Part shown: positions 1 through 64,000 of the stretch, in pieces
Numbering within the stretch: position 1 is the stretch's first letter
Layout: each line of letters starts with the position of its first letter
From: Bradyrhizobium cenepequi
GTDB taxonomy: Bacteria; Pseudomonadota; Alphaproteobacteria; Rhizobiales; Xanthobacteraceae
Direction: 5' to 3'
Assembly (NCBI RefSeq): GCF_020329485.1
Contig: NZ_JAGKJI010000001.1
Location: forward strand, 434,001-498,000
Length of the DNA: 64,000 nt
Position numbers and translations under genes: made by a program
The notes under the pieces: generated by a model
Databases searched by the model: none
Told to the model about the DNA's origin: nothing
The model's input: the letters and a program-made list of their open reading frames with translations, nothing else

Positions 1-90
1 GCGCTGCGCGCCGTCGGCGTCATGGACGCCCGCGCTCGCGGCCTCGTGGTGCAGGCCACTACGCCCGCGAAGGCTTTGGTGGGGGCATAG
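1..90 (+). CDS. C-terminal end of an unidentified protein (partial)
   Basis: Frame 1 is open from the window edge to a TAG at 88-90 and encodes 29 residues ending ATTPAKALVGA. The start lies outside the window. It converges on pyk, and the long hairpin at 112-183 lies between the two genes. Too little is visible to name the product, and it could still be a chance open frame. Confidence 0.4.
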   Translation, partial: ALRAVGVMDARARGLVVQATTPAKALVGA

Positions 91-111
91 GCGGCGGCGC
101 GATGAGTAGGA

Positions 112-183
112 GTGGGCAGAGCGAAGCGTGCCCACCATTCGCGAGAACGTCAAGAGATGGTGGGCACGCTTCGCTTTGCCCAC
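112..183. repeat. Palindromic intergenic repeat, family B copy 1
   Basis: Two 27-base arms (112-138 and 157-183) are complementary at 26 of 27 positions around an 18-base spacer. The arm core GAGCGAAGCG is shared with the longer hairpin at 41181-41267, so this is a dispersed family rather than a one-off. It sits between convergent genes and could act as a bidirectional transcription barrier, although there is no U-tract. Confidence 0.8.
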
Positions 184-222
184 CCGGACCCCGTAATGAC
201 GTCGAGGAGACGTCGCTTTCGC

Positions 223-1659
223 TCACTTCTCCGCGTCGCTTTGCGAGGCGACGGAAGCGATGCGGACCATGTTGGTGGTGCCGGGGATGCCGAGCGGGAC
301 GCCGGCGACGATGATCACGCGCTGGCCGGCGCGGGCAAAGCCATCCCTGAATGCTATGGAGTTGGCGCGGTCGACCATGTCGTCCTGGTCGCGCGCGTCC
401 TCGGCAACGACGCAGTGCACGCCCCACACGACCGAGAGTTTGCGGCCCGTCGCCAGATTCGGGGTGATCGCAACGACCGGTACCTTGGGCCGTTCGCGCG
501 CGACGCGGATCGCGGTCGAGCCCGACGAGGTCCAGCAGATGATTGCCGAGAGGTCGAGCGTCTCGGCGATCTGGCGCGCGGCATCCGCAATGGCATCGCC
601 AACCGTCGGCTCCGGCTCGGCGCGCTGCGCAGTGAGCACGCCGCGATAGGTCGGGTCGCGCTCCACCTCCTCGCCGATGCGGTTCATGGTGGTGACCGCT
701 TCCACCGGATATTTGCCGGCGGCGGATTCCGCCGAAAGCATGATCGCGTCCGCGCCTTCATAGACGGCGGTCGCGACGTCGGAGACCTCGGCGCGCGTCG
801 GCACCGGCGCCTGGATCATCGATTCCAGCATCTGGGTTGCCACCACCACCGGCTTCCCGGCGCGGCGCGCCATCCGCGTCATCTGCTTCTGCAGGCTTGG
901 CACGCGCTCCAGCGGCAGCTCGACGCCGAGATCCCCGCGCGCGACCATCAGCGCATCGGACGCCTCGATGATGTCGGCCAGCCGGTCGATCGCCTGCGGC
1001 TTCTCGATCTTGGCCATCACTGCGGCGCGGCCACGGATCATCTTCTTGGCCTCGTGGACATCCTCGGCGCGCTGCACGAAAGATAGTGCGATCCAGTCGA
1101 TACCCGTCGTCAGCGCGGCCTCGAGATCGGCGCGGTCCTTCGGCGTCATCGCCGAGACCGGCAGGTCGGTGTCGGGCAGGCTGACGCCCTTGCGGTCCGA
1201 CATCTTGCCGCCGATCACCACGCGCGTCACCGCGTGGTCGGGCGAGGTCTCTTCCGCGATCAGCCGCACCTTGCCGTCGTCAAGGAGCAGCGAGTGACCT
1301 GGCCGCAGCGCCGCCAGGATTTCAGGATGCGGAAGCTGGACGCGGGTGCTGTCGCCCGGCGTCTTGTCGGAATCGAGCACGAAGCTCTGGCCGTTGTTGA
1401 GCTGCACTGATCCTTCGGCAAAGGCGCCGAGCCGGAGCTTGGGGCCCTGCAAGTCGACCAGGATGCCGATCGGCCGGCCGTAGCTGGACTCGACATTGCG
1501 GATGGTCTTGACGAGGTCCCGCATCTTGTCATGCGGGGTGTGGCTCATGTTGATGCGAAAAAGGTCGGCGCCGGCCTCGAACAGCTTGCGGATCATTGCG
1601 CTGTCAGAGGAGGCGGGACCCAGGGTCGCGAGAATCTTGATTCGACGCAGTCGTCTCAT
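223..1659 (-). CDS. pyk: Pyruvate kinase
   Basis: This 478-residue protein matches pyruvate kinase in length and motifs. The N-terminal strand has KILATLGPAS and FRINMSH, followed by the ADP/PEP-site region with MAKIEKPQAI and the nucleotide-binding stretch VVVATQMLESM. The C-terminal allosteric-type domain follows. It transfers phosphate from phosphoenolpyruvate to ADP in the last step of cytosolic glycolysis. The start codon overlaps the end of the upstream DUF1036 gene by four bases (ATGA), so the two are probably translated together. Confidence 0.97.
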   Translation of the reverse strand: MRRLRRIKILATLGPASSDSAMIRKLFEAGADLFRINMSHTPHDKMRDLVKTIRNVESSYGRPIGILVDLQGPKLRLGAFAEGSVQLNNGQSFVLDSDKTPGDSTRVQLPHPEILAALRPGHSLLLDDGKVRLIAEETSPDHAVTRVVIGGKMSDRKGVSLPDTDLPVSAMTPKDRADLEAALTTGIDWIALSFVQRAEDVHEAKKMIRGRAAVMAKIEKPQAIDRLADIIEASDALMVARGDLGVELPLERVPSLQKQMTRMARRAGKPVVVATQMLESMIQAPVPTRAEVSDVATAVYEGADAIMLSAESAAGKYPVEAVTTMNRIGEEVERDPTYRGVLTAQRAEPEPTVGDAIADAARQIAETLDLSAIICWTSSGSTAIRVARERPKVPVVAITPNLATGRKLSVVWGVHCVVAEDARDQDDMVDRANSIAFRDGFARAGQRVIIVAGVPLGIPGTTNMVRIASVASQSDAEK

Positions 1660-2249
1660 TGCTTGCTTCCGGGTGGTGCGGCTGGTGGCAAACCAGACGC
1701 GCCCGGAGGCGTTCCGCCCGGCGGATTGGTCAGGCCTGGCATGGCGCCCGGGCCGCCCGGAGCGACTCCCCCCGGCATTCCCGGTACGTTTTGTGCCGGC
1801 TGTTCGTTGGCTTCGGTGAGTTGCACGGTCCAGGCGCGCTGCTCACCAGTGTCAACCTCGAAGAAGCCTGTGCGGTCATAGCCGCGCGCCAGGCAATTCT
1901 CGGTGCCGCGGATGGTGAACTCCTTGTCGCGCGAGCACATGAAGGCCTGGCCCGACCATTCGCCGCCGCGGTCGTAATCGAGCGCATAAATGTAGTAATA
2001 GCGGGCGACCAGGTTGCCCCGCAGCAGGGTCTCACAGGAGCGCGAGGAGATGTTCCACCAGCCCTCGGTGGTCCAGCCCTCGGCATCCTTGTAGCCGAGC
2101 GCAATGCCGACCCGGCTGGCGGTGTTGTTACAGAGCCGGAAATCCGCCGCTGCCGGGCTGGCCCACAGGCACGCCGCCGCAAGCGCCAGCACGGGAAGAA
2201 GACCGGCAAGCAGGCGAGGGGGGAGGGGAAGGGAATCCAGTACGATCAT
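1656..2249 (-). CDS. DUF1036 family exported protein
   Basis: A 197-residue protein with an N-terminal hydrophobic export signal (LLAGLLPVLALAAACLWA), then a DUF1036 domain. That domain begins DFRLCNNTASRVGIALGYKD and contains several cysteines and a WW pair. The last 40 residues are a proline/glycine-rich tail (PGMPGGVAPGGPGAMPG). DUF1036 has no established function. It lies directly upstream of pyk with a four-base overlap, an arrangement I recall from related Rhizobiales. The tail is low complexity and probably disordered. Confidence 0.85.
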   Translation of the reverse strand: MIVLDSLPLPPRLLAGLLPVLALAAACLWASPAAADFRLCNNTASRVGIALGYKDAEGWTTEGWWNISSRSCETLLRGNLVARYYYIYALDYDRGGEWSGQAFMCSRDKEFTIRGTENCLARGYDRTGFFEVDTGEQRAWTVQLTEANEQPAQNVPGMPGGVAPGGPGAMPGLTNPPGGTPPGASGLPPAAPPGSKQ

Positions 2250-2438
2250 GGGGCGAAGCTACACCGAATCATTGACGATTTCGCGTGGCCCGGCGGCGCC
2301 TGTCAACGGAAGGCAGGCGGAGTTCTGCCATCGGAAACCGCCGATCCCACCCGATTTCATCCTGTTTTGCGCAGCGATATGGCAAAATCTGTGACGAAGC
2401 CCACCTGATATCAATATGCTGGGAAATGACAAACCGGG

Positions 2439-2750
2439 ATGACGGCCATGACGATTGACGACAAGACCAGAACCGAGCTGGAAGCCGCCGTTTTCCGGCG
2501 CCTGGTGCAGCATCTGCAGAACCGCACCGACGTCCAGAATATCGACCTGATGAACCTTGCCGGATTCTGCCGGAATTGCCTCTCCAACTGGATGAAGGAA
2601 GAGGCCGACGCCAAGGGCGTCGCGATCAGCAAGGATGAGAGCCGCGAGGCCGTCTACGGCATGCCCTATGACGAATGGAAAGCGAAATATCAGGGCACGG
2701 CGACGCCGGAGCAACTGGCCACGATGAAGAAGGCACACCCCGGGCATTGA
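2439..2750 (+). CDS. DUF1244 family small protein
   Basis: A 103-residue soluble protein with the DUF1244 signature: a conserved LAGFCRNCLSNWM stretch with two nearby cysteines, then EAVYGMPYDEWKAKYQ. The role is not established; the paired cysteines suggest metal or redox chemistry, but this is inference. A second in-frame ATG at 2448 (MTIDDKTRTE) is an equally plausible start because the Shine-Dalgarno signal is weak for both. It is transcribed towards gapR and may share a unit with it. Confidence 0.85.
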   Translation: MTAMTIDDKTRTELEAAVFRRLVQHLQNRTDVQNIDLMNLAGFCRNCLSNWMKEEADAKGVAISKDESREAVYGMPYDEWKAKYQGTATPEQLATMKKAHPGH

Positions 2751-2764
2751 GGGTCCGAAGTAAT

Positions 2765-2847
2765 CCGTCATCGCGGGATGGTGCGTGAGCACCAGACCCG
2801 GAATCTCGAGATTCCGGGTTCGTCCTTCGGACGTCCCGGAATGACGG
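2765..2847. repeat. Palindromic intergenic repeat, family A copy 1
   Basis: The segment contains CCCGGAATCTCGAGATTCCGGG, written here as two arms CCCGGAATCT/AGATTCCGGG, followed by a TCGTCCTTCGGACG hairpin and an outer CCCGGAATGACGG. The same outer and inner blocks occur at 25595-25698 and 41349-41455. It is a REP/BIME-like family in non-coding DNA. Confidence 0.8.
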
Positions 2848-3015
2848 TGAAACTACGCGGATACGCCAGCATCTCCTGTGGGCGCGCTGTGGATGAGCGC
2901 GACGTTTCCTTGACGGGAGGCGTCCCAAACTTGAGGGTCATTTCCGACACGCGATGCGTGAGGAGCGCATACCGCTCAGGACGCCTCAACATCAGTTCCA
3001 TTTCAGGAGTACACG

Positions 3016-3285
3016 ATGGCCACCTCCGCTGCCGTCAAAGAAGAACCCGCGACCCGATTCGCAAAGGACCAGCTCAAGGCCATCATCGAGCGCATCGAGC
3101 GGCTGGAAGAAGAGAAGAAGGCGATCTCGGACGACATCCGCGACGTCTATGCGGAGAGCAAAGGCAATGGATACGACGTCAAAGCCCTGCGCACGATCGT
3201 GCGTCTGCGCAAGCAGGATCCGAACGAGCGCCAGGAGCAGGAGACCATCATCGAGACCTACATGCAGGCGCTGGGGATGATCTGA
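3016..3285 (+). CDS. gapR: GapR-family nucleoid-associated protein (DUF2312)
   Basis: This 89-residue protein has the DUF2312/UPF0335 layout: a charged coiled-coil ([20 protein letters not shown]) then [19 protein letters not shown] and [12 protein letters not shown]. The founding member, Caulobacter GapR, clamps overtwisted DNA and supports gyrase and topoisomerase IV. A good Shine-Dalgarno (CAGGAG) lies seven bases before the ATG. The full-length family match makes the assignment firm; its role here is taken from the family. Confidence 0.92.
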
Positions 3286-3320
3286 GGTCGTAGCGGGCGT
3301 ACCACGTCGCTTCATGGACG

Positions 3321-3454
3321 CTCCACCTCCCCTTGAAAAGGGGAGGTCGGTTTGCGCGTGAGCGCAAACCGGGTGGGGATCAGCTCTCTCCACACGCGCG
3401 TCTGCGCCCGTGGCTTGACCCCCATCCCGACCTTCCCCCTTTCAGGGGGAAGGG
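3321..3454. repeat. Cluster of three hairpins, family D copy 1
   Basis: Three perfect stem-loops follow gapR: ACCTCCCC/GGGGAGGT (3325-3347), CGGTTTGCGC/GCGCAAACCG (3348-3371) and CCTTCCCCCT/AGGGGGAAGG (3431-3453). The same design of two outer pyrimidine/purine hairpins appears at 43176-43293. It separates convergent genes and could also stop transcription. Confidence 0.75.
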
Positions 3455-3464
3455 GAAAACAAGT

Positions 3465-5096
3465 TCAGCGCAAAGCGGCGGTGCGGACGACGAAGAATGT
3501 CGTCGGAAGCGTTGCGGTGGCGGAGCCGGTGAAGGTGTCGCAGCTCATGCCCATCATCGGATCATTCGAGAAGGTCATGTTGATGGCGGCCTGCGGCTTG
3601 ACGAAATGGGCGCGCATCAAGGTCATGTCGGTATCGCCGAGCACCGTGGTCAGCATGGCGTTGCTTGCGCTCGGCGCCAGCATCACAACCCGCATCCAGA
3701 GATCGTTGCCCTTGGCAGCGGAGATGCGATTCGAGGTCGCAATCACGCTGCCCTGACCCTGCGCGCCCTTGGCGACCACCGTGTTGATCTCGGTTGCGGC
3801 GGTGCCGGCATTGCGGGTCGGGCGGACGCTGCGCGGGACCGGCGCTGAGGCGGCGACGATGTTGCCTCGCTCAACCGGCGCGTTCACCGCCGGGGCGTAG
3901 GCGAGCGCCTTGTTGAAATTCTCGGTCACGCTGGCGGTGGCTTGCGGATCGGCGGCGCCGACCGCCTCGCGCGCCCTAAGCGCCGCGATCTGCGCAGCCG
4001 TTGCCTGTTTCGCGGCAGGTAGATCGTCGCCCCAGAAGCCGCGGGCATTGATGATGTCTGCAGGCGTCTCAGGCTTCGGCTCGGACTTTTCCGCAGGCGC
4101 CGGTGCAGCCGGCTTGGGCTTTGGCGACGGGATGATCTGAGCGTCGGCTGCGGCGAGCTGGATGGCCGAGGCGAATTGCGGTTTCGCGCGCGGCATCGGC
4201 ACAGGGTCGGTCGACTTGGAATCGGTAGATTTGGCAGAAGCCAGGACGGTCGCGGGCGCCGGCTTCTCGGCGGCGGCGGGCGTTGCGCCCTCATCGTCCT
4301 CGTCAGTCGTGGCAGCCGACTTGCCCGTGAACAGCGCGGTCAGGAAGCCGCCGATCTTGCTGCCGCCAGACGAGGAGCCATCGCCATTGCCACGCCGCTC
4401 GATGTCAGCGCGGGCAAGCTCATACCCCTTCAACGGGTTGCCGTCGGAGGGGACGTGGACCGTGCGACCATCCGGGAACACCCTGGCCAACTGGTCGTGC
4501 GTCATGCGCGGCCAGTGGCGGATCGAACCGGTGTCGAGGTGAACAAAAGGCGAGCCGGAGGTCGGATAGAAACCGACACCGCCACGCTGTAGGCGCAGGC
4601 CGGCATAGCGGATCTGCTCGAGCGGCACGCCGGGAATGAAGAAATCCATTGCATGCCCCAGCATGTGCTGGCTGTAGCGCGCCACCCCGGAGGAGCGGCG
4701 GCGGAGCATGGCGTTAGTCGCGGGAGAGCGGTAGGAGGAGATGATGTTGATCGGCTGCTTGCCGTCAACGTCGCGATAGACTTCCCAGAGGATGTCGAAG
4801 AGCCGACGATCCATCGTGGTCTCTTCCTGGGTGCGCCAGTCGCGCAGGAGATGGTTGAGCTTCTTCAGCGCGTCTTCATCGTAGCGGCCGTTGCGCTTGA
4901 AGGTGATGGTGAGGTCTTCGCCCGAATGAGTGTGGTGGAAGGAGAGGGTGCGGGTCTCGTTCAGGGCGGCGGCGTCGTGAACCGATCCGGCGCCGGCGAG
5001 CAGCAATAGCGATACCAGCCCGACCTGACATCCGGCTTTCGGGAACGACAGCAGTTTATCGTGGCGTGCGCGGACAGCCAGCACCGATGAGCCCAC
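3465..5096 (-). CDS. DUF882 (M15-type) cell-wall peptidase with long disordered tail
   Basis: A 543-residue exported protein. A signal-like hydrophobic segment (VGLVSLLLLAGAGSVHDAAA) precedes a DUF882/peptidase M15 domain at about residues 45-200. The metal-site residues sit in SQHMLGHAMDFF and FVHLD, as in zinc D,D- or L,D-carboxypeptidases/endopeptidases such as MepK. The remaining roughly 340 residues are Ala/Pro/Lys-rich with a conserved-looking C-terminal block of about 120 residues. It probably trims peptidoglycan peptides in the periplasm. The start is GTG and has no strong Shine-Dalgarno, so the first residues are uncertain. Confidence 0.85.
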   Translation of the reverse strand: MGSSVLAVRARHDKLLSFPKAGCQVGLVSLLLLAGAGSVHDAAALNETRTLSFHHTHSGEDLTITFKRNGRYDEDALKKLNHLLRDWRTQEETTMDRRLFDILWEVYRDVDGKQPINIISSYRSPATNAMLRRRSSGVARYSQHMLGHAMDFFIPGVPLEQIRYAGLRLQRGGVGFYPTSGSPFVHLDTGSIRHWPRMTHDQLARVFPDGRTVHVPSDGNPLKGYELARADIERRGNGDGSSSGGSKIGGFLTALFTGKSAATTDEDDEGATPAAAEKPAPATVLASAKSTDSKSTDPVPMPRAKPQFASAIQLAAADAQIIPSPKPKPAAPAPAEKSEPKPETPADIINARGFWGDDLPAAKQATAAQIAALRAREAVGAADPQATASVTENFNKALAYAPAVNAPVERGNIVAASAPVPRSVRPTRNAGTAATEINTVVAKGAQGQGSVIATSNRISAAKGNDLWMRVVMLAPSASNAMLTTVLGDTDMTLMRAHFVKPQAAINMTFSNDPMMGMSCDTFTGSATATLPTTFFVVRTAALR

Positions 5097-5171
5097 CCAG
5101 TCGTCGAGCGTTCGACCTTCTTTCTTTCGCAGACCCCGGCGAAAGGCGGTGAACGCATTCTTAAAGCGGGA

Positions 5172-5220
5172 CGGTTAACCGAGATTTACCATCCCGTTTC
5201 CCAAGTTAGGTTTAACCTAA
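5172..5220 (-). promoter_or_regulatory. Two perfect palindromes upstream of the DUF882 gene
   Basis: CGGTTAACCG (5172-5181) and TTAGGTT-T-AACCTAA (5206-5220) lie 75-125 bases upstream of the DUF882 start. The first overlaps a TTAA-N7-TTAC sequence that is one base from the CtrA consensus TTAA-N7-TTAA. They may be regulator sites; no regulator can be assigned from sequence alone. Confidence 0.4.
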
Positions 5221-5282
5221 ACCGTTGACTGTGGCGAAAAAGTGCCGCCACCTGCTCTACATGAAGAATGGTTAATGTAATT

Positions 5283-5305
5283 GATCCCGCCGGATGGGCG
5301 GGATC
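5283..5305 (-). terminator. Hairpin after the L,D-transpeptidase gene
   Basis: GATCCCGCC (5283-5291) and GGCGGGATC (5297-5305) form a perfect nine-base stem with a five-base loop, 44 bases past the stop codon of the L,D-transpeptidase gene. The following tract on the minus strand is only moderately T-rich, so termination is likely but not certain. Confidence 0.5.
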
Positions 5306-5348
5306 GTTGATTTTGCTCTAAAATTTGGCGTGTCTGGGGAACGGTGGA

Positions 5349-7595
5349 TTACCAGGTGAACACCCTGCGCGGCTGCGGTTGTCCGCGCCCAATCGGAGCG
5401 GGTGGCACGGGCTGGCCGCCGCCGAATAGCCGCTCGAAGAAATTCAGGCCGGAATTGGTGTTCTCGCTGGCGATGCTGACGCCGGGCGGCAGGTTGTTGC
5501 GGCTCGGCCGCGAATAGTTCGGCTGCGCATGCGCCACGACTGATTCGAGATCCTTGCCGCGGTTGTTCTTCAACAGCGCCAGCATGCCGCCATCGCGGCC
5601 ATAGATGTCCTTCCGGAATTGCAGCTTGCCGGCATCGTCCACGAACGCGGTCTGATAGGTGATGTTGACCGGGATCGGGGTTGGGAATTTCAGGTCGATC
5701 TCGCTCGATCCATACATGCTCCGGACCCGCTCAGGCGTCCAGTGCTCGTTCGTCATCGTCATGTTGAGCAGCACGGAAGCGTATTGGTCTGGGTTCTGCA
5801 CGCGCATGCAGCCATGGCTGAAGGCGCGCTCTTCCCTGGCGAACAGGTTTTTGTCGGGCGTGTCGTGCTGATAGACCAGGAACTTGTTCGGGAAGTTGAA
5901 GCGGATGCGCCCGAGCGCGTTCGCTTCACCCGGCGGCTGCGAGATGTGGACCGAGCCGTCGCGGCCGTATTCGAGCCGCAGGCCCATCCGCTGCAGCACG
6001 GTGGGATCCTGCTGCAAAGCCGGCAGATATTCATTGTAGATGATCGACGGCGGCACGTTCCATGTCGGGTTGACCGTGATGTACTTCATCGTCTCGGTCA
6101 GAAGCGGCGTGGCGTGCTGCCCCGGCTTGCCGGTCACGACGCGTGTGGTCCAGACCGGCGCGCCGTTCTGCATCACCCTCAGCGTGTAGTCGGGGATGTT
6201 GAGGATGACATAGGCGTTGCCGAGGGACGCCACGCCAAGCTGGCGCGGCAGCCAGCGCCAGCGCTCCATGTTGACGATGACGGTGTCGATCTGCCTGTCG
6301 CGCTTCGGACTGTTGATCGCCTTCACGGTGCGATCGTCGAGCACGCCGGTAGGCTTCAACTCGACGCTCCGCTGGAATTTGCGCACGGCTTCGGCGACCT
6401 TGGCGTCGTAGCGCGTATCGTCCGGATTCTCGCTAACGCCGAGCTTGGCGCGGAGCTGCGGCACGCGCGGATCGTCCGGCGCCACCGCCGGCTGCTTCTT
6501 GGTGCCCTTCTTGTAGGCCAGCACCGGCCCTTCGGCGATCTGGATCACCGGGCCGTCACCCTGGCCGCGCAATTCGGCGAGCTTTGCCTTGAGCTCGCGG
6601 TAGAGCTTGTGCGGCGGGTTGTAGCTGTCGAGCGCGGCGGAGGCATCCTTTGCGCCGGTCACATTGGCGAGCACCTCCGACGGATCGATCGGATGTTCGG
6701 GATAAAGGATGTCAGCCGAAACCTGCGACCAGTGCATCCGGCCGCTCTGTGCCTGGCGCGCATAATCCAGCATGCTGACGGCGAGCTTCAGCTCGGCATC
6801 CGCCAGTGCGTCGGGCGATGCAGCAGCGGCAAAATCCGGCACCGGATAGTCTTCCGGGTTGAGGCCATCGGAGGCGGCGTCCTTGAGCCGCGCGATCACG
6901 CCCTTGGCGGTCGCGGTCAGCTTGCCGCCTTGCGTGAACACCGGCGCATAGTCGCGCGCGGAATAGAACTTCTCAACCGCGGCACGCTCGTTCTTGCGTT
7001 CGAAGGTGCGCAGCGTCTTGCTCGCCAGCGTCTCGCGAAGCTTGTCGGCAACCGGCTGGTCTTCCGCCGGCACGTTGCTCGCAGCCTTCACCGGCTCCTT
7101 GGCAGGCTCGGCTGCAGGCGCATTGGCGGTTGCCGGGGCGGGCGCAGTGGCGGTCGCAGGTGCAGGCGCGGCGGGCGGTGTCACCGTGGCGGTGTCGTTC
7201 TTGACCGGCTCCGTCGGCGTATCCTTGGGCGCGTCCTTCGCCACATCGCTTGGCTTCGGCTCGGCGGCGGGCGCCGTGACGACATCCGCAGGCTTCGCTT
7301 CGACGTTGGGCTCGGCCGTCCTGGTGGTTGCGTCGGGTTCGCTCGGCTTGATGGCGTCCTTGGTGGCATCCGGCACCGAAGCGGTGGTGTCCATCTTGAT
7401 ATCGGCCGCAGTCGGCGGCGGGACATTGGCAGGCTCGGGACGTGGGATCGCAGCATCGATCGCGAGTTCTGCGGCGCTGGCACGTGGCGCGTCCGACTGC
7501 GCCAGTGCTGAGGTCGCGGAGACCGTCAGGAACGTCGCGGCGACGGCCATCAGCACGCGATCGAATCCAGTACGGCCTTTCGAACAGTCACGCAT
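5349..7595 (-). CDS. L,D-transpeptidase (YkuD family, YcbB-like)
   Basis: From the ATG at 7595, which follows an AGGGGGTG ribosome site, the protein has 748 residues. An 11-codon longer start at 7628 is possible but less well placed. It has an export signal, about 150 residues rich in Ala/Pro/Lys/Thr, a helical YcbB-like region, a peptidoglycan-binding domain (AVRKFQRSVELKPTGVLD) and a YkuD catalytic domain with the nucleophile motif SHGCMRVQNP. Such enzymes make 3-3 crosslinks between meso-diaminopimelate residues in the periplasm. Catalytic Cys, His and Arg are all present. Confidence 0.9.
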   Translation of the reverse strand: MRDCSKGRTGFDRVLMAVAATFLTVSATSALAQSDAPRASAAELAIDAAIPRPEPANVPPPTAADIKMDTTASVPDATKDAIKPSEPDATTRTAEPNVEAKPADVVTAPAAEPKPSDVAKDAPKDTPTEPVKNDTATVTPPAAPAPATATAPAPATANAPAAEPAKEPVKAASNVPAEDQPVADKLRETLASKTLRTFERKNERAAVEKFYSARDYAPVFTQGGKLTATAKGVIARLKDAASDGLNPEDYPVPDFAAAASPDALADAELKLAVSMLDYARQAQSGRMHWSQVSADILYPEHPIDPSEVLANVTGAKDASAALDSYNPPHKLYRELKAKLAELRGQGDGPVIQIAEGPVLAYKKGTKKQPAVAPDDPRVPQLRAKLGVSENPDDTRYDAKVAEAVRKFQRSVELKPTGVLDDRTVKAINSPKRDRQIDTVIVNMERWRWLPRQLGVASLGNAYVILNIPDYTLRVMQNGAPVWTTRVVTGKPGQHATPLLTETMKYITVNPTWNVPPSIIYNEYLPALQQDPTVLQRMGLRLEYGRDGSVHISQPPGEANALGRIRFNFPNKFLVYQHDTPDKNLFAREERAFSHGCMRVQNPDQYASVLLNMTMTNEHWTPERVRSMYGSSEIDLKFPTPIPVNITYQTAFVDDAGKLQFRKDIYGRDGGMLALLKNNRGKDLESVVAHAQPNYSRPSRNNLPPGVSIASENTNSGLNFFERLFGGGQPVPPAPIGRGQPQPRRVFTW

Positions 7596-8016
7596 TGTCA
7601 CACCCCCTGGGGCGAACTGCCCCAGCATTGGAACAGTTCTTACGTCATGGTCCTGGAGCAGGATGACGCTTCGTCGAAGCCGTCATCAGGCTCGATTTGT
7701 TTGAGCATGATCTTCCCGGCTCACGCCATAAAGCTTGCGCGGAAACGCCGGCCTCACTCGATCAAAACTCCGCACGCCTGCACGCAACAAATCAACGCAG
7801 ACGATACATACGCCCCCTTCATGCAGCCAGCGCCATGCGGGGCAACTCACGACAAACTGACCTCGAACAACTACTTGCAGTCGATCTTGCGCGATTCTTG
7901 CCACGCGGCTCCCCGTTTGTCTGTCACCCCCAAGCCACGGTTCAATAGGTTCCGGATCGCTCGTGTGACGTCACGACCCAATGCCCACCTTGCGGCATAA
8001 GCGCCCATCCATCGGC
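7596..8016. other. Non-coding gap with degenerate repeat sequence
   Basis: This 421-base stretch separates the start of the L,D-transpeptidase gene from the end of the sigma-54 regulator gene; both are on the minus strand. It contains GATTTGTTTGAGCATGATCT near 7692, an interspersed sequence I recall from Bradyrhizobium genomes. Short open frames here lack ribosome sites and recognisable protein features. The promoter of the L,D-transpeptidase gene should lie in its left part. Confidence 0.4.
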
Positions 8017-9513
8017 TCAATTGGCGCCGCTGCCGCCGCCGGCGGAGTCATTTGCCGCGGCCTCGTCGATCTTGCGGTAGAGCGTCGAGCGGCCGATCTT
8101 CAGGCGCCGCGCGACCTCCGACATCTGCCCGCGATAGTGCGAGATCGCGAAGCGGATGATCTCGTTCTCCATCTCTTCCAGTGGCCGCACGTCGCCGCTG
8201 CTGGTCAGCATCGAGAGACTGCCGGTGGCGGGCAGCGGCGCAATTGGTATGTCGTTACCCGATACCATCGCGGGCGCCGTCGACGGGCCGACGATCAGCG
8301 GCTCGCCATGCGCCGGGTTCGGGTCAGCAAGCGGATGCGCGGCAACTTGCGGGAAGTCGGCAAGACCAAGCTGGTCGCCGTCGCTCATCACCACTGCGCG
8401 GTACACGGTGTTCTCGAGCTGGCGGATATTGCCGGGCCAGTCGAGTTGCGAAAGATGCGTCATCGCCTCGCCGCTGATGCCGGTGATGTTGCGGTTTTCC
8501 TCCGCGTTGAAGCGCGCGAGAAAATGCCGCAGCAGATGTGGGATGTCTTCGCGCCGCTGCCGCAAGGGCGGGATCGTCAGCGGCAAGACGTGCAACCGGT
8601 AGAACAAGTCCTCGCGGAATTGGCCGGCCTTCACCAGTTCGAGCAATTGGCGGTTCGTAGCGGAGATGATGCGGACGTCGACCTTCACCGGCTTGCGGCC
8701 GCCGACGGCTTCGACCGTGCCCTCCTGCAGCGCGCGCAACAGCTTCACCTGCGCGGTCAGCGGCAATTCGCCGACCTCGTCGAGGAAGAGCGTGCCGCCA
8801 TGGGCTTCCACGAACTTGCCCATGTGGCGCTCGGTGGCGCCGGTGAAGGCGCCCTTCTCATGGCCGAACAGGATCGACTCGACGAGATTATCGGGAATCG
8901 CGCCGCAGTTCACCGCAACAAACGGCTTCGATTTGCGCTCGCTGCTGCCGTGGATGGCGCGCGCGAACAATTCCTTGCCGACGCCGGATTCGCCTTCGAT
9001 CAATACCGGAATGGCCGATGAAGCGGCCTTCTGCGCGATGCGCAGCACGCCACTCATCGCCTCGCTGCGGGTGATGATATCGGAGAAGGTCAGCCGTCCC
9101 TCGCGGCTGTGGCGGATGCGCTGCAATTCACCTTTGAGTGCAGAGGTGTTCAGCGCATTGCGCAAGGATACCTGCAGCCGCTCGAAGCCGACCGGCTTGA
9201 CGACGAAATCCTGGGCGCCGGCGCGCATCGCCGAGACAACGTTGTCGATGCCGCCATGCGCGGTCTGCACGATCACGGGGACGTTCAAACCAGCGTCACG
9301 AATCTTTGCGAGCACGCCAAGGCCATCGAGGCCGGGCATCACGAGGTCGAGCACGACCGCATCGATAGTCTGGCTTTCCTGGGCGGTGAGTGCGGCGATG
9401 GCATCGTCGCCGCTATCGACTACGAGGGGCTGGTAGCCGCATTTTTGCACCATGTTTTCGACCAGACGGCGCTGTACTGCGTCATCATCGGCAATCAAAA
9501 TGGTGGCAACCAT
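8017..9513 (-). CDS. TacA/NtrC-type sigma-54-dependent response regulator
   Basis: A 498-residue three-domain regulator. The receiver (1-120) has acidic pocket ADDD, phospho-acceptor Asp56 in VVLDLVMPG and Lys in VVKPV. The AAA+ domain (about 140-370) carries Walker A GESGVGKE, the sigma-54 contact loop GAFTGA and LFLDEVGELP. A Fis-type HTH closes the protein (EVARRLKIGRSTLYRKI). It should activate sigma-54 promoters when phosphorylated. A perfect CtrA box sits 60-74 bases upstream (9573-9587), which with the architecture recalls Caulobacter TacA; orthology is an inference. Confidence 0.9.
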   Translation of the reverse strand: MVATILIADDDAVQRRLVENMVQKCGYQPLVVDSGDDAIAALTAQESQTIDAVVLDLVMPGLDGLGVLAKIRDAGLNVPVIVQTAHGGIDNVVSAMRAGAQDFVVKPVGFERLQVSLRNALNTSALKGELQRIRHSREGRLTFSDIITRSEAMSGVLRIAQKAASSAIPVLIEGESGVGKELFARAIHGSSERKSKPFVAVNCGAIPDNLVESILFGHEKGAFTGATERHMGKFVEAHGGTLFLDEVGELPLTAQVKLLRALQEGTVEAVGGRKPVKVDVRIISATNRQLLELVKAGQFREDLFYRLHVLPLTIPPLRQRREDIPHLLRHFLARFNAEENRNITGISGEAMTHLSQLDWPGNIRQLENTVYRAVVMSDGDQLGLADFPQVAAHPLADPNPAHGEPLIVGPSTAPAMVSGNDIPIAPLPATGSLSMLTSSGDVRPLEEMENEIIRFAISHYRGQMSEVARRLKIGRSTLYRKIDEAAANDSAGGGSGAN

Positions 9514-9572
9514 GGTTTTCCCCGCGCGTTACGCTTATCTGTCTCGAATCGGGGCACTCTCGCCGAAGCCGA

Positions 9573-9587
9573 TTAACGCCCTCTTAA
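9573..9587 (-). promoter_or_regulatory. Perfect CtrA-box (TTAA-N7-TTAA)
   Basis: TTAACGCCCTCTTAA matches the alphaproteobacterial CtrA consensus exactly. It lies 60-74 bases upstream of the sigma-54 regulator start and about 63 bases from the divergent pepF start. A GANTC (GAATC) CcrM methylation site is at 9545-9549, between the box and the regulator gene. The site is clear; its use by CtrA is inferred. Confidence 0.65.
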
Positions 9588-9649
9588 ACGTTGCCGACCC
9601 CCGCACATTTCGCCGCCGCATCTCCGATTGAACACAGGCTCCCACCAAG

Positions 9650-11542
9650 ATGATCTCGCGCTCCTCTGCTCTCCGCAAACCACCGCAACGCAAACCGGCC
9701 GCCGCCAAATCCGCCGCGACCAAGCCCGCTGCAAACAAGTCCGCCGCGAAGAAGGCCGCGGGCAAGACCGGCAAATTGCCGGAATGGAATCTCGCCGATC
9801 TCTATTCCGGCATCGACGCGCCCGAAGTCGCGCGCGACCTTGCGAAGATGGATGCAGATTGCGTCGCGTTTGAGACCGACTACAGGGGCAAGCTCGCGGA
9901 ACATACGGCGCGGGAAGATGGCGGAAAGTGGCTCGCGGAAGCCGTGCGACGCTATGAAGCGATTGACGATCTCGCCGGCCGGCTCGGCTCCTTTGCCGGC
10001 CTGGTGCATGCCGGCGACAGCGTCGATCCCGCGATCACGAAATTTTACGGCGATGTTTCAGAGCGCCTGACCGCGGCCTCGACGCACCTTCTGTTCTTCG
10101 CGCTCGAGCTCAACCGCATTGACGATGATGTGATCGAGCGCGCGATGCAGGCGGACGAGCTCGCGTATTACCGACCCTGGATCGAGGACCTGCGCAAGGA
10201 GAAGCCTTATCAACTCGAGGATCGCATCGAGCAGCTTTTCCACGAGAAGTCGCAGAGCGGCTATGCCGCCTGGAACCGACTGTTCGACCAGACCATCGCC
10301 GGCCTGCGCTTCAAGGTCGGCGCCAAGGAGCTCGCGATCGAGCCGACGCTCAATTTCTTGCAGGACCGCGACGGCTCAAAGCGCAAGGCTGCGGCGGAGG
10401 CGCTGGCGAAAACATTCAAGGCCGATGAGCGCACTTTCGCGCTGATCACCAACACGCTCGCCAAGGACAAGGAGATTTCCGACCGCTGGCGCGGCTTCCA
10501 GGACGTCGCGGATTCCCGCCATCTCAACAACCGCGTCGAGCGCGAGGTAGTGGATGCGCTGGTCGCTTCCGTGCGCGCCGCCTATCCGAAACTGTCGCAC
10601 CGCTACTACCGCCTCAAGGCAGGCTGGTTCAAAAAGAAGAAGCTGCCGCATTGGGATCGTAACGCGCCGCTGCCTTTTGCCGCGACCGGTACGATTGCCT
10701 GGCCCGAGGCGCGCAACATGGTCTTGACCGCCTATCGCGGCTTTTCGACCGACATGGCCGCCATCGCCGAGCGCTTCTTCACCGACCGCTGGATCGATGC
10801 GCCGGTCAGGCCTGGCAAGGCGCCGGGCGCCTTCTCGCATCCGACCACGCCGTCGGCGCACCCTTACGTGCTGATGAATTACCAGGGCAAGCCCCGCGAC
10901 GTGATGACGCTCGCGCATGAGCTCGGCCATGGCGTGCACCAGGTGCTGGCGGCAAAGAACGGCCCGCTGATGGCGCCGACGCCGCTGACGCTCGCGGAGA
11001 CCGCGAGCGTGTTCGGGGAGATGCTGACCTTCAAGCGGCTGCTGTCAGAGACCAAGAACGCCAAGCAGCGCCAGGCGCTGCTCGCCGGCAAGGTCGAGGA
11101 CATGATCAACACAGTGGTGCGGCAGATCGCGTTCTATTCGTTCGAGCGCGCGATGCACACCGAGCGCAAGAACGGCGAACTGACCGCCGAGCGGATCGGC
11201 CAGATCTGGCTTTCCGTGCAGACCGAGAGCCTGGGGCCGGCGATCGAGATCAAGCCCGGCTATGAGAATTTCTGGATGTACATCCCGCATTTCATCCACT
11301 CGCCATTCTACGTCTACGCCTATGCGTTCGGCGATTGCCTGGTGAACTCGCTCTATGCGGTCTACGAGCACGCCTCCGACGGCTTTGCGGAACGCTATCT
11401 CGATATGCTTTCTGCCGGCGGAACCAAGCACTATTCCGAATTGCTCAAGCCGTTCGGCCTCGACGCCAAGGATCCCAGATTTTGGGACGGCGGCTTGTCG
11501 GTGATCTCGGGCATGATCGACGAACTCGAGGCGATGGGCTGA
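9650..11542 (+). CDS. pepF: Oligoendopeptidase F, M3 family
   Basis: A 630-residue protein. The first 40 residues are a Lys/Ala-rich extension (AAAKSAATKPAANKSAAKKA) that most relatives lack. The rest is an M3B oligopeptidase with zinc motif HELGHGVH at about residue 423 and the third ligand in LAETASVFGEM. The enzyme hydrolyses short peptides in the cytoplasm. It is divergent from the sigma-54 regulator and shares a 136-base intergenic region with it. A shorter start inside the basic extension cannot be excluded. Confidence 0.9.
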   Translation: MISRSSALRKPPQRKPAAAKSAATKPAANKSAAKKAAGKTGKLPEWNLADLYSGIDAPEVARDLAKMDADCVAFETDYRGKLAEHTAREDGGKWLAEAVRRYEAIDDLAGRLGSFAGLVHAGDSVDPAITKFYGDVSERLTAASTHLLFFALELNRIDDDVIERAMQADELAYYRPWIEDLRKEKPYQLEDRIEQLFHEKSQSGYAAWNRLFDQTIAGLRFKVGAKELAIEPTLNFLQDRDGSKRKAAAEALAKTFKADERTFALITNTLAKDKEISDRWRGFQDVADSRHLNNRVEREVVDALVASVRAAYPKLSHRYYRLKAGWFKKKKLPHWDRNAPLPFAATGTIAWPEARNMVLTAYRGFSTDMAAIAERFFTDRWIDAPVRPGKAPGAFSHPTTPSAHPYVLMNYQGKPRDVMTLAHELGHGVHQVLAAKNGPLMAPTPLTLAETASVFGEMLTFKRLLSETKNAKQRQALLAGKVEDMINTVVRQIAFYSFERAMHTERKNGELTAERIGQIWLSVQTESLGPAIEIKPGYENFWMYIPHFIHSPFYVYAYAFGDCLVNSLYAVYEHASDGFAERYLDMLSAGGTKHYSELLKPFGLDAKDPRFWDGGLSVISGMIDELEAMG

Positions 11543-11581
11543 GGTTTCTGGGGCGTAAAACATTTGTTGAACGGAACTCGG

Positions 11582-11612
11582 AGCTCTGTTATACATTTTG
11601 TATAACGGAGCT
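11582..11612 (+). promoter_or_regulatory. 31-bp palindromic operator over the antitoxin ribosome site
   Basis: Positions 11582-11595 and 11599-11612 are complementary at 13 of 14 bases around a TTT centre; the core is TTATACA-TTT-TGTATAA. The right arm contains the GGAG Shine-Dalgarno of the antitoxin gene, whose ATG is at 11619. It is well placed for binding by the AbrB-type antitoxin or toxin-antitoxin complex. As RNA it would also form a hairpin burying the ribosome site. Confidence 0.65.
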
Positions 11613-11618
11613 GCCGCT

Positions 11619-11876
11619 ATGAATGAAATGCCGCGAAATACCGCTGAAGGTGAGTTCGTTCAGATCAAGAAGATCGGCAACTCGCTCGGCCTCATCCTAT
11701 CGAAGGATATTCTTTCCCGGCTGAAGCTGAAGGAAGGCGACAAGCTTTTCATTACCGAGCAGACAGAACGGGGAGTGAAGCTTTCCCCCTACGATCCCAA
11801 GCATGCCAAAGCGATGGAGATCGCCAGGCGTTCGTTCAGCACCTACGCGGATACGTACAAGGCCCTCGCAAAGTGA
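11619..11876 (+). CDS. AbrB/MazE-type antitoxin
   Basis: An 85-residue protein with a SpoVT/AbrB swapped-hairpin N-terminus: VQIKKIGNSLGLILSKDIL then LKLKEGDKLFIT. The C-terminal tail (about residues 55-85) is charged and probably wraps the toxin. The ATG at 11619 has GGAG nine bases upstream; an in-frame codon further up would lie inside the operator. It overlaps the Doc toxin gene by four bases (GTGA), as is usual for antitoxin-first modules. Confidence 0.85.
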   Translation: MNEMPRNTAEGEFVQIKKIGNSLGLILSKDILSRLKLKEGDKLFITEQTERGVKLSPYDPKHAKAMEIARRSFSTYADTYKALAK

Positions 11877-12259
11877 ACGAGCCGATTTGGCTGGACGTGG
11901 AGGTCATGATCGATCTCCACGCCGAGCAGCTTGCGCTGTTTGGGGGCCCGGATGGCATTCGCGACCAGGGTATGCTGGAATCTGCGCTTGGCCGTCCGAT
12001 CAATAAATTCACCTACGGCGAAACCGACCTTGCTGCACTCGCAGCATCGTATGCGTTCGGTATTGCCCGGAACCATCCGTTCGTGGACGGCAACAAGCGT
12101 GCGGCCTTCGGGGCGATGATCGTCTTTCTGGGCCTCAACGGTGTCGACTTTCTAGTGCCGCCTGAAAATGCCACCGCCATGATCCTCGCTCTGGCGGCCG
12201 GCGAGGTCAGCGAGGAAAGCCTCACCCGCTGGATCCGGGATAATTGGCCTTCCGAATGA
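11873..12259 (+). CDS. doc: Doc-type (Fic fold) toxin
   Basis: A 128-residue death-on-curing protein with the Fic/Doc motif HPFVDGNKRAAF and the usual N-terminal helices (MIDLHAEQLALFGG, GIRDQGMLESAL). Doc kinases phosphorylate and inactivate EF-Tu. Translation starts at GTG, overlapping the antitoxin stop. The length is normal and all motif residues are present, so it is probably active. The partner is AbrB-like rather than the classical Phd. Confidence 0.9.
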   Translation: MNEPIWLDVEVMIDLHAEQLALFGGPDGIRDQGMLESALGRPINKFTYGETDLAALAASYAFGIARNHPFVDGNKRAAFGAMIVFLGLNGVDFLVPPENATAMILALAAGEVSEESLTRWIRDNWPSE

Positions 12260-12346
12260 GGCGATAGGCAGGGTGGCGTTGCCCTGCCATTCGGTTTGCG
12301 GTATTGGCACGCCTGAAATTCGGACGTTTGATGACTGGGGACACCG

Positions 12347-12499
12347 ATGGCAAACCATAGCGAAGTGGCTTACACCACCGCCGACGGCAACGACTACATC
12401 GAGCACGAGCGGACCTATGAAGGGTTCATCGCGCTGGTCAAATACGGCAGCGCGACGGTCGCCCTTATTCTCGTCCTGATGGCCTTCTTCCTGCTCTGA
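12347..12499 (+). CDS. Cytochrome aa3 oxidase subunit IV, bacterial small type
   Basis: A 50-residue protein, MANHSEVAYTTADGNDYIEH to MAFFLL. It has a hydrophilic N-terminus, the EHERTYEGFIAL segment typical of the bacterial aa3 subunit IV family, and one C-terminal membrane helix (SATVALILVLMAFFLL). GGGGA lies five bases before the ATG. The larger oxidase genes are not in the window. Members of this family are accessory helices of aa3 oxidase or free-standing paralogues. Confidence 0.8.
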   Translation: MANHSEVAYTTADGNDYIEHERTYEGFIALVKYGSATVALILVLMAFFLL

Positions 12500-12636
12500 T
12501 CCCTCGCCGGCTGCGCCGCCACTGCCGGCGGTGCTCACAAAAATTGCACTCAAACCGGTCCCAAAACCGGTATCCAACGTTGCGGGAGTAACGCTAAGTT
12601 TGCATGCGTGCGCTGTCCCGCGCCGCCGGAGGCTTT

Positions 12637-13764
12637 ATGAAGATTGCCGTTGCCAAGGAAATCGACCCGTCCGAGCCGCGGGTCGCCGCGTCCCCTGATA
12701 CTATCAAGAAATTCAAGGCGCTCGGCGCCGAGGTCGCGGTCGAGTCGGGCGCGGGCATCAAGTCGGGCTTGCCGGATTCGGAATTCACCGCCGCGGGCGC
12801 CACGGTCAGCGCGGACGCGGTGAAGGATGCCGACATCGTCATCAAGGTGAAGCGGCCGGAGCCATCTGAACTCTCGAGATACAAGCGCGGCGCACTCGTC
12901 ATCGCCATCATGGACCCGTACGGCAATGACGCTGCGCTGAAGGCAATGGCTGATGCCGGTGTTTCGGCCTTTGCTATGGAATTGATGCCGCGCATCACCC
13001 GCGCGCAGGTTATGGACGTCTTGTCCTCGCAGGCGAACCTCGCCGGCTATCGCGCGGTGATCGAGGGCGCCGAAGCCTTCGGCCGCGCCTTCCCGATGAT
13101 GATGACTGCGGCCGGCACGGTCCCCGCCGCCAAAGTGTTCGTGATGGGGGTCGGCGTTGCCGGCCTGCAGGCGATCGCGACCGCGCGCCGGCTAGGGGCC
13201 ATCGTCACCGCCACGGACGTACGTCCGGCGACCAAAGAGCAGGTGGAGAGCCTTGGCGCCAAATTCCTCGCGGTCGAGGACGAGGAGTTCAAGAACGCGC
13301 AGACCGCGGGCGGTTACGCCAAGGAGATGTCCAAGGAGTATCAGGCCAAGCAGGCCGCGCTCACCGCCGAGCACATCAAGAAGCAGGATGTCGTGATCAC
13401 GACGGCGCTGATCCCGGGCCGTCTGGCGCCAAGGCTCGTGAACAGCGAAATGGTCAAGTCGATGCGGCCCGGTTCGGTGCTGGTCGATCTCGCCGTCGAA
13501 CGCGGCGGCAATGTCGAAGGCGCGAAGGCGGGCGAGGTCGTCGACGTCGATGGCATCAAGATCGTCGGCTACACCAATGTCGCCGGCCGCGTCGCGGCTT
13601 CCGCCTCCGGCCTTTATGCCCGCAACCTGTTCGCCTTCATCGAGACGCTGATCGACAAGGCGAACAAGGCACTCGCCGTCAACTGGGATGACGAACTGGT
13701 GAAATCTACCGCGCTGACCAAGGATGGCGCCGTCATCCATCCGAACTTCCAGCCGAAAGCCTAA
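12637..13764 (+). CDS. pntAA: NAD(P) transhydrogenase subunit alpha 1
   Basis: A 375-residue soluble NAD(H)-binding subunit (domain I). [20 protein letters not shown] begins the alanine-dehydrogenase-like fold, [20 protein letters not shown] is the family signature, and [20 protein letters not shown] is the Rossmann motif. The ATG at 12637 follows a GGAGG site. With the next two genes it forms proton-translocating transhydrogenase, which drives hydride transfer from NADH to NADP+ using the proton gradient. Confidence 0.96.
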
Positions 13765-13775
13765 GGAGAGAAGCC

Positions 13776-14093
13776 ATGGAGCATATCGCGCAGGCCGTCG
13801 ATCCCTTCGTGTTTCGGCTTTCCATTTTCGTGCTGGCGGTGTTCGTCGGCTATTTCGTGGTGTGGTCGGTGACGCCTGCGCTGCATACGCCGCTGATGAG
13901 CGTCACCAACGCGATCTCCTCGGTGATCGTGGTCGGCGCGCTGCTCGCGGTCGGCGTCGGCATGATCTCGAGCGGCTCGGGCTGGGCGCGCGGCTTCGGC
14001 TTCGTCGCGCTGATCTTCGCCTGCGTGAACATCTTCGGTGGCTTCCTTGTCACCCAGCGAATGCTGGCGATGTACAAGAAGAAGGCCAAGTAA
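13776..14093 (+). CDS. pntAB: NAD(P) transhydrogenase subunit alpha 2
   Basis: A 105-residue membrane protein with three or four hydrophobic helices ([45 protein letters not shown]) and a basic end (MYKKKAK). It is the membrane part of the alpha subunit, encoded separately as in Rhodospirillum rubrum. An AAGGAGAG site precedes the ATG, and the gene lies 11 bases after pntAA. Confidence 0.95.
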
Positions 14094-14131
14094 GCGGCGA
14101 CCTCGGGCGAAGAGGCAAATGGGGACCTGAG

Positions 14132-15529
14132 ATGAACGCCAATCTCTCTGCATTGTTGTATCTCGTGGCGGGTGTGCTGTTCATCCTGTCGCTCAGGGGG
14201 CTGTCGAGCCCCGCCACCTCGCGCCAGGGCAACCTGTTCGGCATGATCGGCATGGCGATCGCGATTCTGACCACGCTCGCGAGCCATCCGCCGGCTGACG
14301 GCGTCGCCTGGCTGCTGGTCGTGCTCGGTGTCGCCATCGGCGGCACGATCGGCGCTGTGATCGCGCGACGGGTGCCGATGACCTCGATGCCCGAGCTGGT
14401 CGCCGCTTTCCACTCGCTGGTCGGCATGGCCGCCGTGCTGGTCGCCGCCGGCGCGTTCTATGCGCCCGAAGCCTTCGACATCGGCACGCCCGGCAACATC
14501 CATACCCAGAGCCTGATCGAGATGTCGCTCGGCGTCGCGATCGGCGCTTTGACCTTCACCGGCTCGGTGATTGCGTTCCTGAAACTGTCAGCGCGGATGA
14601 GCGGCGCGCCGATCATCCTGCCATTCCGCCATCTCATCAACATCGCGCTCGCCCTGGCGCTGGTGTTCTTTATCGTTGGCCTCGTGCTGTCGGGCAGCGC
14701 GCTCGACTTCTGGCTGATCACGATCATCGCGCTGGCGCTCGGCGTGCTTATGATCATCCCGATCGGCGGCGCCGACATGCCGGTCGTGATCTCGATGCTG
14801 AACTCCTATTCGGGCTGGGCGGCGGCCGGCATCGGCTTCACGCTCGGCAATTCGGCGCTGATCATCACCGGCGCACTGGTCGGCTCGTCCGGCGCGATCC
14901 TGTCCTACATCATGTGCCACGCGATGAACCGGTCCTTCATCTCGGTCATCCTCGGCGGCTTCGGCGGCGAGACCGCGGCGGCAGCCGGCGTGACCGGCGA
15001 GCAGAAGCCGGCCAAGCTGGGGTCTGCTGACGATGCTGCCTTCATCATGAAGAACGCCTCGAAGGTCATCATCGTGCCCGGCTATGGCATGGCGGTGGCG
15101 CAGGCGCAGCACGCGTTGCGCGAAATGGCCGACATCCTGAAGAAGGAAGGCGTCGAGGTGAAGTACGCGATCCACCCCGTCGCGGGCCGCATGCCCGGCC
15201 ATATGAACGTGCTGCTGGCGGAAGCCAACGTGCCCTATGACGAGGTGTTCGAACTGGAGGACATCAACTCCGAATTCGCCCAGGCTGACGTCGCCTTCGT
15301 GATCGGCGCCAACGACGTCACCAATCCGGCAGCGGAAGAGGACAAATCCTCCCCGATCTACGGCATGCCGGTGCTGCAGGTCTGGAAGGCCGGAACCGTG
15401 ATGTTCATCAAGCGCTCGCTGGCCTCGGGCTATGCCGGTATCGACAATCCGCTGTTCTATCGCGACAACACCATGATGCTGCTCGGCGATGCCAAGAAGG
15501 TGACTGAGAGCATTGTCAAGGCGATGTGA
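14132..15529 (+). CDS. pntB: NAD(P) transhydrogenase subunit beta
   Basis: A 465-residue protein starting at ATG 14132. About 270 residues contain eight or nine membrane helices, then the NADP(H)-binding domain III with IIVPGYGMAVAQAQHAL and GRMPGHMNVLLAEA. The longer upstream open frame reads through pntAB in another frame and is not the gene. It provides the proton channel and NADPH site of transhydrogenase. Its TGA overlaps the GTG of the next gene. Confidence 0.96.
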   Translation: MNANLSALLYLVAGVLFILSLRGLSSPATSRQGNLFGMIGMAIAILTTLASHPPADGVAWLLVVLGVAIGGTIGAVIARRVPMTSMPELVAAFHSLVGMAAVLVAAGAFYAPEAFDIGTPGNIHTQSLIEMSLGVAIGALTFTGSVIAFLKLSARMSGAPIILPFRHLINIALALALVFFIVGLVLSGSALDFWLITIIALALGVLMIIPIGGADMPVVISMLNSYSGWAAAGIGFTLGNSALIITGALVGSSGAILSYIMCHAMNRSFISVILGGFGGETAAAAGVTGEQKPAKLGSADDAAFIMKNASKVIIVPGYGMAVAQAQHALREMADILKKEGVEVKYAIHPVAGRMPGHMNVLLAEANVPYDEVFELEDINSEFAQADVAFVIGANDVTNPAAEEDKSSPIYGMPVLQVWKAGTVMFIKRSLASGYAGIDNPLFYRDNTMMLLGDAKKVTESIVKAM

Positions 15530-16347
15530 GACTGTTGCGAGCAGCGATGCTCGTCCTCAAATGGCTCCTGATCGTCGCTGCAGTCGGCTATCTCGGAGCG
15601 CTCGTGGTGCTGTTCGTCAAGCAGCGCGAGATGTTGTTTCCGATTCCGACGCGGGAGCGAACCTCGCCGGAAGCGGCCGGCTTTCCTGAAGCCGAGGAAC
15701 ATGTGCTCACCACCGGCGACGGCGAAAAGGTCATCGTCTGGTACGTGCCGGCAAAGCCAGGCCATCCCGTGATCCTGCACTTTCCCGGCAATGGAGACTT
15801 TCTCGCAGGAAGGGTCAGTCGTTTCCGTGCCATGACGTCGGATGGCACTGGCCTGGTCGCGCTCTCCTACCGCGGCTATGCCGGCTCGAGCGGATATCCG
15901 AGCGAGCAAGGCATTCTGCAGGATGCTGCTGCAGCTTACGCCTTCACCGCCGCGCGCTACGCCGCGGAACGAATCGTCGTCTGGGGATTTTCGCTCGGCA
16001 CAGGGATTGCGGTCTCGCTGGCTTCGGAGCAGCCGATCGGCAAACTGATCCTGGAGGCGCCCTATACCTCGACGGCTGACATTGCTGGTTCGGTACTCCC
16101 GTTCGTGCCGGTGCGCTGGCTGATGCGCGATCAGTTTCGCTCCGACGAGCGCATCGAACGCGTCAATGTGCCGCTGCTCGTCATGCACGGCACCAACGAT
16201 CCCGTAATCTCGATCATCTTTGGTGAACGCCTGTTCGCGCTGGCGCGTGAGCCGAAGCGGCTCGTTCGCTTTGCTGGCGGCGGCCACGACAATCTCGACT
16301 ATTATGGCGCGATCGAAACGGTGCGGCAGTTCATTGGCGGTGCATAG
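15526..16347 (+). CDS. Membrane-anchored alpha/beta hydrolase (BEM46/ABHD13-like)
   Basis: A 273-residue protein. One N-terminal membrane helix (LLIVAAVGYLGALVVLF) precedes an alpha/beta hydrolase domain. The nucleophile elbow is GFSLG, the acid is in MHGTNDPV and the histidine is in GGGHDNL, giving a full triad. HFPGNGD supplies the oxyanion region. The substrate is unknown. It starts with GTG inside the pntB stop (four-base overlap), so it is translationally tied to transhydrogenase. Confidence 0.85.
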   Translation: MRLLRAAMLVLKWLLIVAAVGYLGALVVLFVKQREMLFPIPTRERTSPEAAGFPEAEEHVLTTGDGEKVIVWYVPAKPGHPVILHFPGNGDFLAGRVSRFRAMTSDGTGLVALSYRGYAGSSGYPSEQGILQDAAAAYAFTAARYAAERIVVWGFSLGTGIAVSLASEQPIGKLILEAPYTSTADIAGSVLPFVPVRWLMRDQFRSDERIERVNVPLLVMHGTNDPVISIIFGERLFALAREPKRLVRFAGGGHDNLDYYGAIETVRQFIGGA

Positions 16348-16354
16348 GTGTAGA

Positions 16355-17776
16355 ATGAGAGTGTGGGGCGTCGTGTTCATCCTGTCGGTATTTGCGCTGC
16401 TGCCGAGCCAGGCGCAGGCTGCCGCGACGATCGATGGCGCGGCGATGACTTGGCCGTTTGCCCTTCCTTTCGCCGGCCTGCTGCTGTCGATTGCGCTCGG
16501 GCCGCTGCTGTTCCCGAAATTCTGGCATCACCATTACGGCAAGATCGTCGCCGCCTGGTCGGCGCTGACGCTCGCCACGCTCGCCTGGTTCGCCGGAGGC
16601 GCAGCTATGCTGGAGAGCTTCGTGCATGCGATGCTCGGCGAATATCTAAGCTTCATCGTACTGCTGTTCGCGCTCTATACCGTAGCCGGCGGGATTCTGG
16701 TGACTGGCGACCTGAGAGGCACGCCCTGGACCAACACCTCCCTTCTTGCACTGGGTACGATGATGGCGAGCGTCGTCGGCACCACGGGGGCCGCCATGAT
16801 CCTGATCCGCCCGCTGATCCGCGCCAACCTGATGCGGCTCCATAACGCGCATGTCATCGTGTTCTTCATTATTCTGGTTGCCAATGTCGGCGGTGCGCTG
16901 AGCCCGCTCGGTGACCCGCCGCTGTTCGTCGGTTTCTTGCACGGCGTCGAGTTCTTCTGGACCACGAAGAACATCTGGCCGCAGACCGCGATCGTGGCCG
17001 GCATCCTGCTATTGGTCTTCGTCGCGGTCGATCTCTGGCTTTTCCGCAGAGAGCCGGCGGCGCCTCCGAGCAGAGCGGCGCCGATCCGCCTTCACGGCCT
17101 GATCAATCTGCTGCTGATCGCCGCTATCATTGCCAGCATCCTGATGTCGGCGAAGTGGCGGCCGGGAATAGCCTTCGACGTCCTCGGCACAGGGGTGGAG
17201 TTGCAGAACCTGGTGCGTGATGTCCTGCTGATCGCAATCGCACTGCTTTCGCTATGGCTCACGCCCGATGAGCACCGTGAGGCCAACGGTTTCAACTGGG
17301 AGCCGATCCGGGAGGTCGCGAAACTGTTCGCCGGCATCTTCATCGCGATCATCCCGGTTCTGGCGATGCTGCATGCCGGGCGTGACGGGTCCTTTGCCTG
17401 GCTGTTGTCCGCCGTCACCGAGCCGAACGGCGCACCGCGGGAGGTCGCCTATTTCTGGTTCACCGGGCTGATGTCAGCGTTCCTCGACAATGCTCCGACG
17501 TATCTCCTGTTCTTCGAACTTGCCGGCGGTGACCCGCAGCGATTGATGGGGGAATTGTCGGGGACGCTGGCGGCGATCTCCATGGGCGCCGTCTATATGG
17601 GGGCGCTCACCTATATCGGAAACGCGCCAAACTTCATGGTGGCGGCGATCGCGAACGAGAGCGGCGTCAAGATGCCGAGCTTCTTCGGCTATCTTTTGTT
17701 TGCGGGTGCAGTGCTGATACCGCTGTTCCTGCTTCTCACCCTTTTGCCGATTGCCCCGGTTCTCAGCATTCACTGA
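16355..17776 (+). CDS. Sodium:proton antiporter, NhaD/CitMHS-like
   Basis: From ATG 16355 the protein has 473 residues: an N-terminal signal-like helix ending SQAQA, then about 11 membrane helices. NVGGALSPLGDPPLFVGFLHG and SAFLDNAPTYLLFFEL are the paired discontinuous-helix motifs of the ion-transporter superfamily, and the second resembles the NhaD signature. It likely exchanges Na+ (or Li+) for H+ at the inner membrane. It begins seven bases after the hydrolase stop and is followed by another cation exchanger. Confidence 0.82.
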   Translation: MRVWGVVFILSVFALLPSQAQAAATIDGAAMTWPFALPFAGLLLSIALGPLLFPKFWHHHYGKIVAAWSALTLATLAWFAGGAAMLESFVHAMLGEYLSFIVLLFALYTVAGGILVTGDLRGTPWTNTSLLALGTMMASVVGTTGAAMILIRPLIRANLMRLHNAHVIVFFIILVANVGGALSPLGDPPLFVGFLHGVEFFWTTKNIWPQTAIVAGILLLVFVAVDLWLFRREPAAPPSRAAPIRLHGLINLLLIAAIIASILMSAKWRPGIAFDVLGTGVELQNLVRDVLLIAIALLSLWLTPDEHREANGFNWEPIREVAKLFAGIFIAIIPVLAMLHAGRDGSFAWLLSAVTEPNGAPREVAYFWFTGLMSAFLDNAPTYLLFFELAGGDPQRLMGELSGTLAAISMGAVYMGALTYIGNAPNFMVAAIANESGVKMPSFFGYLLFAGAVLIPLFLLLTLLPIAPVLSIH

Positions 17777-17817
17777 GTGCCGTATGTTGGATCTCCCTGG
17801 GCAGCGGAAGGGGGTCT

Positions 17818-18915
17818 ATGAGCGCGCACGGTCCGATGCCGCATACGGCATGGATTTTCCCGGCGCTGGCGATGGCACTGTTCGCCGCGGCGACAGCCGT
17901 CGGCTGGGTATTTACCCCGTCTCTCCGCGGATGGCTGCTCGCTGCGATCCTGCTGGCCATCCTGTTCGGCACGGTGTTCGCGGCGGTGCATCATGCAGAG
18001 GTGATCGCCGAAGAAATCGGAGAGCCTTTCGGCACATTGGTGCTGACGCTCGCGGTGACGATCATTGAAGTGGCGCTGATCACCACGATCATGCTGGGTG
18101 ACAAGCCGCAGCCGGCGCTCGCCCGTGACACCGTGTTTGCGGTCGTGATGATCGTTTGCAATGGCCTGGTCGGGCTATGCATCTTCATTGGAGGGTTGCA
18201 TTACCGAGAGCAGGATTTCCAGGTTTCGGGCGCCAACCTTTATCTCAGCGTGTTGTTTGTATTGGCGACGATAACGCTGGTCTTGCCGAATTATACGTTA
18301 ACCGCACCTGGGCCGTTCTATTCGGCCACGCAGCTGGGCTTTGTCGACATCGTCACGCTCGCCCTGTACGGCGTCTTTCTTTATATCCAGACCATGCGAC
18401 ACCGCGATTACTTCGTCGTCGAGTCCGCAAACGACGCCGAGGCGCCGAAGAAGTCATCGGGCGCGGTGCTGGCGCTCAGTATTCCGTTGCTCCTGGTTTC
18501 CCTCCTTGCCGTCGTGCTGCTGTCAAAGAAGTTCTCGCTCGTCATCGATGCCACCGCGGCGATGATCGGCGCGCCGCCAGCCTTCGCAGGCTTGGTGGTC
18601 GCGGTTCTGATCCTCATGCCCGAGGGCGTTGCCGCGGTTTCGGCCGCCCGCAACAATGACTTGCAGAAGAGCATTAATCTCGCGCTCGGCTCGTCGCTTG
18701 CGACGATCGGGTTGACAATCCCGGCGGTTGGCATCGCCACTTACACGCTAGACAAAGAGCTTGTGCTTGGGCTCGGCGCGCAGAGCACGGTGCTGTTGCT
18801 GCTGACTTTCCTGCTGAGCATGCTGACCTTCGGTACCGGCCGCACCAACATCCTGTTCGGCTTGGTCCATCTGGTGGTATTTGCGGTATTCCTGTTCCTG
18901 GAATTCTTGCCCTAG
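17818..18915 (+). CDS. chaA: Calcium/proton exchanger, ChaA type
   Basis: A 365-residue CaCA-family protein with about 11 membrane helices. The two ion-binding repeats show as HHAEVIAEEIGEPFGTLVLT and ALILMPEGVAAVSAARNNDL-like segments, including the paired acidic residues (EVIAEE; MPEG). It extrudes Ca2+ (or Na+) in exchange for protons. A GGAAGGGGG site precedes the ATG at 17818. It is the third consecutive inner-membrane ion protein here. Confidence 0.9.
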   Translation: MSAHGPMPHTAWIFPALAMALFAAATAVGWVFTPSLRGWLLAAILLAILFGTVFAAVHHAEVIAEEIGEPFGTLVLTLAVTIIEVALITTIMLGDKPQPALARDTVFAVVMIVCNGLVGLCIFIGGLHYREQDFQVSGANLYLSVLFVLATITLVLPNYTLTAPGPFYSATQLGFVDIVTLALYGVFLYIQTMRHRDYFVVESANDAEAPKKSSGAVLALSIPLLLVSLLAVVLLSKKFSLVIDATAAMIGAPPAFAGLVVAVLILMPEGVAAVSAARNNDLQKSINLALGSSLATIGLTIPAVGIATYTLDKELVLGLGAQSTVLLLLTFLLSMLTFGTGRTNILFGLVHLVVFAVFLFLEFLP

Positions 18916-18922
18916 GGAGACA

Positions 18923-19213
18923 ATGACGATGCTTGCCGCCAAATCCGACGTTCAGGTCGATACCCCCGAGGTCCGCGTCACGGAATGGCGGCTGGCGCCA
19001 GGCAGTGCGACCGGGCGTCACATCCATGAGATGGACTATGTGATCGTGCCTGTGACCGCGGGCGAGATGACCATCGTGGCGCCCAGTGGGGAGCGGTCGA
19101 AGGCTCAGCTCAGTGCCGGCAAGTCGTATTTCCGGAAGGCGGGGGTGGAGCACGATGTGCTTAACGAAACCTCTATCGAGATCGTCTTCCTCGAGATTGA
19201 ACTCAAGCCGTAA
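18923..19213 (+). CDS. Small cupin-domain protein
   Basis: A 96-residue single-domain cupin. GSATGRHIHEMDYVIVPVTAG gives cupin motif 1 with metal-type His-x-His and an acidic residue, and GVEHDVLNETS gives motif 2. GGGAGA precedes the ATG at 18923, seven bases after chaA, so it is probably the last gene of that unit. The substrate is not evident. Confidence 0.85.
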   Translation: MTMLAAKSDVQVDTPEVRVTEWRLAPGSATGRHIHEMDYVIVPVTAGEMTIVAPSGERSKAQLSAGKSYFRKAGVEHDVLNETSIEIVFLEIELKP

Positions 19214-19321
19214 GCATCCGTGATCGCCGGAACCGGCCGATTGCCATTGATCCGTCGCAGTTGATCCCTCAATGTGCCTCAAAGTTCCCGCATCTAGCTG
19301 CACGGCGGGGAGTGGCCGGCA

Positions 19322-20215
19322 ATGCTGAAATACCTGACGAAATTTACCGTCGACATCCTTCCCTCGGTGGCTGCGACGGTCATCGGGGCCTACATCGTTA
19401 ACCACTACATCGTAGCCAAGCCGGAGGCGCCAGCCGCCGCTGCTGTTTCGACCGCGCAGCCGAAGGCGGCCGCCGCAAGCAAGCCCGTCGAAAAACCTGC
19501 CGAAGTTTCCAATCTCCCCGAGGCCGGCGTAAAGGCGAAAGGCATATCCGAGCGCACGTTGATGGAGCGCACGGCGTCCGAGAAGGCCACGGTGACTGAG
19601 AAGCCCGCAGAGAAGGCGACCGAGAGCAAACCCGCCGAAGCAGGTGCCGAGACCGCAAGCATTCCGCCCGCCGAGCTCCGTCGCCATCAGCCCGCGCCGC
19701 GTGAGAAGGCCGTTGCCAAGTTGACGCCAGCGCCGGTGCAGCAGCCTGCAGTCGCGCCGGCCGTTGCACCCGCTTCGCCGCCGCCGGCCGAAGCTGCCGC
19801 TGCGCCGGAGGAGCATCGTGACGCCAACGACCTCGCGCGCGCTGCGATCGAGCGGTTGCGCGGTGGCGGTGATGGCGCCCCGCGCGTGCAAGAGACGGCA
19901 CGCGTGACGGAGGTGCCGCGCGCGCCGGAAGCGTCCCGTGTCGTAACCGCGCCCTCGCTGCGGCCACTGTCGCCGCCAATCATGGTATCGACGCCGCCGA
20001 GCGAAGCATTGGGCCAGACCTCGCAACCGAGGCCTCCCTACCAGGCAGATGCGACCGATGATCCAAATCGTCCGACGCCGCCGGCCGAAATCCCGGCGCG
20101 TCCGCCGCTGGATTTGCACGCGGAGGCCGCCGAACCCGCCAAGGATCGCACCAACATAGGCGAGGACATGCTGTCATCGATGAAATCGGTGTTCCACGCC
20201 GTCCTGCCGAAATAA
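19322..20215 (+). CDS. Hypothetical membrane-anchored Ala/Pro-rich protein
   Basis: A 297-residue protein. One N-terminal membrane helix (ILPSVAATVIGAYIVNHYIV) is followed by about 220 residues of Ala/Pro/Glu/Lys-rich, probably disordered sequence. A short C-terminal block, IGEDMLSSMKSVFHAVLP, looks conserved and amphipathic. No domain is recognisable. The layout suggests a periplasmic spacer or scaffold, but no function can be assigned. Confidence 0.7.
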   Translation: MLKYLTKFTVDILPSVAATVIGAYIVNHYIVAKPEAPAAAAVSTAQPKAAAASKPVEKPAEVSNLPEAGVKAKGISERTLMERTASEKATVTEKPAEKATESKPAEAGAETASIPPAELRRHQPAPREKAVAKLTPAPVQQPAVAPAVAPASPPPAEAAAAPEEHRDANDLARAAIERLRGGGDGAPRVQETARVTEVPRAPEASRVVTAPSLRPLSPPIMVSTPPSEALGQTSQPRPPYQADATDDPNRPTPPAEIPARPPLDLHAEAAEPAKDRTNIGEDMLSSMKSVFHAVLPK

Positions 20216-20234
20216 CGGCGATCAGCAAAACTTA

Positions 20235-20297
20235 GATTCTTGTTTTGACGCGTTTTCTTCACGCGAACCGGTGTCCACTTCGCTTGAAAACGCTCTA
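20235..20297. repeat. Interspersed repeat family C, copy 1
   Basis: GATTCTTGTTTTGACGCG followed by TTTTCTTCACGCGAACCGGT is repeated exactly at 63660-63697. The block ends AAAACGCTCTA, whose last three bases (CTA) read as the TAG stop of the lipoprotein gene on the minus strand. I recall this sequence as common in Bradyrhizobium genomes. Confidence 0.75.
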
Positions 20298-20897
20298 ACC
20301 GCCGGTGCGCGCGAGGCCGCTGCGCGCGGCTTCATCCCTGGGGCGCAATGCTACTGCGCGACTGTACGAAGCCGCCGCCTTGCTCCTGTCTCCCAGCCGC
20401 TCATAGGCCTCGCCGCGCACCGTCCAGGCTTGGGCGCTGTTGGGATCGGCCTGCACCGCTTCGTCAAGATCGGCGGTCGCTTCCTTGGCCTTGTTGACGG
20501 CGAGATAGCTGCTCGCGCGCGCCAGCAACGGCTCGACGCGCTGCGGCGCCAGGCCGCTCGCCGCAGTGAAATCCTCGATCGCCTGCTGGTGCTGGTTCTG
20601 ACCCTGATAGATCAGGCCGCGGCCATACAGTGCCTGGGTGTTGTAGGGGTCGAGCGCGAGCGCCTGTTCGAATTCGGCGAGCGCCTGCTCGGTCTTGAAT
20701 GATCGCGCGAACTCCTGGCCCCGCGCTGCATGCTCCTTGGCATCGCTGACGTTCTGGGGACTGACGCTGCCGGTCGGCTTTTCGGTGGCGGCCTGCTTGG
20801 GTTTGTCGTTGTCGGAGTCCCAAGATCCGAGATCGAATGAGCAGCCGCCCAAAGGGACGCAAAGTGCGACGGCAAGCAGGATCGCCGGCCGCGCCAT
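20295..20897 (-). CDS. TPR-repeat lipoprotein
   Basis: From ATG 20897 this gives 200 residues: a lipoprotein signal (ILLAVALCVPLGGC, lipobox LGGC) with Cys at about position 19, a short charged linker, then four tetratricopeptide repeats (EQALAEFEQALALDPYN, QQAIEDFTAASGLAPQ, KEATADLDEAVQADPN, SKAAASYSRAVALRPR). It is likely a periplasmic scaffold anchored to the outer membrane, of the NlpI/PilF kind. An upstream extension of 46 codons is open but would bury the signal peptide. Confidence 0.82.
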   Translation of the reverse strand: MARPAILLAVALCVPLGGCSFDLGSWDSDNDKPKQAATEKPTGSVSPQNVSDAKEHAARGQEFARSFKTEQALAEFEQALALDPYNTQALYGRGLIYQGQNQHQQAIEDFTAASGLAPQRVEPLLARASSYLAVNKAKEATADLDEAVQADPNSAQAWTVRGEAYERLGDRSKAAASYSRAVALRPRDEAARSGLARTGG

Positions 20898-21030
20898 CAG
20901 GCGCGGAAGAAGCAAAGGTTCAGAAGGGGCGCGGGATGCCGGAAACACCATCAACGGAACTGCTCGCGTAATGGAAATGCTCGCGTCTGCAATTCCGTAT
21001 TGGTAGCCGGCCGCGGTGCAAAATGCACCG

Positions 21031-21066
21031 ATCAAAAAGCAAAACGCGGACCGCTTCGGCCCGCGT
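21031..21066 (-). terminator. Rho-independent terminator of rpsU
   Basis: On the minus strand a nine-pair stem (21058-21066 with 21044-21052, one G-U pair) around a five-base loop is followed by TTTGCTTTTT. It begins 31 bases after the rpsU stop, a textbook intrinsic terminator. Confidence 0.88.
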
Positions 21067-21097
21067 CTTCATCTTTAGCCTTTACAAGAACGTGCGA

Positions 21098-21397
21098 TCA
21101 GCGCGGACCGCGACCAGCGCCCGGACCGCCGCGTCCGCCAGCGCCGCGGTCACCACCGGCGCCAGCGCCGAATACCGGCTTCGGCTTCATCGGCAACAGG
21201 CCTTCGCGCTGCAGCTTCTTGCGCGCCAGCTTGCGGGCGCGGCGCACGGCTTCGGCCTTCTCGCGGGCCTTCTTCTCGGAAGGCTTCTCATAATGACCGC
21301 GGAGCTTCATCTCGCGGAAAATGCCCTCGCGCTGCATCTTCTTTTTGAGCGCCTTCAGGGCTTGATCGACATTGTTATCGCGGACGAGAACCTGCAC
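21098..21397 (-). CDS. rpsU: 30S ribosomal protein S21
   Basis: A 99-residue protein. [20 protein letters not shown] begins the S21 fold and [20 protein letters not shown] is the family core. Basic helices follow, then a Gly/Arg-rich tail of about 30 residues longer than in enterobacterial S21. The start is GTG at 21397 with AGAGGA upstream; an upstream in-frame ATG at 21454 would add 19 residues not seen in the family. It binds 16S rRNA near the anti-Shine-Dalgarno region. Confidence 0.93.
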
Positions 21398-21662
21398 GCG
21401 GCATCCTCTTTTCGATTGATCGGTTCGGAAATCTGGCAAAGCCAAGGTCGGCAAAAGGCCAGACCCTTAACCCTAGGCGCGCGCATGTATCAGACAAAAT
21501 CGCAAATGTCCACCAGTGAAGCAGGGATAAGGGCCAAGTAAAGCCACGAAATAGGGCGAAATTGCCATTTAGTGGCCGTGATTGGGGTGATTCGGCGCCA
21601 AATGCTTGGCCGCTCCCGCAGCTTTTGCCAGCTCCGGGAAACAAAATAACGGGAGAACTGGT

Positions 21663-22385
21663 ATGGACACACAAAAATATGCCGCCGAGGCGATCGGCAC
21701 CTTCTGGCTCACATTTACGGGATGCGGCAGCGCCGTGATCGCTGCTGGCTTTCCGCAAGTCGGGATCGGCCTGGTCGGTGTGTCACTGGCGTTCGGATTG
21801 AGCGTCGTCACCATGGCCTATGCCATCGGGCATGTGTCCGGCTGCCATCTCAATCCGGCCGTCACCGTCGGTCTTGCCGCCGGCGGACGTTTTCCTGCCG
21901 GCCAGATCCTGCCCTATGTGATCGCGCAGGTGGTCGGCGCGATCGTCGCTGCGGGGGTGCTCTATCTGATCGCGACCGGCGCGCCCGGCTTCGATCTGGC
22001 CAAGGGCTTTGCCTCGAATGGCTATGACGCGCACTCGCCCGGGCAATATAGCCTGCTTGCCGGCTTCATCACTGAGGTGGTGATGACGATGATGTTCCTG
22101 TTCATCATCATGGGCGCGACCCATGGCAGGGCACCTGCGGGCTTTGCGCCGCTGGCGATCGGGCTCGCGCTGACCCTGATCCATCTTGTCAGCATTCCCG
22201 TCACCAACACCTCAGTTAACCCGGCGCGCAGCACCGGGCCCGCATTGTTCGTCGGCGGCTGGGCGCTGGCGCAGCTCTGGCTGTTCTGGGTGGCGCCGTT
22301 GATCGGTGGCGCGCTCGGCGGGGTGCTCTATCGCTGGCTGAGCGAGGAGCCGACCGGCGTCGTCGAAGGCGTACGACAGGCTTGA
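21663..22385 (+). CDS. aqpZ: Aquaporin Z
   Basis: A 240-residue MIP channel with six membrane helices and both half-helix motifs, HLNPAVTVG and [11 protein letters not shown]. The second motif has the aromatic/arginine filter Arg. The residues around it match water-selective AqpZ rather than GlpF. The ATG at 21663 follows GGGAGAA. It carries water across the inner membrane. Confidence 0.95.
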
Positions 22386-22407
22386 TCCAGTTTCTGATTT
22401 AAGACTT

Positions 22408-22440
22408 TGCCGGCGGGCTGCTATTTGTTGCCTGCCGGCA
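22408..22440. terminator. Hairpin between convergent aqpZ and purK
   Basis: TGCCGGCGGGC (22408-22418) and GCCTGCCGGCA (22430-22440) pair over 11 positions with one G-U, around an 11-base loop. It touches the purK stop codon and lies 22 bases after aqpZ. There is no clear U-tract on either side, so it is a probable but not classical bidirectional terminator. Confidence 0.55.
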
Positions 22441-23538
22441 CTACTTCGGTGGCGCCACTTCGGTGACATGGCCCATCTTGCGACCGGGCCGTGGCGGCCC
22501 TTTGCCGTAGAGGTGCACGGTCGCGCCAGGCACCGTCAGCCATTCCTCGTAGCTGAGAATGTCATCGCCGATCAAATTGGTCATGGTCACCGCGCCATGG
22601 CGGATCGGCTTGCCGAGCGGCCACCCGGCGATAGCGCGGATGTGCTGCTCGAATTGCGAAATCGAGGCGCCGTCCAGTGTCCAGTGTCCAGAATTGTGAA
22701 CCCGCGGCGCGATCTCGTTGACGAGCACGGTCGGTCCATCCTTGCCCGCCACCACGAACATTTCGACCCCGAGTACGCCGACATAGTTCAGCGCGTGCGC
22801 GATCTTCTCCGCAACCGATCGCGCCTGCGCGGCGAGCCCGGCCGGGATCGCCGCCGGCGCGCGCGAGATCTTCAGGATGTGATCGCGATGCTCGTTCTCG
22901 GTGACGTCGAAGCATTCAACCTGGCCGTCCGAGGAGCGCGCAGCGATCACGGAGATTTCGCGCTCGAACGGCACGAAGGCTTCGAGAATCGCGGATTTGG
23001 TGCCGAGCTCTTCCCAGACCTGGTCGATATCGTCGCCCTCGCGGAGCATCGCCTGGCCCTTGCCGTCATAGCCGAAGCGGCGCGTCTTGATCACCGCTGG
23101 AAGGCCGATACGCGCGATCGCGGCGCGCAGGGTTTCGACCGAGGATACGTCGGCATAATCGGCGGTGCCGATGCCGAGCCTGGTGATGAAATCTTTTTCG
23201 ATCAATCGATCCTGCGTGGTCTCGAGGACCTTCTGCGACGGCAGGACCGGGCGGCGCGCCGCCAGAACCAGCGCTGTCCCGGACGGCACGTTCTCGAACT
23301 CGTAGGTGATGACGTCGACGTCATTGGCGAAGAGTTCGAGCGCCTCGACGTCGGCAAATTCCGCGCAGGTCGCGTGCTGTACCACGTCAAAGGCGGGCGA
23401 ATCCGGGTCCGGCGAGAACACCTGGCATTTGAGGCCGAGCCGTGCGGCGGCCATCGCCAGCATCCGGCCCAATTGTCCGCCGCCGAGAATTCCGATTGTG
23501 TCACCCGGCTTCAGCTTCACTCCTGTCGAAGCCGTCAC
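22441..23538 (-). CDS. purK: 5-(carboxyamino)imidazole ribonucleotide synthase
   Basis: A 365-residue ATP-grasp enzyme. [21 protein letters not shown] is the N-terminal nucleotide-fold motif of Pur[15 protein letters not shown] the ATP-grasp loop and [14 protein letters not shown] the family signature. It makes N5-CAIR from AIR, bicarbonate and ATP in purine synthesis. Its ATG overlaps the purE stop (ATGA), giving a purE-purK operon. Confidence 0.96.
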
Positions 23539-24023
23539 GCCGATGCCTCCGGATGCTCCTTGATCGCGTCGGTCTGTTCCTTGCGCCAGGCGGCAAGGCG
23601 CGCTGCCAGCGCCGGGTCGCTCAGTGCGAGCACGCTCGCTGCCAACAGCGCCGCGTTGATGGCGCCGGATTTTCCGATCGCGAGCGTGCCGACCGGGATA
23701 CCGGCCGGCATCTGCACGATCGAATACAAGGAGTCGACGCCCGACAATGCCTTCGATTCGACGGGAACCCCGAACACCGGAAGTTCCGTCAGCGCGGCCG
23801 TCATGCCCGGCAGATGCGCGGCGCCGCCGGCGCCGGCAATGATGACCTTGAAACCGGCCGCCTTTGCGCCCTTGGCGAACGCATACAGCCGGTCCGGGGT
23901 GCGATGGGCGGAAATGATCCGCGCCTCAAACGCCAGCCCGAGGGCGGTGAGCGTTTCGGCGGCGTGGCCCATGGTCTCCCAGTCCGACTGGCTTCCCATG
24001 ATGATGGCTATTGCGGCGGGCAT
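23535..24023 (-). CDS. purE: 5-(carboxyamino)imidazole ribonucleotide mutase
   Basis: A 162-residue class I Pur[14 protein letters not shown] holds the substrate loop (GSxSD), [11 protein letters not shown] the catalytic His region, and [15 protein letters not shown] the CO2/phosphate site. It converts N5-CAIR to CAIR. The ATG at 24023 is chosen from the conserved N-terminus; a 26-codon longer frame is not family-like. It is co-transcribed with purK. Confidence 0.96.
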
Positions 24024-24111
24024 GTCGTCAATTCTGATCGGGAATCCAGGAGCATTGGCCGGATTATAGGAGCGGCCCTTGACTGATCCAAGGCGTGGCA
24101 AGGAATCCGGA

Positions 24112-24894
24112 ATGGACTATCCTGTCTTGGTGAATGCGGGCAAGCCTCATCAGCGGGCCTCAACAAGGATGCTTATGAAAAAGAAGAAGAGGGCGGCTGC
24201 ATCCGGCGCCGCGAAAAGGAAAAGCGCGGCCGCGCGCAAGGCCGCGCCGCGCCGCGCCCAACCCGCGCCTGCCCAACCCGCGCCTGCCCAAGTCGCACCT
24301 GCCCAAGCCCCATCTGCTGCGCTGAACGAGGCCAAAGCGACAATACGCCGCCTCAGGGCGGAACTCGCTGCGGCGCAGGCACAGGTCGCGGAACTGCAGG
24401 CGTCCGCGGAGACCGACTTCCTGCTGGATATCTTGAACCGGCGCGGCTTCGAGCGCGAGCTCAACCGCTCGATCGCCTACATCAAGCGCTATCACGCCAG
24501 CGGCGCGCTGGTCATGCTCGACGTCGATCGCCTGAAGCCGATCAATGACGCCTACGGCCATGCCGCCGGCGACGCGGTGCTGAAGGCGGTCGTGAAGGCG
24601 GTCTCAAGCCAAGTGCGCGCCTCGGACGTGCTCGGACGGCTCGGCGGCGACGAGTTTGCGGTGCTGCTGTGGAACCTGAGCGAGATCGACGCCAAGGCCA
24701 AGGCCGCGGCGCTGGAGCAATCGATCGATCGCCTCACCTTCAATTTCCGTGGCCGCAGCGTCAGCGCAGGCGCCTCCGCCGGCGTTGCGATTCTCGGTCC
24801 CCACTCCGAGGCGAGCCGTGCGCTCGAAGAGGCTGATAGCGCGATGTATGTGCGCAAGGCGCAGCGCCGGCACGAAATGATGGACCAGCAGTGA
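24112..24894 (+). CDS. Small diguanylate cyclase (GGDEF domain only)
   Basis: About 260 residues from ATG 24112. A Lys/Arg-rich N-terminus ([20 protein letters not shown]) and an Ala/Pro/Gln tandem repeat lead into a coiled-coil ([20 protein letters not shown]), then a GGDEF domain with active site [14 protein letters not shown]. The product is likely cyclic-di-GMP. No sensor or membrane segment is visible. ATGs at 24079, 24169 and 24175 are alternative starts, so the basic N-terminus may be shorter. Confidence 0.85.
24259..24303 (+). repeat. Three 15-bp tandem repeats inside the GGDEF gene
   Basis: The unit CAACCCGCGCCTGCC occurs at 24259-24273 and 24274-24288, with a diverged third copy at 24289-24303. 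It encodes the five-residue unit QPAPA and keeps frame, so copy-number change would lengthen or shorten the linker without a frameshift. Confidence 0.8.
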
Positions 24895-24900
24895 CTGGCT

Positions 24901-25152
24901 TCACAGGCCGCCGAGATCGTCCGGCACGTTGCCAAATTTCCGCAACAGCCGCGCATCGCCGAATTCGCCGATCATGGGGTCGCCGGTGCGACTGAAAGCG
25001 ACCGCGCCGATACTGCCCGGCATCCGCGACATCATCTCGGCGCGCCGCAGCGCGGTGGCGGCACTCTGACACTCCTCGGCATTGCCCGCGACCAATTCAC
25101 CGCGGTCGTCCTGCACAAAAGGCAGTGCAACGTAATAGGTGATATCGGCCAT
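24901..25152 (-). CDS. Conserved-looking hypothetical protein, 83 residues
   Basis: Starts MADITYYVALPFVQDDRGEL and contains ATALRRAEMMSRMPGSIGAV and AFSRTGDPMIGEFGDARLLR. AAGGAG lies eight bases before the ATG. It has no membrane segment or known motif. It converges on the GGDEF gene with six bases between. Composition and ribosome site support a real small cytoplasmic protein of unknown function. Confidence 0.7.
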   Translation of the reverse strand: MADITYYVALPFVQDDRGELVAGNAEECQSAATALRRAEMMSRMPGSIGAVAFSRTGDPMIGEFGDARLLRKFGNVPDDLGGL

Positions 25153-25214
25153 CGGCGTGCTCCTTGGAGCGTTTTCGAGCGACGTGGGCCCCAGAACCGA
25201 AGCTCTGGCTCGCC

Positions 25215-25412
25215 TCAGGCGGCGTCGTTCTTGGCCTGCTCAAAACAGGTCGCGAGCGCGTCCTGCAATTCCGCGACCTCCGTCTCGAGAAATTCGTTGG
25301 CCATGATCAGCGCCTTGATGGTGCTACGCAGATTACCGTCGCACATCGCGATCGCCTGGTCGCAGGCCTCTTCATAGCGGTTGTTGTCGGAGAACAATGA
25401 CGGCACGGGCAT
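25215..25412 (-). CDS. Hypothetical protein, 65 residues
   Basis: MPVPSLFSDNNRYEEACDQA then helical sequence (LRSTIKALIMANEFLETEVAELQDALATCFEQAK). AAGGAGC precedes the ATG by eight bases. It is predicted to be wholly alpha-helical, with two cysteines. I do not recognise a family. It is in the same orientation as the 83-residue gene 62 bases downstream and may be co-transcribed. Confidence 0.7.
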   Translation of the reverse strand: MPVPSLFSDNNRYEEACDQAIAMCDGNLRSTIKALIMANEFLETEVAELQDALATCFEQAKNDAA

Positions 25413-25594
25413 GGCGAAGCTCCTTCCGGTTCTGGCTGGCGACCAGAGTAATGTTCCTCTTTTGTTCTTTTGGAGTCAAGTGGGCGAAAAGATCTCACGA
25501 TCGGTTGCGACGGGATTGTCGCAGCCGCCTGTGGATGTCGGGGACAGTCAAACAATGCGCGCTGTCAGCGACTCCGTGCAAGGATCCCTCAACT

Positions 25595-25698
25595 CGTCAT
25601 TCCGGGGCGCGCGAAGCGCGAGCCTGGAATCCGTTTCGCCACTTACGCGCGCGGCCCGATGGATTCCGGGTTCGTCCTTCGGACGCCCCGGAATGACG
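25595..25698. repeat. Palindromic intergenic repeat, family A copy 2
   Basis: Begins CGTCATTCCGGGGCGCGCGA and ends with the complementary CCCCGGAATGACG, with an inner GGATTCCGGGTTCGTCCTTC shared with copy 1. It fills most of the 324-base gap between two small minus-strand genes (25413-25736); nothing else is seen in that gap. Confidence 0.82.
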
Positions 25699-25736
25699 AC
25701 GAAGTGGAGAATGACAAAGTGGAGAACGCCAACAGC

Positions 25737-25943
25737 TCACGCGATAATGTCGGGCGTGATCTGATCCTCAATGAAGGCGATACGATCGCGCAATTGCAGC
25801 TTGCGCTTCTTGAGCCGCTGCAGCATCAGCAGATCCGGCGCCGGTGACTGATGCAGCGCGTCGATGGCCGCGTCGAGATCGCGGTGCTCCTGCTGCAGCC
25901 GTGCAAGCTCTGCGTGGAGTTCGCGCTCATCTTCGTCGGTCAT
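25737..25943 (-). CDS. DUF465 (YdcH-like) small protein
   Basis: A 68-residue helical hairpin: ERELHAELARLQQEHRDLDA, then LMLQRLKKRKLQLRDRIAFI, matching DUF465/YdcH. The function of the family is not established. A second member lies divergently at 26188. Ribosome-site support is weak, but the family match is good. Confidence 0.82.
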   Translation of the reverse strand: MTDEDERELHAELARLQQEHRDLDAAIDALHQSPAPDLLMLQRLKKRKLQLRDRIAFIEDQITPDIIA

Positions 25944-26187
25944 GGCTGTGCACTAAGAAATAAGCACGGTGGAGTTGTGGCCCGATCGCTCGGTATCAGC
26001 GTGCCGAAATATCCTCCCTCCACGCTCGCTGCGCAAGTTAAGACGGTTCCATAGGCACGCTCTGTTACAGATAACTCCGAAATTGTCGTATCGCTGATTC
26101 GCAATCCCCATCGACAGATTATTTGGCTGGTGTACACTTCTTTGTCCTGCCCGAAATTGAGGTTTAACCCACCGAGGAGATTTCGTA

Positions 26188-26373
26188 ATGGCAATCGAGG
26201 CGCATCTGGTTGAACTGGAACGCAAGCACAAAATTCTCGAAAGCGAACTCCACGAAGCGCTCTTGCACCTATCTACAGACGACCTGCAAATCACCGAACT
26301 CAAGCGCCGCAAATTGATGGTCAAGGACGAGATCGAGCGGTTGAGACATTCCGCCGACGAAACTGTCCACTAG
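26188..26373 (+). CDS. DUF465 (YdcH-like) small protein
   Basis: A 61-residue two-helix protein: AIEAHLVELERKHKILESEL, then LQITELKRRKLMVKDEIERL. A GAGGAG ribosome site precedes the ATG. It belongs to the same family as the divergent gene at 25737-25943, with 244 bases between the two starts. The function is unknown. Confidence 0.85.
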   Translation: MAIEAHLVELERKHKILESELHEALLHLSTDDLQITELKRRKLMVKDEIERLRHSADETVH

Positions 26374-26467
26374 CCAGCCCCCCCGGTAACATATCGCAAC
26401 GCACACCTCTTGATGCCGGATGGGCGCCGACGCGCTCATCCGCAAGAGAAGCTGTTGCTGCGACCGC

Positions 26468-27565
26468 TCACACGAGATCGCCGACATAGTCGGCGATCGC
26501 GAGCGATGATGTCAGCCCTGGGGATTCGATACCAAACAGATTGATCAATCCGGTGACGCCGTGATCACGCGGCTCCTGGATCAGGAAATCCTGCGTTGCA
26601 ACCGCCGGTGGAACGATCTTCGGCCGAATCCCGGAATAGCTTGGCATCAGCGCGCCATCAGGGAGTCCGGGCCAGTATTTGCGGATTGCCGGATAGAAGC
26701 GGTCCGCGCGCGCGGGATCGACGGCGTAATCGATGCTCTCCACCCATTCCACGTCCGGTCCGAAGCGAGCCTGCCCGGCCATGTCGAGGGTGAGGTGCAC
26801 GCCAAGCCCGCCAGGCTCGGGCACCGGGTAGATCAGCCGCGAAAACGGCGCCCGCGCGCTGCAACTGAAATAGTTTCCCTTGGCGAGATAGGCACATGGG
26901 ATCAACTCGAGCGGCATGCCCTCGATGCCCCGGGCGACCGCTGGTGCCCCAAGGCCTGCGGCATTGACGAGCAAGTCGCATTCCAGCGTCATCGGCGCCT
27001 CGCCGCCGGCTTCGATCTCGATCCGGCCGGCCGCGGCCTTGGCGCGGAGCAGCGGGGTGTGGAACGCGAATGCCGCGCCGCAGGCCTCCGCATCGCCCCT
27101 GAGCGCCAGCATGTAGGCGTGGCTGTCGATGATCCCGGTGGACGGCGACAACAGCGCCGCGTCGCAGTTCAGCGCGGGCTCCAGCGCGCGGGCGGCTTCG
27201 CCGGAAAGCAGTTGCATATCGAGCACGCCATTGGCCCCGGCATGGGCGCGGATCGATTGCAGCTTCTCGGTCTCCTTCGGCGTGGCCGCGACGATCAGCT
27301 TGCCGCAATTGCGATAGGGAACGCCATGGTCCTCGCAATAGCAGTAAAGCGCGTGCTTGCCGCTGACGCACATTCGCGCCATCAGGCTGCCGGCGCGGTA
27401 GTAGATGCCCGCATGGATCACCTCGCTGTTGCGCGAGGAGGTCACGGTGCCGATCCCCTCAGCGGCTTCCAGCACGATCACTTCGCGCCCTGCTTGTGCG
27501 AGGCGGCGTGCGACGGCAAGCCCGATCACACCCGCTCCGATGACGACGCAATCAACTCTGTCCAT
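26468..27565 (-). CDS. FAD-dependent oxidoreductase, L-2-hydroxyglutarate oxidase-like
   Basis: A 365-residue DAO-family flavoprotein. [20 protein letters not shown] is the dinucleotide-binding motif, followed by [20 protein letters not shown] and HAGIYY, which resemble LhgO/L2HGDH proteins. GIRPKI and [13 protein letters not shown] close the FAD site. It likely oxidises a 2-hydroxy acid such as L-2-hydroxyglutarate. The exact substrate is inferred. AAGGATCC precedes the ATG. Confidence 0.82.
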
Positions 27566-27802
27566 GGATCCTTCAAGTCCGGGAAATGGCGCGAATAGGG
27601 TTCTGTTGCTTGTTGTCTATCCGTGCCTTCGTGGCAACGCCTCGAAATGGGAGTCGCGACGCACCGCCATTAGTGCGGTATTAATCATGTCAGGGCAATT
27701 GCCCCAAATTAAGCCACATTTTCCGGTTGCATCACGCGGCGTTTACCCGATCCAAACGGCCAAGGCCAGACACTGTAATGCGGAAATCCGCAAGGTGACG
27801 GA

Positions 27803-30493
27803 ATGGCTGGCAAGAAGGGGCAGGCAGGCGGGGGGAATCTGATTCCGGCGCTGGCCGTCGTGTGTCTTGTCGCCGCCGTTGCGTCGGCTGGACTGGCTCT
27901 TGCGGCAGCCGCCGGCTTTGCACCGTCGACCCATACCGGTACGCTTGCCCCCGACCTGCTCTGGGAGCTTCTGATCGGCGGCATCGTCGTCGCCTCCTTC
28001 CTCGGTGCGATCACGTTCTCGGTGCTTTCGGCGCTGCGAAGGATGCAGCGCGTACAACTCCGGCGCAGTGCTTTCGTCAGCTCCGCCCTCAACCATCTGA
28101 ACCAGGGCGTGGTGATGACCGATGAGCAAAAGCGGATCGTGTTCTGCAACGACCGGTACCTTGAGATCTATGGTCTGTCGCGCTCTGACATACCGCGCAA
28201 CATGACCGGGCCCGAACTGCTGGAAATGCGCTACAGGCGCGGTCTACTGGATGTCACCCCTGCGGAGTTCTACACCCGGGCGGCCGATCCCGAAGGCATG
28301 GTGACAGAACTGCCCAACGGCAAATCGGTCGTGGTCCGGCATTTCGGGCTGCCTAATGGTGGATCGATCGCGACGCACGAGGACTGCACCGACCAGCGGC
28401 ATCTGTCGCGCAAGCTCGCATCCACCACCCAGTTCCTGGAGTCGGTGCTCGACAACGTACCGGTCTGTGTGGCCGCGAAAAACATCGAGGACGGCCGCTA
28501 CATCTTCGCCAACCGCGCCTTTGAGCGGTTCTCGCGCTTCTCGCGCGATCGCATCGTCGGCAAGCGTGCCGAGGAGATCTTTCATCCCGAGACGGCGGCT
28601 AGCATCGGCGCCGCCGACAAGGCGGCGCTGGAGGCGCCGGAAGGCGCTTTCCGCAACGAGTTCTGGGTCCAGCGTGGCTCGGAGCGGCGCATTCTGGCCT
28701 CCAATCGCGTGATCGCGCGCAACGAGAACGGCGAGCCGAAATTCCTGATCGCCTTGTTCGATGACGTCACCGACCGCCGTTCGCTGTCGCGGGAATTGGA
28801 GAACGCCAAGAAATTCCTGGAGCTCGTGGTCGACAACATTCCCGTCTCGCTGATCGTCGAGCGCGTCAGCGACGGCCGATACCTGCTCGCCAACCGTTCG
28901 GCAGAGACCATCCTCAACCGCAGGCGCGAGGACGCCACCGGGCTGACTGCAACGGATATCTTCAATCCGCGCGAGGCCAAGCTGATCATCGCGCGCGACG
29001 AGGCCGCGATCAAGAAACGCGGCCTGCTCACCGAGGAACATCCGATCTCGACCAAGGACGGCTTGCGGCTGTTCCTGACCCGCCGGATGACGGTGCTCGA
29101 CGAGCACGGCGAGCCGCAATACCTGATCAAGACGCATGAGGACGTCACCGATCGGCGCCAGACCGAATCGCGCATGGCCCATATGGCCTATCACGATGGT
29201 TTGACCGACCTGCCGAACCGTGCCGCCTTCCTGCAGGCGCTGGCGCAGATGATCGAGGCCTGTGGCGGCACCGACGAGGAATTCGCCGTGCTTTGCGTCG
29301 ACCTCGACGGCCTGAAAGAGATCAATGATGTGTTCGGGCATGCCGTCGGCGACAAATTGCTGATCGAGGTGGCCCAGCGCCTGCAGGCCGCGGCGCGCGG
29401 CGGCGTGGTGGCGCGCCTGTCCGGCGACGAATTCGGCCTGATCATCGACGGCAAGCAGCCAGCCGCCGGCATCGTCCTCGCCGAGCAGGTGGCGCAGGCG
29501 CTCGCCCAGGAATTCTCGATCGACGGTAAATCGGTTCGCACCGGCGTCACCGCGGGCATCTCGGTGTTCCCGCATAATGGCTCGGATGCGGCCTCGCTGC
29601 TCGCCAATGCCGGTGCGGCGCTGTTCCGGGCGAAGGCGAAATCGCGCGGCACGATCTCGATCTACGAGCCCGAAATGGACCAGCAGATCCGAGATCGGCG
29701 CGTGCTGCATCAGGATCTCTCCGCCGCGATCCGGAACGGCGAATTGTCGCTCTACTACCAGCCGTTGGCTGGGGCGGCCGCAACGGCCGCCGAGAGCACC
29801 GTGATTGGTTTCGAGGCCCTGGCACGTTGGCAGCATCCGGCGCGCGGCTTCGTTTCGCCTGCAGATTTCATTCCGCTTGCGGAAGAGGGCGGCCTGATCG
29901 TGGAGATGGGCGAATGGATCCTGCGCGAGGCCTGCCGCGAAGCAGCATCCTGGAAGCAGCCGCTGCAGATCGCGGTCAACCTCTCGCCGGCGCAGTTCAT
30001 GCACGGCGACCTGGTCGGCCTCGTGCACTCGATCCTGCTCGAAACCGGCTTGCGGCCGGACAGGCTCGAGCTTGAAATCACCGAGGGTGTGCTGATCGAG
30101 GATTTCGATCGCGGGCTTGCGCTGCTCAGGCGGCTGAAGGCACTCGGCGTGCGCATCTCGATGGACGATTTCGGCAGTGGCTACTCCTCGCTGAGCTATC
30201 TGCAGGCGTTTCCCTTCGACAAGATCAAGATCGACCGCGCCTTTGTCATCAATCTCGGCCGCAATCCGCAATCGGCTGCGATCGTCCGCGCCGTCATCGA
30301 TCTCGGTCACGGTTTGCAGATGTCGATCGTCGCCGAGGGCGTGGAAACTGAGGAGCAGCTCGCCTTCCTGGCAAAGGAGGGCTGCGACGCCGTGCAGGGC
30401 TACCTGATCGGTAAACCGGCGCCGGTCGGTCAGTACGCGGCGTTGGTCGGCGACCCCAGCAACGTCGTGGAGCTCGTCCGCAAGACCGGCTAG
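27803..30493 (+). CDS. PAS-PAS-PAS GGDEF-EAL bifunctional cyclic-di-GMP protein
   Basis: An 896-residue protein. Two N-terminal membrane helices (about 13-35 and 50-75) lead into about three PAS domains (around 90-210, 210-330, 335-455). A GGDEF domain follows with RLSGDEFGL, where SGDEF replaces GGDEF, a change often compatible with activity. Then comes an EAL domain with FEALARWQHP, DDFGSGYSSL, KIDRAFV and EGVETEEQL. The EAL metal and loop residues are present, so phosphodiesterase activity is likely and cyclase activity possible. It is a membrane sensor of unknown signal. Confidence 0.92.
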   Translation: MAGKKGQAGGGNLIPALAVVCLVAAVASAGLALAAAAGFAPSTHTGTLAPDLLWELLIGGIVVASFLGAITFSVLSALRRMQRVQLRRSAFVSSALNHLNQGVVMTDEQKRIVFCNDRYLEIYGLSRSDIPRNMTGPELLEMRYRRGLLDVTPAEFYTRAADPEGMVTELPNGKSVVVRHFGLPNGGSIATHEDCTDQRHLSRKLASTTQFLESVLDNVPVCVAAKNIEDGRYIFANRAFERFSRFSRDRIVGKRAEEIFHPETAASIGAADKAALEAPEGAFRNEFWVQRGSERRILASNRVIARNENGEPKFLIALFDDVTDRRSLSRELENAKKFLELVVDNIPVSLIVERVSDGRYLLANRSAETILNRRREDATGLTATDIFNPREAKLIIARDEAAIKKRGLLTEEHPISTKDGLRLFLTRRMTVLDEHGEPQYLIKTHEDVTDRRQTESRMAHMAYHDGLTDLPNRAAFLQALAQMIEACGGTDEEFAVLCVDLDGLKEINDVFGHAVGDKLLIEVAQRLQAAARGGVVARLSGDEFGLIIDGKQPAAGIVLAEQVAQALAQEFSIDGKSVRTGVTAGISVFPHNGSDAASLLANAGAALFRAKAKSRGTISIYEPEMDQQIRDRRVLHQDLSAAIRNGELSLYYQPLAGAAATAAESTVIGFEALARWQHPARGFVSPADFIPLAEEGGLIVEMGEWILREACREAASWKQPLQIAVNLSPAQFMHGDLVGLVHSILLETGLRPDRLELEITEGVLIEDFDRGLALLRRLKALGVRISMDDFGSGYSSLSYLQAFPFDKIKIDRAFVINLGRNPQSAAIVRAVIDLGHGLQMSIVAEGVETEEQLAFLAKEGCDAVQGYLIGKPAPVGQYAALVGDPSNVVELVRKTG

Positions 30494-30664
30494 TCCGGTT
30501 AGATTTCGTTGCCCGAGCCTTCATCTCCTCCACGCGAGAGCGTTATGACACGGGTGTGCTGTCCTCGCGGCCCGTTTAGTCCAGTCTTAACCATCAGGCG
30601 TCTTTTACTTTTTCGTCGAAGATCTCGCACTGTAGTCTTGTAATCGGTCAGTGCGGAGGATGCC

Positions 30665-30871
30665 GTGGATCAGCGGGATTGGAGCCGCGTCGAGCAGGAA
30701 CTCGGCGAGCTCTCGCCAAAGGTGAAGAGGTCTCCGGACGAGCAGCCAGCTCCAGCGCAAAGCAGTTTGGCAAATCCGGTTATGGCATCGGACCAGGACT
30801 CGACAGAAGCAATCCTCGAGCAGATCGCTCAGGCCCTCGAAAGAGATGGAATCGTCAGGAAACGCCCCTGA
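30665..30871 (+). CDS. Hypothetical protein, 68 residues
   Basis: GTG start at 30665 with GGAGG six bases upstream. The sequence MDQRDWSRVEQELGELSPKV and DSTEAILEQIAQALERDGIV looks like a small charged helical protein. No family is recognised. The region is otherwise non-coding, so this remains a candidate gene. Confidence 0.45.
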   Translation: MDQRDWSRVEQELGELSPKVKRSPDEQPAPAQSSLANPVMASDQDSTEAILEQIAQALERDGIVRKRP

Positions 30872-31303
30872 GAACCGACCTCCGAGTCCGCCTGGTATGC
30901 GCGAGCGACCAGACGACCCGTTCTCCGACCGAAATTCGGATGTGTGAGTACACGCCCTAGCGGGCCGCAGCACCTTCCATGTTGATCTGATGGACGCGAG
31001 CGCGCGACATGCGTCAGCGCGAAATCGGGATCTTCGGCGATGGCCGCATCAAAGGCCGCATCCGCGCCATGCCAAGCCGCAAGGATGCACTCGATGCCAT
31101 CACGGTAGACGCCGCGGCGCGATCGGAAGCGGTCGTCAGCGGCAGGTGACAGCGGTCCCGGTTCATCATCCGTCCTCCTGACGTGAGGGCGAAATCTGGC
31201 AGAGGCGGCTGCGACAACAATATTGCGGAAGACGCCGCGTGAAGCGGTTGAGCCAGTGGCGATCCGCCGCTAGCTTGCGGTCACGATCGGGCTAAAGGAA
31301 ATC
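30872..31303. other. Gap with no supported gene
   Basis: A 432-base stretch before the polyamine transport operon. A 46-codon frame at 31009-31149 (MRQREIGIFGDGRIKGRIRA) looks faintly protein-like but has no ribosome site and may be a gene remnant. A TAAAGGAAATC ribosome site for the next gene ends the stretch. No clear promoter, hairpin or repeat is seen. Confidence 0.4.
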
Positions 31304-32476
31304 ATGGCTGAGGAACTGGCGAACAGCGCAAGTCATTCGACGACGGAAAAAACCGTGCCGCAGAGGGTGACCGATATGCCGCTGCTGCGCATCGAGGGCA
31401 TCACGAAAAGGTTCGGCAACTTCAGTGCGGTCAATCAGCTCTCGCTCGATATCCGCGCCGGTGAATTCTTCGCCCTGCTTGGCCCGAGCGGCTGCGGCAA
31501 AACCACGCTGTTGCGCATGCTTGCGGGATTCGAGGCCCCGGACGAGGGACACATCCTGCTCGCTGGCCGTGACATCGCGCAGGTGATGCCGCATGAGCGG
31601 CCCGTCAATATCATGTTCCAGAATTATGCGCTGTTTCCGCATCTCTCGGTGTATGACAACATCGCCTTCGGCTTGCGGCGTGCCGGTATGGAGCGCGGCG
31701 AGATCGCGACTCGCGTCGCCGAGATGGTGACCCTCGTCAAGCTCGAGGGGATGGAGAAACGCAAGCCCGACCAGCTTTCCGGCGGCCAGCGGCAGCGCGT
31801 GGCCCTGGCGCGCTCGCTGGCGCGCCGGCCGCAGGTGCTGCTGCTCGACGAGCCCTTGGCCGCGCTCGACAAGAAATTGCGCGAGAGCACGCAGGCAGAA
31901 TTGATGGAACTGCAGCGCCGCCTTGGCATGACCTTCATCATCGTCACGCACGACCAGGAAGAAGCGATGGCGATGGCGAGCCGGATCGGGGTGATGGACG
32001 CTGGCTGCCTGGCGCAGGTCGCAACCCCGCGTGATCTTTATGAGGCGCCAGCTTCGCGCTGGGTCGCCGAGTTCGTCGGCGACGTCAATCTGTTCGAAGG
32101 GCAGGTCATCTCCCGCGAGCACGGCAGACTGAAGGTCACGACCCGCGAAGCCGGGATCATCACCGTGGCTGAACCTCGCCAGCCGGTGACGAAAGAGACC
32201 GTTACCGTCGCGGTCCGGCCCGAGAAAATCAAATTGTCACGACGTGGACTGGCGTCGGGCGTCGACGCGTTGCAAGCGATCAACCGGTTCGAGGGCGAGG
32301 TCGCGGCGATCAATTATCTCGGCGGCCTGACCGCGTACAGGATCAGGCTCGACAACGGCGCCGTGGTGCGCTCGGTGATGGCCAATACCGCGCGGCTTGA
32401 TTTGGACGGCTATGGCTCGAGCGAACGCGTGGCGGCCTGGTTTGCGCCCGACGACGGTATGGTGCTCCAGCAATGA
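31304..32476 (+). CDS. Polyamine-type ABC transporter ATP-binding protein
   Basis: A 390-residue ATPase. Walker A LLGPSGCGKTTLLRMLAGF, Q-loop FQNYALFPHL, signature LSGGQRQRVALARSL, Walker B VLLLDEPLAALD and H-loop IIVTHDQEEAM are complete. The C-terminal 110 residues form a TOBE domain. Sequence style and the two following permeases point to a PotA/PotG-like importer (putrescine/spermidine class). AAAGGA precedes the ATG; the stop overlaps the next start. Confidence 0.9.
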   Translation: MAEELANSASHSTTEKTVPQRVTDMPLLRIEGITKRFGNFSAVNQLSLDIRAGEFFALLGPSGCGKTTLLRMLAGFEAPDEGHILLAGRDIAQVMPHERPVNIMFQNYALFPHLSVYDNIAFGLRRAGMERGEIATRVAEMVTLVKLEGMEKRKPDQLSGGQRQRVALARSLARRPQVLLLDEPLAALDKKLRESTQAELMELQRRLGMTFIIVTHDQEEAMAMASRIGVMDAGCLAQVATPRDLYEAPASRWVAEFVGDVNLFEGQVISREHGRLKVTTREAGIITVAEPRQPVTKETVTVAVRPEKIKLSRRGLASGVDALQAINRFEGEVAAINYLGGLTAYRIRLDNGAVVRSVMANTARLDLDGYGSSERVAAWFAPDDGMVLQQ

Positions 32477-33387
32477 GCACGCGCCGCATCTTTGCCCGTC
32501 CGGCGCGCTATGCCGCCATCGCACCCTATCTCTGGATGGCACTGTTTTTCCTGGTGCCGTTCGGCCTTGTGCTGAAGATCAGCCTGTCGCAGACCGCGAT
32601 CGCACAGCCGCCCTATACGCCAGTATTCGACCTGAGCGAGGGGTGGCAAGCGTTGAAGGCTGCGTTCGAGGAACTGTCGCTGGACAATTTTCGGCTGCTG
32701 CTCTCTGACAATCTCTACATCCTGTCCTATCTCCGCAGCCTCGTCGTTGCCGCGACATCGACGCTGATCCTGATCTTGATCGGCTATCCCATCGCCTACG
32801 GCATGGCGCGGCTGCCGCAGCGCTGGCAGGGTCTCGCGATGACTTTGGTCATCGTGCCGTTCTGGACGTCGTTCCTGATCCGTGTCTATGCCTGGATCAA
32901 CATCTTGCAGCATGACGGCTTGTTCAACCGGATCCTGCTCGCTTTGCACCTGGTGTCCGAGCCGGTCACTTGGCTTTCGACCGACACCGCGATGTATATC
33001 GGCATCGTCTATTCCTATCTGCCGTTCATGATCCTGCCGCTCTACGCCACGCTCGCAAAAATGGACCGCGCGCTGCTGGAAGCCGCCGAAGATCTGGGCG
33101 CTTCGCCGTGGAAGGCCTTCTGGCTCGTGACGTTTCCGCTGTCGCTTCCGGGCGTCGGGGCAGGGGTGTTGCTGTGCTTTATTCCGATCGTCGGCGAGTT
33201 CGTGATCCCCGATCTCCTGGCCGGCTCCAATTCGCTGATGATCGGCCAGACGCTCTGGCTCGAATTCTTCACCAACAAGGATTGGCCGGTGGCGTCTGCC
33301 GTCGCGATTGCGCTGTTGCTTCTGCTCGTGCCGCCGCTCGTGCTCTATGACCGGCTGCAGCGCCGGCAGGTTGAGGGCCGACACTGA
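32473..33387 (+). CDS. Polyamine-type ABC transporter permease, PotB/PotH-like
   Basis: A 304-residue membrane protein with six helices. It has a large periplasmic loop after the first helix, as in PotB/PotH, and the coupling motif EAAEDLGASPWKAFWLVTFP contacting the ATPase. It overlaps the ATPase gene by four bases and the next permease by one base (TGATG). Confidence 0.9.
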   Translation: MSTRRIFARPARYAAIAPYLWMALFFLVPFGLVLKISLSQTAIAQPPYTPVFDLSEGWQALKAAFEELSLDNFRLLLSDNLYILSYLRSLVVAATSTLILILIGYPIAYGMARLPQRWQGLAMTLVIVPFWTSFLIRVYAWINILQHDGLFNRILLALHLVSEPVTWLSTDTAMYIGIVYSYLPFMILPLYATLAKMDRALLEAAEDLGASPWKAFWLVTFPLSLPGVGAGVLLCFIPIVGEFVIPDLLAGSNSLMIGQTLWLEFFTNKDWPVASAVAIALLLLLVPPLVLYDRLQRRQVEGRH

Positions 33388-34202
33388 TGGCGCACACCGT
33401 GAACCGGCTTTCGCGCTTCAACATGACCGCGCTGGCGCTCGGGCTGGCGTTCCTTTACCTGCCGATCGTGATCCTCGTGATCTATTCGTTCAATGCGTCG
33501 CGGCTGGTGAACGTGTGGGGCGGCTGGTCGCTGCGCTGGTACGTCGAGTTCTTCAACGATCGCGCCATGCTCGAAGCCGCCTGGATGAGCCTGCGCGTTG
33601 CTGCGGTTTCCGCCACATTGGCGACGCTGCTCGGGACGCTCGCGGCCATAGGCCTGGCGCGTGGCGAACGCTTTGCCGGCCGCGCGCTGTTCTCGGGCAT
33701 GCTCTATTCGCCGCTGGTGATGCCGGAGGTAATCTCGGGCCTCTCGCTGCTCCTCTTGTTCGTGGCGCTGAACGCCGAGCGCGGCTTCTGGACGGTGACC
33801 ATCGCACACACCACGCTGACCATGTGCTTCGTCACCGTGGTGGTGCAGTCGCGCCTTACGTCGCTCGACCGCAGCCTGGAGGAAGCCGCGATGGACCTCG
33901 GCTGCAATCCGGTGAAGGCATTCCTGATGGTGACGCTGCCGCTGATCATTCCCGCCATTGTCGCCGGCTGGATGCTCGCCTTCACGCTGTCGCTCGACGA
34001 CGTCGTGATCGCAAGCTTCACCACCGGTCCGGGCTCGGCGACGCTGCCGATCCGGATCTATTCGGAAGTGCGGCTCGGGGTGAAGCCGGAGATCAACGCG
34101 ATCTCTACCCTGGTGATCGCATTGATCGCGGTGCTGATCGTAGCCGCCTCGTTCGCCTCGAAACTGTCGAGTTCCCAGGGCGAGAGCGCCGTGCCGCTGT
34201 GA
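33387..34202 (+). CDS. Polyamine-type ABC transporter permease, PotC/PotI-like
   Basis: A 271-residue six-helix permease. Its EAA loop is EEAAMDLGCNPVKAFLMVTL, and LSLDDVVIASFTTGPGSATLP is a strong PotC/PotI marker. It is the last gene of the operon: only four bases separate it from the convergent sugar-type permease gene, and no binding-protein gene follows. Confidence 0.9.
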   Translation: MAHTVNRLSRFNMTALALGLAFLYLPIVILVIYSFNASRLVNVWGGWSLRWYVEFFNDRAMLEAAWMSLRVAAVSATLATLLGTLAAIGLARGERFAGRALFSGMLYSPLVMPEVISGLSLLLLFVALNAERGFWTVTIAHTTLTMCFVTVVVQSRLTSLDRSLEEAAMDLGCNPVKAFLMVTLPLIIPAIVAGWMLAFTLSLDDVVIASFTTGPGSATLPIRIYSEVRLGVKPEINAISTLVIALIAVLIVAASFASKLSSSQGESAVPL

Positions 34203-34206
34203 GCGG

Positions 34207-35058
34207 TCACGACTTCACCGCGCCCGCGGTGAGGCCGCCGACCATGTAGCGCTTGAAGGCGTAGTAGATGGCGGCCGGCGGCAGCGCGTAGATGAAGCCC
34301 GTCGTCATCAAGAGCTCCCAGGGCGAATCGTCGGCGGCGAGGAAGTTGCCGAGCGCGACCGGAAGGGTGATGTCGGTGTCCTTTGACAGCAGCAGGAACG
34401 CGTAGAGATATTCGTTCCAGGCGAGCAGGATTGCGTAGGTGCCGACCGCGACCAGCGAGGGCATCATCAGCGGCACATAGACCAGGCGGAACAATTGCAG
34501 CGTGGTCGCGCCGTCCATGGTCGCGGCTTCGTCGAGCTCAACCGGCAATTTGTCGGATGCCTGCTTCAGCACCCAGATCGCGTAAGGTGAGGCGATGGTC
34601 ACCATCGCCAGGATCAGCGACCAGTGACTGTTGAGCAATCCGTAATTGCCCATGGTGCGGTACATCGGCACGGCCAGGAACGCGGCCGGGATGAAATAAG
34701 TGAACAGCGCCAGATTCATCACGGCGCGGCCGCCGGGCGCGCGCAATCGCGAGATCGAGAACGCGGCTGATGTGGCGATGAACAGCGTCAGTGCGCCCGT
34801 CGCGATCGCGATCACCGTCGAATTCCCGAACTGAACCCAGAAGTCCCGCAGGAAATAGTGCTGCTGGCGGAACACAATCTCGAAATTGTGCAGCGTCGGG
34901 TGGTCGGGCCAGAGCTTGCCGGAGAACGCGTCCTCCTTCGGCGAGATCGCGAACAGGAACATGTGGTAGATCGGCACCAACGTCCAGATCAGGACGGGGA
35001 TGCCGATCAGGAGCAGCTTGGCCTCGGTGCCGATCTCGCGCAGGGTAGGCAGCTTCAT
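34207..35058 (-). CDS. Sugar-type ABC transporter permease, MalG/UgpE-like
   Basis: A 283-residue six-helix permease from ATG 35058. Its EAA loop is LDEAATMDGATTLQLFRLVYVP. The 5' part of the longer open frame overlaps the partner permease in another frame and is not coding. It is translationally coupled (ATGA) to the upstream permease. With that gene and the binding protein it forms a CUT1-class importer lacking a local ATPase. Confidence 0.9.
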   Translation of the reverse strand: MKLPTLREIGTEAKLLLIGIPVLIWTLVPIYHMFLFAISPKEDAFSGKLWPDHPTLHNFEIVFRQQHYFLRDFWVQFGNSTVIAIATGALTLFIATSAAFSISRLRAPGGRAVMNLALFTYFIPAAFLAVPMYRTMGNYGLLNSHWSLILAMVTIASPYAIWVLKQASDKLPVELDEAATMDGATTLQLFRLVYVPLMMPSLVAVGTYAILLAWNEYLYAFLLLSKDTDITLPVALGNFLAADDSPWELLMTTGFIYALPPAAIYYAFKRYMVGGLTAGAVKS

Positions 35059-35924
35059 CGCGACAACCGTTTCATCATGAAATAGACGAGCGGCAGCACC
35101 AGCGGCAGCGCGCAGACGATCGAGGCCATTGCGAGATTGAGCTGGTCTAGCCGGAGATAGCGGATGCCGAGCGTCGACAGCACATGGGTGAGGTCGGCTG
35201 GCCCGCCGCCGGTCAAGAGATAGACGCTGTTGAAGTCGCCGAGCGTCCAGATCATCGAGAGCAGCGTGCAGGTGACATACAGCGTCCGCATCGATGGCCA
35301 GGTGATGTAGCGGAATTTCTGCCAAAAGCTTGCGCCGTCGACGGCGGCCGCCTCGAACAGATCATTGGAGATGGCGAGCCGCCCGGTCATCAGGATCAGC
35401 GTCCAGAACGGCAGCGACTTCCAGATGTGGACGGCGATCGCCATGGTCAGCGCGACCGTGGGATCGTTGAGCCAGTTCGGACCGTCGTCGGCGGTGAACT
35501 GGAAAATCAGGTGGTTGATCACGCCCCATTCCGGATTGAGCATGAAGCGCACCGACAGGATGGTCGGGATCGACGGCACCGCCCAAGGCAGGATGAACAA
35601 TACCGACAGCCACCTGATCCAGGCGCGCTGCTGAACGAAGAAGCCCGACAGGAACAGCGCGACCAGCATCTTGATGTTGATGCCGATGACCAGGAAGATC
35701 AGCGTGTTGACCGCGGCGCGTGCGAAGATCGGGTCGTTATAGAGCGCGACATAGCTTTCCGGATGGCGCGCGAGCCATAGCCCGTAACCGATCGGATAGA
35801 CCACGAACGCCAGGAACACGAGCGTATAGGGCGCAAGCAGCAGGATGCCCCAGGCTTGCGGCGTCGACAGCCGCGCCGACAGCGGTGGGCGCGGGACCGC
35901 GTGATCGGAAAGCGTGATCGCCAT
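35055..35924 (-). CDS. Sugar-type ABC transporter permease, MalF/UgpA-like
   Basis: A 289-residue six-helix permease with the MalF-type coupling loop FEAAAVDGASFWQKFRYITW and a long first periplasmic segment. It lies 70 bases after the binding-protein gene and overlaps the next permease by four bases. Substrate identity cannot be read from the sequence. Confidence 0.9.
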   Translation of the reverse strand: MAITLSDHAVPRPPLSARLSTPQAWGILLLAPYTLVFLAFVVYPIGYGLWLARHPESYVALYNDPIFARAAVNTLIFLVIGINIKMLVALFLSGFFVQQRAWIRWLSVLFILPWAVPSIPTILSVRFMLNPEWGVINHLIFQFTADDGPNWLNDPTVALTMAIAVHIWKSLPFWTLILMTGRLAISNDLFEAAAVDGASFWQKFRYITWPSMRTLYVTCTLLSMIWTLGDFNSVYLLTGGGPADLTHVLSTLGIRYLRLDQLNLAMASIVCALPLVLPLVYFMMKRLSR

Positions 35925-35994
35925 GTCTTACATCGCGTCCTACATCGCCGTGGTAGGGAAGCCGGCCGCGGCGACCGCGGCCGACTTGTTGACG

Positions 35995-37380
35995 TCAGCC
36001 CGCGACTTGCTTGATGCGGGCGATCAGTTCGTCGACCGCCTTGTCCACCGGCACCTTCTCGCTGACGACGCGGTTCATGGCCTTGGCCCAGACATTCTCG
36101 TTGTTCAGGATCGTGAACTTGTAGTTCTTGGTGAAGTCGAACGGCGTGGTGCCGCCGGTAAACTGGGTGTAGACCGCCTTGCGATGCCGGTCCGCCTGCC
36201 AGAACGGGCTCTTCTGGCCAGCGACCGTGACCGGGAACCAGCGGCCGAGCGCGCCCTCGACATAGGGTCCGAGGTTCTCCTCCTGCAGCAGGAATTTGAC
36301 GAACTCCTTGCCCTCGGCCTTGTTCTTGGCAGCGGTGAAGATCACGCCGGTCTTGACGTCGGAACGATATTTGATCGGCGTGCCATCCGGCTTGTTCGGG
36401 AAGGACGACGTGATGATGGTTTCCTCATAGGCCTTCTTGCCGGCGGCGCGCTGCTCCGGGGTCAAAGCCTGGTTGTTGGAATCCTCGAACCATTTGGCCG
36501 CGATCGAGATCGTGAAGTTGTGGGTCATCACGGTGGTCTTGTTGTGGAAGGCGACGTTGTTGTCCGGGTCCTTCCAGGTCGTCGAGGATGGCGGCGTGCA
36601 ACCCTTGATGTAAGTGTCGGTGTAATCTTTCAGCGCGTGGATCAGCCCGTCGCGCACCTTGGGAGCGTCGACCAGGAGCTTGCCGTCGTCGTCGACGAGC
36701 TTGACGTCATAGGCGTCCATGAAGGTGTAGAACGACTGGAACGAGTCGGTCGATTCCACGCCCATCGGCTGGCCGACACCGTAGATGCGATTGCCGGTCG
36801 CCTTGCGGATCGCCGGCTGCACCTTGTCGCACCAGAACGACCAGTAATCCGCCCATTTGGTCGGGATATCGCTCGGCTTGAAGCCGGCCTGCTGCAGCAT
36901 GTCGCCCCAGATCTGCACATGCATGCTCTGCTGCTTCAGCGGGAAGCCGTAATAGCCCTTCTTCTTGGTCTGGTCGTTGTAGAGGTAAGCGGTCTCCAAC
37001 GTATTCGGGGCGAAGGCCGATTTCATCGGCAGCAGGATGTCCGAGAGATCCTCGAGCTTGCCTTCGAACGCCCATTTGCCGCCGGCCTGCACGTCATACG
37101 TATCGGAATAGGCGACGTCGGGCACGGTGCCGGAATCGAGCGCGGCCACCGTCTTCGGGATCATGTCCTGGATTGCGTATTGCGACAGCTCGACCTTGAT
37201 GCCGGTCTTGGCTTCGAACTTCTTGATCGCCTCGAGGAGCGCGTCGTCCTCGGATTTGTAGAAGCCCTTGCCCCACCAGACCGTGATCTTCTTCTCCTGC
37301 GCCATTGCCGGCGCGGTCGCGTGGATCAGCCCGACGGCAGCGACCGCGAAAGAAAACGCAGCAATCACCTTGAACTTCAC
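35995..37380 (-). CDS. Extracellular solute-binding protein, family 1
   Basis: A 461-residue protein starting at GTG 37380 with GGGAGA five bases upstream. A Sec signal (AFSFAVAAVGLIHATAPAMA, cut before QEKK) precedes a family 1 binding protein (VWWGKGFYKSEDDALLEAIK). The C-terminal region is rich in aromatics typical of sugar pockets. It supplies substrate to the two permeases downstream. The ligand is unknown but is probably a sugar or polyol. Confidence 0.88.
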   Translation of the reverse strand: MKFKVIAAFSFAVAAVGLIHATAPAMAQEKKITVWWGKGFYKSEDDALLEAIKKFEAKTGIKVELSQYAIQDMIPKTVAALDSGTVPDVAYSDTYDVQAGGKWAFEGKLEDLSDILLPMKSAFAPNTLETAYLYNDQTKKKGYYGFPLKQQSMHVQIWGDMLQQAGFKPSDIPTKWADYWSFWCDKVQPAIRKATGNRIYGVGQPMGVESTDSFQSFYTFMDAYDVKLVDDDGKLLVDAPKVRDGLIHALKDYTDTYIKGCTPPSSTTWKDPDNNVAFHNKTTVMTHNFTISIAAKWFEDSNNQALTPEQRAAGKKAYEETIITSSFPNKPDGTPIKYRSDVKTGVIFTAAKNKAEGKEFVKFLLQEENLGPYVEGALGRWFPVTVAGQKSPFWQADRHRKAVYTQFTGGTTPFDFTKNYKFTILNNENVWAKAMNRVVSEKVPVDKAVDELIARIKQVAG

Positions 37381-37530
37381 GTTCTTCTCCCTGTCTTGAT
37401 GCCGGCTTTTTTTAACCGGTTGGATAAAAGACTAGCGCATGGCTGCGGCCTGATCCAGATGGCGCATCGGAATCTTGGCGCTTCGCCGGTCGTGCGGTTC
37501 GCCTTTGAACCACGACGAAAGTCTGATGGT

Positions 37531-39504
37531 TCAATTCGGCTTGGCGTTCTCGGACGCCGTCGGCGCGCTCGGCGCGCTCGGCGCCGATGCCGCGGCATCG
37601 GCGGGCTGCTGCTGCCGCGCGCCGCCGGTGAAGCGCTCGATCACCGAGCGCACGGTGTCGCGAGTCTTGCGGTCCTTCACTGCATCGAGCAACTGCGATG
37701 ACGCCGGCGAGCGGCGGATCAGACTTTCCGGATCCGGGAACACCAACGGATCATCCCACGGACCCTGCACCACGAACGGCAGGTCAAAGCCGTTGCTGCG
37801 GCTCGGCGCCGAATTCAAGCTGGCAACGCCCTTCAGATCGTATTCACGCGACGGCACCGAGGCGGTGCCGGTCAGCGTGATCTTGGCGGCAGGTCCTTCG
37901 AGGCGGATATTCTCGGCGGTGGCGACGCCGTCATTGAACCGCACGGCAATCGTCAGATTGTCGTACGGCGTCGAGCCCGAGCGGAAATTGCCGCCGCCGG
38001 ACAGAGGCCGCCGCTCCAACCGCTTCAGGAGCTGCTCGACATTGAAGCCCGCGATCGCACCATCATGACCGCTCAGCGTCGCGGTGCCGTCGAGCGATTG
38101 CGCGAGCCCGAACGGGCTGGAGCCGGAGGCCGTCAGCGAGAGGTTGAGATTGCCGCGGCCGGTGAGCTTGTTGATGCCGAACAATTCGCCGGCACAGGCC
38201 TGCAGATCGACATCGGTGAACGCGAGCTGCGCCTTCACATCCGCGACGGCATCCGAGCGCGCGATCCCGAGCGAGCCTTTGGCGATGCCGCCATACATCT
38301 GCGCTTCGGCGACCGACAGTGCCAGCGCGCCGTTGCGCAAATTGGCGCCAAGCGCGGTGCGCCCGAGCCTCGTCGAGCCGACCGTCACGCGCGCTGCCGA
38401 CAGACGCATGTCGAGGTCGGTGGTGGAGAGCGCATTCAGATCGAACAACTGCCGGTTCCAGTCGCGCTGGCCGCTGGCCAGCAGGCGGAAGGTCGAGACG
38501 TAAGGCGTGAAATCGAGATTGCCTGCGGCGAGCGTCGCCTGCATCGTCTGTCTGCCATTGTTGGCGAAAGTCATCACGCCCTCGGCGACATTGCCGTCGA
38601 GCTCGACATTGACATTGGTGAACGCTACCGAGCCGCCGACGAGATTGGTGCGCGCCTTCAGCGTGAAGCGGCCGAACCCGCCGCCCGCAGGTGGCGCCTG
38701 TCCCATCCAGCGCAGCGCGTTGCGTAAGGATACGCTGTCGATGGTGGCGGTGCCCTCCATCATCAGGCTGGTCCGGTTGGCGACGGTGCCGTCGAAGGCG
38801 AGCTTGAGCGGCGCGCTGGCAAGCCGCGCCTTCAGCCCCGAGCGGTCGCCCGACAACAGCGCGACGAAGTCGCTGGCGCTGATCGAGCCGTCGACGCGTT
38901 CGCCGCGCCAGTCGAACTGCCCGGTTGCGGCAAAGGAACGCGAGATCGACGGCCAGGCCAGCGACAGGTCGATGTCGCCGAGCTTCTCCCTGACATGGTT
39001 GGTCTCATCCTCGTAATTGAGGACGCCGTCCTGGATGCGGATCTCCGAGAATGACATCTGGTTCTCGGCGCCGGGCTTCATCGTGCGCGCGATCGTGTCG
39101 ATGAACGGTGTCCAGTTGCTGTCGCCCTTGACGTCCCTCATGACATGGATATGCGGCCGCAGCATCATGACGTCGGCGATCTCGAACCGCCGGAGCAACA
39201 GCGGCAGCAGGCGGAGATTGGCGGTGAGCACGTCCACCTGCAGCGCGGGGTCGATGGTACCGCCGCCCTTCAGCCCGACGTCATGGAACGAGACATAGCT
39301 GCCGGGGAACACCGATACGTCGATATGACCGTTGACGACCAGGTCGAGCCCGGTAACGGCCCGGATCTGCGCCTCCACGGCCCGCTGCAGGGCATCACGG
39401 TTGAGAAACCAGGATTGCCCGATCAGGCCAAGCAGCGCGAGGCCGAAAAACGCCGCAATCGGCATCCCCAGGCGCTTCATTCCTTGGGCCATCGTCAGTG
39501 ACAT
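37531..39504 (-). CDS. AsmA-family protein
   Basis: From ATG 39504, 657 residues. One N-terminal membrane anchor (GMPIAAFFGLALLGLIGQSW) is followed by the AsmA N-terminal segment ALQRAVEAQIRAVTGLDLVV. A long beta-rich region ends in an AsmA_2-like part (FNVEQLLKRLERRPLSGGGN). AsmA-like proteins are bridge-type lipid transfer or outer-membrane biogenesis factors. The tail is Ala/Pro/Ser low complexity. Nearby ATGs at 39492 and 39480 are alternative starts. Confidence 0.85.
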   Translation of the reverse strand: MSLTMAQGMKRLGMPIAAFFGLALLGLIGQSWFLNRDALQRAVEAQIRAVTGLDLVVNGHIDVSVFPGSYVSFHDVGLKGGGTIDPALQVDVLTANLRLLPLLLRRFEIADVMMLRPHIHVMRDVKGDSNWTPFIDTIARTMKPGAENQMSFSEIRIQDGVLNYEDETNHVREKLGDIDLSLAWPSISRSFAATGQFDWRGERVDGSISASDFVALLSGDRSGLKARLASAPLKLAFDGTVANRTSLMMEGTATIDSVSLRNALRWMGQAPPAGGGFGRFTLKARTNLVGGSVAFTNVNVELDGNVAEGVMTFANNGRQTMQATLAAGNLDFTPYVSTFRLLASGQRDWNRQLFDLNALSTTDLDMRLSAARVTVGSTRLGRTALGANLRNGALALSVAEAQMYGGIAKGSLGIARSDAVADVKAQLAFTDVDLQACAGELFGINKLTGRGNLNLSLTASGSSPFGLAQSLDGTATLSGHDGAIAGFNVEQLLKRLERRPLSGGGNFRSGSTPYDNLTIAVRFNDGVATAENIRLEGPAAKITLTGTASVPSREYDLKGVASLNSAPSRSNGFDLPFVVQGPWDDPLVFPDPESLIRRSPASSQLLDAVKDRKTRDTVRSVIERFTGGARQQQPADAAASAPSAPSAPTASENAKPN

Positions 39505-39733
39505 ATCCAGGTCGGGTTGAGGTGATCGGGTCGTCGATAAAACTGGGCAGCGCACCGGGCGCCCCTGCCAACCCACGCAACCTGAAGGGTTTTCTTGACG
39601 CTTTCAAGGCCGTGATCGAGGTTGTAGGCAGTTGAGTGGGCCAAAGGGGCGTCATTGACGGGTTGCGAAGATTTCGCCTAATAATCCCAACCAATTCCGG
39701 CCGCCGCGCCTTTTCTGCATCAGGTCCTCTTTC

Positions 39734-40470
39734 ATGAACAAGGTCTATCCCGACGCCAAATCGGCACTCGACGGCATCCTTAAGGACGGCATGATGATCA
39801 TGTCGGGCGGCTTCGGCCTCTGCGGCATCGCCGACACCCTCTCCGATGCGATCAGGGATTCCGGGGTCAAGAACCTGACGGTGGTCTCCAACAATGCCGG
39901 CGTCGACGGTATTGGGCTGAGCCGGCTCCTGGAGACGCGGCAGATCAAGAAGATGATCTCGTCCTATGTCGGCGAGAACAAGCTGTTCGCCCAGCAGTAC
40001 CTCGCCGGCGAGCTCGAGCTCGAATTCAATCCGCAGGGCACGCTCGCCGAGCGCATCCGCGCCGGTGGCGCCGGGATCCCGGCCTTCTACACCAAGACCG
40101 GCGTCGGCACGCTGATCGCCGAGGGCAAGGAAGTGAAGGAGTTCGACGGCGAGAAATACATCATGGAGCGCGGCCTGTTCGCCGACCTCGCCATCATCCA
40201 CGCCTGGAAGGGTGATACCGCCGGGAACCTGGTCTATCGCAAGACCGCGCGCAACTTTAACCCGATGATGGCGACGGCCGCGAAGATCACGGTCGTCGAG
40301 GTCGAGCATCTGGTTCCGGCCGGCGAGATCGATCCCGATCACATCCACACGCCCGGCATTTTCGTGAAGCGCATCGTCGAGGTCGGCACCGCCAGGAAGC
40401 GCATCGAATTCCGAACTACCCGCCCGCGCCCGGCAAGCGCGTCCGCGGCCGCAACGGGAGTAGAAATCTG

Positions 40471-40471
<1 letters not shown>
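39734..40471 (+). CDS. scoA: Succinyl-CoA:3-ketoacid CoA-transferase subunit A
   Basis: A 245-residue alpha subunit. [20 protein letters not shown] holds the CoA-transferase family I glycine-rich signature (GGFGxCG), and [20 protein letters not shown] is typical of SCOT. Together with scoB it moves CoA from succinyl-CoA to acetoacetate, feeding ketone-body or PHB-derived acetoacetate into metabolism. This fits with the phasins nearby. The stop and the scoB start overlap by one base. Confidence 0.94.
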
Positions 40472-41121
<650 letters not shown>

Positions 41122-41180
41122 TGATGCCATAGGATGGGCAAGGGCGCACAGCGCCGTGCCCACCGTCCAGTGCGTAGTGC

Positions 41181-41267
41181 GTAGGATGGGTAGAGCGAAG
41201 CGAAACCCATCGGCTTCGTTAGCCAACCACGCGAATGATGGGTTTCGCTTCGCTCTACCCATCCTAC
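41181..41267. repeat. Palindromic intergenic repeat, family B copy 2
   Basis: Two 31-base arms (41181-41211 and 41237-41267) are perfectly complementary around a 25-base spacer; the arm starts GTAGGATGGGTAGAGCGAAG. A partial related unit precedes it at about 41130-41165. It shares the GAGCGAAGCG core with 112-183. The whole 41122-41488 gap is made of this repeat and the family A copy. Confidence 0.88.
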
Positions 41268-41348
41268 GATTCCGATTCAGCGGAATGTTTTTCGCGCGAG
41301 CACTGGACGACCCAAATCACCTTGGAATCGCTGGCGAATTTTTCTCCT

Positions 41349-41455
41349 CCGTCATTCCGGGGCGATGCGAAGCATCGAGCCCGGAATCCATCCAACCGCA
41401 GAGCATGCGGCGAAATGGATTCCGGGTTCGCGCTGCGCGCGCCCCGGAATGACGG
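41349..41455. repeat. Palindromic intergenic repeat, family A copy 3
   Basis: Begins CCGTCATTCCGGGGCGATGC and ends CCCCGGAATGACGG, with inner GGATTCCGGGTTCGCG. It is the third copy of the element at 2765-2847 and 25595-25698 and lies between convergent scoB and the iron permease gene. Confidence 0.85.
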
Positions 41456-41488
41456 AGGGGACAGAACGCAGCCTGCAATGTCCTGCGC

Positions 41489-43135
41489 CTACGCCGGACC
41501 GTTTGGCACGTCGGAGAACCTTGTCAGCCATGCCACCGGGCCGATGCTGGCGGCGATGATGAGGAGGGCTGCGAGCGCGCCTTCCTCGAAACTGCCGCGG
41601 CTGGCGAACTGGTAGATCGAGGTCGAGAGAGTCTCGACATTCAAAGGCCGCAGCAACAGCGTTGCGGGGAGCTCCTTCAGGCAGTCGACGAAGACGATGA
41701 TGGCGGCGCCGAACAGTGCAGGCTTCAGGAGCGGCAGATGGATCCAGCGCAGGATCGTCGCCTGACCGGCGCCGACGGCGCGGGCGCTCTCGTCATAGTC
41801 GCGCGGGATCTGTTCGAAGCCGGCTTTGATCAGCCCAGTCGGCACCGCCAGGAAGCGGATCGCGTAGGCCATCACCACGGCTGACCCCGAGCCCATCAGG
41901 ATCAATCCTGGCAGCGATCGACCGGTCCATGCCGCAAGCGTGTTCAGCCCGTTGTCGACGGCGAGAACCGGCGCGAGCAGGCCAAGTGCGATCACGAGGC
42001 CGGGCAGCGCGTAGCCCGCCTGCGAGATGTTCATCGCAACGTGCTGCAACGGACTTGGCCGCCAGCGATGGGCGATGATGGTCGAAAAGCCGAGCAGCAG
42101 CGCCAGCAGCGTCGCAAGGCTCGCAAAGGCGACCGAGTGGAACGCGTGGCGCCAGAGCGACGCATCGAAATTGGCGAGCAGTCCGCGCTTGACGCTTTGG
42201 TGCAGGAGATAGAGCAGCGGCACGACGAAGCCGATCAGCACCGGCAGCAGGCATGCCGCCAGCACCGACCAGGCCTTTGCCCCCACCAGCGGCGTTCGCG
42301 GCACCAGCCGCGGGCTCTCGGCGGCAAGTTCGGCATTGGCGTTGCGGCGGCCGTAGCGCTCCATGGCGACCAGACCGGCGACGATGGCGAGCATCAGGCA
42401 GGCGAGCTGTGAAGCACCGGCGAGGCTGCCGCGGTTGAGCCAGGTCGTGAAGATCGAGACGGTCAGCGTGCGAACGCCGAGATATTCACTGGCACCGATA
42501 TCGTTCAATGTCTCGAGCGACACCAGCGCCACGCCGACCGCAAGCGCCGGCCGCGCCATCGGCAGCGAGACGTGCCAGAACACGGTCCATTTGCCGGCGC
42601 CCAGCGTTTTCGCGGCCTCGGCGAATTCGGCGGTTTGAAACTGGAACATCGCCCGCGCCGACAGGTAGACGTAGGGGTAGAGCACCAATCCGATCACGAC
42701 AATCGCGCCGGGCAGGGAGCGAAGATTGGGCAGCCAGCCGACGACGTCACGGAGCGGCAGCCAGATCGCGAGCGTGCGATGGACGAGACCGAGCGGCTCG
42801 AACAGATCGGCATAGACGTAAGCTGCGAGATAGGTCGGGACCGCCAGCGGCAGCGGCATCAGCCACAGCAGCATGCCGCGGCCGCGGAAATCATAGCGCG
42901 ACATCAGCCAAGCCGTGCCGGCGCCGAGCAGCAGCGTCAGCGCGCCGACACCGGCGAGCAGGAGCGCGGTGTCGAGCACCGCCGCCGGCAGCACGTAGTT
43001 GATCAGGTCGTGCCACACTTCCGGTGCTGGCTGCATGGCAATCGACACGATCGAGATGACGGGAGCCGCGACAAGCGCAGCCGTCGCGATCGCGATCGCC
43101 GCGGCAATTCGCCCGGCATAAGTGCGGCGCTTCAT
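41489..43135 (-). CDS. Ferric-iron ABC transporter permease, FbpB/SfuB-like
   Basis: From ATG 43135, 548 residues. It is a double-length permease with about 12 membrane helices, and its two halves each have an EAA loop (FAEAAKTLGAGKWTVFWHVS and YDESARAVGAGQATILRWIH). This fused form is typical of Fe3+ importers. The open frame continues upstream through an intergenic repeat, which is not coding. No ATPase gene follows; downstream lies the 41122-41488 repeat region. Confidence 0.87.
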   Translation of the reverse strand: MKRRTYAGRIAAAIAIATAALVAAPVISIVSIAMQPAPEVWHDLINYVLPAAVLDTALLLAGVGALTLLLGAGTAWLMSRYDFRGRGMLLWLMPLPLAVPTYLAAYVYADLFEPLGLVHRTLAIWLPLRDVVGWLPNLRSLPGAIVVIGLVLYPYVYLSARAMFQFQTAEFAEAAKTLGAGKWTVFWHVSLPMARPALAVGVALVSLETLNDIGASEYLGVRTLTVSIFTTWLNRGSLAGASQLACLMLAIVAGLVAMERYGRRNANAELAAESPRLVPRTPLVGAKAWSVLAACLLPVLIGFVVPLLYLLHQSVKRGLLANFDASLWRHAFHSVAFASLATLLALLLGFSTIIAHRWRPSPLQHVAMNISQAGYALPGLVIALGLLAPVLAVDNGLNTLAAWTGRSLPGLILMGSGSAVVMAYAIRFLAVPTGLIKAGFEQIPRDYDESARAVGAGQATILRWIHLPLLKPALFGAAIIVFVDCLKELPATLLLRPLNVETLSTSIYQFASRGSFEEGALAALLIIAASIGPVAWLTRFSDVPNGPA

Positions 43136-43175
43136 GCCTGGTCGGGACGATTGATCTGACTGGCTGTCCACCTTC

Positions 43176-43293
43176 ACCTCTCCCGCTTGCGGGAGAGGTC
43201 GGCGCGCAGCGCCGGGTGAGAGTTCTCTCCACATGAAGAGTCTTGCCGTGGAGAGAGCCCTCACCCCAGCCTTCTCCCGCAAGCGGGAGAAGG
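43176..43293. repeat. Hairpin cluster, family D copy 2
   Basis: ACCTCTCCCGC-tt-GCGGGAGAGGT (43176-43199) and CCTTCTCCCGC-aa-GCGGGAGAAGG (43270-43293) flank a GGCGCGCAGCGCC hairpin. The layout resembles 3321-3454. It occupies the gap between the iron binding-protein and permease genes, where it could lower expression of the distal gene. Confidence 0.78.
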
Positions 43294-43388
43294 AGAATCG
43301 GTACCTCACGTTCGCCAACCTCGCGGCGGAGCGGCCCATAGAGTCACCTCTCCCGTTTGCAGGCGGGGGAGGAGACGACGCGGAGAGT

Positions 43389-44417
43389 TCAGTTGTCAAA
43401 GCCGACCTTGTCCACCAGCGTCGCTGCCGTCTTGCGGCTCGCGGCGATCTTCGCGATCGGCAGACTATCGGCATTCAGCGTGCCGTAGCCCGCGATGGTG
43501 GGATTGACGGCGACGCCGGCGCGAACCGGATATTCGTAGTTCTGATCGGCGTACATCTGCTGCGCCTTTTCCCCGGCCAGCCACTCGATCAGCTTCACGG
43601 CATTGGCCTTGTTGGGCGCGTGCTTGGCCAGGAGTACGCCGGAAAGATTGACGTGGGTGCCGCCGCTCTCGAAGGTCGGCAGGATGACGCGCGTCGCCTC
43701 TGCCCACGGCTTTTTGTCGGGATCATTGTTCATCATCAGCGCCCAGTAATAGGTGTTGCCGATGCCGATGTCGCATTTGCCCGCGGCGACGTCGCGCGCA
43801 GCTTCGCGGTCGCCGCCCGACGGCTTCTGCGCGAGATTGGCCTTGACGCCACGCAGCCATTCCTCGGCTTTGGCTTCGCCGTACTTGGCCGTGTAGGCCG
43901 CGAACAGCGCGTTATTGTAGATATGCTGGCCGGAGCGGATGCAGATCTTGCCTTTCCACTTGGGGTCGGCGAGCTCCTCATAGGTGATCTTGTCCTGCTT
44001 GACGCGGTCCTTGGAGGCATAGATCACGCGTGCGCGCATGGAAATGCCGGCCCAATGCCCGTCAGGATCGCGATATTGCGCCGGGACGATCTTCTCGATC
44101 AGCTCCGACTTGATAGGCTGGGTCACGCCGGCCTGCACGGCTTCGTCGATGCGGCCGATATCAACCGTCAAGAGTACGTCGGCCGGGCTGTTGGCGCCCT
44201 CCGCCTTGATACGTTGCTCCAACCCTGAACTTGCCGAGACGACATTGACCTTGATGCCGGTGTCCTTGGTGAAGGCATCGAACAGCGGCTGGATCAGCTT
44301 GGTCTCGCGATAGGTGTAAACGTTGACTTCGCCATTGTCGGCCGAGGCGTTCGAGACGACGGGCAAGGTCAGGCACAGCACCGCCACTGACGTGGCGAGG
44401 ACGCGAAAATTGATCAT
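43389..44417 (-). CDS. Ferric-iron-binding periplasmic protein, FbpA/AfuA-like
   Basis: From ATG 44417 (GGAGC seven bases upstream), 342 residues. A Sec signal ends SNASA and is followed by a type II binding protein, VNVYTYRETKLIQPLFDAF. The Fe3+ ligand tyrosines typical of the family are in GIGNTYYWALMM. It delivers iron to the permease encoded next. Two Irr-box-like sequences lie 89-129 bases upstream of the start codon. Confidence 0.88.
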   Translation of the reverse strand: MINFRVLATSVAVLCLTLPVVSNASADNGEVNVYTYRETKLIQPLFDAFTKDTGIKVNVVSASSGLEQRIKAEGANSPADVLLTVDIGRIDEAVQAGVTQPIKSELIEKIVPAQYRDPDGHWAGISMRARVIYASKDRVKQDKITYEELADPKWKGKICIRSGQHIYNNALFAAYTAKYGEAKAEEWLRGVKANLAQKPSGGDREAARDVAAGKCDIGIGNTYYWALMMNNDPDKKPWAEATRVILPTFESGGTHVNLSGVLLAKHAPNKANAVKLIEWLAGEKAQQMYADQNYEYPVRAGVAVNPTIAGYGTLNADSLPIAKIAASRKTAATLVDKVGFDN

Positions 44418-44505
44418 GAGGCTGCTCCGGCAGGCGATTGAGTGCCGGACGGAGTAGCGCAGGGGATACAGCAGAGTCCGCGACGCGATGTCGCGAACAG
44501 TGCGA

Positions 44506-44546
44506 TTTAGAGTGATTCCAGTATCGTAGTTTAGAGTAATTCCAAG
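44506..44546 (-). promoter_or_regulatory. Two direct Irr-box (ICE)-like sites upstream of the iron-binding-protein gene
   Basis: TTTAGAGTGATTCCA (44506-44520) and TTTAGAGTAATTCCA (44530-44544) repeat with a 24-base period, 89-127 bases upstream of the FbpA-like start. Both resemble the Bradyrhizobium iron control element, remembered as about TTTAGAA-N3-TTCTAAA; the second matches at roughly 14 of 17 positions. Control by Irr is inferred. Confidence 0.55.
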
Positions 44547-44681
44547 ATTCGAGCCTTCGGCAAAAGCATCAGCGGGCATGTTTGCAAGTCCGATCTGCTG
44601 CGGCCGACAGTCAACCGCAATCAGGAGCGGCGCGTCTTCGATTGCGCCAACATGTGGCGCCTCGCGATTTCACGTCATTCA

Positions 44682-45626
44682 TCAACGTGCGAGATCAAAA
44701 TTCACGGCGGCCGTATTGCCGCCGCTGATGATGACGGCGACGCGCTCACCTGGCTCGGGCCGGTAGGCCCCTGACAGGATCGCCGAGAAAGCTGCAGCGC
44801 CTCCCGGCTCAGCGACGATGCGCAGGGCGCTCCACAACGTCGCCTGCGCGGCGGCAATGGCCTCGTCGGCGACCAGTACGGTCTGGCGCACATGCCGGCG
44901 AACGATCGGAAAGACGTGCTCGCCGACGCGCCGCGGAGCCAGCGAATCCGCTGCGAGCCCACCGGCCTCAGCATCGACGGGATGTCCGGCCTCCAAAGCC
45001 CTGGTGAGCGTCGGCGATGCAAACGGCTCCACGCCGATGACCGTGACGCGGCCGGCATACCAGGCGGCGATGCCGGCGATGAGCCCGCCGCCGCCAACCG
45101 AGACCAGAACGGTGTCGATGTGCGGCGCTTGTTGATCGAGCTCGAGCGCGAGCGTGCCCTGGCCCAGGATGGTTTCTTGCTGATCGAACGCAGGCACCTG
45201 CATCGCTCCGCTTTGCTGTGCCCAGACTTCGCTGGCGGTGAGCGCATCCGCGTAACGATCGCCTTCGATCACGAGCTCGGCGCCATAGTCGCGGATGCGC
45301 TGGATCTTGGCCGGCGACGAGACGCTGGGGATGAAGATCTTCGCGGGCTTGCCCAGCTTCATGGCGGCGTAGGCGACCGCGGCGCCATGATTCCCGCCCG
45401 ATGCCGCAACGACGCCGGCCGCGGGCACCTCGCGCGAAAGCAGATTGCAGAAGGCGCCGCGCGCTTTGAACGAGCCGGAGTGCTGAAGAAGCTCGAGCTT
45501 GAGCGCAAGGCGATGGGCGAAAAGGCCGAACTCGCTTCCATCGACCTCTATCACCGGCGTTCGCCGGATGTGGGGCCGGATGAGCTTTTCGCATCGTTCG
45601 ATCAGTGGCGGGCTTGCACTACCCAT
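44682..45626 (-). CDS. PLP-dependent threonine/serine dehydratase-like protein
   Basis: A 314-residue fold-type II PLP enzyme. The PLP lysine is in SGSFKARGA, the phosphate loop is SVGGGGLIAG, and ASGGNHGAAVAYAA is the substrate loop. The length without a regulatory domain resembles catabolic dehydratases or serine racemase-like proteins. The ATG at 45626 with GGGAGG upstream is preferred to the 12-codon longer frame. It is divergent from an ArsR-type regulator that probably controls it. Confidence 0.88.
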   Translation of the reverse strand: MGSASPPLIERCEKLIRPHIRRTPVIEVDGSEFGLFAHRLALKLELLQHSGSFKARGAFCNLLSREVPAAGVVAASGGNHGAAVAYAAMKLGKPAKIFIPSVSSPAKIQRIRDYGAELVIEGDRYADALTASEVWAQQSGAMQVPAFDQQETILGQGTLALELDQQAPHIDTVLVSVGGGGLIAGIAAWYAGRVTVIGVEPFASPTLTRALEAGHPVDAEAGGLAADSLAPRRVGEHVFPIVRRHVRQTVLVADEAIAAAQATLWSALRIVAEPGGAAAFSAILSGAYRPEPGERVAVIISGGNTAAVNFDLAR

Positions 45627-45652
45627 TTGCAACCTCCCGGCGGGTTGACAGG

Positions 45653-45672
45653 AATTAGTCACTTAGCTAATT
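45653..45672. promoter_or_regulatory. Inverted repeat in the dehydratase/ArsR divergent promoter
   Basis: AATTAG-N8-CTAATT (45653-45672) lies between the two divergent starts, ending six bases before the regulator ATG. It is AT-rich in a GC-rich genome and of the size of ArsR-family operators. Binding by the adjacent regulator is inferred. Confidence 0.5.
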
Positions 45673-45678
45673 AGCAAT

Positions 45679-45996
45679 ATGGCTTATTCTGGTGAGGACG
45701 TCGAGTCGGCAATTCGCGCGCTGGCCAGCGATCGGCGGCGCTTGATCCTGGAATGGCTGAAGCGGCCGAGAGCGCATTTCCCCGCGCAGGTCGACGGCGA
45801 TCTCGTCAAGGACGGGGTCTGTGGCGTACTGATCGCCGAGAAGCTCGGGGTGAGCCAACCCACCGTGAGCGAGCATCTGAAGATATTGTCGCAAGCGGGC
45901 CTCGTGAGCGCCAAGCGCATCAAGCAGTGGACGTTCTACAGGCGCGACGAAGCCCGCATCGCCAAGCTGAAAGCAGCGATTCTCGAGAAGATATAG
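45679..45996 (+). CDS. ArsR-family winged-helix regulator
   Basis: A 105-residue protein: SAIRALASDRRRLILEWLKR, recognition helix region LGVSQPTVSEHLKILSQAGL and wing VSAKRIKQWTFYRRDE, the standard ArsR layout. No CxC metal motif is seen; a Cys lies in KDGVCGVLIAEKL. No Shine-Dalgarno precedes the ATG, so translation may be leaderless. It is divergent from the dehydratase gene, a likely regulatory target. Confidence 0.87.
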   Translation: MAYSGEDVESAIRALASDRRRLILEWLKRPRAHFPAQVDGDLVKDGVCGVLIAEKLGVSQPTVSEHLKILSQAGLVSAKRIKQWTFYRRDEARIAKLKAAILEKI

Positions 45997-46002
45997 CCTT
46001 GC

Positions 46003-49000
46003 TCACGCCCGCGTGGTGGCGTGGGGAAAGGCGACTTCGATCAGGGTGCCGGAGCGGCCGCCGGTCTTGATGTGGAATTTGGCGCGGTTGGCCTCCACCA
46101 ATGCTTTCGTCAGCGACAGGCTGACGGCGGAGGCCTCCGAAGCCTGGTCCGATGGCGGTGGCGTGCGGAACGGCTCGAGGGCGGCGGCAACCTCGTTGTC
46201 GTTGAGGCCCTGCCCGGTATCGCGCACGCGCAGCATCACCTCGCCGAAATCCGAAAGCGCGGTCGAGACGATCACCTGCCCGCCGGCATTGGCGAGGTGG
46301 ATCGAGTTGCCGATCAGGTTGAGCGTGATCTGGCGCAGCGCGCGCGCATCCGCCAGGACCGGCGGCAGCATATGCGCAAGCGAGGTGCGGATGATGATGC
46401 GCTCGCGGTTGGCCTGCGGCTGCATCACCGCGACGCAGCTTTCGACCATTTCATTCAGGTTCTGGTCGGTGAGGGCGAGGTCGAGTTTGCCGGTCTCGAT
46501 CCGCGAGAGGTCGAGCAGATCGTTGATGATCGCCAGCACGTGCTCGCCGGAGGCGCGGATGTCCTTCATGTATTCGAGATAGCGCTCGTTGCCGAGCGCG
46601 CCGAAACGCTCGCCGATCATCACTTCGGCAAAGCCGATGATGGCGTTCAGCGGCGTGCGCACCTCGTGGCTGATGCGCGCCAGCATGTCGGCCTTCGCGG
46701 TTGCCGCGCGCTCGGCGAGGCGCCTGGCCTCGCGTAGTTCGCTCTCGCTCTTCTTGGCCTGCGACAGATCGCGGAACACCGCAAAGAAGTTCGGCCCCTC
46801 GGCGCGGGTGCGGCCCATCGTGATCGACAGCGGCACGAGGCCGCCCTGGCGCACGCGCCCGAGCGCCTCGCGGCCATGGTCGAGCAGGCTGGCGACGCTT
46901 TCGCTCTTGATGCTCTCGAGATAGTCGAGCACGACGCGCTGGCTTTCGGGCGCGAACAGATCGGTCAGGTTGCGCTGCACGAGCTCGTCGCCGTCATAGC
47001 CGAACAGCGCCTCGGCGCTGCGGTTGCAGGAATTGATGTTGCCTTTGGCATCGAACATCACGATGCCCTCGGCCGCAGTGTCGAGGATGGCGCCGAGCTC
47101 TTCGGCATCGGCGAGGCCCGCTCCCGGCGGTACGGGAGGCGGAAGCGCCTCTGCGGTCGCCGCGGCGCCCGCCGCACCCTCGTCGCGCCGCTCGGAGAAG
47201 ATCAAGGCGAGCGCGGACTCGCCGTCCCAGGAGATCGTGTGGAGGTGCGCCTCCGCACTCCCATGACCGGCATCGCCATGCGGCGGGGCTGCTGCGATCC
47301 TCACCGGCGTGCCGGTGTCGGAGCTGCTGCTCGCGGCCGAGACGCCGGGCTCGACATAGAGCGCATCCAGTCCGCCGGCATCCTCCAGCGCGCGCACGCT
47401 CTCATATCCCATCCGCTTCAAGAAGGCCGGATTGGCATAGAGCAGGCGGTCGAGCCGGTAGATCAGGACGCCGACAGGCACGAGGTCGAGCAGCGCGCGG
47501 TCGCGCCTGGCTTCGCCGCGCGGCGGCGGTTCGGGCTCGCCCAGCCATACCGGCGCAGCCGTCGCGGGCTGCTCCGCGCTGGACGCCTCGAAGGCTGGCT
47601 CGTGCGGATCCGGAGGCGGTGCTTCGGCGGCTGGCTCATCATTGGCGGATGACGTCGGCGCTGCGGCGATCTGGCTCTCGAGCCGTGCCGACAATTGCCG
47701 CGCCAGTTCGTTGAAGGCGTTGTTCTCGACCGGCGTCAGCGACGGCGGCTTCACTTCGCCGGGCGGACGGAATGGCAGCACGTTGCCGGGCGCCTCGACC
47801 GGCGTTTCCGTTGACATGTCCTTGCGCGTATCCAAAGTCGTTTCCAAATCCGTCTGGTGTGAAGTCTCGGACGCTTTCGGCTCGGGCACTTCCGCCCCGT
47901 TTGTAGATGCCGCGGGCTCCGTCGGCGGTGCCGCGGCGGATGAGGCCTCGGGGCGCACCTCCAATCCCTCAGGCTCCGCTGGAATTGTGTCGGCGGACAG
48001 TGGCTGGGCCGGCGGTCCACTGAAAAATTCGTAGCGGCGCAGCGCCTCCAGCCGCGCCAAGGCGTCGAAATCGCGGCAGACGCCGAAGCCGCGGTAGCCG
48101 GCGAAATTGCGCGCGCTGTCGAAGATCGGCAGACCCGACAATTCGACCGGAATCCGGCCGCCGCCGTCGACCGGCCAGTTCAACGTGATGCCGCTCCAGG
48201 TGTCATGAGTGGCAAAGGCCGTCATCACCCGGCGTTCGGGATCGAGGGCGAACCTCTCCGCGATGTCGCTCCACAGCCGGCCGAAGCCGGTCGCGGTCTG
48301 CGCGCCGATCAGCCGGGTGAATTCGTCCGAGCCGAGCGAGAAGCGGCCTTCGCGGTCCATCTGCCACATGAAGCGCAGCGGATAGCGGCGCGTCTTCGGG
48401 ACCGGCTCGTCATGCCACGACGGTGTGTTCTCGGATGCGCCGGCCGGCCCCCGTTCATCCGGCGTGGTGTAGGACAAGGGCGTTGCGACCGGACCTGGCG
48501 GCTCGTCGGCGACCGGCGCGATGAAGGGCGAAGGCTCGGTTTCCTCGGGCTCTGGATCCAGCGCATCGAACAGCGCGAATTCGGCGGGCGCTTCCCCCGA
48601 CAGAGCGGGCTGTTCGTAGAACGGCTGCCCGACCGTGGTTTCCGGCGGGGAAGGCGCGGCTTCGGCCTGTGTGGCCGCGGGCACGATCAGCGCGATGAGG
48701 CCGATATCCGTGCCGCTGCCGACGCGCTGCAGCACCATGTGGCCGCTGCCGACGGAGGTTTCGACCCGTCCCTGCCGGAGCGCATCTTCGCGCGCGGCGT
48801 CGAGGGCGGCGTCGGTGAGATTGCAAAAGCCGAGCAGCGCGCGGGCGGCGTCGCTGGCGCCGACGAACATGCCGTCGCGCGCGAACGCGGCCATCGGCAC
48901 CTCGACACCCCGGACCAGGCGGGAGAGCCTCTCGAACAGCGGCATCGGGCGGTTAATCGTGCCGCTGGCGGCGGAGATCAACACGGCATGTCGGCCGTCG

Positions 49001-49326
49001 GCGAATTCGAGCCGCGAGCAGGCACAGGTCGCCAGCATGCCGGGTGCGGCGCCAAAGCCGCGCAGCCGCTCCAGCCGCACCGCGCTGTTTTGCGGCAGGC
49101 GGCCGGCGAGCTGCGCGATCTGGCGCCGATGCTGGTCGGCCGGCCCGAACACCTGCTGCGACAGCGCCGCGCCATTGTCGGCGCCGAACGATTGTACGCC
49201 GACCGGGTTGGCCCACAATATCCGCTTGCCGTCGATCGACCACAGCCATGTCGGCAGGGGGCTCGTCGCATGCACGGCCAGCCTGGGATCGCCGAGGCCC
49301 TGCAACTGGAATTCCGCACTATTCAT
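46003..49326 (-). CDS. Multi-PAS sensor histidine kinase, PdhS/PleC-like
   Basis: 1107 residues from ATG 49326. It has no membrane segment. PAS-like regions lie at about 20-120 and 330-460, a long Pro/Glu/Ala-rich linker follows, and two more PAS domains occupy about 620-830. The HisKA has ARISHEVRTPLNAIIGFAEV and the ATPase NLIGNSIHLANAGGQVI with DTGQGL. The H-box and helix style resemble the PleC/DivJ/PdhS cell-cycle kinases that act on DivK. A near-CtrA site lies upstream. The specific partner is inferred. Confidence 0.85.
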   Translation of the reverse strand: MNSAEFQLQGLGDPRLAVHATSPLPTWLWSIDGKRILWANPVGVQSFGADNGAALSQQVFGPADQHRRQIAQLAGRLPQNSAVRLERLRGFGAAPGMLATCACSRLEFADGRHAVLISAASGTINRPMPLFERLSRLVRGVEVPMAAFARDGMFVGASDAARALLGFCNLTDAALDAAREDALRQGRVETSVGSGHMVLQRVGSGTDIGLIALIVPAATQAEAAPSPPETTVGQPFYEQPALSGEAPAEFALFDALDPEPEETEPSPFIAPVADEPPGPVATPLSYTTPDERGPAGASENTPSWHDEPVPKTRRYPLRFMWQMDREGRFSLGSDEFTRLIGAQTATGFGRLWSDIAERFALDPERRVMTAFATHDTWSGITLNWPVDGGGRIPVELSGLPIFDSARNFAGYRGFGVCRDFDALARLEALRRYEFFSGPPAQPLSADTIPAEPEGLEVRPEASSAAAPPTEPAASTNGAEVPEPKASETSHQTDLETTLDTRKDMSTETPVEAPGNVLPFRPPGEVKPPSLTPVENNAFNELARQLSARLESQIAAAPTSSANDEPAAEAPPPDPHEPAFEASSAEQPATAAPVWLGEPEPPPRGEARRDRALLDLVPVGVLIYRLDRLLYANPAFLKRMGYESVRALEDAGGLDALYVEPGVSAASSSSDTGTPVRIAAAPPHGDAGHGSAEAHLHTISWDGESALALIFSERRDEGAAGAAATAEALPPPVPPGAGLADAEELGAILDTAAEGIVMFDAKGNINSCNRSAEALFGYDGDELVQRNLTDLFAPESQRVVLDYLESIKSESVASLLDHGREALGRVRQGGLVPLSITMGRTRAEGPNFFAVFRDLSQAKKSESELREARRLAERAATAKADMLARISHEVRTPLNAIIGFAEVMIGERFGALGNERYLEYMKDIRASGEHVLAIINDLLDLSRIETGKLDLALTDQNLNEMVESCVAVMQPQANRERIIIRTSLAHMLPPVLADARALRQITLNLIGNSIHLANAGGQVIVSTALSDFGEVMLRVRDTGQGLNDNEVAAALEPFRTPPPSDQASEASAVSLSLTKALVEANRAKFHIKTGGRSGTLIEVAFPHATTRA

Positions 49327-49403
49327 CGCGACCACTTGACCGCACGGTTTCGCTTCTCGCTCGCCGATGGCTGAAAGAAATCGGCGGCCAAACGATGACA
49401 GCC

Positions 49404-49418
49404 TTAACAGACCGTTAG
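49404..49418 (-). promoter_or_regulatory. Near-consensus CtrA site upstream of the histidine kinase
   Basis: TTAACAGACCGTTAG is TTAA-N7-TTAG, one mismatch from the CtrA consensus, 78-92 bases upstream of the kinase start. It lies in the 49327-49663 gap, which otherwise shows only GTTAAC near 49485 and the GGAGT ribosome site of the next gene. Confidence 0.4.
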
Positions 49419-49663
49419 TATCGCAAGTGCGACGCGGCAGGTCCACGGCCTCGCCAGAGTACCCACGATCCAAAGCCGCGATAACGTTAACTTGCCCGAA
49501 CGATCAAGCCCGCTTTCGCGTTGTACCGTACAAACCACCGTCAAGGGCCCACGATGGCAAAAAGGCCTGACGTCATTCGGGCCGGGTCTTTTGACGGTAG
49601 GCTGATGCGACCCGACGGGAGGACAGGGCCAGAAGGCCCCTGTCAGAGGACAAGGAGTGGACC

Positions 49664-50047
49664 ATGAGCAACGATGCGCGGGACCGTTTCGAGATTCCGA
49701 AGGAAGTACGATCGATGGCAGAGGCGAGCGTCGAGCAGGCCCGCAAGGCCTTCGAGAAGTTTTTGGCCGGCGCCCAGGAAACCGCCGGCTCGCTGGAGGA
49801 GCGCGGCGCCACGGTTCGCGCCGGCGCCAAGGACATTTCGAGCAAGGCTTTCAGCTACGCCGAAAACAACCTCAAGGCATCGCTGGACTACGCGGAATCG
49901 CTGGTGAAGGCCAAGGACATCAACGAGGTGATGCGGCTGCACAGCGAATATGTGCAGGCCCAGATGCGTGCGCTGGCGCAGCAGGCGAGCGAAATGGGCC
50001 ACGTCGTCAGCCGCGCCGCGATGGACGCGATCAAGCCGAAATCCTGA
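49664..50047 (+). CDS. Phasin-family protein 1
   Basis: A 127-residue helical protein with the phasin pattern VEQARKAFEKFLAGAQETAG, then KAFSYAENNLKASLDYAESL and MRLHSEYVQAQMRALAQQAS. Phasins coat PHB granules. AAGGAG precedes the ATG by eight bases. A related gene follows at 50295 as a tandem paralogue. Confidence 0.9.
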   Translation: MSNDARDRFEIPKEVRSMAEASVEQARKAFEKFLAGAQETAGSLEERGATVRAGAKDISSKAFSYAENNLKASLDYAESLVKAKDINEVMRLHSEYVQAQMRALAQQASEMGHVVSRAAMDAIKPKS

Positions 50048-50154
50048 GTTTGGCGCCGCACTTTACCGCTGGGTCGAAAACCTGGGCTGACGGATGTGGC
50101 ATCGCATGATTTTGCGTTGCGTTGCACAAAATTGACATGATAAAGAGGTTTACT

Positions 50155-50172
50155 TGTCCCTGCCCAGGGACA
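50155..50172. promoter_or_regulatory. Perfect 18-bp palindrome upstream of phasin 2
   Basis: TGTCCCTG-CC-CAGGGACA lies 123-140 bases before the second phasin start. A TGCGTTGCGTTGCAC stretch just upstream (about 50113-50127) is TGC-rich, as reported for PhaR targets. Either could be an operator; assignment to PhaR is a guess. Confidence 0.4.
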
Positions 50173-50294
50173 GGGCATTCCGTGAACTAGGAATTAGGCA
50201 GCGTGATCCAATTTCGACCGTTCTCGGTCCTCACGGGCCGGCGGCGTTCGCGATGGGGTCACCGGACTTTACCCCGTTGTGAAGGATGCATGCG

Positions 50295-50729
50295 ATGACC
50301 AGTTCGACTGACCCATTTTCCGCTTCGATCATCCCGTTCGAAGTTCCCGAGCAGATGCGCGCATTCGCCGAAAAGGGCGTTTCCCAGGCGCGCGACAACT
50401 ACGCGAAGTTCAAGGACGCCGCCGAGACCCATAACGGCACCATCGAAGCGGTGTTCACCACCGCCAGCAAGGGCGCGAGCGAATACTCCGCCAAGCTGAT
50501 GGAGTTCGTGAAGGCCAACACCACCTCGGCGCTCGATTTCGCCCAGGAACTGCTCGGGGCCAAGACGCCCTCCGAGGCGCTGGAACTGTGGACCACGCAG
50601 ACCCGCAAGAGCTTTGAGACCTTCAGCGCCCAGGCCAAGGAGCTGACCGAACTCAGCCAGAAGGTCGCGAACGAGACCGCCGAGCCGATCAAGGCCAGCG
50701 CCGCGAAGTATTACAAGCCGGCCGCCTGA
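50295..50729 (+). CDS. Phasin-family protein 2
   Basis: A 144-residue phasin. IPFEVPEQMRAFAEKGVSQA, then YSAKLMEFVKANTTSALDFA and FETFSAQAKELTELSQKVAN are the family helices. The ATG at 50295 has GAAGGA eight bases upstream; an ATG at 50286 overlaps that site. An intrinsic terminator follows 16 bases after the stop. Confidence 0.92.
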   Translation: MTSSTDPFSASIIPFEVPEQMRAFAEKGVSQARDNYAKFKDAAETHNGTIEAVFTTASKGASEYSAKLMEFVKANTTSALDFAQELLGAKTPSEALELWTTQTRKSFETFSAQAKELTELSQKVANETAEPIKASAAKYYKPAA

Positions 50730-50745
50730 TCGACGCAGATCACCG

Positions 50746-50781
50746 AAAGGCCCGGGCAGCCGAGCCCGGGCCTTTTGTTTT
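50746..50781 (+). terminator. Rho-independent terminator of phasin 2
   Basis: AAAGGCCCGGGC (50746-50757) and GCCCGGGCCTTT (50764-50775) form a 12-bp perfect stem with loop AGCCGA, followed by TTTTGTTTT overlapping the stem end. It is a strong intrinsic terminator. Confidence 0.93.
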
Positions 50782-50943
50782 GGCCGGGTCGCAATCGTCC
50801 GTAGTCCGGATTGCGCTACGCTTCGTCCGGGCTACGGCTTTCGGAGAGCTAAGGAAAGCACCGCGTTCGGCCTTGCCAAAACAGGGCGTTGCACCTAGTT
50901 TCCGGCCCATTCGCCGGGCGTTCTTCGTGCCTCGGCCGAGGAT

Positions 50944-51020
50944 GCAGTTGTAGCTCAGTTGGTTAGAGCGCCTGTCTGTGGAACAGGAGGTCGGTGGTTC
51001 GAGCCCACCCAACTGTACCA
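50944..51020 (+). tRNA. tRNA-His (GTG anticodon)
   Basis: A 77-base cloverleaf with CCA encoded. The D-arm is GCTC-AGTTGGTTA-GAGC, the anticodon stem CCTGT/ACAGG has loop CTGTGGA (anticodon GTG), and the T-arm is GGTGG-TTCGAGC-CCACC. The acceptor is GCAGTTG/CAACTGT with A73, and base -1 is T, so the usual G-1:C73 pair of tRNA-His is absent, as known for alphaproteobacteria. Its 3' 45 bases form the left attachment site of the element. Confidence 0.96.
50976..51020 (+). repeat. Left attachment repeat (tRNA-His 3' half)
   Basis: CTGTGGAACAGGAGGTCGGT to ...CAACTGTACCA is identical over 45 bases to 63136-63180. The match starts in the anticodon loop and ends at the CCA; flanks differ on both sides. 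The full tRNA is intact here. Confidence 0.93.
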
Positions 51021-51063
51021 ATGAAATCAACCATTTAGTCAGACACCATTTGTTCGCTTCCAA

Positions 51064-51088
51064 TTTGGGTAGCGATTTAGGTATCGAT
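51064..51088 (+). promoter_or_regulatory. Putative left arm-type integrase sites
   Basis: TTTGGGTAGCGAT (51064-51076) is followed by the variant TTTAGGTATCGAT (51076-51088). The first is an exact copy of 62974-62986 near the right end. Two tandem sites 44-68 bases inside the attachment repeat fit arm-type binding by the integrase. Between here and 51268 no gene is seen. Confidence 0.6.
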
Positions 51089-51267
51089 CAACTTTACCCC
51101 TGAGAACTTGTTCATCGATCTCTCAAAAATAACACCCCGCGAAGCTCAGGCTGGTCGCGCATTGCAGGGCTAGCTGCGTCTGGACAAAACAAAACTATAG
51201 GTAGGACGCAGACGATTTGGCATATGCTTGGGAACCTCCTGAGTCGCCCTGAGATGCTGGTCTCCAA

Positions 51268-53022
51268 ATGGATCGTCGTGAAGAGCTTTTCGGCCGAGTG
51301 CGCCAGGGCGCCGAAGCGTTGGCTGCCCTTGCCAATGGTGGGACGAACATCCCCCTTAACGAATACATCGATCGCTCCAGCCTAGACGCGCTCTGTGACT
51401 CTTTGGCGCTCGATGCGGAGACCTGGAAGGCAGAAGATCTTGAGCGCATCCTGATCATCCGGGACGGGCTTTACGATCTGCGCAACAAGCTGCGAGATGT
51501 GGACGAAAACGCCGCGCATTCCGTCGATCGTATTCTCTCAGCGGGAGATCGGTTGTATGCCGATCTCGAACGCGCCTTTCGTGAACTAAAGAAAGAAGAC
51601 CTTGAAGCCGCGCAGGCTCACATTGCGGCCCTGCATCGTGGCCCTCATATCGCTGGCGCCGCCGTCCCGCAGACATTGGATGCGATGAGCAGGAGCGCGG
51701 GCGAGGTAATAACGCAGGCGCATAGCTCGCTCAGGCATCTCGATCTAAACCTCATGAAGGTCGATCGATCAAATCCGGACTTTGAGGTGTTGAAGAGCGT
51801 CAAGCTCTCAGTCCAACGCCTTAGCGCAAGCGTGTTTGCGATCAAGCTGTCGGCACAACAGAACGTCATCTACTATGGCGTTGTTAAGCTGCTCAGTGAC
51901 GGCGCAGACAAAGTGGTCGCTGAGCTGAGGCAGTTGTTGCAAAAAATCCAGACGAACTATGAAAAGGCAGCGAACTTTATCGGTGAATTAAGCCAGCTTG
52001 CGGATCAGGGCTCGCGGTTCTCACGGCTTGTCGCCAATTTCCTAGGAACGGCGTTTCTCGACCTTGATCGAAAAACCGAAGTCGTCGTTCAAATCAAGGT
52101 GCAGTCGTACCACAATGGCGAGGCGATCTTATGCGCTGCACCTCAAGGTGACACCATTCTGCTTATCGGAAAGAACGGCAGCGCTTGGGTTGGCGATCCT
52201 AAGACAGGTTCGATCAAACCGCGATTTCGCGTACATGACCGGGCAGTTTTTGCCGCAAAGGCCTTCAAGAATGAACTCAACGAAAACGTCCTGGCTATAG
52301 GCACAGAGGACGGTCTTGCAATTTTGATGCAGGACATGAGGGATGAACGATATCGAAGTCATATCCGTGAGCGCGTTGTTTCGATCGTATCCCCGCCTTG
52401 GGGCGCGAAGGGATCGCGGGGTACAATCGTTTCGGGATCACGGGACGGCACAGTTAGAAGATGGACCTTAGCCGAGGATCGTCTCTCTCAGATCAGTGAC
52501 GAGTCCTATGAACAGGTCGGACGGCGGCTGCAATGCATGGCCGTCAACGGAATGGACGTGATTGCTGCGAGTTCGAGAGAATTGGTTTTTCTTGACCACA
52601 ATATGAATACGCTTCGAACCGTGCAGGTGCCCAACGAGGTTGCAAGCATGGATGTCATCAACAACGATACTCTCGTTGTCTGTGGCGAAGGCCACATTAC
52701 TCATGTAAATCTGGCTGGGGGCTCGTTTTCCCGAATGATCACTGCGTCCAACGATGCAACATATTGCTGTGTCGCAGCTCGCGACATCGACTCTTTCTAT
52801 TTTGGCACGACCTCGGGGAGAGTTGGTGTCATGCAGCTTTCATCCGGAGTTGAGCTCGGCTCTACGGACGTAGGCTTTCCGCTCAGGGGAATAGTGACCT
52901 CGGGAAATAAGCTGCTGGCGTATGGTGGCGAGTGGAACAAGAACGGTCGTGCGGGAAGAGCAGCCGCGTTCCTTACTGTTGAAACTAAAACGCAGCCGGT
53001 ATCAGAAGCGATTGAACCTTAA
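51268..53022 (+). CDS. Helical plus WD40-type beta-propeller protein, novel architecture
   Basis: A 584-residue cytoplasmic-type protein of unknown function. Residues 1-270 are almost wholly helical, with heptad-like stretches (LKKEDLEAAQAHIAALHRGP; VVAELRQLLQKIQTNYEKAA). From about 290 to 570 the sequence becomes beta-rich with WD40-like blades; the clearest is IVSGSRDGTVRRWTL. No nuclease, ATPase, protease or TIR motif is visible. The DNA is AT-richer than the surrounding genome. The membrane-protein gene starts at the base after the TAA, so the two are likely one system. The start codon has only a weak ribosome site. Confidence 0.75.
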   Translation: MDRREELFGRVRQGAEALAALANGGTNIPLNEYIDRSSLDALCDSLALDAETWKAEDLERILIIRDGLYDLRNKLRDVDENAAHSVDRILSAGDRLYADLERAFRELKKEDLEAAQAHIAALHRGPHIAGAAVPQTLDAMSRSAGEVITQAHSSLRHLDLNLMKVDRSNPDFEVLKSVKLSVQRLSASVFAIKLSAQQNVIYYGVVKLLSDGADKVVAELRQLLQKIQTNYEKAANFIGELSQLADQGSRFSRLVANFLGTAFLDLDRKTEVVVQIKVQSYHNGEAILCAAPQGDTILLIGKNGSAWVGDPKTGSIKPRFRVHDRAVFAAKAFKNELNENVLAIGTEDGLAILMQDMRDERYRSHIRERVVSIVSPPWGAKGSRGTIVSGSRDGTVRRWTLAEDRLSQISDESYEQVGRRLQCMAVNGMDVIAASSRELVFLDHNMNTLRTVQVPNEVASMDVINNDTLVVCGEGHITHVNLAGGSFSRMITASNDATYCCVAARDIDSFYFGTTSGRVGVMQLSSGVELGSTDVGFPLRGIVTSGNKLLAYGGEWNKNGRAGRAAAFLTVETKTQPVSEAIEP

Positions 53023-53448
53023 ATGGCTGAATTAGATGACTGGTTCAAAAAGCAGGCCGAGCCGCTGGGCATATTTGATCTTGCGAGCAAATGGGCTGAA
53101 GCCCTCAAGGTAATCGGGGCTGGGAACGGTGCAGGATTGCTCGCTGCCGGAGCCGCCCTGAGCAGCTTCGCTAAGAGTCCTGCGATGTTGCCGAGTATCA
53201 AGATCGGCGGGACTTTCTTTTTCATTGGTGTTATGAGTTTCGCCCTTTCGTTCGCGCTAATTCAGCTTGCGATTTTCTCTTACGACGAGATGCTGCACGC
53301 GATTAGAACCAAATCCGCCGACGCGGCGAAGAAGAACAAAACAACTTCTTCATCCGCAATGATCGCAGCAAATTGGCTAGCGATTTTATCTGCACTAGCG
53401 TTTTTTGGTGGGCTGACTTTTGGATTGATTGCCTTTCTTAAAGCATAG
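53023..53448 (+). CDS. Small membrane protein paired with the WD40 protein
   Basis: A 141-residue protein. An amphipathic N-terminus (AELDDWFKKQAEPLGIFDLA) precedes a weakly hydrophobic segment (GNGAGLLAAGAALSSF), a clear membrane helix at about 66-88 (FFFIGVMSFALSFALIQLAI), a charged loop and a final helix (NWLAILSALAFFGGLTFGLI). It starts immediately after the WD40 gene stop, with no own ribosome site, so translation is coupled. It could be the membrane effector of the pair. No family recognised. Confidence 0.75.
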   Translation: MAELDDWFKKQAEPLGIFDLASKWAEALKVIGAGNGAGLLAAGAALSSFAKSPAMLPSIKIGGTFFFIGVMSFALSFALIQLAIFSYDEMLHAIRTKSADAAKKNKTTSSSAMIAANWLAILSALAFFGGLTFGLIAFLKA

Positions 53449-53548
53449 TGCCCATCGAGCCGTTAGCGCATCGGTTCGAGCCCGAATGCGGAACCAGACG
53501 GCGGGTTAACCATTGTTTTTAACCCCTGAGGGCGTCCTATTTTGTAAG

Positions 53549-54007
53549 ATGACCCGGAGAGATGCGGGGCCGACAATGAGGACTTTGTACCGTTACGACG
53601 ATCCGAGAGCCACGACGCGAAAGCGAAAAGTCTACGTCGCGTTTCTGGAGGGCGGAGAGAAAAAGGCTCGTTCCGTGGCGGAACAGCTTAAGATATCGCC
53701 CTTTTCTGTCCCAATGTGGCTCCGTGAGTTTAGATCGCCTAAGCCGACGAGCAAACCGAAGAAGAAAGGACAGAAGTCATTTCTGAGCCCGGGTGCAGTT
53801 TCGAACCGACGAGTCATGTATCTGGCATATCTTAAAGGGGGTCGTGACGCCGCGATATTAGTTGGGCAGACCATTGGTTTGGCCGAAGTCACCATCCTTC
53901 ACAACATTAGCTTGTTTAACAAGGGTCAACGCGGCGTGTCTCAGCGGAAGTCCAGGAAAGCAAACAACAGCGAGCGCCCGCCGTCGCTCGACGGGAAGGT
54001 TACCTAA
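53549..54007 (+). CDS. Basic protein with duplicated helix-turn-helix
   Basis: About 152 residues. Two roughly 36-residue blocks align with each other: RKVYVAFLEGGEKKARSVAE (then QLKISPFSVPMWLREF) and RRVMYLAYLKGGRDAAILVG (then QTIGLAEVTILHNISLF). Each looks like a tri-helical DNA-binding unit. The linker and tail are Lys/Ser/Pro-rich. It may regulate the element. The start is uncertain (ATG 53549 or 53576, or TTG 53513). The GC content differs from that of the adjacent cassette. Confidence 0.55.
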   Translation: MTRRDAGPTMRTLYRYDDPRATTRKRKVYVAFLEGGEKKARSVAEQLKISPFSVPMWLREFRSPKPTSKPKKKGQKSFLSPGAVSNRRVMYLAYLKGGRDAAILVGQTIGLAEVTILHNISLFNKGQRGVSQRKSRKANNSERPPSLDGKVT

Positions 54008-54361
54008 ACGAGGCGACGGCGGGCTTTCGATCGCGGGACGCTCTCCGCAATCGGCTTGATCATCGCGTCTTGCAGGGTCAGGCCATGATCTCCGGACCGT
54101 TACTTGCCTCCGAGGAGGCGCGTCGACCTGTCCAGTGCGACGCCCGATCGCTTGAACGTCGATCGGAATTGGTGTCGGCCACGTCGTCGGGCGGCGACTG
54201 CCGACTCTGGGGTCTGGCCTGTCTAACACCGTCTCCCAGCCCACCCCGCGAACGCGATAAAGCCGCGCTCGTGGAGATCGAGCCGCGTCGGGCAACTCCC
54301 AACCCGACCGCTCGGACTCGACAGTCCAAGGAACCACAAAGCCGTCGAGGATCGTAATCAT
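53858..54361 (-). CDS. Doubtful open frame at the end of the packaging cluster
   Basis: The ATG at 54361 overlaps the preceding gene stop (ATGA), and the first 20 residues (MITILDGFVVPWTVESERSG) look protein-like. The rest is rich in Arg/Pro with poor codon pattern, and its 3' end overlaps the double-HTH gene on the other strand by 150 bases and runs through a hairpin. It may be a shorter or frameshifted gene; I cannot resolve which. Confidence 0.3.
   Translation of the reverse strand: MITILDGFVVPWTVESERSGWELPDAARSPRARLYRVRGVGWETVLDRPDPRVGSRRPTTWPTPIPIDVQAIGRRTGQVDAPPRRQVTVRRSWPDPARRDDQADCGERPAIESPPSPRLGNLPVERRRALAVVCFPGLPLRHAALTLVKQANVVKDGDFGQTNGLPN
53976..54024. terminator. Bidirectional hairpin at the end of the double-HTH gene
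   Basis: GCCCGCCGTCGC (53976-53987) pairs perfectly with GCGACGGCGGGC (54013-54024) around a 25-base loop holding the stop codon of the HTH gene; TTTC follows on the plus strand. It separates the rightward cassette from the leftward packaging cluster. Confidence 0.55.
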
Positions 54362-55182
54362 GCTGCTGCGCTCGCCATCTTGCGAACCGTGAGGCCAAGC
54401 AAAGCCCGAATATCGACGTTCGGCCTGTGCTCGATCAGCGTTCCTTCCTCGCGTGCTGCGTCGATATGCGTGCATTCAAGCCGCTCAAGCTCGAACAATT
54501 CCGCCTTGATCTCGTCGAGGCGCTGCTTGCGATCGGCTGCATCCATCTGCAGCGAGGGCTTGGGCCTCGTCGCGTCGATCATCTCATAGAACCGATGCTG
54601 CACGAGTGCAGGGTCAATCCAGCTGAGCACTTCCAAGGGCGTTGGTGCTCTTTCCCCGATGACGCCGCGCCCGAACTCTAGCTCGAATTTCCCATGCTCA
54701 ATGATGAGACGCGCTGGATATCGTTCAGCGAGGGATTGAACATATCGACGTGCCGCAGCCTTCATTTCCTTGGTCGTAGGCGATGCGCGGTCGACACGAC
54801 CACGCTCCGATACGAGGTTATCGATCTGGCTCCGCAGTCGTCGCACAGCTTGCAGATGGGTCTCGTTCGGCTTTGGTTTCAATTTGATCGGCTTCGCATC
54901 ATCGAGAGTGACATGCGCCGGCAATAGCTCCAAGTATCTTGCGACTTTCGCATTGAGGTCGGCGAGCGCCCTGTGTCGCGCCTGATTGGCGGGCTGCAAT
55001 AACTTCAGCCGCTCGATCTCCTGTCTAAGTGCGTCCGCTTTGTCGCCGTGGGGGTTTATGTCATACGCACGGCTTGCCTCGGAGATGGTGCGTTGAGTTG
55101 ACGTCAGGATAGCGTGCGCCTGATGCTCCGCATCCTTGAGCGTCATGATTTTCGATTGTACTCGGGGCGGTAGTTCAGACAT
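54358..55182 (-). CDS. Phage-like hypothetical protein, 274 residues
   Basis: A soluble, highly helical protein. An N-terminal coiled-coil region (DAEHQAHAILTSTQRTISEA; LRQEIERLKLLQPANQARHR) is followed by a mixed central part (YPARLIIEHGKFELEFGRGV) and a C-terminal helix (DEIKAELFELERLECTHIDA). AGGAGG lies ten bases before the ATG. It lies downstream of the terminase in the leftward cluster. No family is recognised; a packaging accessory or scaffold-like role is only positional inference. Confidence 0.7.
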   Translation of the reverse strand: MSELPPRVQSKIMTLKDAEHQAHAILTSTQRTISEASRAYDINPHGDKADALRQEIERLKLLQPANQARHRALADLNAKVARYLELLPAHVTLDDAKPIKLKPKPNETHLQAVRRLRSQIDNLVSERGRVDRASPTTKEMKAAARRYVQSLAERYPARLIIEHGKFELEFGRGVIGERAPTPLEVLSWIDPALVQHRFYEMIDATRPKPSLQMDAADRKQRLDEIKAELFELERLECTHIDAAREEGTLIEHRPNVDIRALLGLTVRKMASAAA

Positions 55183-55242
55183 TGATGATTAACCTCCTAC
55201 GGTTGTGAGGCCCGCCAATTGCTTGGCGAGCCTAGGTCTCTT

Positions 55243-55734
55243 TTACTTTGCCCACGCTTCCGAGATACGCTTGTCTCTCGCAGCAATGAGTTCGGCGTGA
55301 GTTGGCATCGCATTTGATGTCGTTGCCGTGGTCGTCACCTGCTGTTGATCGACGATCGCAGGCGGGTTTCGCCATGCGTTCGAGAGCTTGGCGTTCCTCT
55401 CGTCGCGCAAGCGCTCCTTGTTCGTCGCTGCAGATGCATCGAGAACGCCGAAGCCGGGCTTGTGCCCCGCTGCCGATACGTCCGCTGGCGTTACGGCCGG
55501 GCCGGCAATCGCATCGGCCATCGCATCGATCACGGATTTGCCGCTGTTGACGGCCTCGACGAACGCGTCCCGCTGGTGCGGCTTGAGCGCCGACGTGGCA
55601 TCCCGCAGCCGGACGCCCGCGTCCATCATCCTCATAGGCACGCTGACGACCTTGCCGTCTTCGACGATTTCATCACGCCGACGCGTGCGGCGGCCGTATC
55701 TGTCGAACACTTCATCGTTGGTAGTCGTAGTCAT
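55243..55734 (-). CDS. Phage-like hypothetical protein, 163 residues
   Basis: MTTTTNDEVFDRYGRRTRRR, then a helical middle (LKPHQRDAFVEAVNSGKSVI) and a low-complexity end (TTTATTSNAMPTHAELIAAR). Its ribosome site AGGAG lies within the last codons of the terminase gene, so expression is coupled to it. It resembles small structural or accessory proteins of phages in style only. Confidence 0.68.
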   Translation of the reverse strand: MTTTTNDEVFDRYGRRTRRRDEIVEDGKVVSVPMRMMDAGVRLRDATSALKPHQRDAFVEAVNSGKSVIDAMADAIAGPAVTPADVSAAGHKPGFGVLDASAATNKERLRDERNAKLSNAWRNPPAIVDQQQVTTTATTSNAMPTHAELIAARDKRISEAWAK

Positions 55735-55737
55735 AGT

Positions 55738-57300
55738 TCAAACTCCTCTCATAGTTAGAAATCCGCTCAGTCTCTCTGCAGCATTGCTGCGTTCCGAAGG
55801 TCCCCCGACCCACTGAAGTGATGCATCGTATTTGTAACGTTTCGTCGAAAGGTGAACGATCGCACCCGCGGCAGAATTGCAGAGGTCATCGTGGTGTCCA
55901 CCTCGTGGGGGATGGTCGATCGTTTCGCGCGATGATCCGCGTGCCGTTGATCGCTCCAAGGCCGTGAACTGGAGGATCATTCGCTCGTTATCGAGAAGCT
56001 GGACACGCTTGGAGTTCAGCATCGGCAGAAACTCGGCATAGATCGCAGATTTTCGCTTCGCGCTCTGCTCAAGCCTCACGCCGTGCTTTGCAAATGCATA
56101 AACGACGAAGCCGCCCGCGTAACCATCGCCGACGATGAAATTCACGCCGAAGGATTTAAGTACCTCGCAGTACTCCTTGACGACGTCATCAGTCGAGAAC
56201 GGCGGACGAGTCTCGCGCAGAACGTCCAGCACTCCGATATCGCCTTCACGATGCGCAATGCCGAGACAGAATGAGTCCTGTCCTGTCCCTCCCGCCGCAT
56301 CGATGAAGCCCACGTATTTTATGCCCGGTGACGGCATCAACTCATGACGTCCGTCGATGATGCACGCCTCGACAGCCTCGCGGCTAACGAAGGCCTCAAG
56401 GTCGCTGCGGAACTGAGCGCCATACTCTGCGGATGCAGACACCGCGTCACGTTCGTACTGCTCGGCTATGAAGGCGGGATCGATTTCCCGGTTCATCACG
56501 TCAGTCGCTGCCTGCCAGCACAGCACCCGAGGGTCGTCCTTGCCGTGATACTGGCGATGCATGTTGTAGAGAACACCTCTGCGAGCATATGGGCTGCTGG
56601 CTAACAGCAGCATGCTCGTTGGTATGGTGGCCATGCCCGGTCGGATCGCGTTGACCACTTCGACGTCTGGGTTTGAAGAGTCTTCCGATTGCCACCACGC
56701 TATTTCGTCGCATGCAGCGCCGACTATCGTGCGACCGCGAACAGTGCGGAAGGAGGAGGTTGTAATCTCTATCGAGATGGAGTTGGACAATTCAAGGCCG
56801 TGTTGGGTCTCGCGTTCGATCATGCGCGAGAGCATCGGAACGTTCTTGATCAGGCCTTTGGTGTATCTGAGGATGACGCGAGCCTGATCCTTGTCCGCAG
56901 CTAGAACCTGGACGACGCCAAGCTCGCCTTCGTCGAGATATTGACGATAGTCGTGGAAGCATGCGAGCCAGACGGCAATCAATGCGAGGATGCGGGATTT
57001 GCCTCCGCGCCGACCGATGACGAGGACGCATTCACGGGCTTGCTGCGTAGGAGGATCGGTGCGGCCTGTGCATTGCTGATAGATCGCAAGCTCCTCATCC
57101 GACATGGACAAGCCGAATGCGGCTGCGATGAACGCACGCCATGCGATCCAGCTTTCAGGATTAGGGAAGAACTGCGCGAACAACTTGGGGTCGTCAATGG
57201 CGTGTAGCAGCGTGAAGGCGGGTTTTGGTGGAAGCTTGGAGCGTGGTGCGGGCTTGTGGTCTGGGTCTAGTCGTTCTCGCACCAGCTTCTTCTGCTTCAT
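55738..57300 (-). CDS. Terminase large subunit
   Basis: 520 residues. The ATPase half has Walker A VIGRRGGKSRILAL and Walker B IVGAACDEIAWW (GAACDE). The C-terminal RNase H-like nuclease shows acidic residues in YVGFIDAAGGTGQDSF, FIVGDGYAG and HHDDLCNSAAGA. Both active sites look intact. It packages phage DNA into proheads using ATP. The start overlaps the upstream 76-residue gene (ATGA). No portal or capsid genes lie nearby. Confidence 0.93.
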   Translation of the reverse strand: MKQKKLVRERLDPDHKPAPRSKLPPKPAFTLLHAIDDPKLFAQFFPNPESWIAWRAFIAAAFGLSMSDEELAIYQQCTGRTDPPTQQARECVLVIGRRGGKSRILALIAVWLACFHDYRQYLDEGELGVVQVLAADKDQARVILRYTKGLIKNVPMLSRMIERETQHGLELSNSISIEITTSSFRTVRGRTIVGAACDEIAWWQSEDSSNPDVEVVNAIRPGMATIPTSMLLLASSPYARRGVLYNMHRQYHGKDDPRVLCWQAATDVMNREIDPAFIAEQYERDAVSASAEYGAQFRSDLEAFVSREAVEACIIDGRHELMPSPGIKYVGFIDAAGGTGQDSFCLGIAHREGDIGVLDVLRETRPPFSTDDVVKEYCEVLKSFGVNFIVGDGYAGGFVVYAFAKHGVRLEQSAKRKSAIYAEFLPMLNSKRVQLLDNERMILQFTALERSTARGSSRETIDHPPRGGHHDDLCNSAAGAIVHLSTKRYKYDASLQWVGGPSERSNAAERLSGFLTMRGV

Positions 57301-57527
57301 GAAGCCTCGTTTCGGTTCGCCAACCAGAGTGTGAGGTCTTCGCCCATAATCACGGCTCGCATCAGATCATCATCGCGCAGTTCGTCATCCGTGAAGCCGC
57401 GCAGCGTGATCAGGCGAGCGCCGCCATCAAGCTCGCGCACGGTGATCACGTGCGCGGAGTGTGTAAGGCCCGGAATGATCGAGGTCTGGATCAGGAGATC
57501 GGAGACTTGTGCAATCCCGTCCTTCAT
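57297..57527 (-). CDS. Small phage-like protein, 76 residues
   Basis: From ATG 57527 with GGAGA upstream: MKDGIAQVSDLLIQTSIIPG and VRELDGGARLITLRGFTDDE. It sits between the candidate small terminase and the large terminase, overlapping the latter by four bases and starting two bases from the former's stop. The function is unknown; a TTG at 57533 is a possible alternative start. Confidence 0.65.
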   Translation of the reverse strand: MKDGIAQVSDLLIQTSIIPGLTHSAHVITVRELDGGARLITLRGFTDDELRDDDLMRAVIMGEDLTLWLANRNEAS

Positions 57528-57529
57528 GC

Positions 57530-57970
57530 TCAATCTCCAAGCCGCTCGCGGTGTGATCGGCGAGAGCCGCCACGTGCGGCGTACTCCAATGGGTCTAGGT
57601 CGTCGTCATCATCACGCTGTCCCGATGTGGCGCTCAGCAGGCCGACCTTCTTCATCAGCCGGCTTTGCGTGTTCGCGAGGCGCTGGTATTCAAGCCGCTC
57701 TTCATGTCCGCACGCGCCAGTCTTCATGTAGGCAAGCTCCATGTCTTCAAGCTGGCATTGCATGAACGCGACGCGTCGAACAAAGGCACGCTCCATCTCC
57801 GTGATCTTGTCAGCGCCCCCCAGCGACTCGGTGTATGCGTCAACGAGGTCTTGGAAGCGCAGGCCCCGTGGCGTCCGCATATCGAGCCGTTCCGTGAACA
57901 GGCGTGCGCCGGACGTAACTGCGGAGCGTGTTCTGCGCGTCTTGCGGGCCTTCGGTAGAGTGCCGTGCAT
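57530..57970 (-). CDS. Candidate terminase small subunit
   Basis: 146 residues. A basic N-terminus (LPKARKTRRTRSAVTSGARL), helical core (RFQDLVDAYTESLGGADKIT; ERAFVRRVAFMQCQLEDMEL) and acidic tail (DDDDDLDPLEYAARG) match the usual size and layout of small terminases. It lies two genes upstream of the large terminase in the same operon. The call rests on position and composition; the sequence family was not recognised. Confidence 0.5.
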   Translation of the reverse strand: MHGTLPKARKTRRTRSAVTSGARLFTERLDMRTPRGLRFQDLVDAYTESLGGADKITEMERAFVRRVAFMQCQLEDMELAYMKTGACGHEERLEYQRLANTQSRLMKKVGLLSATSGQRDDDDDLDPLEYAARGGSRRSHRERLGD

Positions 57971-58274
57971 CCTGCGATCTCTATTTGGACGTGATGCGTG
58001 AATACATTCGACGTCTTTCCTGTCTGATTGATACCCAACGGGCTACCTAAGACTAGCCCTGAGTGGCGAGCCCTGTATTTGTTGCGGTTTTCGCCGGTGA
58101 TTTGCAGTTCCGACCACCTGTTGCATCATCAGGTGGTCTCAAATCAGCGTGCATGGACGCTTAGACGAACTAAATAAATCGGGCGATGGATGCGTGATTG
58201 CCACCAAAAATAGGCCGTATTCGATCGTCGATGAAATCCATGTTCGTGATCACACAGAGACTAGGATTTCGGCT
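57971..58274. other. Gap with a perfect hairpin
   Basis: This 304-base stretch upstream of the packaging cluster contains GACCACCTG (58111-58119) and CAGGTGGTC (58129-58137), perfect nine-base arms with a nine-base loop. It is a possible operator or packaging-related signal. A 62-codon frame on the plus strand lacks support. The promoter of the packaging genes should lie here. Confidence 0.45.
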
Positions 58275-58676
58275 TCATCTTTTCCGCTCGCGCTGATACT
58301 CACGCCGATAGCCTTCAAGCCGCTGCTTGTCGATTAGGCCTTCCTCGATCAGAAGCTTGACGATCTCGCGCATTTCGTTGCGTACGGTGCTAACGAGAAC
58401 GGCCGATCCGGGATAATTCGCCCGTCGCAGTTCGTCGCATACTTCTCCGAAGGTATCGGTCTGCAATGTGAGCCGCCTGATTTTTGATTTCAGGCCTCGC
58501 TCCGTGACATTCCGTTCTTCCCTTTTCGTGGTCTCATGTTGTGCGGCTTTGGGGCGGCAGAGATATGGCTTGGGCTTATTCTTCCGCGTTCCTATATTGC
58601 GCGGGATTGTTTCGAGGCTGATGCGGCGTCGTTTCGCGCCCTTGCCTGCGCACGAGTAGTCGTTGTTCCAGTCCAT
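58275..58676 (-). CDS. Basic hypothetical protein, 133 residues
   Basis: From ATG 58676: MDWNNDYSCAGKGAKRRRIS, then Lys/Arg-rich sequence and helices (VCDELRRANYPGSAVLVSTV; EIVKLLIEEGLIDKQRLEGY), ending YRREYQRERKR. The upstream continuation of the open frame to 58985 has poor coding character. It could be a nucleic-acid-binding protein; no family recognised. The gap 58677-59023 upstream shows nothing else except the promoter space for the divergent response regulator. Confidence 0.55.
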   Translation of the reverse strand: MDWNNDYSCAGKGAKRRRISLETIPRNIGTRKNKPKPYLCRPKAAQHETTKREERNVTERGLKSKIRRLTLQTDTFGEVCDELRRANYPGSAVLVSTVRNEMREIVKLLIEEGLIDKQRLEGYRREYQRERKR

Positions 58677-59023
58677 TATGTTTGGGATTTCCCTCGTTCG
58701 ATGTCGCGAGGGAGCGGCAGGATAGGCGCTGATCGCTCCGATGACTAGGTCCGGACGGATTTCCGATGGAAATCCCTGTCTCTGGGATGGCGATTGCAGC
58801 GGGTACGGGCGCCATGGAGCGGCGTTTCGACGTCCGGACGACATCCGGCCCCCTGTTTGCAAAAACGCGTTGCTCCTGGTATCTGGGTGCCGATGATCAA
58901 ATATAGGAACGTCCCCCCGATGCGAGCATTCAGCAGGCATGCTGCTGATCCACAGCATATTCTCCTCCGGAGTATCCCCAGCCATGATCCCGTCGCTGGG
59001 GTCGCCAAGACCGGGAGGGCGCC

Positions 59024-59434
59024 ATGATGGCAGACAGGCGAGAATTGTTAGCGGGTTGCCGCGTACTGATCGTTGAGGATGAATATTTTCTCGCGGCCGA
59101 TCTGGAGGCGGAATTGAAATCCTGCGGAGCCGAAATCGTCGGTCCGATAGGCAATCTAAGCGAAGCGGTGAAGCAAGTATCTCGTGACGAATTTGATGTG
59201 GCGCTGGTCGACGTCAATCTGCACGGCGAGCCCGCGTATTCGCTGGCCGACGAGTTGGTCAGCAACGAGGTACCGTTCTGTTTTGTAACAGGATACGCTG
59301 CGAAGATACTTCCTACCCGATTTCGACAGATAAAAGTGTGGTCGAAGCCGTTCGAGGTAGGCGATCTTGTGGACTATGTTGCGGAGCTTTGCGATAAAAC
59401 GGTTCGGGGCAAGTTGGCCCACGTCACCGCGTAG
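59024..59434 (+). CDS. Single-domain response regulator
   Basis: 136 residues, receiver only. VLIVEDEYFLAADLEAELKS has the acidic pair, VALVDVNLHGEPAYSLADEL the phospho-acceptor Asp, FVTGYA the Thr and VWSKPFE the Lys, so it should be phosphorylatable. There is no output domain. GGGAGG lies five bases before the ATG. The sequence style is like Rhizobiales chromosomal receivers, so it is unusual cargo for a satellite-sized element. Confidence 0.87.
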   Translation: MMADRRELLAGCRVLIVEDEYFLAADLEAELKSCGAEIVGPIGNLSEAVKQVSRDEFDVALVDVNLHGEPAYSLADELVSNEVPFCFVTGYAAKILPTRFRQIKVWSKPFEVGDLVDYVAELCDKTVRGKLAHVTA

Positions 59435-59487
59435 GGGTGTATCCCACTTTCGGGTGGAGCTGCTGAGCCCTCAGGAAACCTGAGCGC

Positions 59488-59763
59488 CTAAGAGTCTCTG
59501 AGATAGGCACACTGAGGGCATTCTCCATCCGCCGCCATATCCAGTTCGTCCTTGATCGCCGACATGACGTCCTCGCGCATCCACATGGTCCCATCGCTCT
59601 TGAGAAGTGTGGTTGCAAGGGCATACGCGTGGCGCTCTGCATCAGGATCGCCTACGCGAATGATCACGTCAGAATGGCGGGAGCAGGCCTCGATCGCGCC
59701 GGTCTTGGCTAGCGCATGTCGGGCTGCGGACTCTAGCGTGTCGACATAGTCATTTATTGACAT
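59488..59763 (-). CDS. Hypothetical protein, 91 residues
   Basis: MSINDYVDTLESAARHALAK, then RVGDPDAERHAYALATTLLK and a C-terminal CPQCAYLRDS that could bind metal through its CxxC. A GAGGAG site precedes the ATG by about eight bases. It converges on the response regulator. Unknown function. The gap 59764-59860 holds nothing clear. Confidence 0.65.
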   Translation of the reverse strand: MSINDYVDTLESAARHALAKTGAIEACSRHSDVIIRVGDPDAERHAYALATTLLKSDGTMWMREDVMSAIKDELDMAADGECPQCAYLRDS

Positions 59764-59860
59764 GGCAGTCTCTCCTCAGACTGCCCCATTGTCAGGCTCT
59801 ATAGTAAATATGGCATTACGGTCTTTCACGCTGCATCTGCGGCTTGAGAGCTTGATGGGG

Positions 59861-60778
59861 CTAGGACGCATATTCTTGTCCTCTTAGAATACAATCATCC
59901 ATACCTAATGCATTGATTTCATTGTATATGGCCTTTTCCTTAGACTTACGACGCGTAGCCCCCCATGTGAGGGTATCTGGCAGCATTACGAGATCATTGC
60001 TTGTGTGCAGCGTGACACGCTGATGCTGATCGTGCACACGCTGGACGTAGTCTAATTGATCGTGACGCTTCATATACGCGATTAACGCTGTTGCTTCTGG
60101 CAGGCTCCTTGCCTCCTTCATCACCTTGCGGAAAAGCTTTCGTTCCCACTGCCTTCTTTCAAATTCAACAAACCGGATGTGACGAAGCACTAGCCCCGAC
60201 GGGTCTAGATGCTCTAGCCGGTCTAGGCCCAGATGCCGGATCGGCTCTCCTCGTAGCCTCAGATCGAAATGTGCGCAGATGTTGAGGGGATCAAGCTTGG
60301 AGTTCAGGCCCCAGTACAGGCATATATCGCGCAGCGCTCCCTGTATATGAGCGTGAGGACAGTAGTAGCATCCGATCGTCGTGTCTTCGTTCTCGATCTC
60401 CAATATTCGCTTTGCGGTTCGATGCATGAGCAGCATGTGCTCTTTCAAGAACCGGTGCTGCTCCTCGACCGTGTAGTCTTCCGCGTGCCTCGCATCGCAT
60501 CCGATATCGAGCCGGTACAGTTTTCCGGAATTCAGTCGTGTCAGCGCTCGCAACATGTCGGGCTGCGGGCACTGGAAGCCAACGAGCATGTAGCCCATCT
60601 TTCGATTTCGATGGTGATGCGGCGTCGCTCCATAGAGCGTCCGCAGCAGGTTCCAATCTTGCCGCGGCAACGTCGACGTTGGAAAGAACACGATGATGGT
60701 GTCGATGTAACAATCAAAGATGAGCGGGAATATTGGCGGCTTGTTCGACTTGACGGCAGCAGATATTATTCTCGACAT
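59861..60778 (-). CDS. Possible replication initiator (Rep-like), weak
   Basis: 305 residues. Features that recall replication initiators of small phages and plasmids are KLYRLDIGCDARH, the His/Cys-rich YYCPHAHIQGAL and HFDLRLRGEPIRHLGL. The C-terminal half is basic and helical (FERRQWERKLFRKVMKEARS). No clear catalytic tyrosine motif is assigned. It is AT-richer than the core genome. In a satellite this position (after AlpA-like and a small gene) often holds replication genes, so the call is contextual. Confidence 0.4.
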   Translation of the reverse strand: MSRIISAAVKSNKPPIFPLIFDCYIDTIIVFFPTSTLPRQDWNLLRTLYGATPHHHRNRKMGYMLVGFQCPQPDMLRALTRLNSGKLYRLDIGCDARHAEDYTVEEQHRFLKEHMLLMHRTAKRILEIENEDTTIGCYYCPHAHIQGALRDICLYWGLNSKLDPLNICAHFDLRLRGEPIRHLGLDRLEHLDPSGLVLRHIRFVEFERRQWERKLFRKVMKEARSLPEATALIAYMKRHDQLDYVQRVHDQHQRVTLHTSNDLVMLPDTLTWGATRRKSKEKAIYNEINALGMDDCILRGQEYAS

Positions 60779-60851
60779 CGACGATCTCTCTCAGCGGTGA
60801 TCGCTCGTTTCATGAGCTGGACTTTGGACGGTCTGCGTTCGTGATGTTTTT

Positions 60852-60894
60852 GAGGCCCCCGCGTCGGATGGAAACGTGGGGGCCTCTCTTTTTT
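60852..60894 (+). terminator. Plus-strand intrinsic terminator with no plus-strand gene
   Basis: GAGGCCCCCGCG (60852-60863) pairs with CGTGGGGGCCTC (60875-60886, one G-U), followed by TCTTTTTT. The U-tract is on the plus strand only, yet both neighbouring genes are on the minus strand. It implies a short plus-strand transcript ending here, antisense to or upstream of the Rep-like gene. Confidence 0.75.
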
Positions 60895-61091
60895 CAACGT
60901 TGTCTCTTTGTCGATCGATGCTCTCGCTTGATGGCGCGCAATTGCGCGTCCGCGGCTTTCGTGATCGCGTTTGCTTCTTCCACGGTGATCCTTTTGTCGC
61001 GAATATCTTCTAGCGCAGTGAGGAGCGTTTCTATTAGTGCATGTAGATCGTCGGTGCGCGAAGCCGTCGGCTGCCTTTCGGAGTCGCTCAT
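60894..61091 (-). CDS. Small helical protein, 65 residues
   Basis: MSDSERQPTASRTDDLHALI then a continuous charged helix (ETLLTALEDIRDKRITVEEA; NAITKAADAQLRAIKREH). It overlaps the AlpA-like gene by four bases (ATGA), so it is translated with it. Its pattern resembles small prophage proteins of unknown role. Confidence 0.65.
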   Translation of the reverse strand: MSDSERQPTASRTDDLHALIETLLTALEDIRDKRITVEEANAITKAADAQLRAIKREHRSTKRQR

Positions 61092-61342
61092 TTTACGGCC
61101 CTCTTCGCATACTTCTCGACGAGTGCTTCCAGGTCGCTGACGCGGAAATAGAGCTTGCCGCTACGCTGCGGTGTTGCGCTCGCGTTGAGAAAGACCGGAC
61201 GCAGCTCGCCGGCTTTCATCATTCGGCGCAAATGCGAGATGGAGATGCCGCCAAGCATGGCGCAGGCTTGAGAGCGCGAGACTAGAAGGGGAATTTGCGA
61301 TGTGGATGGACTTCGAAAATCGACAGGAATGACCTCAGACAT
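61088..61342 (-). CDS. AlpA/MerR-like DNA-binding protein, possible excisionase
   Basis: From ATG 61342, 84 residues. LLVSRSQACAMLGGISISHL then RRMMKAGELRPVFLN is a winged-helix/AlpA-type motif, with a wing in GKLYFRVSDLEALVEKYAKR. Such proteins next to integrases act as excisionases or activators of element genes. It lies 300 bases downstream of the integrase gene on the same strand. Confidence 0.75.
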   Translation of the reverse strand: MSEVIPVDFRSPSTSQIPLLVSRSQACAMLGGISISHLRRMMKAGELRPVFLNASATPQRSGKLYFRVSDLEALVEKYAKRAVK

Positions 61343-61538
61343 AGCTCGATCCAATAGCTACCGCATCCCGCCGTTGGGCAGGGTTGCGAGAGAATTGGAT
61401 CACAGCCTAAGTCCGTCGTGGACGAAGATGCTCCACGTGATCGACGCCATTGCATCTCAGCGCAGGTCGCCACCGCTCGTGCGGTCCGTGGATAGGATCG
61501 CAATCGCGTCCGTTCCTGTCAATCCCGTTGACGCCTAA
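61329..61538 (+). CDS. Weak candidate plus-strand gene before a terminator
   Basis: An open frame (MTSDIARSNSYRIPPLGRVA to ASVPVNPVDA) ends at TAA 61536-61538, six bases before a plus-strand terminator-like hairpin. It overlaps the start of the AlpA-like gene and has no usable ribosome site. It may be a small element gene or only the 3' part of a non-coding transcript. Confidence 0.25.
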   Translation: MTSDIARSNSYRIPPLGRVARELDHSLSPSWTKMLHVIDAIASQRRSPPLVRSVDRIAIASVPVNPVDA

Positions 61539-61543
61539 TGACG

Positions 61544-61583
61544 CCCCCGCTGGGAGACAGCAGGAGCGGGCCTTCCTGTTTTT
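61544..61583 (+). terminator. Plus-strand terminator-like hairpin near the integrase
   Basis: CCCGCT (61546-61551) pairs with AGCGGG (61565-61570), with an inner alternative GCTG/CAGC, followed by CCTTCCTGTTTTT. The T-rich tail is on the plus strand, opposite to the flanking genes. Confidence 0.5.
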
Positions 61584-61640
61584 CCGCATCCTCCCCTCGG
61601 GAGCGCGTCCAAACGAACGTAGCTCCCCTCTGACTGCGTC

Positions 61641-62942
61641 CTAAGCGCGCCTGGATCGCGTCAGGGAAACCACGTTGGACGGGGCCGGGCCGGAAGGCGT
61701 CCCCCGGTCCGGAGACAAGCCCACGATTTCCGCGATGTGCTCGGAGAGCCGGAGCAGGGCGTCCGCGCGCTTCTCCTTGAACTTCGACCGGATGTAAATC
61801 CGCTTAACTCCGGGAAGCGCGTGCCCGATGGTGACTTCGCCCACTTGCATATCCACGCCGATATCTTCCATCCGAGTGCGAGCAGTGCGCCGCAGATCGT
61901 GCAGCGTCCATTTGTCTTTGAATGGCCGAGGTAGAAGCGCCTCGAGTTCGGCTTTGCGCTGGGAGAACGAATTGAATGGCTTATGCTCGCCGTTATGCTC
62001 GATACCGAAGACGTAGGGGTTGCCTTTGATCCGCGGCAACGACTCTAGGATTTTGAGCGCAAGGGGTGGTAGGCGTAGAATTTGGCCTGTCCCCTTGGCT
62101 CCCTCTTCCTCGCGAATGTGCCAAGTGCCGCCCATGATCTCATCCCATCGGGCCGTTGCAAGGCACTGCCGGCGCTGGGCGGTTAACAGGAGCAGACGAA
62201 CAAGGCCGCCATAGAGCCCGCCCATCTGCTCAGCGGCCCGCCAGACCATGCGGAGTTCGTCATCATCAAGGACGCGATAGTCCCTCGTTCGCTTTTTCTT
62301 GCCGCGCCGCTTCGATTGATAACGGATTGAGGACTCGTAACCTTCGCACAGTCCTTCATCTTCGACCCAAAACAAGAGTGTTCTTACCAAACCGAAGACA
62401 ATATCGGCTTGCCGGTTCCCGTGTTCGGTGCGCATAGAGAGGCGCAACCCTGCGGCGTCGCTCTTCTTGAGATCGAGGAACCGTTTTTTGCCGAGTTTGG
62501 GGATGACATAGCGGCGGTAGCAGCGTGTGACCTCGTCTTTGGTCCGGAAAGTCGAGACCACCTCCTTGATGTAGCGCTCGATCACCTGTTCCATGGTCGC
62601 TGTGTGCCACCATGCTTCTTCGTCCGACTTGGGCTCGTTCGAACCCGGCTCCGGCTCGGCTGGTTTGAACAGTTTCGCGGCTTTCCGCGCCGCCTCAACG
62701 CTGAATTCTTTAGGGTCCCATCGGCCAAGCTTGTAGGTACGCTTCTTTTCGCCCTTGTTCCCGTAGCGGACGCGGAACGTCCGTGCGCCTCCGTATGACA
62801 TCCGGAGAATGAGGTCGGGAAACCCAGTATCGAACCAATCTTCCTGGGGGAGGGTCTGCTTGTGCCGAGCGATCCACGTGTCGCTGAAGCGTTGTTTGCG
62901 TCTCTCCTTCGGTCTCCTGCCGTTCGATGTCTCTTCACTCAC
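61641..62942 (-). CDS. int: Tyrosine site-specific integrase
   Basis: 433 residues. An N-terminal arm-binding/DUF4102-like region (FPDLILRMSYGGARTFRVRY; YKLGRWDPKEFSVEAARKAA) and a core-binding domain (ATMEQVIERYIKEVVSTFRT) precede the catalytic domain. Catalytic residues show in LLTAQRRQCLATARW (Arg), LHDLRRTARTRM (His-x-x-Arg), GHALPG (His) and VKRIYIR (Tyr). It should recombine the element at tRNA-His. It lies about 190 bases inside the right attachment repeat and is transcribed away from it. Confidence 0.94.
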   Translation of the reverse strand: MSEETSNGRRPKERRKQRFSDTWIARHKQTLPQEDWFDTGFPDLILRMSYGGARTFRVRYGNKGEKKRTYKLGRWDPKEFSVEAARKAAKLFKPAEPEPGSNEPKSDEEAWWHTATMEQVIERYIKEVVSTFRTKDEVTRCYRRYVIPKLGKKRFLDLKKSDAAGLRLSMRTEHGNRQADIVFGLVRTLLFWVEDEGLCEGYESSIRYQSKRRGKKKRTRDYRVLDDDELRMVWRAAEQMGGLYGGLVRLLLLTAQRRQCLATARWDEIMGGTWHIREEEGAKGTGQILRLPPLALKILESLPRIKGNPYVFGIEHNGEHKPFNSFSQRKAELEALLPRPFKDKWTLHDLRRTARTRMEDIGVDMQVGEVTIGHALPGVKRIYIRSKFKEKRADALLRLSEHIAEIVGLSPDRGTPSGPAPSNVVSLTRSRRA

Positions 62943-62962
62943 GACGCGCCCCTGAAATCAGT

Positions 62963-62986
62963 TTTGGGTACCTTTTGGGTAGCGAT
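62963..62986 (+). promoter_or_regulatory. Putative right arm-type integrase sites
   Basis: TTTGGGTACC (62963-62972) and TTTGGGTAGCGAT (62974-62986) stand in tandem upstream of the integrase start. The second is identical, in the same orientation, to 51064-51076 at the left end. Confidence 0.6.
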
Positions 62987-63135
62987 CGACAGCAAAGATC
63001 GCTCATCCCGATGAGCCCAAATGATATCAGTTGAAGGGATTTTGGTCTAAATAACTATCTGATTTTACTATAGATTTTGGCGTTGACACCCCGGATGGTT
63101 CTCAATGAATTCCGATGGTGTGATCGAAGACCCTC

Positions 63136-63180
63136 CTGTGGAACAGGAGGTCGGTGGTTCGAGCCCACCCAACTGTACCA
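63136..63180 (+). repeat. Right attachment repeat (displaced tRNA-His 3' end)
   Basis: An exact 45-base copy of 50976-51020 with no 5' half of a tRNA in front. Before it, CTC extends the palindrome of the anticodon stem (CCTCCTG/CAGGAGG). It marks the junction back to chromosomal sequence. Confidence 0.93.
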
Positions 63181-63338
63181 CCTCATCTGTACCACCTCAT
63201 CGAGCCATCATCCCTCCTTGTTCTGGCCATCTTGCTGCTGATGCGATGCCGCGCTTCAGCTGTGATGTTCCCGTCACCGTGTCTTGCCAAGCAAGCAGCC
63301 TTCACCGACTATTTCCGAAAGTGATGGCGAGAGGAACA

Positions 63339-63623
63339 ATGACGATTGCCGGCTCCACCAATTTCAGATTCGGTTTGCTGTTGGCCGCGACGGTGATGGT
63401 CGCGATATGGCCGCGACCGAGCACCGCTTACACGCCCGAGCAGCAGCAGGCTTGCTCGCCAGATGCAATGCGACTCTGCAGCGCGTTCATTCCCGACGTC
63501 GACATGATCACCGCCTGCATGGTCCGCAACAAGGCGCAGCTCTCGCCGCCATGCCGCGCGTTCTTCGGTCCTGATCCGGAGGATCGACGGGAGCGCAGGC
63601 GGCGCGCCAGACCCGAGTACTAG
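63339..63623 (+). CDS. Small secreted protein with four cysteines
   Basis: From ATG 63339 (AGAGGAAC upstream), 94 residues. A Sec signal (FGLLLAATVMVAIWPRPSTA) precedes YTPEQQQACSPDAMRLCSAF and MITACMVRNKAQLSPPCRAF. The C-x7-C...C-x11-C pattern resembles the cysteine-rich repeat proteins common in Bradyrhizobium. It ends with Arg-rich sequence. The function is unknown. The open frame continues upstream into the attachment repeat but that part is not coding. The TAG stop is the first three bases of a repeat. Confidence 0.75.
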   Translation: MTIAGSTNFRFGLLLAATVMVAIWPRPSTAYTPEQQQACSPDAMRLCSAFIPDVDMITACMVRNKAQLSPPCRAFFGPDPEDRRERRRRARPEY

Positions 63624-63704
63624 AGCTTCGGCTCTGATTGAATCAGAAGCGAAGCTCGAGATTCTTGTTTTGACGCGTTTTCTTCACGCGAACCGGTATC
63701 CATC
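63621..63704. repeat. Interspersed repeat family C, copy 2
   Basis: GAGCTTCGGCTCTGATT and the near-complement AATCAGAAGCGAAGCTC form a hairpin, followed by GATTCTTGTTTTGACGCG and TTTTCTTCACGCGAACCGGT as in 20235-20275. The rest of the gap to 63879 shows nothing else apart from the ribosome site at its end. Confidence 0.75.
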
Positions 63705-63879
63705 CGGCATCACGTGCGGGACAGGCGTCGCTCGAAGACGCTCTGAAGCGTCACATCGCGAACCAGCGCGATCTGCGGCGCGAATTCGGATGAGCGTTGT
63801 TTCAAGTCCTCTACGCGCGACAGACTGACGCCTTGCGGCAGTTTCGCTCGTCAACATCTTCTCGCGGGAGGAGAATCCG

Positions 63880-64000
63880 GTGAGCGAACATTACAGAATG
63901 GAAATAGACCGGCACTTCGCCTGGTTCGAAGGCAAGCTGCCGCCGCGGCCCGCCAGATTTGTTGCGTGGCTGCGCAAGCCGTCGTCGCGCTACGCGCGCT
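63880..64000 (+). CDS. Start of an unidentified protein (partial)
   Basis: GTG at 63880 follows GGGAGGAG by seven bases, a strong ribosome site. Forty residues are visible (MSEHYRMEIDRHFAWFEGKL, then PPRPARFVAWLRKPSSRYAR) before the window ends. It may be the cytoplasmic start of a small membrane protein, but the evidence is too short to name it. Confidence 0.6.
   Translation, partial: MSEHYRMEIDRHFAWFEGKLPPRPARFVAWLRKPSSRYAR

Follow-up and report, generated by a model that had tools for sequence, protein, structure and literature searches.

Why should a large and a small terminase gene stand together in a mobile element in which portal, coat and tail genes are not recognized? We asked this of an element in the window, the 64-kb stretch of Bradyrhizobium cenepequi DNA analyzed here. 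The element spans positions 50976-63180 (12.2 kb) and is bordered on both sides by copies of the 45-nt tRNA-His 3' end, perfect direct repeats 12,160 bp apart. Its GC content in 1-kb windows is 52-60%, compared with 61-70% in the 6 kb upstream. The features are as follows:

50944..51020, plus strand: tRNA-His gene, the integration target (ARAGORN)
50976..51020, plus strand: att repeat on the tRNA side, 45 nt, 3' end of tRNA-His (perfect direct repeat)
51067..51085, unstranded: doubled motif, tRNA-side copy (motif scan)
51268..53022, plus strand: cargo, 584-aa protein with a helical N part and a WD40-like propeller (weak Pfam WD40-type matches below cut-off)
53023..53448, plus strand: cargo, 141-aa small protein, hydrophobic by eye, partner of the 584-aa protein (pair c110/c65 also in L017)
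54358..55182, minus strand: c3, 274-aa protein with an N-terminal helical hairpin (in 18/19 focal elements)
55243..55734, minus strand: c5, 163-aa protein, segment in common with DUF2213 head maturation protease (profile and sequence comparison)
55738..57300, minus strand: large terminase (TerL), 520 aa (PHROG and Pfam matches, motif alignment)
57297..57533, minus strand: 78-aa ORF between terS and terL (cluster c48, 4 loci)
57530..57970, minus strand: small terminase (TerS), 146 aa (family PHROG matches and AF2 fold)
58030..58048, unstranded: doubled motif, third (inverted) copy upstream of terS (motif scan)
58112..58138, unstranded: 9-bp perfect inverted repeat (GACCACCTG-N9-CAGGTGGTC), whole or part also in some relatives
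58275..58985, minus strand: c7, unassigned, start codon uncertain (in 5/19 focal elements)
59861..60778, minus strand: c4, presumed replication protein (role from position; in 17/19 focal elements)
61088..61354, minus strand: AlpA-like regulator, HTH_17 (Pfam/PHROG match)
61641..62942, minus strand: tyrosine integrase with arm-binding domain (Pfam/PHROG match)
62966..62983, unstranded: doubled motif, integrase-side copy (motif scan)
63136..63180, plus strand: att repeat on the integrase side, 45 nt (perfect direct repeat)

Read leftward from the integrase end, the order is integrase, AlpA-like regulator, c4, small genes, TerS, 78-aa ORF, TerL, c5 and c3; beyond c3, a two-gene rightward cargo adjoins the tRNA. 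For c4, no convincing match was found in the Pfam, PHROG or profile libraries, and none to pri-rep; other branches of the TerL family carry prim-pol, VapE or D5-type proteins. The genome amounts to 8.47 Mb in 188 contigs, and its named kin are mainly Bradyrhizobium.

The initial annotation described a tight leftward terminase operon at 57970-54358 with a complete large terminase and a candidate small one, and all five ORFs lie where it placed them, with successive overlaps of 4 bases joining TerS, the 78-aa ORF and TerL. TerL is indeed full length, with an open frame, and keeps its ATPase and nuclease motif residues; its best terminase PHROG match is at 7.8e-26 and its Pfam Terminase_6N match at 6.1e-5. 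These residues, which we take to be GRRGGKS 96-102 (Walker A), DE 198-199 and the nuclease acidic residues D334, D392 and D471/D472, are invariant in an 11-sequence alignment, with the sole exception of G99. The TerS protein of the window gave no library match itself. In its family (57 members), two small-terminase PHROGs were matched, by one member each (7e-5 and 7e-4). The AF2 model of TerS (pLDDT 82) is closest in the PDB to the HK97 small terminase (Z 9.6, 2.7 Å over 86 residues; Foldseek E 1.0), with a small margin since the first unrelated, non-terminase row already stands at Z 8.8. Against BFVD, annotated small terminases fill seven of the first eight rows (best E 0.033). The family PHROG matches and the HK97-like predicted fold thus back the assignment as a small terminase.

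The annotation had proposed to seek the integrase-AlpA-Rep-terminase order in other genomes, and the layout does recur: integrase, TerS and TerL are found together in 19 att-flanked elements, mostly with c3 and the presumed Rep. We found tRNA-anchored repeats spanning TerL in 30 of 98 loci and accepted them in 28; the weak att matches of L086 and L087 were dropped, and many loci without accepted repeats are short or metagenomic contigs. One duplicate locus had been left out before clustering and 11 before the att search. Five of the 28 calls have repeats of only 16-19 nt, three of them focal (L061, L079 and L084), and L061 has two possible right ends. The focal type comprises 19 of these elements, the window's included, from 16 genomes. 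Focal elements measure 11,121-12,766 bp (mean 11,986, sd 583) and are integrated at tRNA-His, -Lys, -Ser or -Met genes. Their core consists of Int, TerS and TerL (19/19 each), c3 (18/19) and c4 (17/19), every other cluster being present in at most eight; the c8 profile, which covers AlpA relatives, matches 13 of the 19 at E up to 0.01. Focal TerLs form one clade of 24 rows (SH-aLRT 97) in an 85-row tree built by a quick method, from which 11 duplicates, four near-copies, TerLs shorter than 420 aa and three distant matches were left out. From the family alignments, one TerS-TerL fusion and L151 were left out of one set and L020 of another. For pairs above 50% identity, dN/dS was 0.045-0.135 for TerL (nine pairs), 0.087-0.230 for TerS (seven pairs) and 0.114-0.328 for c3 and c5 where not saturated. 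By these ratios, focal TerLs are under strong purifying selection; c5 and c3 are fast-evolving. Since the TerLs of L080 and L097 are 96% identical while their integrases are about 50% identical and their targets are tRNA-Lys and tRNA-His, respectively, the packaging module moves between integration modules.

Are other parts of a phage particle present? With ten core clusters removed, the 19 focal elements supplied 130 proteins of 110 aa or more, and these were scanned. No portal, coat or tail appeared among the 25 listed of 62 PHROG families, which include four head maturation protease families with one member each, or among the 25 listed of 32 Pfam families, where DUF2213 is present. Of head genes, then, TerS, TerL and a protease-like segment were found among the families listed. 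In the window, the place next to TerL, where a prophage would carry portal and major capsid genes, is taken by c5, c3 and then cargo. Portal clusters c12 and c22 are in none of the loci retrieved for the 24 focal-clade rows. The nine att-flanked elements outside the focal clade, from which the same filter kept 70 proteins, together hold tail, neck and scaffold families. That focal elements build their own particle from proteins too diverged to recognize would be compatible with the lack of assignment for c3 and c4 and with the listing of 25 of 62 PHROG and 25 of 32 Pfam families; however, beyond Int, TerS, TerL, c3 and c4 no cluster reaches more than eight of the 19 elements, and the c3 fold matches are coiled coils, with no convincing capsid or portal among them. 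We regard this as the least probable of the readings considered.

One trace of head assembly remains, because c5 shares a segment with DUF2213 prohead proteases; the annotation's statement that nothing else of a phage particle is present therefore stands for portal, coat and tail, none of which was seen among the families listed, but not for c5. The c5 of Nitrobacter L073 has 258 aa, with an N part resembling DUF2213, and shows 45% identity with the L108 and L121 proteases over ~180 residues; the protease match was assigned to L073:11487-12263 by reading of the sequence, backed by profile alignment. The c5 of L053 aligns with that of L073 over 152 residues (E 4e-9). In the window and most relatives, c5 is shorter than in L073; a 20-residue segment is retained (hhalign probability 92, E 6.7e-7), as is a repeated C-terminal tail, whereas by eye the His and Ser stretches that the proteases conserve are missing. 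It clustered in only 8 of the 19 focal elements. The AF2 model of c3 (pLDDT 88.7) yielded no convincing fold, capsid or portal match and no viral match at E below 0.04. Assignment of c3 to a known fold was rejected, as mainly its long helices match, to unrelated coiled coils; in a comparison with coiled-coil genes of other branches, homology was not established.

At a cut-off of E 1e-10, TerL relatives were found in 37 of 265 genus genomes, own genome and fragments included. Named genomes supplied 36 loci (Alphaproteobacteria, Gammaproteobacteria and Acidobacteriota), and 50 viral contigs matched, the final few of them very distantly. Six of 50,697 phage records gave weak matches, the best by bit score 26% identical. 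Of 72,556 plasmids, five matched, and in four of these the alignment takes in 80% or more of the query, with 45-50% identity. When 118 loci, duplicates included, were clustered, the TerS cluster was present in 69 and the integrase cluster in 69. Viral contigs with a related TerL can continue into portal clusters c12 and c22, as in L141, where c22 and the gene of a major head protein come after a 44% identical TerL. In still other relatives, TerL goes with a tape-measure protein (clusters c61 and c62); L121 is one of these, and neither a portal nor a coat gene could be clearly seen there after TerL, a 451-aa frame overlapping the tape-measure gene being left aside. On the Komagataeibacter plasmid pKNA06, the order is recombinase, TerS, TerL, DUF2213 and a 226-aa gene, and the 21.6 of 25.8 kb viewed contain neither a portal nor a capsid annotation. 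In Methylobacterium pM44601 (18.1 of 58 kb viewed) TerL is followed by two hypothetical genes. Taken together, the TerL family forms a spectrum, and we infer a phage origin for its terminases.

A helper prophage with a related terminase, suggested as something to look for in the same genome, did not turn up: matches to phrog_2 fall only at the window, and the one other TerL relative in this genome is a fragment (49%), a degraded relative. Portal cluster c22 has matches in only 9 of the 265 genus genomes and none in the element's own genome. As for the empty site, no match spans both flanks among the matches listed for 146 genomes; in one genome, G081, the 45-nt target is intact and some 3.3 kb of other DNA separates it from the right flank.

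Could the element be a deletion remnant of an ordinary prophage? The continuation of far TerL relatives into portal and major head protein, the resemblance of c5 to a shortened head protease and the degraded relative elsewhere in the genome would all fit such an origin. Clusters running into portal and capsid genes, by which the initial annotation would have recognized a simple deletion remnant, do exist in far relatives such as L141, but portal clusters c12 and c22 are in none of the 24 focal-clade loci retrieved. Decay is also hard to reconcile with 19 att-flanked elements that, at several tRNA genes in 16 genomes, are alike in size class and core and keep integrase, TerS and TerL under purifying selection, with the low TerL dN/dS in all nine pairs, and with an open TerL frame whose motifs are kept. 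Because relatives in other bacteria share the layout, a working design is likelier than a broken phage, and we consider a remnant very improbable.

The ends of the elements bear on how such a design might be controlled. In 23 of 28 elements, a short word stands at both ends as a co-oriented tandem pair (10-13 bp start to start), 67-210 bp inside one and 85-195 bp inside the other. A well-matched end score was reached by these 23 of 28 and by 17 of 1056 random internal pairs, and a perfect score (0) by 11 of 28 and 0 of 1056, respectively. The doubled word varies between integrase lineages. Across the 64 kb of the window, the motif has just three occurrences, at 51067, 58030 and 62966, and the copy at 58030 is inverted and 59 bp from the terS start. 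We scanned the 23 elements for such a third copy (own word, inverted strand, at most 400 bp from terS) and found it in 5, 6 and 9 at 0, ≤1 and ≤2 mismatches, so that at ≤2 mismatches it is absent in 14. At the same thresholds, swapping words between lineages gave 3, 6 and 29 of 490, and other windows of these elements gave 0, 2 and 9 of 541; on the opposite strand, the counts were 0, 1 and 3 of 23 at 0, 1 and 2 mismatches. The nine positive elements belong to nine different integrase lineages of 18, by our own grouping. The scan left out five of the 28 elements, all focal, without a clear end word (L053, L061, L063, L073 and L084); the terS start was taken from a separate locus reading for L068 and L102 and assumed for L098, and L088 was counted despite its AT-rich, near-palindromic word. 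In a de novo three-site test with tight settings, seven of the 28 elements, that of the window included, had a triple; looser settings gave 7 of 28 compared with 37 of 756 swaps at score ≤4. The figures we rely on are those of the per-element scan. A packaging motif common to the terS upstream regions was also sought, and only the inverted repeat and the doubled motif emerged, in close relatives. Two details are new, the prohead-protease segment in c5 and the third inverted copy upstream of terS; the presence of this copy in part of the family suggests that the end-binding factor also touches the packaging operon there, hinting at packaging control that may be linked to integration.

The cargo raises a different possibility. 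Focal elements carry CBASS-type cyclases and 2TM effectors (at least two members each) and, among the families listed, Thoeris ThsA (at least one) and ThsB (at least two), SIR2, and restriction and methylation families; the window's 584-aa cargo protein has an 80% identical copy in L017 and no PADLOC match. With defense genes in the same elements, and PICIs described as interfering with phages in the part of PMC6092414 drawn on here, TerS and TerL might serve to poison the packaging of invading phages, which would shield the host and make transfer secondary. The ATPase and nuclease residues are kept, however, although a mere decoy could do without them, and the mobile-element anatomy is complete; we consider this account quite unlikely. 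Somewhat less unlikely, though still improbable, is a standard PICI-like satellite in which TerS works with the helper's large terminase and the element's own TerL is a captured late gene, helpful but dispensable. Redirection by TerS is known for SaPIs, as PMC6092414 describes in the portion used, but TerL is as universal as TerS (19/19) and has a low dN/dS.

We consider it likely that the element is an integrative phage satellite with a PICI-like layout that encodes its own packaging motor. Of the two options in the initial annotation, redirected packaging of a helper phage, as predicted from sequence, is better supported than a prophage remnant. On helper phage growth, the AlpA/integrase module would excise the element, which would replicate; TerS would mark its DNA, and TerL would dock on the portal of helper procapsids and fill them, leaving delivery to helper tails. 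Meanwhile, c5 and c3 would probably act on the helper heads, tuning their assembly or maturation, and the doubled motif upstream of terS might bring the packaging operon, too, under the control of an end-binding protein, either AlpA or the arm domain of the integrase. A limit on the packaged size would fit the narrow size range (sd 583 bp). The section of PMC10803314 consulted gives about one-third of the helper as the typical size of known satellites, and by that rule one may speculate that the helper would be near 36 kb. A bolder version, which we put forward tentatively and think more doubtful than not, is that of a widespread satellite class of Alpha- and Gammaproteobacteria (and of plasmids) that runs its own motor on foreign portals in a borrowed shell and tail, with a shortened prohead-protease derivative and a coiled-coil protein reshaping helper heads to 12 kb, and with integrase or AlpA at the third doubled site linking packaging to excision. 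If an own motor is indeed used, a large terminase can work on foreign portals, and motor-portal compatibility becomes directly testable. It would also explain why this terminase family is found in 37 of 265 genus genomes yet is nearly absent from sequenced phages, and would provide markers for finding such elements.

In the portions of the open-licence literature covered, we recognized no description of capsid-less satellites with both TerS and TerL; the original descriptions of VEIMEs, tycheposons and cf-PICIs are outside that scope. The comparisons that follow refer to the parts of each source drawn on. As in PICIs, a specific attachment site (45-nt repeats at tRNA-His) is combined with an integrase, and an AlpA/MerR-type regulator (HTH_17 at 61088-61354) lies next to int. 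Gram-negative PICIs (PMC6092414, PMC10111431) share the size class, specific att sites, int-alpA-replication order (with c4 as the presumed replication gene), phage genes in the late zone and putative phage-resistance cargo; they differ in that every focal member has a TerS-TerL pair and c4 has no pri-rep match. A coat gene, reported in 21 of 29 reference Gram-negative PICIs (PMC10111431) and thus in most, was not found in focal elements among the families listed. Helper-embedded PICIs have a doubled motif around attP, perhaps bound by integrase arms or AlpA, that was not found among the other PICIs studied in that source (PMC10111431). The likeness lies in co-oriented doubled motifs that flank the att core, whereas here the word varies by integrase lineage and a third, inverted copy is present in part of the family. 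PICMIs (PMC10803314) are small and capsid-less with an integrase and replication core, which focal elements match as far as the families listed and the presumed role of c4 go; unlike focal elements, they are described without identifiable packaging genes. The Pseudomonas satellite AH14b, which is packaged in another phage's capsid (PMC4936722), resembles focal elements in its integrase, its AlpA-like regulator and the absence of structural genes, of which focal elements showed no portal, coat or tail among the families listed; no terminase gene is identified there, in contrast to focal elements. SaPIs with TerS (PMC6092414) likewise encode their own small terminase, but are described with a TerS homologue only, whereas focal elements encode TerL too. 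Capsid-forming PICIs, as described in PMC10690885, have both terminase subunits as well, but their gene set extends to coat, protease, portal and connectors, and only tails are taken from the helper, while portal and coat were not found here among the families listed. The satellite families compared, as far as these sources describe them, either use the large terminase of the helper or come with both motor and shell. In the favored reading, an own motor combined with the helper's shell and tail makes the element a PICI variant in which the capsid-forming arrangement is inverted.

Two features of the window, a cargo locus and a repeat upstream of the small terminase gene (terS), recur in related elements:

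51268-53448, two-gene cargo encoding a WD40-like protein and a small hydrophobic protein
58112-58138, inverted repeat with perfectly matching 9-bp arms, within the long non-coding region that precedes terS

The cargo pair, perhaps an undescribed defence pair, was found again in a related element, and the inverted repeat is present, whole or in part, in close relatives.

A degraded second terminase element lies in the same genome (G000:C150:6126-6659; loci L027 and L177). Here, a single ORF combines membership of the TerS cluster with a match to the C-terminal part of the large terminase, TerL; ORFs judged by eye to be transposase-like separate it from a nearby truncated ORF of the primase-helicase type (cluster c10). 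In another genome, a TerL fragment (L026, G084:C3:16796-17662; 68% identical) lies close to tRNA-His and is perhaps a decayed att-flanked element of the window's type.

TerS-TerL modules were also observed on the plasmids pKNA06 (L168), which looks partly duplicated, and pM44601 (L167). No annotated capsid genes were present in the stretches viewed (21.6 of 25.8 kb and 18.1 of 58 kb, respectively).

Among TerL relatives, a tape-measure protein cluster was detected in the TerL locus of L107, L121, L124, L140, L087, L110, L111, and L118. Downstream of TerL in L121, a 451-aa frame overlapping the tape-measure gene set aside, neither a portal nor a coat gene could be clearly recognized. L127 encodes a portal protein (13138-15882) with a C-terminal part matching topoisomerase IB, a type seen in viral contigs.
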